Source of the DNA: an uncultured Comamonadaceae bacterium
GTDB taxonomy: Bacteria > Pseudomonadota > Gammaproteobacteria > Burkholderiales > Burkholderiaceae
DNA length: 25,854 bases
Assembly: GCA_946482595.1 (NCBI GenBank)
Contig: CAMLSD010000073.1
Coordinates: 1 to 25,854 of the forward strand
Direction of reading: 5' to 3'
Part shown: piece after piece, positions 1-25,854 of the stretch
How the letters are laid out: every line of letters starts with the position of its first letter
Numbering within the stretch: the stretch's first letter is position 1
The notes under the pieces: model-generated
What the model was told of the DNA's origin: nothing
Databases searched by the model: none
What the model saw: the letters and a program-made list of their open reading frames with translations, nothing else
Program-made: the position numbers and the translations under genes

Positions 1-19
1 GAATGACTCCCTCGCCCCC

Positions 20-50
20 GGGGACGGGGGGGGAGGGAGAGGGGGTGGGG
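20..50 (+). other. G-rich tract able to form a G-quadruplex
   Basis: The plus strand carries five G-runs (4, 8, 3, 5 and 4 G) separated by loops of only 1 to 3 bases, which fits the usual G-quadruplex pattern. It lies just beyond the stop codon of the minus-strand acetyltransferase gene. No T-run follows it, so a standard intrinsic terminator is not supported. Its role is unknown; it could affect transcript ends or belong to a gene left of the window. Confidence 0.6.
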
Positions 51-82
51 CAACCTCCACCTGACCCCCGCTCAGTCAATGG

Positions 83-547
83 CTACAGATCCAGCGCCAG
101 GAACGCCGTGCCCGGCACCGGGTTGTGGCTCACCGGCTCGGCAGGCACAAAGCCCAGGGAGTTGTACAGCTTGCGCGCGGCGGTGAACTCGGGCAGGACG
201 TCCAGGCAGATGCGGGCATAGCCGGCGCGGCGTGCTTCCTGCACGATGGCCTCGACCAGCAGGCGTCCTGCCTGCCGGCCGCGTGCGACCGGCCGCACGT
301 AGACCCGCTTCATCTCGCAGCGCAGGTCGTCCACGCGTCGCAGTGCGGCGCAGCCGAGCACGTGCGTGCCATCGCGTGCGAGCAGCAGGCAGCCCTTCGG
401 CGCCGCATAGTGGCCGGGAAGGCCGGCAAACTCGGTTTCATAGTCCTGGAAGTCCAGGCTCACGGAGGGGCTGCTGACGTACTCGCGAAAGATCGCGATC
501 ACGTCGTCTCGGTCAGTGGGGAAATCGGCGGGTCGAATGGTGAGCAT
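83..547 (-). CDS. GNAT family N-acetyltransferase
   Basis: This 154-residue protein has the length and layout of a single-domain GNAT enzyme, which moves an acetyl group from acetyl-CoA to an amine. The acetyl-CoA pyrophosphate-binding segment is visible at about residues 86-103 (VRPVARGRQAGRLLVEAI, with the RQAGRL form of the Q/RxxGxG/A motif). The C-terminal part ARKLYNSLGF is typical motif B. The acceptor cannot be predicted. It starts at ATG with only a weak ribosome site and lies 55 bases after the stop of the upstream acid-sugar kinase gene on the same strand, so it may be the last gene of that operon. A link to the pathway is not evident; it may simply share the transcript. Confidence 0.85.
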   Translation of the reverse strand: MLTIRPADFPTDRDDVIAIFREYVSSPSVSLDFQDYETEFAGLPGHYAAPKGCLLLARDGTHVLGCAALRRVDDLRCEMKRVYVRPVARGRQAGRLLVEAIVQEARRAGYARICLDVLPEFTAARKLYNSLGFVPAEPVSHNPVPGTAFLALDL

Positions 548-602
548 CTGCTGGGGCCTGTTCTGCTGAGGCCACAGTATCGTGCGCGTCGGGCCAGAGC
601 CT

Positions 603-1925
603 TCAGGTCTCGTCGCTGCCTTGCAGCAGCCGCTCGAAAAGATCGGGTGGCCCCATCTGGCCGCCCTTGAGCATCAGCTCGAGGCCGTCGATCGGGGCCT
701 GCTCGGCATGGGCCCGGACCAGGCTCACGCCCGGGGACAGGCTGCCGGCGTGGCTCAGCCCCCACGCGCCCAGGGCCAGCACGGCATGGCTGGAGCTGTC
801 GCCGCCGGCCACGCCGACACGGCGCACCTGCGGTGCCAGCCGCACCGTGCGGGCGAGCAGGCGCGCACAGGCCTGTGCGAGCTCGTGTGATGGCAGGCTG
901 AGGTCGTGCTGGCTGGGCGTGTGGGCCAGCACCGAGCATCCCTGCTGCAGCAAGCCGGCGGCCTGTCCGGCCACACGCTCGACTTCGTGGTCGCTCGCGA
1001 CCAGCGCCTGTGCATCCAGGGCCAGCCGTTCGAACGATGGTCCGGCGCGCTGAACCTGTGCGGCGGTCACCGGCGAGAGGCTGCCTGCCAGCACGAAGAC
1101 CGGCCCGGTGGCGGGCGCAATGCCGGGTGTGTGCCGCGCCTCGCGTCGAGCCGGGTCGCCGGGCCAGTGGCTCAGCAGAGCCTGGGCCACGCTGCTGGCA
1201 CCCACGGCCAGCAGGGGCGCTCGCGCTGCCTCGCGCCACAGCATGCGGCCGAGCGGCGGCAGGTCGTCGGCACTCAGCACGTCGAACAGGATACCGGCCG
1301 GATGTGACGCCAGGCCGTCCTGGACGGCCCGCTGCAGCTCGGCATCGCCGCCGCGGATGCTGCGCCAGTCGACCAGGGCCAGGTCATCCAGCCCTTGTGC
1401 TGCCAGGTGGCGCCGCAGGTCCGCCTCATGCATCGGCGTGACCGGGTGCACGCTCATCGTGGGATGCCGGTCGATGCGGTGGACGGGACCGCCCTGTCCC
1501 GCGGCGGCAAACAGGTGACCGAACGCGCAATGGCGCCCCAGGCTGGGCTGGCCGCCCAGGATGGCAAGCAGCCCGGGCTCGGGTGCGGCACGGCGCATCA
1601 GGCGCACCGCGGTGGCAAGGTTGCCCACCTGCGGCGCGCTGTCAAAGGTCGAGCAGCACTTGTAGTGGATCACCCGGGCGCCGGTCGCCGCAAGAAAGCG
1701 CGCCACCGGTTTGAGTGCCATGCTCATGCGTTCCGGGTCGAGCGAACGCGCCGCGCCGGCCACTCCCACCACGTCCAGCGGCCCGGTGGCCTGAAGGTGC
1801 CGATCCTGCGGTACGCCCAGGAACAGCATGGCGCGCAGGCCGCCGCGGGCCACGGTGGACAGCGTGTCGGTGGCGCCGGTGAAGTCGTCACCGTAGTACG
1901 CGTAGTGCACGGCCGGTTCAGCCAT
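603..1925 (-). CDS. Four-carbon acid sugar kinase family protein (DUF1537; OtnK/OiaK-like)
   Basis: This 440-residue protein matches the two-domain DUF1537 kinase family, which phosphorylates small acid sugars or 3-oxo acids with ATP (known members OtnK, DtnK, OiaK). The N-terminal substrate domain shows YYGDDFTGATD at residues 10-20 and YKCCSTFDSAP at 88-98. The C-terminal nucleotide-binding domain shows VAGGDSSS at 372-379 and LMLKGGQMGPPDLF at 417-430. An upstream in-frame extension to 2192 exists but is arginine/proline-rich antisense of the RLP gene. The ATG at 1925 gives the family N-terminus and overlaps the RLP stop by 8 bases. Pairing with an RLP is the arrangement known for 3-oxo-isoapionate kinase (OiaK), so OiaK is the best guess. 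The substrate is not proven. Confidence 0.9.
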   Translation of the reverse strand: MAEPAVHYAYYGDDFTGATDTLSTVARGGLRAMLFLGVPQDRHLQATGPLDVVGVAGAARSLDPERMSMALKPVARFLAATGARVIHYKCCSTFDSAPQVGNLATAVRLMRRAAPEPGLLAILGGQPSLGRHCAFGHLFAAAGQGGPVHRIDRHPTMSVHPVTPMHEADLRRHLAAQGLDDLALVDWRSIRGGDAELQRAVQDGLASHPAGILFDVLSADDLPPLGRMLWREAARAPLLAVGASSVAQALLSHWPGDPARREARHTPGIAPATGPVFVLAGSLSPVTAAQVQRAGPSFERLALDAQALVASDHEVERVAGQAAGLLQQGCSVLAHTPSQHDLSLPSHELAQACARLLARTVRLAPQVRRVGVAGGDSSSHAVLALGAWGLSHAGSLSPGVSLVRAHAEQAPIDGLELMLKGGQMGPPDLFERLLQGSDET

Positions 1926-3192
1926 GGGCCTTGCCGAAGAAGTCGAGTGCGGCGCGCAGCTCGGGGCATGACGCTGCGGCGGCGTCGAGCGGCTGGCCGT
2001 CACGCACCGCAGCCCAGGCCTGACGCAGGCTGGCCACGCCGGCGGCCGCGCCACCCGGGTGCGCCAGGATGCCGCCGCCGGCCATGAACAGCAGGTCAGC
2101 CTCCGGCACCGCCTGCACGGTGGCGGGCAGGGTGCCGGCCCACTGCCCGGACGAAAACGCCGGCATGACACGGTCGCCGAGGTCGGCCGCATCGGCCAGC
2201 GGCGTGAGGCAGTCGCGTGCCGAACGCACTACCTCATCGTCCGCTTGAGAGAACTTGCCGGCCAGCCCGTGCACATGCATGTGGTCCACACCGGCCAGCC
2301 GCCACATCAGCTGGTAGGGCTGGAAGTCCATGCCCAGGGCCGGATGGCGCGAGTACATGCCGAAGCCGTTGCGGTGGCCATGCACGATCAGATCGCTGTG
2401 CCGCCGCAGCGCCTGGATCGCGCTGAACCCGCACCAGTTGAGGCTGGCCATCACGCAGTGCCCGCCCTCGCGCGCGACCAGCTCGGCGTGCCGCAGCATG
2501 GCATCGTGTTCGTCGGTGATGTTGAAGGCCACCAGCACCTGCTTGCCGCTGCGCTCACGCCAGCGGCGCACCTCGGCCATCACGGCGCGGATGCGAGTGT
2601 CGATGGGTGCGTGCTCGCTGTTGGCGTTGACCTCGTCGTCCTTGATGAAGTCGACCCCCGCTTCGCACAGGCGGGCAACGAGCGCGGCGGTGCCCTCGGC
2701 GCTCAGGCCCACGTTGGGCTTGATGATCGTGCCCACCAGCGGCCCATGGGGCACGCCAGCCAGCGCACGCGTGCCGGCCACGCCATGGCGAGGGCGCTCG
2801 AAGCCGGCGCGCCAGGGGGCCGGCACCTGCAGATGCTCCAGTCGCACGCCGGTGGTTTCACCCAGGTCGTACAGGTTGCCGGCCACGGTGGCGGCCAGCG
2901 TGGGCAGGTTGTGGCCGATGTTGGCCAGCGGAAAGGCCACCCTCACCCGGGCACGGCGCCACGGGCCACGCAGTCCTTGCCGCTCGATCCACTGGCTGGG
3001 CAGGCTGGGCGCCGGTGCAGGTTCGAGTTCTTCGATGTGTTCGACACCAGCCCGGCTGCGCAAGCGCAGCTCGTCGCTTTCGCCCTCGACACGCACGAAG
3101 GTGCCGCTGCTCTGCTCGCCGGCCAGCACCTCGGCCACGGCGGCCGGCTCCAGCGGCGTTTCGATCAGGTAGGTGGCGTGCAGGGTGTTCAC
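1918..3192 (-). CDS. RuBisCO-like protein (form IV large-chain homologue; OiaX/OiaT-type candidate)
   Basis: At 424 residues this is shorter than true RuBisCO large chains (about 460-475), as expected of a RuBisCO-like protein. Aligning motifs by eye with the RuBisCO active site gives E26 (E60), T31 (T65), N106 (N123), K158 in GTIIKPN (K175), K184-D185-D186-E187 (carbamylated K201, D203, E204), H273-R274 (H294-R295), H306 (H327), K313 (loop-6 K334), S347 (S379) and the phosphate-binding GGG at 372-374. Differences include W66 to F32 and K177 to N160. The start is GTG, overlapping the VOC stop as GTGA, so translation is probably coupled. With the adjoining DUF1537 kinase, the known parallel is an RLP acting on 3-oxo-isoapionate 4-phosphate (decarboxylase OiaX or transcarboxylase/hydrolase OiaT). 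Carbon fixation is unlikely. Confidence 0.93.
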   Translation of the reverse strand: MNTLHATYLIETPLEPAAVAEVLAGEQSSGTFVRVEGESDELRLRSRAGVEHIEELEPAPAPSLPSQWIERQGLRGPWRRARVRVAFPLANIGHNLPTLAATVAGNLYDLGETTGVRLEHLQVPAPWRAGFERPRHGVAGTRALAGVPHGPLVGTIIKPNVGLSAEGTAALVARLCEAGVDFIKDDEVNANSEHAPIDTRIRAVMAEVRRWRERSGKQVLVAFNITDEHDAMLRHAELVAREGGHCVMASLNWCGFSAIQALRRHSDLIVHGHRNGFGMYSRHPALGMDFQPYQLMWRLAGVDHMHVHGLAGKFSQADDEVVRSARDCLTPLADAADLGDRVMPAFSSGQWAGTLPATVQAVPEADLLFMAGGGILAHPGGAAAGVASLRQAWAAVRDGQPLDAAAASCPELRAALDFFGKAHG

Positions 3193-3728
3193 AGGCGGCT
3201 CAGGTCGGGAAAGGGGCGCACCGGGTCCTGGCCATCCCAGTCGACGCTGGCCTCACGGATGAGCTGGAACATGCGGCCCTTGGGTCCGGCCACCTCCGAC
3301 AGCTCGATCACGGCACCGGGGTGGAACTCGGTGTCGAAGTAGATGAAGCGCCCGCGCTCGCCGACCTCACCCTGCATCACCGGTTGCCAGCCCAGCGACA
3401 GCAGGCGTGCAAGATCGCTGTCGTAGCTTTCGGTCCAGTAGGCCACATGCTGCAAACCGCTGCGCCCGCCTTGCTGGAAGTCGCGGTACATCGAGGGCAC
3501 GTCGTTGCGCGTCTGGATCAGCTCGACCTGCACGCCGCCGGCATTGGCCAGGGCGACCGAATTGTGCGGCTCGTGCGCTTCGCCTCGGTAGACGTAGTTG
3601 CGGATCGGCACGCGGGGGTTGTAGAACCACGGGCCCACGCCGAGCACCCGGCTCCAGTGGTCCATCGCGGCCTCGATGTCGGGCACGACATAGCCGAGCT
3701 GGCGGATCTCGCCAAGGTGTCGGCTCAT
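3189..3728 (-). CDS. VOC superfamily protein (glyoxalase/epimerase fold)
   Basis: This 179-residue protein has two vicinal-oxygen-chelate repeats like methylmalonyl-CoA epimerase and related Glyoxalase_4 proteins. The first repeat begins IRQLGYVVPDIEAAMDHW and the second GLQHVAYWTESYDSDL. Likely metal ligands are Q10, E69, H94 and E142, close in spacing to the H/Q/H/E set of methylmalonyl-CoA epimerase. VOC proteins often stabilise an enolate on a metal, so an isomerase or epimerase acting on the acid-sugar intermediate is a reasonable inference, but no specific reaction is known. An in-frame ATG at 3773 exists. The ATG at 3728 is preferred because GAGG lies 7 bases upstream and the family fold begins there. 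Its end overlaps the GTG start of the RLP gene. Confidence 0.88.
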   Translation of the reverse strand: MSRHLGEIRQLGYVVPDIEAAMDHWSRVLGVGPWFYNPRVPIRNYVYRGEAHEPHNSVALANAGGVQVELIQTRNDVPSMYRDFQQGGRSGLQHVAYWTESYDSDLARLLSLGWQPVMQGEVGERGRFIYFDTEFHPGAVIELSEVAGPKGRMFQLIREASVDWDGQDPVRPFPDLSRL

Positions 3729-3816
3729 GGCTGCGCCTCGCGCAGGAAGGTCGCACCCGGCATGAGGGAGCAACAGGACGGGGTGGGCACGGGCAGGGTC
3801 ATCGCAAGGGCTTCCA

Positions 3817-5097
3817 TCAGTTCACGAGCAGGTTGGGCAGCCATGTGGACACGGCCGGCACGAAGGTCACCACTGCCAGCGACACCAGCAGGGCAAACAG
3901 GAAGGGCAGGGCACCGGTCACGACACGGTGCATCGGCATGCGTGCGATCGAACTCACCATGTACAGGCTCATGCCCACCGGCGGCGTGAGCAGGCCGATC
4001 ATCAGGTTGAGCACCACGATCACGCCCAGCTGCACCGGGTCGACCCCGGCGGCCAGCAGGGCCGGTGTGAGGATGGGCGCGAGGATCAGGATGGCGGCGA
4101 TCGACTCCATCACCATGCCCACCACCAGCAGCAGCAGGTTCACCAGCAGCAGCAGGACGACGGGATCACGCGACAGTCCGAGCAGGAATTCACTGGCCCG
4201 GGTGGGCACCTGATCGATCGTCAGCACCCAGGCGAACAGCGCCGCCGATCCCACGATGAACAGCACGCTGGCCGTCGAGTGCACGGTCTCGCGTGCGGCG
4301 GCCACCACGGCCGCCCAGGTCAGGCGCCGATACACCAGCGTGCCGAGCACCAGCGCGTAAAGCACGGTGATGCCGGCCACTTCGGTCGGGCCGAACAGGC
4401 CGCTGACCAGCCCGCCCACCAGGATCACCGGGGCGAGCAGTGCGGGTGCGGCCACCACGGTGCGCCGCGCCAGCGCGCCCCAGGAAAAGACCACCGTGTC
4501 GCGCGGCAGGTTCTGGCGCCGCGCCATGATGCCGATCTGCAGCATCAGCAGGGCGGCGATGATCAGCGCAGGGATGGCGCCGGCCAGCAGCAGCTTGACG
4601 GCGGACACCTCGGCGGCCGCAGCAAAGATGATGAGCGGGATGCTGGGTGGGAAGATCGGCCCGATGGTGGCCGCAGCCATCGTGATGCCGGCGGCGAATT
4701 CGTCGCGATAGCCTTGTGCCCGCATCTCGCGGATCTGCGTGCCGCCGAGTGCGCCGATGTCGGCCAGGGCCGCGCCCGAGATGCCCGAGAACACCAGGTT
4801 GGCCAGCACCGTGACATGGCCCAGGCCGCCGCGGATGCGGCCCACGGCCAGGCGGATCAGCGCAAACAGGTGTTCGGTGATGCCCGAGGCGCCGAACAGT
4901 GCGGCAGCCAGAATGAACATCGGCACGGCCAGCAGCGGCACCGAGTCGAGTGCGTTGATGGTGCGCTGCGCCACGACGGCCAGGGGCAGGTCGGCCCACC
5001 AGATCACAAGCCCGGCCGACACACCCATCGACACGGCGATCGGCAGGCCCATCAGCATCGTCACCACAAACAGCACCAGCACGGCCAGGCTCATCAT
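3817..5097 (-). CDS. dctM: TRAP transporter large permease subunit DctM
   Basis: The 426-residue protein is hydrophobic along nearly its whole length and matches the DctM family (about 12 membrane segments). This subunit carries the translocation path and the sodium coupling of TRAP importers. Family-typical parts include the start MMSLAVLVLFVVTMLMGLPIAVSMG, the segment FSGISGAALADIGALG near residues 103-118 and PPVGMSLYMVSSIA near 374-387. Its ATG overlaps the stop of dctQ as ATGATG, so the two integral-membrane subunits are translationally coupled. It lies between dctQ and the VOC gene in the acid-sugar cluster, which implies that the imported carboxylate feeds the kinase/RLP enzymes. About 90 bases separate its stop from the VOC gene. 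Confidence 0.95.
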   Translation of the reverse strand: MMSLAVLVLFVVTMLMGLPIAVSMGVSAGLVIWWADLPLAVVAQRTINALDSVPLLAVPMFILAAALFGASGITEHLFALIRLAVGRIRGGLGHVTVLANLVFSGISGAALADIGALGGTQIREMRAQGYRDEFAAGITMAAATIGPIFPPSIPLIIFAAAAEVSAVKLLLAGAIPALIIAALLMLQIGIMARRQNLPRDTVVFSWGALARRTVVAAPALLAPVILVGGLVSGLFGPTEVAGITVLYALVLGTLVYRRLTWAAVVAAARETVHSTASVLFIVGSAALFAWVLTIDQVPTRASEFLLGLSRDPVVLLLLVNLLLLVVGMVMESIAAILILAPILTPALLAAGVDPVQLGVIVVLNLMIGLLTPPVGMSLYMVSSIARMPMHRVVTGALPFLFALLVSLAVVTFVPAVSTWLPNLLVN

Positions 5098-5615
5098 GGC
5101 GTGGCTCCCTGGGCCGCGGGCGCGACCGGGCGAGCACGTACCGCGCGGGTCAGGCGGCGCACGGCCACCAGCGTGAAGAACACCATCCCCACCATCGCGG
5201 GCAGGTAGTACAGCCAGTTGGGCAGGCCCAGCGCGGGTGTCGAGAACTTCGCCGCGCGCTGCATGAAGGCCCAGCCGCCCCAGAGGAACAGTGCGCAGAA
5301 CACCACCGTCAGCAGCTCGTTGATGACCGACAGCACGACGGCCGGCGCGCCGCGCAGCCGCGAGGACAGCATGTCGACGCGCACATGGCGGTCCTGCTGC
5401 AGCAGCAGCGGAATGGTCAGGTAGACCAGGCCCAGGCCGCTGTAGCGGGCCAGCTCGTCGGCCCAGGGCCAGCCGGCCTGGAAGAGGTCGCGTCCCACGA
5501 TCTGCAGCAGCACGAGGGTCGTCATCACACCCAGCAGGATCATCGCGATCCGTTCGAGCACATGGCAGGCGCGGGTGAGCAGGTCTGCACTGCTGGTGCA
5601 GGCGGTGGCCGTCAT
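5094..5615 (-). CDS. dctQ: TRAP transporter small permease subunit DctQ
   Basis: This 173-residue protein has four membrane segments (about residues 22-40, 54-73, 96-117 and 134-152) and the DctQ signature region GRDLFQAGWPWADELARYSGLGLVYL followed by HVRVDML. It forms the membrane complex with DctM. The reading frame is open up to 5672, but the ATG at 5615 is chosen because GGAG stands 7 bases upstream and the extra residues are hydrophilic and unlike the family. A gap of about 80 bases, holding a hairpin and a tandem repeat, separates it from dctP, while its end overlaps dctM. Confidence 0.92.
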   Translation of the reverse strand: MTATACTSSADLLTRACHVLERIAMILLGVMTTLVLLQIVGRDLFQAGWPWADELARYSGLGLVYLTIPLLLQQDRHVRVDMLSSRLRGAPAVVLSVINELLTVVFCALFLWGGWAFMQRAAKFSTPALGLPNWLYYLPAMVGMVFFTLVAVRRLTRAVRARPVAPAAQGATP

Positions 5616-5643
5616 GGCGGGTCTCCGTGAATCAAGGGTCGGT

Positions 5644-5684
5644 GCGCCACGCACACGAGGTGCGTGGTGCAACGTGGTGCAACG
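5644..5684 (-). promoter_or_regulatory. Intergenic hairpin and 10-bp tandem repeat between dctP and dctQ
   Basis: A 7-bp perfect inverted repeat (ccacgca at 5647-5653, tgcgtgg at 5661-5667, 7-base loop) sits between dctP and dctQ. Two more outer pairs follow after one mismatch. It overlaps a 10-bp tandem repeat, tggtgcaacg at 5665-5674 and 5675-5684. No U-run follows. Stem-loops after binding-protein genes often protect the upstream mRNA or reduce readthrough, so that more binding protein is made than permease. That role is inferred. Confidence 0.45.
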
Positions 5685-5697
5685 TGACGCGTGGCGG

Positions 5698-6717
5698 TCA
5701 GCGCACGGCCGCGATGTCCTTGTACAGGTCGCCGTAGCGGGCGCTGAACTTCTCTGCCACCAGTTTGCCCACCGAGGCCTTGAAGCTGTCGAGCTTCAGG
5801 CCGTTCTCAGGCCCGATCACGGTCATCTTCAGCTCCTTCAGCTTCGTGAGCTCTTCGCCTTCCTGGGCCTGCACGCTCTGCGTGGCCCGGTTGCGCACTT
5901 CAAGCGCGGCCTTGCTCACGGCCTCGCGCTGCGCCGGGCTCAGGCCCTGCCAGGCCTTTTCGTTGATCACGATGACCTGTGCGTTCATCACGTGGCCGGT
6001 CAGCATCAGGTGCGACTGCGATTCATACAGCTTGCTCGACAGCACCACGTTGACCGGGTTCTCCTGACCGTTGACCACACCCGTGGCCAGCGCGGTGGGC
6101 ACCTCGGACCAGTCCACCGGCACCGGCACGGCACCCAGGCCCTGCACCGCGGTCATGTAGATCGGGAACGGGATGGAACGGATCTTCATCCCCGCCAGGT
6201 CGGACGGCTGCGTCACGGCCTTTCTTGTCGTCAGATGGCGCGTGCCGAAGTAGTAGGCGTAGAGCACCCGCACGCCCGCAGCCTGCACCAGGCCGTCATT
6301 GAGCTTTTTCATCACCGGCGAGTTGACGTCGACGACCTTCATCAGGTGATCGACGTCGCGGTAGAGATAGGGTGTGTCGAGCGCTGCGAAGGGCTCGTGC
6401 AGCGAACCGATACCGGCGGCGGTGTTGTGAGACAGCGCGATGGTGCCGGTGGACACGGCCTCGGCCAGCTCCTGCAGCTTGCCCAGTTGTGAAGACGGAT
6501 ACACGGTGACCTTGATCTGCCCGCCGGTGTGCCGCGCGATGGCTTCGGCCAGCCAGGTGGCCTGCATGCCCGCCGCACTGTTCGGTGGGTTCATGTGCCC
6601 GTAGCGGAACTCGATGGTCTTCTGGGCCAGGGCCGTGCCCGTGGCGCACAGGGTGAGCGTGGCGGCAACTGCGGCGGCAAGGCGTCGGCGGGCGGAGGAA
6701 AGGTGGCTTGGCAACAT
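5698..6717 (-). CDS. dctP: TRAP transporter solute-binding protein DctP
   Basis: This 339-residue periplasmic protein begins with a signal peptide (arginine-rich start, hydrophobic AAAVAATLTLCATG, likely cut after ALA near residue 31). The mature part starts TIEFRYGHMNPPNSAAG, typical of DctP-family receptors for organic acids. The stretch AGMKIRSIPFPIY near residues 176-188 contains the conserved arginine that pairs with the substrate carboxylate. GQENPVNVV follows as in the family. Two adjacent ATG codons exist (6720 and 6717). The second lies 5 bases from AGGAG and is preferred; the first would be only 2 bases away. It is the first gene of the acid-sugar cluster and faces the LacI regulator, so the regulator probably controls it. 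The ligand is unknown, most likely a sugar acid or other carboxylate. Confidence 0.94.
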   Translation of the reverse strand: MLPSHLSSARRRLAAAVAATLTLCATGTALAQKTIEFRYGHMNPPNSAAGMQATWLAEAIARHTGGQIKVTVYPSSQLGKLQELAEAVSTGTIALSHNTAAGIGSLHEPFAALDTPYLYRDVDHLMKVVDVNSPVMKKLNDGLVQAAGVRVLYAYYFGTRHLTTRKAVTQPSDLAGMKIRSIPFPIYMTAVQGLGAVPVPVDWSEVPTALATGVVNGQENPVNVVLSSKLYESQSHLMLTGHVMNAQVIVINEKAWQGLSPAQREAVSKAALEVRNRATQSVQAQEGEELTKLKELKMTVIGPENGLKLDSFKASVGKLVAEKFSARYGDLYKDIAAVR

Positions 6718-6734
6718 CATGTCTCCTGGGGTGT

Positions 6735-6831
6735 AATTGATGCGATCTGATGAGGCATCATCAACTTCTGTGACTGAAGATATGCCCCAGAGACGCCACA
6801 GGTCAATCAGATCTGTTGATGCAAATTGATG
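6735..6831. promoter_or_regulatory. Divergent promoter/operator region between dctP and the LacI-type gene
   Basis: This AT-rich stretch contrasts with the GC-rich neighbourhood and contains several short repeats. GATCTGAT at 6744-6751 recurs inverted as ATCAGATC at 6806-6813. AATTGATG occurs directly at 6735-6742 and 6824-6831. TGATGC at 6738-6743 faces GCATCA at 6755-6760 (11-base gap). CAGATCTG at 6808-6815 is a perfect palindrome. The two copies of GATCTGAT are about 62 bp apart centre to centre, so a pair of operators bound by the adjacent LacI-family protein is plausible. Exact operator limits and -35/-10 boxes could not be fixed. Confidence 0.5.
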
Positions 6832-6845
6832 TGACTTGAGAGGCC

Positions 6846-7886
6846 ATGAAACCCGATCCGATTGTGCGCAGCCGCATTGCCGACATCGCCGCGGCGGCGG
6901 GTGTGTCCACCGCCACCGTCGACCGGGTGCTGCACGGGCGGCCCAATGTGCGCGCCGGCACGGCGCAGCGGGTGCTCAAGGCGGCATCGGCCCTGGGCTA
7001 CCTGCCCGAGGGCCAGCTCGCGCAGGTGGGCCGTCCTGCCCCGTTGCAACTGAGCTTCCTGTTGCCGGCCGGCAGCAACCGCTACCTGCGCATGCTGGGC
7101 GAGACGGTGTCGTACAGCGCCGACCAACTGGCGCCCTACAACGTGCGCTGTCGGGTGCATCAGGTCGAGGGGTTCAATCCGCAGGTGCTGGCCGAGCGGC
7201 TGCTGCACCATGGCCGGCGCAGCGATGGGGTTGCCTTCATGGCGCTCGAACATCCGCTGGTGCGCGAGGCCGTGCACCAGCTCGCCGAGATGGGCGTGCC
7301 GGTGGTCACGCTCGTGTCCGATCTCTCGAACTCGCGGCGTGCGGCCTACGTGGGGCTGGACAACCGGGCTGCCGGACGCACGGCCGCGCTGCTGCTCGGG
7401 CGGTTCATCGGCCCGCGGCCGGCCACGGTGGCGCTGATCGCCGGCAGCCGCAGTTACCGTGGGCACGAAGAGCGCGAAATGGGGTTCCTGAGCCTGATCG
7501 AGGAGATGTTCCCGCAGCTCCAGGTGGCGGGCCTGCGTGAAGGGCATGACGATGCCGACACCAACCATCGACAGACCCGGGCTCTGCTGGAGCAATACCC
7601 CACGCTGGCCGGGATCTACAACATCGGCGGCGCGTCGGACGGGATCGCGCGTGCCCTGAAGGAGAGCGGGCGCGACCAGAAGGTCGTGTTCATCGGTCAC
7701 GGACTCTCGCCGGACACACGTTCGCTCCTGATCGACGGCACGCTCGATGCCGTGATCACCCAGAGCCCGCAGAGCGTGGTGGGCAATGCGGTGCGAATCT
7801 TCCGCAATCTGCGGGATGGCCGTGACGCGATGGCCGGCGTCGAGGCGCTGCGCCTGAACCTGGTGCTGCGCGAGAACCTGCCCTGA
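6846..7886 (+). CDS. LacI family transcriptional regulator of the acid-sugar cluster
   Basis: The 346-residue protein has an N-terminal LacI helix-turn-helix (RIADIAAAAGVSTATVDRVLHGR, residues 10-32, with the TVDRVL variant in place of TVSRVL) followed by the hinge RAGTAQRVLKAASALGYLP. A periplasmic-binding-protein-like effector domain fills the rest (for example SDGVAFMALEHPLVREA and GIYNIGGASDGIARAL). It is transcribed away from dctP, with 128 bases between the two start codons, and is the only regulator next to the TRAP/VOC/RLP/kinase cluster, so it most likely controls that cluster and itself in response to an intermediate. The start ATG follows GAGAGG closely (2 bases), but the family N-terminus supports it. 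Confidence 0.92.
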   Translation: MKPDPIVRSRIADIAAAAGVSTATVDRVLHGRPNVRAGTAQRVLKAASALGYLPEGQLAQVGRPAPLQLSFLLPAGSNRYLRMLGETVSYSADQLAPYNVRCRVHQVEGFNPQVLAERLLHHGRRSDGVAFMALEHPLVREAVHQLAEMGVPVVTLVSDLSNSRRAAYVGLDNRAAGRTAALLLGRFIGPRPATVALIAGSRSYRGHEEREMGFLSLIEEMFPQLQVAGLREGHDDADTNHRQTRALLEQYPTLAGIYNIGGASDGIARALKESGRDQKVVFIGHGLSPDTRSLLIDGTLDAVITQSPQSVVGNAVRIFRNLRDGRDAMAGVEALRLNLVLRENLP

Positions 7887-7891
7887 CACCG

Positions 7892-7908
7892 GCGGCGTTC
7901 AGCGCCGC
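7892..7908. terminator. Small GC hairpin between convergent genes
   Basis: A 6-bp stem (gcggcg at 7892-7897 pairing with cgccgc at 7903-7908) with a 5-base loop sits between the end of the LacI-type gene and the end of the DUF883 gene, overlapping the latter's stop codon. Position and symmetry would suit a bidirectional terminator, but no T-run is present on either side, so the call is weak. Confidence 0.3.
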
Positions 7909-8228
7909 GCGACCAGCAGCCCCACCAGCAGGCCCACCGCCGCGGCCACACCCATCGCCCCGTAAGGGTGCGAGTGCACGGTCTGGTCGGCAGCCCGGGC
8001 GGCCTGGCGCGCGCGGTGCAGCGCCGAGTGCTCGAGCTCGTCGAGCTGCATGCGCAACTCGCGCAACTGGTGCTCGATGCGCTGACGCGCTTCGTCGAAC
8101 TTCTGGTCGCCGGCCAGTGCGGCCGACTTCAGCAGATGGTCGGCCTCGTCCACCATGTGGCGCAGGCTGTCGGTGACGCGGTCCTTGGTGGCGCCATTGG
8201 CGGAACTGGAAGTGGTGCTGGTGCTCAT
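7899..8228 (-). CDS. DUF883 family inner-membrane protein (ElaB/YqjD-like)
   Basis: This 109-residue protein has the DUF883 plan. A polar, serine/threonine-rich start is followed by a long amphipathic helical region rich in Q, E, R and L (about residues 30-75), then HPYGAMGVAAAVGLLVGLLVARR at the C-terminus, which is a single tail-anchor membrane helix ending in RR. Related ElaB/YqjD proteins of Escherichia coli are inner-membrane proteins reported to bind ribosomes in stationary phase or stress; whether this one does is not shown. ATG at 8228 is chosen because AAGGA lies 6 bases upstream and matches the family start. The much longer open frame upstream is antisense of the peroxidase gene. 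Confidence 0.9.
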   Translation of the reverse strand: MSTSTTSSSANGATKDRVTDSLRHMVDEADHLLKSAALAGDQKFDEARQRIEHQLRELRMQLDELEHSALHRARQAARAADQTVHSHPYGAMGVAAAVGLLVGLLVARR

Positions 8229-8268
8229 GGTGTGTCCTTCATGGTTGGTGGCGGATCCCGGGATGCAC

Positions 8269-8287
8269 GACGCTGGCGTGCAGCGTC
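8269..8287. repeat. Perfect 7-bp inverted repeat in the divergent DUF883/peroxidase region
   Basis: gacgctg (8269-8275) and cagcgtc (8281-8287) form a perfect inverted repeat with a 5-base loop in the 165-base gap between two divergent genes. It could be a regulator site or a leader hairpin of the DUF883 gene. Nothing else in this gap was recognised. Confidence 0.35.
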
Positions 8288-8393
8288 CAATTTCGCGCCA
8301 GCGCCAACGCCCGGCTTGCGTTGCGTCAAGCAAGCTGCAGGCAGTGCATGCCATCGTGTCCGCCAGGGTTGCGGGCAGGTGGAGGCATCGAGC

Positions 8394-9536
8394 ATGGACA
8401 GGACCGGAACGCCAGGACATTGCCGCGGGGCGTGGGGCGATCAGCCGCCATCTCTCGTGTCCACCGTCCTGACCTTGCCGGGCCGGGCGGGGGTCGTCAA
8501 CCGTGTGCATGACGTGGACGTGGGCATTGCGGCGCGGCAGCCCGCACGCTGGCTGGCGCGCGGCGCGGCCGCGGCACTGGCTGCCGGGCTGCTGGCCTGG
8601 AGCGCGGACAGCCGCTGCGCACCGCGTGAACCGGTCGAGCCCATCCGTGCGGCCCGCGTCACCGACGCCGCAAAGGTCGAGCTGGGCAAGAAGCTGTTCT
8701 TCGACCCGCGCCTGTCGCGTTCGGGCTTCATCTCGTGCAACTCGTGCCACAACCTCAGCCTGGGTGGCAGCGACAATCTGCGCTCGTCCATCGGCCACCA
8801 GTGGCAGCGCACCACCCTGAACGCGCCCACGGTGCTCAATGCCGGGCTGAACGTGGCGCAGTTCTGGGACGGGCGTGCCCGCGACCTGCAGCAGCAGGCG
8901 CACGAGTTGAGCAGCCATCCGCCTGAACTCGCGATGGCCCACGACCTGGCCCTCGAGGTGCTGCAGTCCATTCCGGGGTATGTGCGCGAGTTCAACCGCG
9001 TGTTCGGACGCGGCCCGATCGACATGTCGCGCGTGGCCCAGGCGATCTCGGTTTTCGAAGAGACGCTGGTCACGCCGAACGCGCGCTTCGATCAGTGGCT
9101 GCGAGGCAAGCGCACGGCCTTGACGCAGGAGGAGCTGAGTGGCTACCTGCTGTTCAAGCAGAGCGGCTGCACCGCCTGCCACTACGGCGCAGCCCTGGGC
9201 GGGCGCTCGTTCGAGCGCATGGGCCTGCTCGAACCCTATCGGTCACGGGTCTATGCGCTGGGCCGCGAGGCCGTGACCGGCGACGAGGCGCATCGTTTCA
9301 CCTACAAGGTGCCCACGCTGCGCAATATCGAGCTGACGCCGCCGTACTTTCACGACGGGGCGGCAGCCACCCTGGCCGAGGCGGTCGACGTGATGGGCCG
9401 GTTGCAGCTCGGGCGGTCGTACACCGAGGCCGAGACCCGGCGCATCGTGGCGTTTCTCAAGACCTTGACGGGCGAGCAGCCGCGGATCGTGCTCCCGGTG
9501 CTGCCGCCCTCGTCGGACCAGACGCCGCGCCCCTGA
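8394..9536 (+). CDS. Di-haem cytochrome c peroxidase family protein
   Basis: The protein (380 residues from this start) belongs to the bacterial di-haem cytochrome c peroxidase/MauG family, which reduces hydrogen peroxide in the periplasm with electrons from small cytochromes. Both c-type haem motifs are visible: CNSCH at 115-119 and CTACH at 259-263. Family segments include LGKKLFFDPRLS (97-108), TLNAPTVLNAGLNVAQFWDGRA (141-162), MGLLEPY (276-282, possible Met ligand) and VPTLRNIELTPPYFHDGA (306-323). A hydrophobic segment at 57-69 would export or anchor it. The ATG at 8394 has GGAGG 8 bases upstream, but it gives a long leader before the hydrophobic segment. A GTG near 8505 or 8520 would make a more usual signal peptide, so the start is uncertain. 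Confidence 0.9.
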   Translation: MDRTGTPGHCRGAWGDQPPSLVSTVLTLPGRAGVVNRVHDVDVGIAARQPARWLARGAAAALAAGLLAWSADSRCAPREPVEPIRAARVTDAAKVELGKKLFFDPRLSRSGFISCNSCHNLSLGGSDNLRSSIGHQWQRTTLNAPTVLNAGLNVAQFWDGRARDLQQQAHELSSHPPELAMAHDLALEVLQSIPGYVREFNRVFGRGPIDMSRVAQAISVFEETLVTPNARFDQWLRGKRTALTQEELSGYLLFKQSGCTACHYGAALGGRSFERMGLLEPYRSRVYALGREAVTGDEAHRFTYKVPTLRNIELTPPYFHDGAAATLAEAVDVMGRLQLGRSYTEAETRRIVAFLKTLTGEQPRIVLPVLPPSSDQTPRP

Positions 9537-10458
9537 GCCTGCCGGCCTGCGGCGCCGCAGGTCGCAGCAGGTGCGCCAGCGTGGCCTCCAGCACCGCCTG
9601 CGGGGCCTCGATCTGGGGCCAGTGCCCCACACCATCGAGCCACACGACGTCGGCATCGGGCACGAGTTCGCGGTAGCGCTCGGCCATGTGCCGCCCCGAG
9701 TTCGGGTCGGCCATGCCGTTGATCAGGCGGATCGGCACCCGGCTGTCGAGCAAGGGTTGCACGAGACGGTCGCGCCGCGCCAGCCGGTCGATGTAGAAGC
9801 GGCCGACGCGGTGCGTGATCCGGCGCCCCTGATCGAGATTGACCAGGGCCCAGAACATGTCGAGCAGCGCCGGCTCCGGAGGCCGGGACGGTGCAAACAG
9901 GCCGGTGATGCTGCGATCGAAGGCGCTGCGCGGCAGGCGCGGAGCAATCCAGCGCCCCAGCGCGGAGGCCAGCACCCGCTGGATCGGGCGCGGCTGGTAG
10001 GCCTCGGGGCACAGGCCCCCATTGAGCAGCACCACCGCATCGATGGCCGGCAGGTGCGTGGACTGCGTGCGCCGCGCCAGCAGTTCCTGCGCCACGCTCA
10101 CGCCAAGGTCATGGGCCAGCAGATGGCAGTGGCTGGCGCCCACGTGGGCCAGCAGGGCCTCGATCACGTCGGCATGGTCGTCCAGCGTGTAGCTGGCGTC
10201 GGGCCGTTTGTCCGAGAAGCCCATGCCTGGCAGGTCGGGCGCCCACAGCGTGAAGTGCCGGGCCAATGGGGCCCACAGCCGGTGCCAGTCCCATGAGCTG
10301 GTGGGGTAGCCATGGATCAGCACGAGGTGCGGCCCCTGTCCTGCAGTGGCCACGAAGATGCGCCGCCCGCACAGGGCCAGCATGCGGCCGGTGGCGAACC
10401 AGCGCTGCAGGCGCTCGCCCGTGCTGCCTGGTTCGGTCCACGGCGTGTCCTGGTTCAT
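9457..10458 (-). CDS. Alpha/beta hydrolase, MEST-like (epoxide hydrolase/dehalogenase branch)
   Basis: This 333-residue alpha/beta hydrolase has the oxyanion segment LIHGYP (47-52), a nucleophile elbow AHDLG with Asp at 117 in place of Ser, an acid Asp at 251 (INGMADPNSG) and the catalytic His at 279 (GVGHWPQ). An Asp nucleophile is characteristic of epoxide hydrolases and haloalkane/fluoroacetate dehalogenases. The order LLAHDLGVSVAQELL, LLNGGLCPEAYQPRPIQ and a lid with GLF closely recalls the animal MEST/PEG1 protein and its bacterial relatives, whose substrate is not settled. The ATG at 10458 follows AGGGG by 6 bases. The last 30 or so residues are Ala/Arg/Pro-rich, and their codons overlap the 3' end of the peroxidase gene on the other strand by 80 bases. 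Confidence 0.85.
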   Translation of the reverse strand: MNQDTPWTEPGSTGERLQRWFATGRMLALCGRRIFVATAGQGPHLVLIHGYPTSSWDWHRLWAPLARHFTLWAPDLPGMGFSDKRPDASYTLDDHADVIEALLAHVGASHCHLLAHDLGVSVAQELLARRTQSTHLPAIDAVVLLNGGLCPEAYQPRPIQRVLASALGRWIAPRLPRSAFDRSITGLFAPSRPPEPALLDMFWALVNLDQGRRITHRVGRFYIDRLARRDRLVQPLLDSRVPIRLINGMADPNSGRHMAERYRELVPDADVVWLDGVGHWPQIEAPQAVLEATLAHLLRPAAPQAGRLRGAASGPTRAAAPGARSAAARPSRS

Positions 10459-10558
10459 GCGAAGCCCCTCATCCCGATGGCGATGCTGCGAGCTTAGGTG
10501 CCCGGGGCACGAATGCCCATAGTCCTTCGGGGCAGTGGGCCGGCGGCCGGTGATGCGT

Positions 10559-12061
10559 TCACGGTGTGGACGCTGCAGGTTCGCTGGGGGGCGGCACCTG
10601 CAGGTCGGCCGCAGACGGCGTCTCATTGCCGAAGTCCGAGGGGCCGGAGTTCTGCAGGATCTCGACGGCCTGGTCGGTGTCGAGTTTTTCCGGGGCGTCG
10701 AGGAAGCTGGTCACCGTGGACGGCACGAAGATCACCACCAGCACCAGGATCAGCTGCATCGCCACCCAGGGCACCGCGCCCAGATAGATGTCGCGCGATT
10801 CGACCTTCACCGGCAGCGACTTGTTCTTGAACAGCGTGTCGGAGATGCCGCGCAGGTAGAACAGCGCAAAGCCGAAGGGCGGGTGCATGAAGCTGGTCTG
10901 CATGTTCACGCACAGCAGCACGCCGAACCAGATCAGGTCGATGCCCAGTTTCTCGGCCACCGGTGCGAGCAGCGGCAGGATGATGAACGCGATCTCGAAG
11001 AAGTCGAGGAAAAACGCGAGGAAGAAGATGAAGAGGTTGACCGCGAGCAGGAAGCCGGTCTGGCCGCCGGGCAGGTCGGACAGCATGTGTTCGATCCACA
11101 GCCCGCCGTCCACGCCCTGGAAGACCAGCGAGAACACGCGCGAGCCGATCAGGATGAACACGACCATCGCGGTGATGCGCATGGTGCCGGCCATCGTGGC
11201 CTGCACCAGCGGCCAGCTCAGGCGGCGGTGCAGCGCGGCGAGCACGAAGGCTCCGACCGCACCCATGGCTCCGGCCTCGGTGGGCGTGGCCACAGCGGTG
11301 TCGATGCCCGGCAGGCCACCCATGCTGCCCAGCACCGCGAAGATCAGCACGGCGGACGGGATGATGCCGCGCAGGCACTTCTTCCACAGGGCCCAGCCCT
11401 GCAGGGTGCGGGCTTCCTTGGGCACGCCGGGCAGCGCGTTCGGACGCAGCCGCGTGAGCACGAAGGTGTAAAGCGCAAAGATCAGCACCTGCAGGATGGC
11501 CGGTCCCCAGGCCCCCTTGTACATGTCGCCCACCGAGCGGCCGAGCTGGTCGGCCAGCACCACCAGCACCAGCGAGGGCGGCACGAGCTGGGTGATCGTG
11601 CCGGAGGCGGCCAGCACGCCGGTGGCATAGCGCATGTTGTAGCCGTAGCGCTGCATCACCGGCAGCGCGATCATCGCCATGGCAATCACCTGGCCGGCCA
11701 CCGTGCCGGTGATGGCCCCCAGGATGAAACCGACGATGATCACCGAGTAGCCCAGGCCGCCGCGCACCGGGCCGAACAACTGCCCCATGGAGTCGAGCAT
11801 GTCCTCGGCCAGGCCGCACTTCTCGAGCACGGCACCCATCATCGTGAAAAAGGGAATGGCCAGCAGCAGGTCGTTCGACAGGATGCCGAACACGTTCAGC
11901 GGCAGGGCCTGCATGAAGGCCGGCTGGAACCAGCCCATGTGGATCGCGAACAGGCCACAGCCCAGGCCCAGCGCGGCCAGCGAAAACGCCACCGGAAAGC
12001 CCAGCAGCATCGTGATGATCAGGCCGCAGAACATCAGCGGCGCGAAGTTCTCCATGCTCAT
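10559..12061 (-). CDS. TRAP transporter large permease (mannitol/chloroaromatic-type DctM)
   Basis: This 500-residue membrane protein is the larger form of DctM, with an extended C-terminal hydrophilic tail (after about residue 460) and an inserted loop around 205-235 (TRLRPNALPGVPKEARTLQGW). These features are typical of the TRAP subfamily annotated for mannitol/chloroaromatic compounds (FcbT3-like). Motifs include GAITGTVAGQVIAMAMIALPVM and MQTSFMHPPFGFALFYLRG. Its ATG overlaps the dctQ stop by 4 bases. No binding-protein gene flanks the pair within this window, so the transporter is incomplete here; the receptor is presumably encoded elsewhere. The substrate is unknown. Confidence 0.93.
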   Translation of the reverse strand: MSMENFAPLMFCGLIITMLLGFPVAFSLAALGLGCGLFAIHMGWFQPAFMQALPLNVFGILSNDLLLAIPFFTMMGAVLEKCGLAEDMLDSMGQLFGPVRGGLGYSVIIVGFILGAITGTVAGQVIAMAMIALPVMQRYGYNMRYATGVLAASGTITQLVPPSLVLVVLADQLGRSVGDMYKGAWGPAILQVLIFALYTFVLTRLRPNALPGVPKEARTLQGWALWKKCLRGIIPSAVLIFAVLGSMGGLPGIDTAVATPTEAGAMGAVGAFVLAALHRRLSWPLVQATMAGTMRITAMVVFILIGSRVFSLVFQGVDGGLWIEHMLSDLPGGQTGFLLAVNLFIFFLAFFLDFFEIAFIILPLLAPVAEKLGIDLIWFGVLLCVNMQTSFMHPPFGFALFYLRGISDTLFKNKSLPVKVESRDIYLGAVPWVAMQLILVLVVIFVPSTVTSFLDAPEKLDTDQAVEILQNSGPSDFGNETPSAADLQVPPPSEPAASTP

Positions 12062-12597
12062 TGCAGCGGCCTTTCGTAGTGGGTGTCCATCTCATGGCGG
12101 TGCATGAGCCAGCCCACGCGCTTGATCGTCTCGCCCAGGCCCTGCAGCAACACGAGCGCAAAACCCAGTGGCAGCATCAGCATGGCTGGCCAGCGCACCA
12201 GGCCGCCGGCATTGCCCGACATCTCGCCGGTGCGCCACATCTGGGTGAACAGCGGCCACGACATCGCGAGCATGGCCACCATCACCGGCACCAGGAAGAA
12301 CAGCAGGCCGAACAGGTCGACGAACACCTTGCCGCGGCCGCTGAGCCGACCGTAGAAGATGTCCACGCGCACATGCTCGTTCATGCGCAGCACCTGCGAG
12401 GCGCCCAGCATCACGCAGGCGGCAAACAGGTACCACTGGATCTCCAGCCAGGCGTTGGAGCTGGTGCTGAACAGGTAGCGGATGAAGGCATTGCCGGCGC
12501 TGATGCCGCACGAGATGATCACGGCGTACTTGGCCAGCACGGCAAATCGATCGGTGAGCCAGTCGATCCACCGCGTGATCGCGAGCAGGGTGTCCAT
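12058..12597 (-). CDS. TRAP transporter small permease subunit (DctQ type)
   Basis: This 179-residue four-helix membrane protein (about residues 22-38, 53-70, 92-116 and 139-158) has the DctQ features WLEIQWYLFAACVMLGASQVLRMNEHVRVDIFY. It partners the large permease encoded immediately downstream, with which it shares a 4-base ATGA overlap. The frame is open to 12660, but the ATG at 12597 has GGAG 5 bases upstream and gives the family N-terminus. It is the first gene of its transcript and faces the two-component system genes across about 170 bases, so that system is a candidate regulator by position only. Confidence 0.9.
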   Translation of the reverse strand: MDTLLAITRWIDWLTDRFAVLAKYAVIISCGISAGNAFIRYLFSTSSNAWLEIQWYLFAACVMLGASQVLRMNEHVRVDIFYGRLSGRGKVFVDLFGLLFFLVPVMVAMLAMSWPLFTQMWRTGEMSGNAGGLVRWPAMLMLPLGFALVLLQGLGETIKRVGWLMHRHEMDTHYERPLQ

Positions 12598-12704
12598 GGT
12601 GTCTCCAGAGAGTCGCTGCCTGGCCTGCGGCGCGGCAGCTGTTGTGGGGCCGGCCGCCACTGTAGGGAGCGGGACCTGAGTTGTGGCTGAACGCGGCCGC
12701 AGGT

Positions 12705-12723
12705 TTTACGCCGCGTTTACGCC
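12705..12723. promoter_or_regulatory. 11-bp-period direct repeat upstream of the two-component system
   Basis: tttacgcc occurs at 12705-12712 and again at 12716-12723, a perfect 8-base direct repeat with a start-to-start distance of 11 bases. Tandem half-sites on one helical turn are the usual target of OmpR/PhoB-type response regulators, and such a regulator is encoded directly downstream. The repeat lies 47 bases before the kinase start and about 108 bases before the divergent dctQ start. Binding is inferred. Confidence 0.45.
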
Positions 12724-12769
12724 TGGCGCGTGCACGCGGGCCGGCCTGTTTTTGGGACACTGTGGAGCC

Positions 12770-13882
12770 ATGACAGCGCACCCGCCCACCCCTGCCCGAC
12801 GACTGCATCCGGCCTGGACCGGCAGCGTCATCGTGCTGGCGGCCACCGGCCTGTGTGCGCTGCTGGAGCGGCATTTCGGGCTGGCCAATCTGGTGCTCGT
12901 CTACACCGCCGGCGTGATCGTCATGGCCTTGCAGCACGGTCGCATCGCGACGCTTTCGGTCAGCGCGGCCAGCATCGCGCTGCTCGACTTCATCTTCGTG
13001 CCGCCGCGCTGGGGCTTCAAGCCCACCGACCCGCAGTACTACTTCACCTTTGCGGTGATGGCCGCGCTGGGCTGGCTGGTCAACGAGTTGGCGCAGCGGG
13101 TGCGCCGCGAAGCCGAGCGTTCGGCGGCGCGCGCCCGGCGCGCCCAGGCGCTGGCGCTGGAACGCGCCGAGTATCAGGCGCGCAGCACCCAGGCACAGAT
13201 CGAGTCGGCCACCGAGCGGCAGCGCAACACCTTGCTGGCCAGCATCTCGCATGACTTTCGCACGCCGCTCACGACGATCATCGGAGCGGCCACCAGCCTG
13301 CGTGAGCAGGAGGGCCAGTTGCCGCCTGAAGCCCGTCGGGAGCTGCTGTCCAGTGTCGAGCACGAGGCGCGGCGGCTGCATGCCCTGAGCAGCAACCTGC
13401 TGGAGCTGGCCGGACTGCAGCGCGGCGCCGTGCAGCCGCAGCTGCAATGGTGTCCGGCCGACGAGCTGGTGGGCGAGGCCTGCGCGGCCTTGGGCGAGCG
13501 GCTCGACCGCCTCACGCTGCAGGTCGAGGTCGACGCGCACGCGCTGGTGTGGTGCGACCCGCAGCTGATGCAGCAGTTGCTCGTGAACCTGCTCGACAAC
13601 GTGGCCCGGCACACGCCGCAGGGCACCACCGCACGCATCGGTGTGGTCCCGCGCGAGGGTGCGTGTGAGGTCACCGTCATCGACCGGCACCCGGCCGACG
13701 TGGCCATGACCGAACCCGTGCCCAGCGCCGGCGGCAGCCCTCACGGCCTGGGCCTGTCGATCTGCAGCGAGATCGCACGCCTGCACGGCGGGCACCTGCG
13801 CTGGGTGGACAACGGCGGACGCAGCGTGACGGTGCACCTGCCCCAGCCGGTGGTGCCGCGTGCGGCCCTGGAGGACTGGTGA
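12770..13882 (+). CDS. Sensor histidine kinase, KdpD C-terminal-like, with altered G1 box
   Basis: This 370-residue protein resembles only the C-terminal part of KdpD. Membrane helices with a DUF4118-like bundle (about residues 15-104) are followed by a coiled linker rich in R, A and E (105-150), the phosphoacceptor domain with H161 (ISHDFRTPLTTIIGA) and a HATPase domain. The N box is present (LLVNLLDNVARHT, 270-282), as is GLGL at 326-329. The G1 box, normally DxGxG, reads DRHPA at 305-309, so both glycines are missing and the ATP lid is short. The usual KdpD N-terminal sensor and Usp domains (KdpD is about 890 residues) are absent, and no kdpFABC genes are near. The ATG at 12770 follows GGAG by 2 bases. 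It overlaps the regulator gene by one base. Confidence 0.9.
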   Translation: MTAHPPTPARRLHPAWTGSVIVLAATGLCALLERHFGLANLVLVYTAGVIVMALQHGRIATLSVSAASIALLDFIFVPPRWGFKPTDPQYYFTFAVMAALGWLVNELAQRVRREAERSAARARRAQALALERAEYQARSTQAQIESATERQRNTLLASISHDFRTPLTTIIGAATSLREQEGQLPPEARRELLSSVEHEARRLHALSSNLLELAGLQRGAVQPQLQWCPADELVGEACAALGERLDRLTLQVEVDAHALVWCDPQLMQQLLVNLLDNVARHTPQGTTARIGVVPREGACEVTVIDRHPADVAMTEPVPSAGGSPHGLGLSICSEIARLHGGHLRWVDNGGRSVTVHLPQPVVPRAALEDW

Positions 13883-14631
13883 TGCCGATCGATCCCCCGC
13901 TGGCCGCCCCGCTCGCCGCCCATGTGCTGGTGGTCGAAGACGAGGAGCCCATCCGGCGCATGCTCGTGACGACCCTGGAGGCCGCCGGCTACCGCGTCAG
14001 TGAGGCCCGCACCGCGCGCGAGGGCGAGACACTCGCGGGCAATCGACGCATCGACCTGTGCCTGATCGACCTGGGCCTGCCCGACGGCGACGGCATCGAG
14101 CTCATCCGGCGGCTGCGGGCCTGGACCCAGCGGCCGCTGATCGTGTTGTCGGCCCGCTCGCAGGAGTCGCAGAAGGTGCTGGCGCTCGACGCCGGCGCGG
14201 ATGACTTCCTGGCCAAGCCTTTCGGCGTGGCCGAGCTGCATGCCCGCATCCGCGTGGCCTTGCGTCATGCCGCACGCAGCTCGCAGCAGGGGCACAGCCG
14301 GCTCAGGGTCGGCGAGGCGCTGATCGACCTGCAGCGCCGGCAGCTGCTGCGCAGCTCACCCGACGGCTGGAACCCTGTGCGCCTGTCGGCCACCCAGTGG
14401 CGGCTGCTGGAGGTGCTGGCGCAGCATGCGGGCCGGCTGGTCACCGGGTCGGCGCTGATGCGCGAGGTCTGGGGCCCGGCGCTGTCCGATCAGGGGCACT
14501 ACCTGCGCATCTATGTGCGGCAGTTGCGGTTGAAGATCGAACCCCAGCCGTCGCAACCGCGCTACCTGCTGACCGAGGCAGGCATCGGCTACCGGCTGGA
14601 GGCCCAGCCCTGCGAGGACGATTCAGTCTGA
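13882..14631 (+). CDS. OmpR/KdpE-type response regulator
   Basis: The 249-residue protein has a receiver domain (LVVEDEEPIRRML, acceptor aspartate in CLIDLGLPDGDG, conserved lysine in FLAKPFG) and a C-terminal winged helix (LSATQWRLLEVLAQHAGRLVTGSALMREVWG through YLRIYVRQLRLKIEP to TEAGIGYRL). This is the KdpE-like order. It would be phosphorylated by the kinase encoded immediately upstream. The ATG at 13882 overlaps the kinase stop (TGATG) and has GGAGG 7 bases upstream; a GTG one codon earlier is less well spaced. The targets are unknown. The 11-bp direct repeat upstream of the kinase gene and the divergent TRAP genes are candidates. Confidence 0.93.
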   Translation: MPIDPPLAAPLAAHVLVVEDEEPIRRMLVTTLEAAGYRVSEARTAREGETLAGNRRIDLCLIDLGLPDGDGIELIRRLRAWTQRPLIVLSARSQESQKVLALDAGADDFLAKPFGVAELHARIRVALRHAARSSQQGHSRLRVGEALIDLQRRQLLRSSPDGWNPVRLSATQWRLLEVLAQHAGRLVTGSALMREVWGPALSDQGHYLRIYVRQLRLKIEPQPSQPRYLLTEAGIGYRLEAQPCEDDSV

Positions 14632-15528
14632 GCGGGCGGCCACGATGTCGGCCACCGCTTCGGCCACGAGCTGGCGGATGTCGGCCAGCAGGCGCGAGCG
14701 GTCGTCCACGCGGTAGTTCATGACCACCGGGCTGGTGAGATCGGGGTCGGACAGCGCGCGATAGACCAGGCCCTCGCGGTGCAGCCCCTGCACCGACTGC
14801 GGCACCAGCGCATAGCCCACGCCGGCCACGACCAGGCCGATGGCGGTCTGCAGCTCGTTGGCCTCCAGCGCGATCACCGGGCGCAGGCCGCGCGCCTGGA
14901 ACATCGCCAGCACCTGATCGGCATAGCTGGGCCTTGGCCGCGCCGGATACAGCAGCAGGGGCTGCGTGGCCAGCCGGGCCAGGCTCGGGCGCTTCTGCCG
15001 TGCCAGCGCATGGCCGGCGGGCAGGGCCGCCACCACCGCCTCGCGTCGCACCACCTCGCCGGCCACGCGGGCGTCCTCGAGCATCAGGCGACCAAAACCC
15101 ACGTCGATGCGACCGGCCTTCAGGGCCTCGATCTGCTGCACGGTGGTCAGCTCGGACAGGCCGACCTCCACCTGCGGGTGGGCCGCGCGGAAGCGGCGGA
15201 TCACCTCGGGCAGTGCGCCATACAGCGTGGACGGCACAAAGCCGATGCTGAACCAGGTGCGTCCGCCGCGCGCAATGCGTGTGGTGGCGGTGCAGGCCTC
15301 GTCCAGGCGTTCGAGCATCTGGCGTGCCTGCCCCTGGAAGAACTGCCCGGCCGCGGTGAGCTTCAGCGGCCGCGCGCTGCGGTCGAACAGTTCGGCACCG
15401 AGCTCGTCCTCGAGCTGGCGGATCTGCCGGCTCAGCGGTGGCTGGGCGATGTGCAGCGCGAGCGCGGCCCGGCTGAAGTTGAGTTCGCGCGCCACGGCCA
15501 GGAAGTAGCGCAGATGCCGGAGTTCCAT
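14623..15528 (-). CDS. catR: LysR-type regulator of the catechol branch (CatR/BenM family)
   Basis: This 301-residue LysR protein begins MELRHLRYFLAVARELNFSRAALALHIAQPPLSRQIRQLEDELGAELFDRS, the N-terminal helix-turn-helix typical of CatR, CatM and BenM. The effector domain runs from about residue 90 (FSIGFVPSTLYGALPEVIRRFRA) to the end. In the family, cis,cis-muconate is the inducer. It is divergent from catBCA with 75 bases between, where a perfect ATAC-N7-GTAT site lies. That site starts 5 bases upstream of its ATG, so it would also repress its own gene. AAGG lies 8 bases before the ATG. Its stop overlaps the end of the response regulator gene by 9 bases, tail to tail. Confidence 0.93.
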   Translation of the reverse strand: MELRHLRYFLAVARELNFSRAALALHIAQPPLSRQIRQLEDELGAELFDRSARPLKLTAAGQFFQGQARQMLERLDEACTATTRIARGGRTWFSIGFVPSTLYGALPEVIRRFRAAHPQVEVGLSELTTVQQIEALKAGRIDVGFGRLMLEDARVAGEVVRREAVVAALPAGHALARQKRPSLARLATQPLLLYPARPRPSYADQVLAMFQARGLRPVIALEANELQTAIGLVVAGVGYALVPQSVQGLHREGLVYRALSDPDLTSPVVMNYRVDDRSRLLADIRQLVAEAVADIVAARSD

Positions 15529-15532
15529 GTCG

Positions 15533-15547
15533 ATACCTTCAGGGTAT
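15533..15547. promoter_or_regulatory. LysR-type binding site, ATAC-N7-GTAT
   Basis: ATACC at 15533-15537 and GGTAT at 15543-15547 form a perfect 5-bp inverted repeat with a 5-base gap. This is the T-N11-A LysR box and equals the ATAC-N7-GTAT consensus described for BenM/CatM. It lies between catR and catB, 56 bases before the catB ATG and next to the catR start. A possible catB -10 element, gatatt, is at 15564-15569, with no clear -35, as is common for activator-dependent promoters. Confidence 0.8.
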
Positions 15548-15603
15548 GAAAGCGGACCCAAACGATATTGGACGAAGCATCGCACTGCAACCAAGATGTG
15601 CAC

Positions 15604-16776
15604 ATGAACGACAACCCCGTCATCGAATCGATCGACGCCGTGCTGGTGGACCTGCCCACGATCCGGGCCCACAAGCTGGCGATGACCACGCTGTCCAGCC
15701 AGACGCTGGTGATCGTGCTGCTGCGCACCAGCGACGGCCTGACCGGCCTGGGCGAAGCCACCACGATCGGCGGTCTGGCCTATGGCGAACAAAGCCCGGA
15801 GAGCATCAAGGTCAACATCGACACCTACCTGCGCCCGCTGCTGATCGGGCAGGACGCCACCCGCGTACAGGCCGCGATGCGGCGCGTGGACGCCAGCGTG
15901 CAGGGCAACTCGTTTGCCAAGGCCGCCGTCGAGACGGCCCTGCTCGATGCCCATGGCCAGCGCCTGGGTGTGCCGGTGCATGTGCTGCTCGGCGGTGCGG
16001 TGCGCGATACCTTGCCGGTCCTGTGGACGCTGGCCAGCGGCGATGCACAACGTGACGTGGCCGAAGGCCTGTCGTTGATCGAGGCGCGGCGTCATCGGGT
16101 CTTCAAGCTCAAGATCGGCACGCGGGCATGGCGCGACGACGTGGCCCATGTGGCGGCCATCCGCCAGGGCCTGGGCGAGTCGGTGATGCTGACCTGCGAC
16201 GTCAACCAGGCCTGGGACGAAACCACCGCCGTGCAGGCGATCGCCGCCCTGGAGTCGCTGGGCGTGGGCCTGATCGAACAGCCCGTGGCCCGGCGCAACC
16301 GGCGCGCGCTGGCCCGGCTGGCGCAACGTTTCGACGTGGCCATCATGGCCGACGAAGCGGTGCACGACGCCATCGACGCCAGCGAACTGGCCCGCGACGC
16401 GGCGGCCGATGTGTTTGCGCTGAAGGTGTCGCAGGCCGGCGGCCTGTGGCCGACCCTGAGGGCCTGCGCCGTGGCCGATGCGGCCGGTGTGGGGGTCTAC
16501 GGCGGCACCTTGCTCGAAGGCAGCGTGGGCAGTGTGGCGGCGGCGCATGTGTTTGCCGCCTGCCCGCAGCTGGCCTGGGGCACCGAGCTGTTCGGCCCGC
16601 TGCTGCTGACCGACGACATCGTGGTCGAGCGGCCCGTCTACCGCGACTTTGCGCTTGAAGTGCCCCAGCAGCCGGGGCTGGGTGTGCAGATCGACGCCGA
16701 CAAGCTGAGCTACTACCGCCGCGACCGCCAGCGCACGAGCCTGGGCATGCCCGCGGTGCCCGCCAACCTTCCCTGA
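15604..16776 (+). CDS. catB: Muconate cycloisomerase
   Basis: The 390-residue enolase-superfamily enzyme converts cis,cis-muconate to muconolactone in catechol ortho-cleavage. Visible active-site elements are the KLK motif with K168 and K170, metal ligands D199 (TCDVNQAWDE), E225 (LIEQPV) and D250 (MADEAV), and K274 (FALKVSQAGG), with E305 in LLEGSVGS. The capping domain begins IESIDAVLVDLPTIRAHKLAM as in CatB. A TTG start at 15568 is open, but ATG at 15604 gives the family N-terminus; the ribosome site there (AAGATG) is weak. It is the first of three same-strand cat genes and is divergent from catR. The C-terminal tail is a little longer than the usual 370-375 residues. Confidence 0.95.
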   Translation: MNDNPVIESIDAVLVDLPTIRAHKLAMTTLSSQTLVIVLLRTSDGLTGLGEATTIGGLAYGEQSPESIKVNIDTYLRPLLIGQDATRVQAAMRRVDASVQGNSFAKAAVETALLDAHGQRLGVPVHVLLGGAVRDTLPVLWTLASGDAQRDVAEGLSLIEARRHRVFKLKIGTRAWRDDVAHVAAIRQGLGESVMLTCDVNQAWDETTAVQAIAALESLGVGLIEQPVARRNRRALARLAQRFDVAIMADEAVHDAIDASELARDAAADVFALKVSQAGGLWPTLRACAVADAAGVGVYGGTLLEGSVGSVAAAHVFAACPQLAWGTELFGPLLLTDDIVVERPVYRDFALEVPQQPGLGVQIDADKLSYYRRDRQRTSLGMPAVPANLP

Positions 16777-16786
16777 GGACCCCACC

Positions 16787-17077
16787 GTGCTGTTCCATGT
16801 GCAGATGACCGTGCGCCTGCCGCACGACATGCCGGTCGCCCGGGCCGATGAGCTGAAGGCGCGAGAAAAAGAGATCGCACAGACCCTGCAGCGCGAGGGG
16901 ACGTGGCGCCACCTGTGGCGCATTGCCGGGCACTACGCCAACGTGAGCATCTTCGACGTGCCGGACAACGCCGCCCTGCACGACACCCTGATGCGCCTGC
17001 CGCTGTTCCCCTACATGGACATCGAGGTGCAGCCGCTGTGCTGCCATCCCTCGTCGATCCACGACACCGACCGTTGA
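16787..17077 (+). CDS. catC: Muconolactone delta-isomerase
   Basis: This 96-residue protein matches the small muconolactone isomerase family, which forms a ring-shaped decamer and moves the double bond of muconolactone to give beta-ketoadipate enol-lactone. The start MLFHVQMTVRLPHDMP, the central REGTWRHLWRIAGHYANVSIFDVPDNAALHDTL and the end LPLFPYMDIEVQPLCCHPSSI are characteristic. The start codon is GTG, supported by GAGG 8 bases upstream. It lies 10 bases after catB and 33 bases before catA, consistent with one transcript. Confidence 0.95.
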   Translation: MLFHVQMTVRLPHDMPVARADELKAREKEIAQTLQREGTWRHLWRIAGHYANVSIFDVPDNAALHDTLMRLPLFPYMDIEVQPLCCHPSSIHDTDR

Positions 17078-17110
17078 CACCCCGCCCCTATGTGCTCCAG
17101 GAGACAGACC

Positions 17111-18028
17111 ATGAACGAATTCACCGCCCAGCAACTGCTCGAACGCGTGGCCGGCTCCCGTCAGGCGGCCGGCAACGAACGGGTGCGTGCCATCACGCAG
17201 CGCATCGTGACCGATCTGTTCCGCACCATCGATGAGTTCGATGTGAGCCCCGACGAGTTCTGGGCGGCCGCCGACTGGCTCTCGCGCCTGGGGGCCAGCG
17301 GCCAGATCGGGCTGATCACCGCCGGCCTGGGGTTCGACCGGCTGCTGGACATCCGCCAGGACGAGGCGGACCGCCGCGCCCAGCGCACCGGAGGCACACC
17401 GCGGGCCATCGAGGGGCCGCTGTACGTGCCGGGCGCACCGTTGGCGCAGGGTGAGGTGCGGCTCGATGCCGAACTGCCCGACGGTGCCACCGTGATGGTG
17501 ATGGAAGGTGTGGTGCGCGACCTGCACGGTGTGCCGCTGGCCGGTGCCCTGGTGGACGTCTGGCACGCGAACGAACACGGCCGCTACTCGCACTTCGATC
17601 CGTCGCAGCCTGCGTATGCGCTGCGCCGCCGCATCGAATGCGATGCGCAGGGGCGCTACCGCTTTCGCAGTTTCGTGCCGCCGGGTTACGCGATCCCGCC
17701 GGACAGCCCGACCTCCGAGCTGTTCGAGCAGCTGGGCCGCCATGGCAATCGGCCGGCCCACATCCACTTCCTGGTGGCAGCGGCAGGCATGCGCACGCTG
17801 ACCACGCAGATCAACATTCCCGGCGACACCTACATCGACGACGACTTTGCCTTTGCCACGCGCGACGGCCTGGTGGTGACGCTGGAGCCCGACACACCGC
17901 CCGCCGGCTACGAGTCACTTGGCATCACCGGGCCCTTCACCCGGGTGCGCTTCGACTTCGTGCTGCAACCGGCGCGTGACGACAACGAAGCCGCCGTGCA
18001 GTCCCGCCTCGCGCGCGCCCTGGGCTGA
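17111..18028 (+). CDS. catA: Catechol 1,2-dioxygenase
   Basis: The 305-residue enzyme is an intradiol dioxygenase that opens catechol to cis,cis-muconate using non-haem iron(III). The four iron ligands are visible: Y159 (EHGRYSHFD), Y193 (PPGYAIPPDSP), H217 and H219 (RPAHIHF). The N-terminal helical dimerisation region (residues 1-100) precedes the beta-sandwich starting EGPLYVPGAP. The ATG at 17111 has AGGAG 7 bases upstream. It closes the catBCA order. Genes that make catechol (for example benABCD) and the later pcaD/IJ steps are not in the window. Confidence 0.96.
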   Translation: MNEFTAQQLLERVAGSRQAAGNERVRAITQRIVTDLFRTIDEFDVSPDEFWAAADWLSRLGASGQIGLITAGLGFDRLLDIRQDEADRRAQRTGGTPRAIEGPLYVPGAPLAQGEVRLDAELPDGATVMVMEGVVRDLHGVPLAGALVDVWHANEHGRYSHFDPSQPAYALRRRIECDAQGRYRFRSFVPPGYAIPPDSPTSELFEQLGRHGNRPAHIHFLVAAAGMRTLTTQINIPGDTYIDDDFAFATRDGLVVTLEPDTPPAGYESLGITGPFTRVRFDFVLQPARDDNEAAVQSRLARALG

Positions 18029-18041
18029 CCGCCCCCTTGCC

Positions 18042-18075
18042 GCAGGCCCGTGCCCGCAGGCCTGTGCCCGCAGGC
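18042..18075. repeat. 14-bp tandem repeat between catA and the Bug gene
   Basis: gcaggcccgtgccc (18042-18055) is followed directly by gcaggcctgtgccc (18056-18069), with one change, and the first six bases of a third copy (18070-18075). It lies in the 73-base gap between catA and the next gene. Its meaning is unknown; slippage during replication would explain its origin. Confidence 0.8.
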
Positions 18076-18101
18076 GACACTCACCTCTGGATGGAATCCT
18101 C

Positions 18102-19079
18102 ATGAACCGACGACAACTGATCGCTGCCACGGGCCTGGCCCTGTCGGCACTGTGCTCCGGCGCTGCCCTGGCGCAGGCCGGCTACCCCAGCAAGTCCATC
18201 AAGTGGATCGTGCCTTTCCCGCCGGCAGGTGCGATGGACGTGATTGCCCGCACGCTGGGCGAACACATGGGCCGCCAGCTCGGCCAGACCTTCGTGATCG
18301 AGAACCGGCCCGGCGCGGGCGGCAACATCGGAGTGGGCGAAGTGGCCAAGGCCCCGGCCGACGGCTACACGATGATGATCGTGGCCAACGGCATGGCGGT
18401 GAACAAGTTCCTGTATGCGCGCCTGAGCTATGACCCGGTCAAGGACTTCACGCCGGTCTCGCTGGTGGCCGTGGTGCCCAATGTGCTGGTGACCAATGCG
18501 GCACAGTCCAAGGTCACGAACGTGGCCGAGGTGATTGCGCAGGCGCGGTCGCAGCCGGGCAAGTTCACCTATGCGTCGGCCGGCAACGGCACCTCGATCC
18601 ACCTGGCGGCCGAACTGTTCAACTCGATGGCGCGGACCGACATGGTCCATGTGCCGTACAAGGGCAGCGGCCCGGCCGTGACCGACCTCATCGGCGGTCA
18701 GGTCGACTACATGTTCGACAGCGTCACCTCGGCCTTGCCGCATGTGCGCTCGGGCAGGCTGCGCGCGCTGGCCGTCACCACCGCCACCCGGTCCTCGGCC
18801 ATGCCGGATCTGCCCACCATTGCCGAAGCCGGGCTGCCGGGCTACGACCTGTCGCCCTGGTTTGCGGTCTACATGCCGGCCGGCACCCCCGCGCCGGTGG
18901 TGCAGAAGATCCACAAGGCCTTGACGGACGCGATGAAGCTGCCCGAGGTCAAGGCGCGCTTTGCCACCATCGGCGCCGAGCCGATCGGCAGCACGCCCGA
19001 ACAGCTCGCCCGCCACCTCGAGGCCGAGATGACGAAGTGGGGCAAGATCATTGCCGAGCGTGGCATCCGCGCCGACTGA
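18102..19079 (+). CDS. Tripartite tricarboxylate (TTT) family binding protein, Bug type
   Basis: This 325-residue periplasmic protein starts with a signal peptide (MNRRQLIAATGLALSALCSGAALAQA, likely cut after ALA at 23 or nearby) and shows Bug-family blocks: IKWIVPFPPAGAMDVIARTLGEHM, FVIENRPGAGGNIG, PADGYTM and VPYKGSGPAVTDLIGGQVDYMF. Bug proteins capture small carboxylates for TctAB permeases, and many exist without a linked permease, as here. The position 73 bases after catA on the same strand suggests an aromatic or related acid as ligand, but this is only context. The upstream frame is open to 17919; ATG at 18102 is chosen because it begins the signal peptide, although the ribosome site is weak. 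Confidence 0.93.
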   Translation: MNRRQLIAATGLALSALCSGAALAQAGYPSKSIKWIVPFPPAGAMDVIARTLGEHMGRQLGQTFVIENRPGAGGNIGVGEVAKAPADGYTMMIVANGMAVNKFLYARLSYDPVKDFTPVSLVAVVPNVLVTNAAQSKVTNVAEVIAQARSQPGKFTYASAGNGTSIHLAAELFNSMARTDMVHVPYKGSGPAVTDLIGGQVDYMFDSVTSALPHVRSGRLRALAVTTATRSSAMPDLPTIAEAGLPGYDLSPWFAVYMPAGTPAPVVQKIHKALTDAMKLPEVKARFATIGAEPIGSTPEQLARHLEAEMTKWGKIIAERGIRAD

Positions 19080-19100
19080 GCGCAGCCAGGAAGGGCCGGC

Positions 19101-19343
19101 TCAGGCGTAGGTGTCGAGCTGGCCGCCCAGCGAGGGCTGGAGCGTGGTGCGCATCAGCGGGCCGCAGTACACCAGCAGCGGGAAGGCGCCCGAGCCATGC
19201 AGCACGATCGGCCCGCGTGTGGGCACGGTGGTGTTCAGTTCCACCCGCGGGAAGGGCGCCGCGCCCTGCGCCACGATGCGGTCGATGTGGGCATCGAGAC
19301 GCGCGGGCAGGGCGGACGACTGGGTGACCGAAACGACAGGCAC
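19101..19343 (-). CDS. Small protein of unknown function
   Basis: This frame encodes about 80 residues (from PVVSVTQSSALPARLDAH to LGGQLDTYA) with no recognised family. It is likely real because third positions are strongly G/C as in neighbouring genes and the composition is balanced, with no membrane helix or signal peptide. The GTG at 19343 is an arbitrary start: no good ribosome site is seen, and the frame stays open to a GTG at 19400 and further into a 14-bp tandem repeat. A possible -10 element TACAAT lies on the minus strand at 19379-19374, about 31 bases before the GTG. Alternatively it is the remaining C-terminal piece of a longer gene. Confidence 0.45.
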   Translation of the reverse strand: MPVVSVTQSSALPARLDAHIDRIVAQGAAPFPRVELNTTVPTRGPIVLHGSGAFPLLVYCGPLMRTTLQPSLGGQLDTYA

Positions 19344-19403
19344 GATGGGGCAGGGCAGGGCGGAGCGAGCCGGATTGTAGGACTGCCCCGACCGGGCCAC
19401 GCG

Positions 19404-19445
19404 GACCGGACTGCCCCGACCGGACTGCCCCGACCGGACTGCCCT
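19404..19445. repeat. 14-bp tandem repeat, three copies
   Basis: gaccggactgcccc is repeated head to tail at 19404-19417, 19418-19431 and 19432-19445, the last copy differing only in its final base. A partial relative (gactgccccgaccgg) lies at 19381-19395. The repeat lies between the small minus-strand gene and the aldo/keto reductase gene. It has the same unit length as the repeat at 18042 but a different sequence. Confidence 0.85.
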
Positions 19446-19500
19446 GCACGCGTGAGGGTGAAGGCGGGCTGGCTACCATCGCCCCCGGAGGTCTTGCCGC

Positions 19501-20466
19501 ATGCCCCGCCCGTTCCGCCTGCCCGCCTTGCCGCCCCGTCCTGCCACGGGTGTGCGGGGCGACCGTCGCCGCCTGCTGGCGGCCGCACTCGCCGCACCCT
19601 GGGCCACGTCCGTGGCCGCACCCACGCCCACGCCCACGCCGCTGCTCACGCGGGCCGTGCCCTCCAGTGGCGAGGCCCTGCCGGTCATCGGGCTGGGCAG
19701 CTGGATCACCTTCAATGTCGGCAACGACCCGCAGGCGCGCGCCGCCTGCACCGAGGTGATGCGGGCGTTTTTCGAGGCCGGCGGGCGGCTGATCGATTCA
19801 TCGCCGATGTACGGCTCGTCGCAGGCCGTGATCGGCGAGGCGCTGGCCAGGCTGGGCCGCACCTCGGCGGTGTTTTCGGCCGACAAGGTCTGGGTGTCGC
19901 CGGGCACGCGTGGGCCCGGCCAGATCGAGGCCTCACGCGCGCTGTGGGGGGTGCCGCGCTTCGACCTGCTGCAGGTCCACAACCTGCTGGCCTGGGAGGC
20001 CCATCTGCCGCTGCTGTTCGAGATGAAGCGCTCAGGGCGCCTGCGCCATGTGGGCATCACCACTTCGGAAGGCCGGCGCCATGCCGAGATCGAACAGATC
20101 ATGCGCACCTACCCGATCGACTTCGTGCAGCTGAGCTACAACCTGCTGGACCGTGAGGTCGAGCAGCGGCTGCTGCCGCTGGCCCAGGACCGCGGCATCG
20201 CGGTGCTGGTCAACCGGCCGTTCCGCCAGGGCGACCTGCTGCAGGCCCTGCACCGGCATCCGCTGCCGGGCTGGGCGAGCGAGCTGGGCTGCCGGCACTG
20301 GTCGCAGGTGGCGCTGAAGTTTGTCGTGTCCCACCCGGCCGTCACCTGCGCCATTCCCGCCACCAGCCGGGTCGATCACCTGCGCGAGAACATGGCCGCC
20401 GGACTCGGCCCGATGCCCGATGCCGCGCTGAGGCGCCGCATGGCGGCCGATGTCGAGGCGCTCTGA
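19501..20466 (+). CDS. Aldo/keto reductase with a Tat-like signal peptide
   Basis: The 321-residue protein has an N-terminal twin-arginine-like leader (GDRRRLLAAALAAPWATSVAAP, about residues 19-40) followed by an aldo/keto reductase barrel starting LPVIGLGSWITF. The catalytic set is visible: Asp and Tyr in LIDSSPMYGSS, Lys in FSADKVW and His in LLQVHNLL. The C-terminal nucleotide-binding part (VALKFVVSHPAVTCAIPATSRVDHLREN) is present. It would reduce a carbonyl with NAD(P)H. Export by Tat would fit a cofactor bound before transport. GGAGG lies 9 bases before the ATG. Its stop overlaps the next gene (TGATG), so the two are probably co-transcribed. The substrate is unknown. Confidence 0.88.
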   Translation: MPRPFRLPALPPRPATGVRGDRRRLLAAALAAPWATSVAAPTPTPTPLLTRAVPSSGEALPVIGLGSWITFNVGNDPQARAACTEVMRAFFEAGGRLIDSSPMYGSSQAVIGEALARLGRTSAVFSADKVWVSPGTRGPGQIEASRALWGVPRFDLLQVHNLLAWEAHLPLLFEMKRSGRLRHVGITTSEGRRHAEIEQIMRTYPIDFVQLSYNLLDREVEQRLLPLAQDRGIAVLVNRPFRQGDLLQALHRHPLPGWASELGCRHWSQVALKFVVSHPAVTCAIPATSRVDHLRENMAAGLGPMPDAALRRRMAADVEAL

Positions 20467-21167
20467 TGTCTTCGCTGATGTCCGAATGGTGGACCTACCG
20501 CCTGTCGGACTTCCTGATGTTTGCACCGCGCACCTACTACCGGCTGCACGAACTCCACAACCAGGCCCTGTGGCCGGCGCAGGTCGTCGCACTGCTGGCG
20601 GCGCTGGTGCTCGTGCGTGCGGTATGGCGCGGGCGCATGCGCCTGGCCTGGCTGATGCTGGCGTCGGGTGCGGCGGCCGTGGCTGGCGGGTTCATGCTGC
20701 AGCGCCTGGCCAGCATCCACTGGGCCGGCACCGGGTGGGCGGTGGCGTTTGCTGCACAGGCGCTGCTGCTCGTGTGGCTGGCCTGGGCCCACCCACAGAG
20801 TGGGCCGGCCGGTGACCGGGGGCCAGTACGCGGCGCGGTGCTGCTGCTGGTGTTCACCGTTCTGGGGGCGCTGGTCGAGCCGCTGGCCCTGGGGCGTGAC
20901 TGGCGGCAGGCGGCGGTGGTCGGGCTGGCGCCCGATCCGACCGCGATGGGCGTGCTGGCCGTGCTGACCGTGGGCGCACCGCTGACGCGCGGGGGGCGCT
21001 GGCTGCAGGCGCTGGCCTGCGTCGTGCCGCTGGCCTGGTGCCTGTTCAGTGCTGCCACGCTGTGGAGCATGCAATCACCCGAGGCCGTCGGGCGGGTGCT
21101 GCTGCCCGCCTGTGCGCTGGCGCTGATGCTGTACGCGCGCCGGGGCACAGCCCGGTCGTGCGGGTAG
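20466..21167 (+). CDS. Multi-spanning membrane protein (DUF6064-like)
   Basis: This 233-residue protein has about six to seven hydrophobic segments and a start (WWTYRLSDFLMFAPRTYYRLHELHNQALWPAQ) that looks like the DUF6064 family of integral membrane proteins of unknown function. The family name is from memory of the motif and is less sure than the membrane topology. There is no signal peptide. The ATG overlaps the stop of the aldo/keto reductase gene by one base, so the two may work together, for instance as a membrane partner of an exported oxidoreductase, but nothing in the sequence proves that. Confidence 0.75.
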   Translation: MSSLMSEWWTYRLSDFLMFAPRTYYRLHELHNQALWPAQVVALLAALVLVRAVWRGRMRLAWLMLASGAAAVAGGFMLQRLASIHWAGTGWAVAFAAQALLLVWLAWAHPQSGPAGDRGPVRGAVLLLVFTVLGALVEPLALGRDWRQAAVVGLAPDPTAMGVLAVLTVGAPLTRGGRWLQALACVVPLAWCLFSAATLWSMQSPEAVGRVLLPACALALMLYARRGTARSCG

Positions 21168-21207
21168 ATTCGCGGCTGTTGCATCGCGTTCAGACAAAGG
21201 AGTCTTT

Positions 21208-22104
21208 TTGGACCGTCACCTGGCCATCCAGTGTTTTTGCCGTGTGGTCGAGACCGGCAGCCTCGCGGCCGCGGCCCGCGACCTCGACTGCTCGCGTTCG
21301 GCCGTCACCAAGTATGTGCAGTTCCTGGAAGACTGGACGGCCAGCCGCCTGCTCGAGCGCACCACGCGGGCCATGCAGCTGACCGAAGCCGGCGAGCGCT
21401 TCTACGCCTACTGCCGCCGCGTGCTGGCCGACACCGAGCAGACCCTCACCGCCATCGCGGCCGACCGGGCCGAGGTGTCCGGACGCCTGGTGGTGGCCGC
21501 ACCCGTGTCGATGACCCTCGCCTGCCTGGCCGAGCACCTGCAGGCCTTCATGCAGGCCTATCCTGCCGTGCAGCTCGACGTGCGACTGAGTGACGAGGTG
21601 GTCGACCTCATCCGCGAGGGCGTGGACGTGGCGCTGCGCGGCCAGGCCCAGCTCGATGATTCGTCGCTGGTGGCCGTGCCGGTGATGCAGTTCGAGCGCA
21701 TGGTGTGTGCCTCGCCGGCCTACTGGCAGGCCCATGGCCACCCCGAGCGGCCGGAGGACCTGGCGCATCACAACTGCCTGCCCTACCTGCTGTCGGGCGA
21801 TGCCACCCGGTGGCAGTTCATCGGCCCCGACGGCTCGCACGAGGTGCCGGTGCAGGGCAACTTCCGCGCTGACAACAGCCTGCTGCTGGTCGACGCGATG
21901 TGCCGCGGGCTGGGGGTGGGCCTGGTGCCTGCGGTGATGATGCGCCGCGAACTGCAGGCCGGCTTGCTGGTCCCGACACTGACGTCATACCGGCTCGAGC
22001 CGCGCCAGCTCTTTGCGGTGTACCCCAGCCGCGACCACCTGCCCGAGCGGGTGCGCGCGTTCGTGCGCTTCCTGAAGGCGCGGCTGTCAGGGGCGGGCCA
22101 CTGA
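21208..22104 (+). CDS. LysR family transcriptional regulator (CrgA/DmlR-like)
   Basis: This 298-residue protein has an N-terminal winged helix (LAIQCFCRVVETGSLAAAARDLDCSRSAVTKYVQFLEDWTASRLLERTTRAMQLTEAGERFY) and a LysR substrate domain beginning GRLVVAAPVSMTL. The pattern is that of the CrgA/DmlR group common in proteobacteria. The start is TTG at 21208, decided by a strong ribosome site AAAGGAG ending 5 bases upstream; no ATG fits the conserved N-terminus. It lies 40 bases after the membrane-protein gene and ends 18 bases inside the end of the oppositely oriented EamA gene. Its targets are unclear. Confidence 0.92.
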   Translation: MDRHLAIQCFCRVVETGSLAAAARDLDCSRSAVTKYVQFLEDWTASRLLERTTRAMQLTEAGERFYAYCRRVLADTEQTLTAIAADRAEVSGRLVVAAPVSMTLACLAEHLQAFMQAYPAVQLDVRLSDEVVDLIREGVDVALRGQAQLDDSSLVAVPVMQFERMVCASPAYWQAHGHPERPEDLAHHNCLPYLLSGDATRWQFIGPDGSHEVPVQGNFRADNSLLLVDAMCRGLGVGLVPAVMMRRELQAGLLVPTLTSYRLEPRQLFAVYPSRDHLPERVRAFVRFLKARLSGAGH

Positions 22105-22983
22105 CACCGGCGCTGCCAGCCGGGCGCGGTGCATCAGCCACAGCGCCGCGACCGTCAGCACCAGCGCGGGCAGTGTGCCGCCCGGCAGGGGCTCGCCAAG
22201 CAGCCCGGTGCCGGCAACCACGCCGGTCAGTGTGATCACGTAGCCCATCAGGCTGAAGGTGACGGGTTCGGCGCGCCGCTGCAGCACGAAGTACAGCGTG
22301 AAGCCGGCCACCATGGCCAGCGCCTGCACCGCGAGCCAGCCCCAGGCCATCGCCGTGGCGGGGACAACGGCCAGTCCGGTGGGCGTGGCGACCGCGGCCA
22401 GGCAGATTGACGACGCGCCGAGCATCATCGCGGCCAGCCACTCGCCGGGCATGCCATGCGGCAGCTTCAGGGCGCGGTACACATTGCCCGCGCCGATGAA
22501 GGCGGGCACCGCCAGCAGCAACACCACGGCCAGGGCCGAGGCGCTGGCGGCGGCACCGCGCCCGGCCACCAGCAACAAGGCGCCGCACAGGCCGACCAGC
22601 ACGGCGGCCAGCCGCAGCCAGTGGAAGCGTTCCAGGCGCAGCCCCAGGCTGAACATCAGCGTGAAGATCGGCGGCAGCGTGAAGGCCAGCGCCGAGTAGC
22701 CTGCCCCCGCATGGGCCGACAGCCAGAACACCGTGGTCATCGGCAAGGTGTGGCCCAGCACGCCGGCGGTGAAGGCATACCGCAGCACGGCCCCGTCCAG
22801 GCGCGGCCGGCCGTGGCGCCAGGCGGCCAGCAGGGCCAGCACCAGCGAAGCGCAGGCGGTGGGCCACAAGGCAAAGCCCAGGGCCGACACACCGGCGGCC
22901 GCGGCGGCCTTGGCCACCGGCACGCCGAGGCCGAGGAAAAAGCCGGTGCCGATCAGCACGGGCCAGACGGAAGGGGTGGACAT
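22087..22983 (-). CDS. EamA/DMT superfamily transporter
   Basis: The 298-residue protein has ten predicted membrane helices in two five-helix halves, the EamA repeat of drug/metabolite transporters. The first half begins VLIGTGFFLGLGVPVAKAAAAAGVSALGFALWPTA and the second LAVVLLLAVPAFIGAGNVYRALKLP. Such proteins usually export amino acids or other metabolites; the substrate cannot be predicted. GGAG lies 6 bases before the ATG. The gene ends tail to tail with the LysR gene (18-base overlap) and its start is 133 bases from the LacI gene on the other strand. Confidence 0.92.
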   Translation of the reverse strand: MSTPSVWPVLIGTGFFLGLGVPVAKAAAAAGVSALGFALWPTACASLVLALLAAWRHGRPRLDGAVLRYAFTAGVLGHTLPMTTVFWLSAHAGAGYSALAFTLPPIFTLMFSLGLRLERFHWLRLAAVLVGLCGALLLVAGRGAAASASALAVVLLLAVPAFIGAGNVYRALKLPHGMPGEWLAAMMLGASSICLAAVATPTGLAVVPATAMAWGWLAVQALAMVAGFTLYFVLQRRAEPVTFSLMGYVITLTGVVAGTGLLGEPLPGGTLPALVLTVAALWLMHRARLAAPVSVARP

Positions 22984-23116
22984 TCAGCACTCCGTGAAAG
23001 ACGCCCCCAGTCTAGGAAGGCGCCCGCCGCCGGCATAGGCCGCAGCCGTCACATCACTGTTCACGCCGGGTGCGCAATGCGGGCCGTGGCCGACAGCCCC
23101 GATGCGAAAATGCGGC

Positions 23117-24148
23117 ATGTCCTCCGATGCCCCCATCGCCCGCCGCACACGCCGCAGCAGCGGCGCCGTCACGCTGCACGACGTGGCCAAACTGGCCGGT
23201 GTGGCGCCGATCACGGCCTCGCGGGCGCTGAACACGCCCGAGCAGGTTTCGGCCGATGTCCTGCGGCGCGTCACCGAAGCGGTATCGCGCACCGGCTATG
23301 TGCCCAACCGCCTGGCCGGCGGGCTGGCGTCCACTCGCAGCCGGCTGGTCGCGGCCCTGGTGCCCACGATCTCCGGGCCGGTGTTCCTGGCCACGGTGCA
23401 GGCCCTGACCGAAACCCTGGCGGCGCACGGCTATCAGCTGATGCTGGGCCAGTCCGGTTACGGCGGCAGCCGCGAGGACGCGCTGCTCGAGGCCATCATC
23501 GGGCGCCGCCCCGACGGCATCGTGCTCACCGGCATCCTGCACTCGGCCGAAGGCCGTCGGCGCCTGCTGGCCTCGGGCATTCCGGTGGTCGAGACCTGGG
23601 ACCTCACCCCCACACCGATCGACATGCTGGTGGGTTTTTCGCATGTCGACGTCGGCCGCGCGGTTGCTGAGTTCCTGACGCGCCGGGGCCGGGTGCGGCT
23701 GGCCGCCGTCTCGGGCGATGACGAGCGCGCCCGTCGCCGCCTCGACGCCTTCTGCGCAGCCGTGCGCGACGGCGGCCACATGGCTGTCGAGGTGGAGATC
23801 GTGCCGGCGCCCACCACACTGCGCAGCGGGCGCGATGCGCTGGTTCAGTTGCTGCGGCGCGCCCCGGGCATCGACGCCGTGTTCTGCAGCTCCGACCTGC
23901 TGGCCCTGGGCGTGATGACCGAAGCGCAGGCGCGCGGCCTGGCCGTGCCGCAACAGCTCGCCATCGTCGGTTTCGGTGACCTCGACTTTGCGGCCGACCT
24001 GCACCCGGCACTCACCACGGTGCACATCAACGGCGCGGCCATCGGCCGCCAGGCGGCACGTTTCATCATCGACCGCGCCGAAGGGCGCGAGGTCGACTCG
24101 TCCCTGGTCGACATCGGCTTTTCCATCGTCGAGCGACACAGCGCCTGA
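23117..24148 (+). CDS. LacI family regulator, GntR (gluconate)-like
   Basis: The 343-residue protein has a LacI helix-turn-helix (TLHDVAKLAGVAPITASRALNTPEQVSADVLRRV, residues 19-52) whose NTPEQVS part recalls the gluconate repressor GntR of Escherichia coli. A sugar-binding-like core follows (RLVAALVPTISGPVFLATVQALTETLAAHGYQLMLGQ). It sits just upstream of two GGTAGCGCTACC palindromes, a Bug binding protein and a glucarate dehydratase gene on the same strand, so it very probably controls those genes and responds to an aldarate or related acid. An ATG at 23102 is also open. Neither start has a clear ribosome site, and 23117 is chosen because it gives a normal-length N-terminal arm. Confidence 0.92.
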   Translation: MSSDAPIARRTRRSSGAVTLHDVAKLAGVAPITASRALNTPEQVSADVLRRVTEAVSRTGYVPNRLAGGLASTRSRLVAALVPTISGPVFLATVQALTETLAAHGYQLMLGQSGYGGSREDALLEAIIGRRPDGIVLTGILHSAEGRRRLLASGIPVVETWDLTPTPIDMLVGFSHVDVGRAVAEFLTRRGRVRLAAVSGDDERARRRLDAFCAAVRDGGHMAVEVEIVPAPTTLRSGRDALVQLLRRAPGIDAVFCSSDLLALGVMTEAQARGLAVPQQLAIVGFGDLDFAADLHPALTTVHINGAAIGRQAARFIIDRAEGREVDSSLVDIGFSIVERHSA

Positions 24149-24175
24149 CCCGGGTTTACCCCAGGCGAGGGATCC

Positions 24176-24204
24176 TTGTGATTTCAAGACGGTAGCGCTA
24201 CCAT
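24176..24204 (+). promoter_or_regulatory. Candidate promoter for the Bug-gudD genes
   Basis: TTGTGA at 24176-24181 and TACCAT at 24199-24204, with a 17-base spacer, resemble sigma-70 -35 and -10 boxes (4 of 6 matches at the -10). The first GGTAGCGCTACC palindrome covers the -10 side, which would suit repression by the LacI-type protein. This is a pattern match only. Confidence 0.35.
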
Positions 24205-24232
24205 TCATCTCATATTGGTAGCGCTACCGTCT
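24187..24232. promoter_or_regulatory. Paired LacI-type operators GGTAGCGCTACC
   Basis: Two identical perfect 12-bp palindromes, GGTAGCGCTACC, lie at 24191-24202 and 24217-24228, 26 bases centre to centre. The flanks agac (24187-24190) and gtct (24229-24232) extend the whole block to a 46-base near-palindrome. Even palindromes with a central CG are typical LacI-family operators, and a LacI-family gene ends 38 bases upstream. The 26-bp spacing (about 2.5 turns) would put the two dimers on opposite faces of the helix. They precede the Bug/gudD genes, which they probably control. Confidence 0.8.
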
Positions 24233-24332
24233 GGCTTTGACGGGGATCCCACCCAGGCCAGACCGCCGCGCCGCCCCTGCATCACCGGCCCCGGGGCTGA
24301 CCGCACACTCATCACGACGGAGACACCTGACC

Positions 24333-25298
24333 ATGAAAAAACTGCTGACCTCGATCGCCTTCGGCCTGCTGGCCGCGGGTGCCGCACAGGCCCAGGCCTG
24401 GCCGGCCGCCAAGCCGGTGACCTTGCTGGTGCCGTTCCCGCCGGGCGGGTCCACCGACGTGATCGCCCGCACGCTGGCACCGAAGCTCCAGGAGCGCCTG
24501 GGCAGCACCTTTGTGGTCGAGAACAAGGCGGGTGCTGGCGGCACGGTCGGCGCCACGCAGGCCAAACGCTCGGCACCGGACGGCTACACCATCTTCGTGT
24601 CGTCGCTGGGCCCCTTCGTGATCGGCCCGCACCTGATCAAGAACGTGGCCTACGACGCCCTCAACGACTTCGACTACATCACGGTGGCCGTGCAGGCTCC
24701 GAACGTGCTGGCCGTGCCGGCGGCCTCGCCCCACAAGACCCTGGCCGACGTGCTGGCCTACAAGCGGGCGAACCCCGGCAAGATGACCATGGCCTCGTCC
24801 GGCAATGGCAGCAGCGATCACCTGACGGCCGAGCTTTTCTGGCAGGAAACCGGCACATCCGGTGTGCACGTGCCCTACAAGGGCGGGGCCCCGGCCATGG
24901 CCGACCTGCTGGGCGGCCAGGTGGACGCCACCTTCATGAACATCAACACTGGCCTGGCCAACATCAAGGCCGGCAAGCTGCGCGCCCTTGCCATCACCAG
25001 CACAAAACGCTCACCGCTGCTGCCGGACGTGCCGACCATGGAAGAGCTCGGCCTCAAGGGCGTGAACGTGTATTCGTGGCAGGCGTTTGCCGCGCCCAAG
25101 GGGCTGCCGGCCGACATCAAGAATCGCCTGCGTGACGCGCTGGTCGCCGGCCTGAACGACCCGCAGGTCAAGCCCAAGCTGCTTGAACTGGGCTTCGAGA
25201 TCGTCGGCAACACGCCCGAGCAGTTCACCGCCTTCCAGGCCGCGGAATTCGCACGCTGGAAGAAGGTGATCGAAGTGGGCAAGATCACGGCCGACTGA
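24333..25298 (+). CDS. TTT-family binding protein, Bug type, linked to glucarate catabolism
   Basis: This 321-residue periplasmic protein has a signal peptide (MKKLLTSIAFGLLAAGAAQAQA, likely cut after AQA) and typical Bug blocks: VTLLVPFPPGGSTDVIARTLAPKL, FVVENKAGAGGTVG, APDGYTIF and VPYKGGAPAMADLLGGQVDATF. The open frame extends upstream to 24237 over the operator flank, but ATG at 24333 starts the signal peptide; GGAG lies 10 bases upstream. It is downstream of the paired LacI operators and 75 bases before gudD, so D-glucarate, galactarate or a related diacid is the likely ligand. No TctAB permease gene is in the window. Confidence 0.94.
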   Translation: MKKLLTSIAFGLLAAGAAQAQAWPAAKPVTLLVPFPPGGSTDVIARTLAPKLQERLGSTFVVENKAGAGGTVGATQAKRSAPDGYTIFVSSLGPFVIGPHLIKNVAYDALNDFDYITVAVQAPNVLAVPAASPHKTLADVLAYKRANPGKMTMASSGNGSSDHLTAELFWQETGTSGVHVPYKGGAPAMADLLGGQVDATFMNINTGLANIKAGKLRALAITSTKRSPLLPDVPTMEELGLKGVNVYSWQAFAAPKGLPADIKNRLRDALVAGLNDPQVKPKLLELGFEIVGNTPEQFTAFQAAEFARWKKVIEVGKITAD

Positions 25299-25317
25299 GC
25301 CTTCGCACCTGCATCAC

Positions 25318-25347
25318 CCGCGGGGCCGGCTTGACTGCCGCCCGCGG
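25318..25347 (+). promoter_or_regulatory. Stem-loop between Bug gene and gudD
   Basis: ccgcggg (25318-25324) pairs with cccgcgg (25341-25347), and inside it cggc (25327-25330) pairs with gccg (25337-25340) around the 6-base loop ttgact, with a 2-base bulge. The 11 paired bases are nearly all G:C, and no U-run follows. It may stabilise the binding-protein message or reduce flow into gudD. Confidence 0.5.
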
Positions 25348-25373
25348 CCGACCCCGACCACCGACCTTTGCCC

Positions 25374-25854
25374 ATGACCCTCTCGACTCTCCCCGTGATC
25401 ACCGCGCTGCGGGTGATCCCCGTGGCCGGGCGCGACAGCATGCTGCTCAACCTGAGCGGCGCTCATGCGCCGTTTTTCACCCGCAACCTGCTGATCCTGA
25501 CCGACAGTGCCGGACGCACCGGTGTGGGTGAGGTGCCGGGGGGCGAGAAGATCCGCCAGACCCTGGAGGATGCGCGGGCGCTGGTGGTGGGGCAGCCGCT
25601 GGGCGCCCACCACCGGGTGCTGCAGCAGGTGCAGCAGCAGTTTGCCGACCGCGATGCCGGCGGGCGTGGCCTGCAGACCTTTGACCTGCGCACCACCATC
25701 CATGCGGTGACCGCCATCGAATCGGCCCTGCTCGACCTGCTGGGCCAGCACCTGGGCGTGCCGGTGGCGGCGCTGCTGGGCGAGGGCCAGCAGCGCGACG
25801 AAGTCGAGATGCTCGGCTACCTGTTTTTCGTCGGTGACACCGCCCGCACCGACC
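25374..25854 (+). CDS. gudD: Glucarate dehydratase, N-terminal part (cut by window end)
   Basis: The first 160 codons match the start of glucarate dehydratase, an enolase-superfamily enzyme that dehydrates D-glucarate (and L-idarate) to 5-keto-4-deoxyglucarate. Recognised blocks are [77 protein letters not shown] and [36 protein letters not shown], very close to GudD of Escherichia coli. The catalytic lysine, metal ligands and histidine lie beyond the window. ATG at 25374 gives the family N-terminus, though the ribosome site is poor. It is the third gene of the LacI-Bug-gudD set. Confidence 0.93.

Follow-up and report, generated by a model that had tools for sequence, protein, structure and literature searches.

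Two described catabolic routes come closest to the locus studied here. The D-apionate/3-oxo-isoapionate pathway uses ApnO, OiaK and OiaX or OiaT (Carter et al. 2018, in the form quoted in PMC6302742). For L-threonate/D-erythronate breakdown, PMC12540250 names the enzymes LtnD, OtnI, OtnK and OtnC and gives, for L-threonate, the succession of dehydrogenase, 2-oxo to 3-oxo isomerase, DUF1537 kinase and decarboxylase, i.e., a 2-oxo acid is isomerized and phosphorylated, and the 3-oxo acid 4-phosphate loses its carboxyl group.

With the D-apionate pathway, the present cassette has in common that the gene of a RuBisCO-like protein (RLP) adjoins a DUF1537 kinase gene, often with overlap, that uptake is by a TRAP or ABC transporter, and that the main RLP catalytic residues are kept. 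However, it has a VOC-fold protein instead of the PGDH_C/KARI_N oxidoisomerase, it is devoid of the lactonase, the Gfo/Idh dehydrogenase and the TIM-like and RpiB-like isomerases, and its RLP and kinase lie in separate clades, below the OiaX and OiaK model cut-offs. With the L-threonate/D-erythronate route it would share the reaction logic, but the isomerase would be the VOC protein rather than OtnI, an RLP replaces the aldolase-II type OtnC, and the kinase misses the OtnK equivalog cut-off (164.1 vs 350 bits). Since the VOC gene nearly always accompanies one particular RLP branch, the cassette points to an undescribed variant of this known pathway type.

Gene organization of the cassette

The window, a stretch of 25,854 nucleotides from an uncultured Comamonadaceae bacterium, carries the cassette on its minus strand. 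The TRAP transporter genes are dctP for the solute-binding protein (5698..6720; Pfam DctP), dctQ for the small permease (5094..5615; Pfam DctQ) and dctM for the large permease (3817..5097; Pfam DctM, TIGR00786). The dctQ stop lies at 5094 and its start is likely the ATG at 5615, with TTG/GTG codons farther upstream (5672 and 5654) as possible alternatives. After a gap of 88 nt, dctM is followed by the VOC gene (3189..3728; Pfam Glyoxalase_4), the gene of the form IV RLP (1918..3192; Pfam RuBisCO_large and RuBisCO_large_N, GTG start) and the DUF1537 (four-carbon acid sugar) kinase gene (603..1925; Pfam SBD_N and NBD_C). A LacI-type regulator gene (6846..7886, plus strand; Pfam LacI and a Peripla_BP_4 sensor domain) is divergently oriented. 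Overlaps amount to 4 nt for dctQ/dctM, 4 nt for VOC/RLP and 8 nt for RLP/kinase, where the kinase ATG at 1925 overlaps the RLP stop. All of these genes were found where the preliminary description had placed them, and its overlaps were recovered upon re-reading the sequence. Its statement that the operon is free of a dehydrogenase or oxidoisomerase was likewise borne out: Pfam assigned all genes between 603 and 7886 to other families, and neither of these enzymes nor OtnI-like or OtnC genes were among them.

VOC and RLP genes are paired across genomes

Of 80 related loci fetched, two were truncated at a contig end, which left 78 testable loci with sequence 5' of the RLP gene. The VOC gene was located directly upstream in 76 of these, and we hence conclude that this adjacency is more than chance. 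Sampling of 587 genomes from two families gave the same picture, i.e., 23 of 23 VOC genes adjoined an RLP of the VOC-associated clade and 23 of 23 such RLPs adjoined a VOC gene. Among 349 genomes of the Variovorax family, 17 had the VOC gene (E-value 1e-70 or better), each time directly upstream of a VOC-clade RLP. All 17 VOC-clade RLPs of this family had a VOC partner; 16 of them were intact (at least 711 bits) and one was interrupted. The other 28 RLP places scored at most 527 bits and had no adjoining VOC gene. The 238 genomes of the Alloyangia family contained six VOC genes and six VOC-clade RLPs in the same pairing. The preliminary description's view of the VOC protein as coupled to the RLP within the operon thus holds, and we regard the VOC gene as very probably an intrinsic member of the cassette.

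Only two of the 78 testable loci (L011 and L081) had no VOC gene, and a search for a copy elsewhere in these two genomes found none. In the RLP tree, the VOC loci formed one branch (SH-aLRT 98), with L081 just outside (100) and L011 nested inside. The VOC gene therefore appears to have been gained once with this RLP branch, L011 being a nested loss.

The oxidoisomerase position differs between the clades. A PGDH_C/KARI_N-type dehydrogenase was found at 14 of 17 sister RLP-kinase places examined (17 of the 28), compared with 1 of 91 VOC loci; one member was domain-scanned and the others were at least 57% identical to it. This protein, presumably the oxidoisomerase ApnO, thus accompanies the examined sister RLPs as a rule and is nearly absent from VOC loci.

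The RLP and the kinase form clades of their own

Both RuBisCO large-chain domains are present in the window RLP (PF00016, 215.4 bits; PF02788, 27.9 bits). It scored 402.9 bits against the NCBIfam OiaX equivalog (cut-off 700). As all twelve sister RLPs scanned also fell below this cut-off (416–518 bits), the miss alone does not exclude 3-oxo-isoapionate as substrate. In the phylogeny, the window RLP belonged to the VOC clade and lay outside the branch of the NCBI-named OiaX loci L142–L144, which was separate with an SH-aLRT of 100 and a length of 1.25. A biochemically proven clade in which a VOC protein has a known role did not turn up.

The RLP keeps equivalents of K175, K201, D203, E204, H294, R295, H327 and K334, and departs from the RuBisCO active site in having N in place of K177 and F/Y in place of H298; these equivalences are in spinach RuBisCO numbering, matched via the alignment of the 3nwr search. 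Close to the catalytic K313, the residues H308, G312 and E320 are specific to the clade, and L081 lacks them. Because the pocket residues N160, F/Y277 and H308 are unlike those of the sister clades, the substrate is probably not the same 3-oxo-isoapionate phosphate. The closest solved relative was PDB entry 3nwr (655.8 bits; next PDB match, 167.6), which in the alignment shares the clade residues N160, Y277, H308 and G312; the record shown attaches neither a function nor a pathway context to it.

The kinase scored 294.5 bits against the OiaK equivalog (cut-off 700), which a sister-locus kinase passed with 799. Kinases of the VOC loci formed one clade (SH-aLRT 100) apart from the NCBI-named OiaX loci. 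For DctP, the best PDB matches were 4pdd, 4p47, 4nq8, 4pdh and 4p9k.

The VOC protein has a conserved putative metal site

Residues Q10, E69, H94 and E142 were kept in all 91 aligned VOC sequences, 87 of them distinct. We take the H/Q, E, H, E strand pattern to be the four metal ligands of the glyoxalase I/methylmalonyl-CoA epimerase group, and the matching residues are hence a predicted metal site of this type. The VOC model matched the fold of methylmalonyl-CoA epimerases and of a Ni glyoxalase I, with the VOC-fold dioxygenases hydroxyphenylpyruvate dioxygenase and hydroxymandelate synthase also in the match list. The cassette protein shares fold and Q-E-H-E pattern with the former group, but reached only 20.7 bits against the NCBIfam methylmalonyl-CoA epimerase equivalog (cut-off 114.95), and the cassette has no CoA-linked gene context. 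To our knowledge, no VOC protein acts as keto-acid isomerase in a sugar-acid pathway.

A direct repeat marks the regulator region

The regulator contains PF00356 and PF13407, i.e., a LacI helix-turn-helix and a periplasmic-binding-protein-like domain, and is 81% identical to the orthologue in cassette L127. Two direct-repeat sites are candidate operators, CATCAGATCGCATCA (6738..6752, minus strand) 5' of dctP and CATCAATTTGCATCA (6817..6831, minus strand) 5' of lacI. Of 81 loci, 58 had the repeat CATCA-N5-CATCA in the promoter region of lacI, whereas inverted half-site forms, checked as the palindromic operators of LacI regulators, did not exceed 8 of 81 whatever the spacing. In 12 cassette-bearing genomes, 15 of 18 strict sites lay at the cassette, none of the three others lay at a dehydrogenase gene, and the reversed control pattern gave no site. 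The cassette thus is an apparent single-operon regulon, and because strict operator-like sites are nearly confined to it, no co-regulated dehydrogenase is apparent. The preliminary description had left three options, namely import of a 3-oxo acid, oxidation encoded elsewhere, or isomerization or epimerization by the VOC protein; the second is weakened by this near-confinement of the strict pattern in the 12 genomes.

Proposed pathway and alternatives

Our best reading is that the LacI-controlled operon is self-contained and serves to take up and degrade a single small sugar acid; we infer the reactions, their order and the substrate. The acid imported by the TRAP transporter would already be a keto acid. 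The VOC protein, as a metal-dependent isomerase of the methylmalonyl-CoA epimerase/glyoxalase I kind, would move the keto group from C2 to C3 via an enediolate, taking the place of the presumed ApnO of most sister operons and doing the job of OtnI in the L-threonate pathway. The DUF1537 kinase likely phosphorylates the 3-oxo acid, at its terminal hydroxyl. The RLP would then attack the carboxyl group of the 3-oxo acid phosphate, by decarboxylation or by transcarboxylation/hydrolysis as reported for another RLP, and its triose- or glycerate-level product would enter central metabolism. As a working assignment, tentatively held, we give the VOC protein the role of a non-redox 2-oxo/3-oxo isomerase that works ahead of the kinase. 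More doubtful, though possible, is the wider proposal that a VOC-fold keto-acid isomerase co-evolved with a new RLP specificity, leading an environmental keto acid redox-free to central metabolites under a LacI-type repressor that recognizes a direct repeat. Of the undescribed acid-sugar pathway suggested in the preliminary description, the distinct RLP/DUF1537 operon, the intrinsic VOC gene and the absence of a dehydrogenase as a rule stand, and 'acid sugar' is deduced from protein families. An SDR gene separates lacI from the transporter genes in five of 91 VOC loci; this would be expected where hosts import the hydroxy acid, and in some species the pathway may thus start from a hydroxy acid.

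The VOC protein might instead epimerize C2 of the 3-oxo acid or its phosphate, converting the wrong epimer to the form that the kinase or the RLP accepts. Lying between carboxylate and ketone, the C2 proton is acidic like that of methylmalonyl-CoA, but free 2-hydroxy-3-oxo acids readily epimerize unaided, and an epimerase would also be expected beside some sister RLPs, whereas in the 41 Variovorax-family genomes with RLP matches VOC is confined to the 17 with a VOC-clade RLP; we consider this role unlikely. It is distinctly improbable that the 3-oxo acid is imported ready-made for direct action of kinase and RLP, with the VOC protein isomerizing a ketose phosphate after the RLP or clearing a toxic side product. 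A VOC protein acting after the RLP would stand in for those proteins of the OiaX locus that resemble triose-phosphate isomerase and RpiB; these occur at the NCBI-named locus L142 and were not seen in VOC cassettes, but sister loci without them exist as well. DctPs of cassettes with another TRAP type are 58–63% identical to 4oan, whose reported ligand is acetolactate; 4oan itself, however, does not belong to a VOC cassette.

It is about as improbable that the VOC protein turns a branched 2-oxo acid into a 2-C-branched 3-oxo acid by an alpha-ketol (acyloin) rearrangement, i.e., takes over the isomerase half of the presumed ApnO, with oxidation before uptake or by the SDR. The VOC gene in place of the PGDH_C/KARI_N protein, the retained RLP catalytic residues and the VOC-fold dioxygenases among the structural matches agree with it, as do an ApnO-like gene and an apiose-type cluster that adjoin the VOC cassette of the genome with the interrupted RLP (G388). 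We know of no VOC enzyme with redox-neutral chemistry of this kind, though, and the divergent RLP pocket speaks against it. Already disfavored, and very improbable, is an ordinary D-apionate-type pathway with oxidation encoded elsewhere and an accessory, hitchhiking VOC gene. The common RLP/DUF1537 core, the five SDR loci and the two VOC-less loci would fit, but the complete linkage in the two sampled families, the separate RLP and kinase clades, the missed OiaX and OiaK cut-offs, the invariant metal residues and the lack of off-cassette operator-like sites at a dehydrogenase gene in the 12 genomes argue against it.

Implications and distribution

RLPs are a test bed for the evolution of RuBisCO chemistry, and many RLP clades have no assigned function. 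The VOC clade comes with a close solved relative, a partner enzyme that is linked to it almost strictly, a defined kinase and a transporter, and its regulon appears to consist of a single operon; a screen of a few purified binding proteins can therefore reveal the substrate. Should the VOC protein prove to be a sugar-acid isomerase, its superfamily would gain a new reaction class, and RLP/DUF1537 pathways an oxidation-free entry. The hosts (Variovorax, Paraburkholderia, Achromobacter, Azospirillum and Roseobacter-group species) are common bacteria from soil, plant-associated and marine habitats, and in other species the transporter is another TRAP type or an ABC transporter. The same gene order was found on annotated plasmids of Azospirillum, Roseomonas, Sulfitobacter, Paracoccus and Paroceanicella, and on one of Neorhizobium with an SDR gene between lacI and the transporter.

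Cassette anatomy and its conservation

All seven genes of the cassette could be assigned to a family with Pfam. The lacI gene (6846–7886, plus strand) diverges from the remaining genes, which run on the minus strand from 6720 down to 603 in the order dctP-dctQ-dctM-VOC-RLP-kinase. The sequence bears out the gene overlaps of the preliminary description, i.e., 4 nt for dctQ/dctM, 4 nt for VOC/RLP and 8 nt for RLP/kinase, and as described there, no dehydrogenase gene was found among the window's cassette genes. The window's RLP was present on 12 contigs, the longest of 28,428 bases. Among the loci compared, the closest cassette with a genome was L127 in genome G499, which belongs to the Variovorax family; its RLP and LacI match those of the window at 80% and 81%, respectively. 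The di-haem cytochrome c peroxidase gene (CCP_MauG) at 7968–9536 adjoins lacI.

The RLP alignment gave at least 80 genome loci, and the 80 listed were surveyed with tblastn. In this neighborhood search, the described VOC-RLP-DUF1537 arrangement recurred: among the matches listed, the kinase followed the RLP in 80/80 loci and VOC directly preceded it in 76 of the 78 loci with sequence at this position. L056 and L072 end at the RLP and are hence outside the 78; the L072 genome has VOC at a different contig edge, and a search of the incomplete L056 genome found none. VOC was absent beside the RLP in L011 and L081, and no copy was found in either genome. The gene order was repeated, with annotation, in plasmid records. 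Among the genes flanking the cassette within 3.5 kb, no cluster recurred in more than six of the 80 loci among the matches listed.

The transporter differed among the 76 VOC loci listed: 14 had the TRAP type of the window and 52 another TRAP type, with a DctP of 25–32% identity to the window's where seen, and ten had no TRAP match. Nine of these ten had an ABC amino-acid-type binding-protein cluster in the transporter place, and the tenth, L018, an SBP_bac_3 protein. A distant VOC relative (50% identity) lies beside SDR-like genes in the Cupriavidus locus L007 and yielded no pathway clue.

VOC is tied to one RLP clade

In 349 genomes of the Variovorax family, VOC (E 1e-70 or better) was found in 17, one copy each. 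RLP matches occurred in 41 genomes, and 17 of these carried an RLP of the VOC-associated clade, i.e., 16 intact matches at 711 bits or more and one with an in-frame stop (genome G388). Both sets are the identical 17 genomes, and the genes adjoin in all of them. No VOC was found beside the 28 remaining RLP places of this family, which scored at most 527 bits. Among 238 genomes of the Alloyangia family, VOC was found in six, and the same six have an adjoining RLP at 598 bits or more (rounded); the RLPs of 24 further genomes scored at most 506. The pairing thus held in 23/23 cases over both families (587 genomes), in searches that score only a few candidates per genome.

We calculated an RLP tree from 78 sequences (IQ-TREE quick mode, VOC rows reduced from 89 to 40, support as SH-aLRT only). 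One branch (SH-aLRT 98) held 43 rows, 40 with VOC together with L011, L056 and L072, and the L081 RLP was placed just outside (SH-aLRT 100). The NCBI-named OiaX sequences (L142–L144) were distant from this branch, and window-type RLPs hence stand apart from OiaX in the phylogeny proposed earlier. In a kinase tree of 75 rows, the kinases of the same loci formed one clade (43 rows, support 100). From both trees, VOC would most simply have been gained once after the L081 split and lost in L011. L081, the basal lineage, has RLP and kinase without VOC, LacI or TRAP matches, and an M81 (MlrC-like) peptidase gene lies in its neighborhood.

With the NCBIfam models for OiaX and OiaK, the window's RLP and kinase scored 402.9 and 294.5 bits, respectively, both below the cut-off of 700. 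The sister RLPs beside a presumed ApnO gene were likewise below the OiaX cut-off, so the cut-off alone leaves 3-oxo-isoapionate possible as substrate. The RLP clade together with its pocket residues is the better argument against it.

Sister loci mostly carry other genes in the place of VOC

We examined 17 of the 28 sister RLP places of the Variovorax family, and 14 encoded a protein about 275 residues long. The one member scanned gave a PGDH_C domain with a weak KARI_N match; the remainder were at least 57% identical to it. We take this protein to be ApnO, the D-apionate oxidoisomerase. Its genomic context fits this identity: the L142 locus combines an annotated PGDH_C protein with a DUF1537 kinase, TIM-like and RpiB-like genes and a protein that NCBI names OiaX, and in L133, L135 and L145 the PGDH_C protein adjoins Gfo/Idh and ABC sugar-transporter genes. 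Among the 91 VOC loci compared (87 distinct VOC sequences; six loci shorter than 6 kb), an ApnO-like gene was near only one, L115 in G388. An SDR gene lies between lacI and transporter in five VOC loci (L004, L023, L043, L061, L064).

A second sister group in the RLP tree comprises L110, L111, L112, L113, L131, L132 and L146. SDR or FabG-type genes were found in L110, L111, L131, L132 and L146, and L112, L113 and L131 have an ApnO-like gene. A phosphoglycerate product in this group is hinted at by nearby genes, enolase at L110 and L131 and pyruvate kinase at L132.

Loci L110, L131, L132, L138 and L146, where RLP and kinase occur together with SDR or FabG-type genes and in some cases have TRAP genes and an enolase or pyruvate kinase gene nearby, are possibly a third front-end variant with a product entering lower glycolysis. 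In G388 (L114 and L115), a Gfo/Idh gene and ABC-like genes accompany an RLP-kinase cluster about 14 kb from the VOC cassette, whose RLP frame is broken by one stop; the ApnO-like gene is located between the two. An archaeal (Halalkalicoccus) plasmid, L136, combines RLP, DUF1537 kinase, PGDH_C protein and a GntP permease.

Proposed pathway

For the L-threonate pathway, a separate isomerase is described that converts the 2-oxo to the 3-oxo acid ahead of the DUF1537 kinase (PMC12540250). RLPs have been reported to decarboxylate, or to transcarboxylate and hydrolyse, 3-oxo-isoapionate 4-phosphate (PMC6302742). In most sister operons, the hydroxy acid is most likely oxidized to the 3-oxo acid by the presumed oxidoisomerase or an SDR, and VOC is probably a non-redox isomerase in their place. 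The gene arrangement is observed; chemistry and substrate are what we infer. Following the L-threonate precedent and the reported RLP reactions, a keto acid would be imported, isomerized by VOC, phosphorylated, and finally cleaved by the RLP. Three other readings stand beside the isomerase one: VOC might catalyze an epimerisation or an acyloin rearrangement, or act after the RLP.

The cassette shares its core with the known RLP and DUF1537 pathways. We propose that it differs from them in being VOC-dependent and oxidation-free, with RLP and kinase clades of its own. We found no description of such a pathway in a literature search made mostly at title level and covering few subscription papers.

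A direct repeat as candidate operator

LacI-type regulators are known for palindromic sites. An inverted-repeat operator was tried first and gave a weak signal. The candidate operator is a direct repeat, CATCA-N5-CATCA, in the lacI-transporter intergenic region (6721–6845 in the window). It occurred in 58 of 81 such regions, many of them from related loci and thus not 81 independent cases, versus a mean of 0.6/81 in stretches drawn at random from these loci. The runner-up direct-repeat spacing reached 7/81 loci, and 84 of 92 repeat copies had the same direction. L061 and L064 have one site between the inserted SDR gene and dctP.

The strict form, CATCARAWNNCATCA, gave 18 sites in 12 genomes picked for carrying the cassette; 15 were at the cassette, covering ten genomes, and the reversed control pattern gave none in the same 12 genomes. 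This near-confinement argues for a pathway that would be encoded in one operon, as judged from the strict pattern, the only one searched, in these 12 genomes. None of the three off-cassette sites lies at a dehydrogenase gene. One (L149:2937, genome G010) precedes an MR_MLE gene of the enolase superfamily by 43 nt, has a divergent aldose-epimerase-like gene on its other side, and may be a real additional site for a regulator of this kind. The second is inside a PP2C phosphatase gene, and the third is flanked by a transporter/acyltransferase gene and a DUF2145 gene.

Ligand of the binding protein

Relatives of the window's DctP presumably bind erythronate or pantoate, a reading based in part on a paper about homologous binding proteins (PMC11668362). 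Fold searches with the DctP model (mean pLDDT 74.5) yielded no ligand name. The window's DctP is distant from solved TRAP binding proteins (best 143 bits), too distant for ligand transfer. The DctPs of the other TRAP type match the structure 4oan; we rejected it as proof of substrate, as the 4oan gene adjoins an AMP-ligase gene outside any VOC cassette. The Foldseek/VIA lists do not exclude other folds. Binding proteins of the 4oan type are widespread (125/296 genomes in the family of L023, E 1e-100 or better), and in L103 and L104, the neighbor of their TRAP genes is of the AMP-ligase type (by Pfam in L103) instead of an RLP.

Other genes in the window

Two TctC (tripartite tricarboxylate) binding proteins are encoded at 17919–19079 and 24237–25298; the scanned genes of the window included no permease to match them. 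The former closes the region 14623–19079, in which it follows a catechol ortho-cleavage set of LysR, muconate cycloisomerase-like, muconolactone isomerase and intradiol dioxygenase genes. At 10559–14631, a TRAP dctQ-dctM pair without adjoining dctP diverges from genes for a sensor kinase and a KdpE-like response regulator. The sensor kinase has DUF4118, HisKA and HATPase matches only, i.e., it is KdpD-like without the KdpD N-terminal part.
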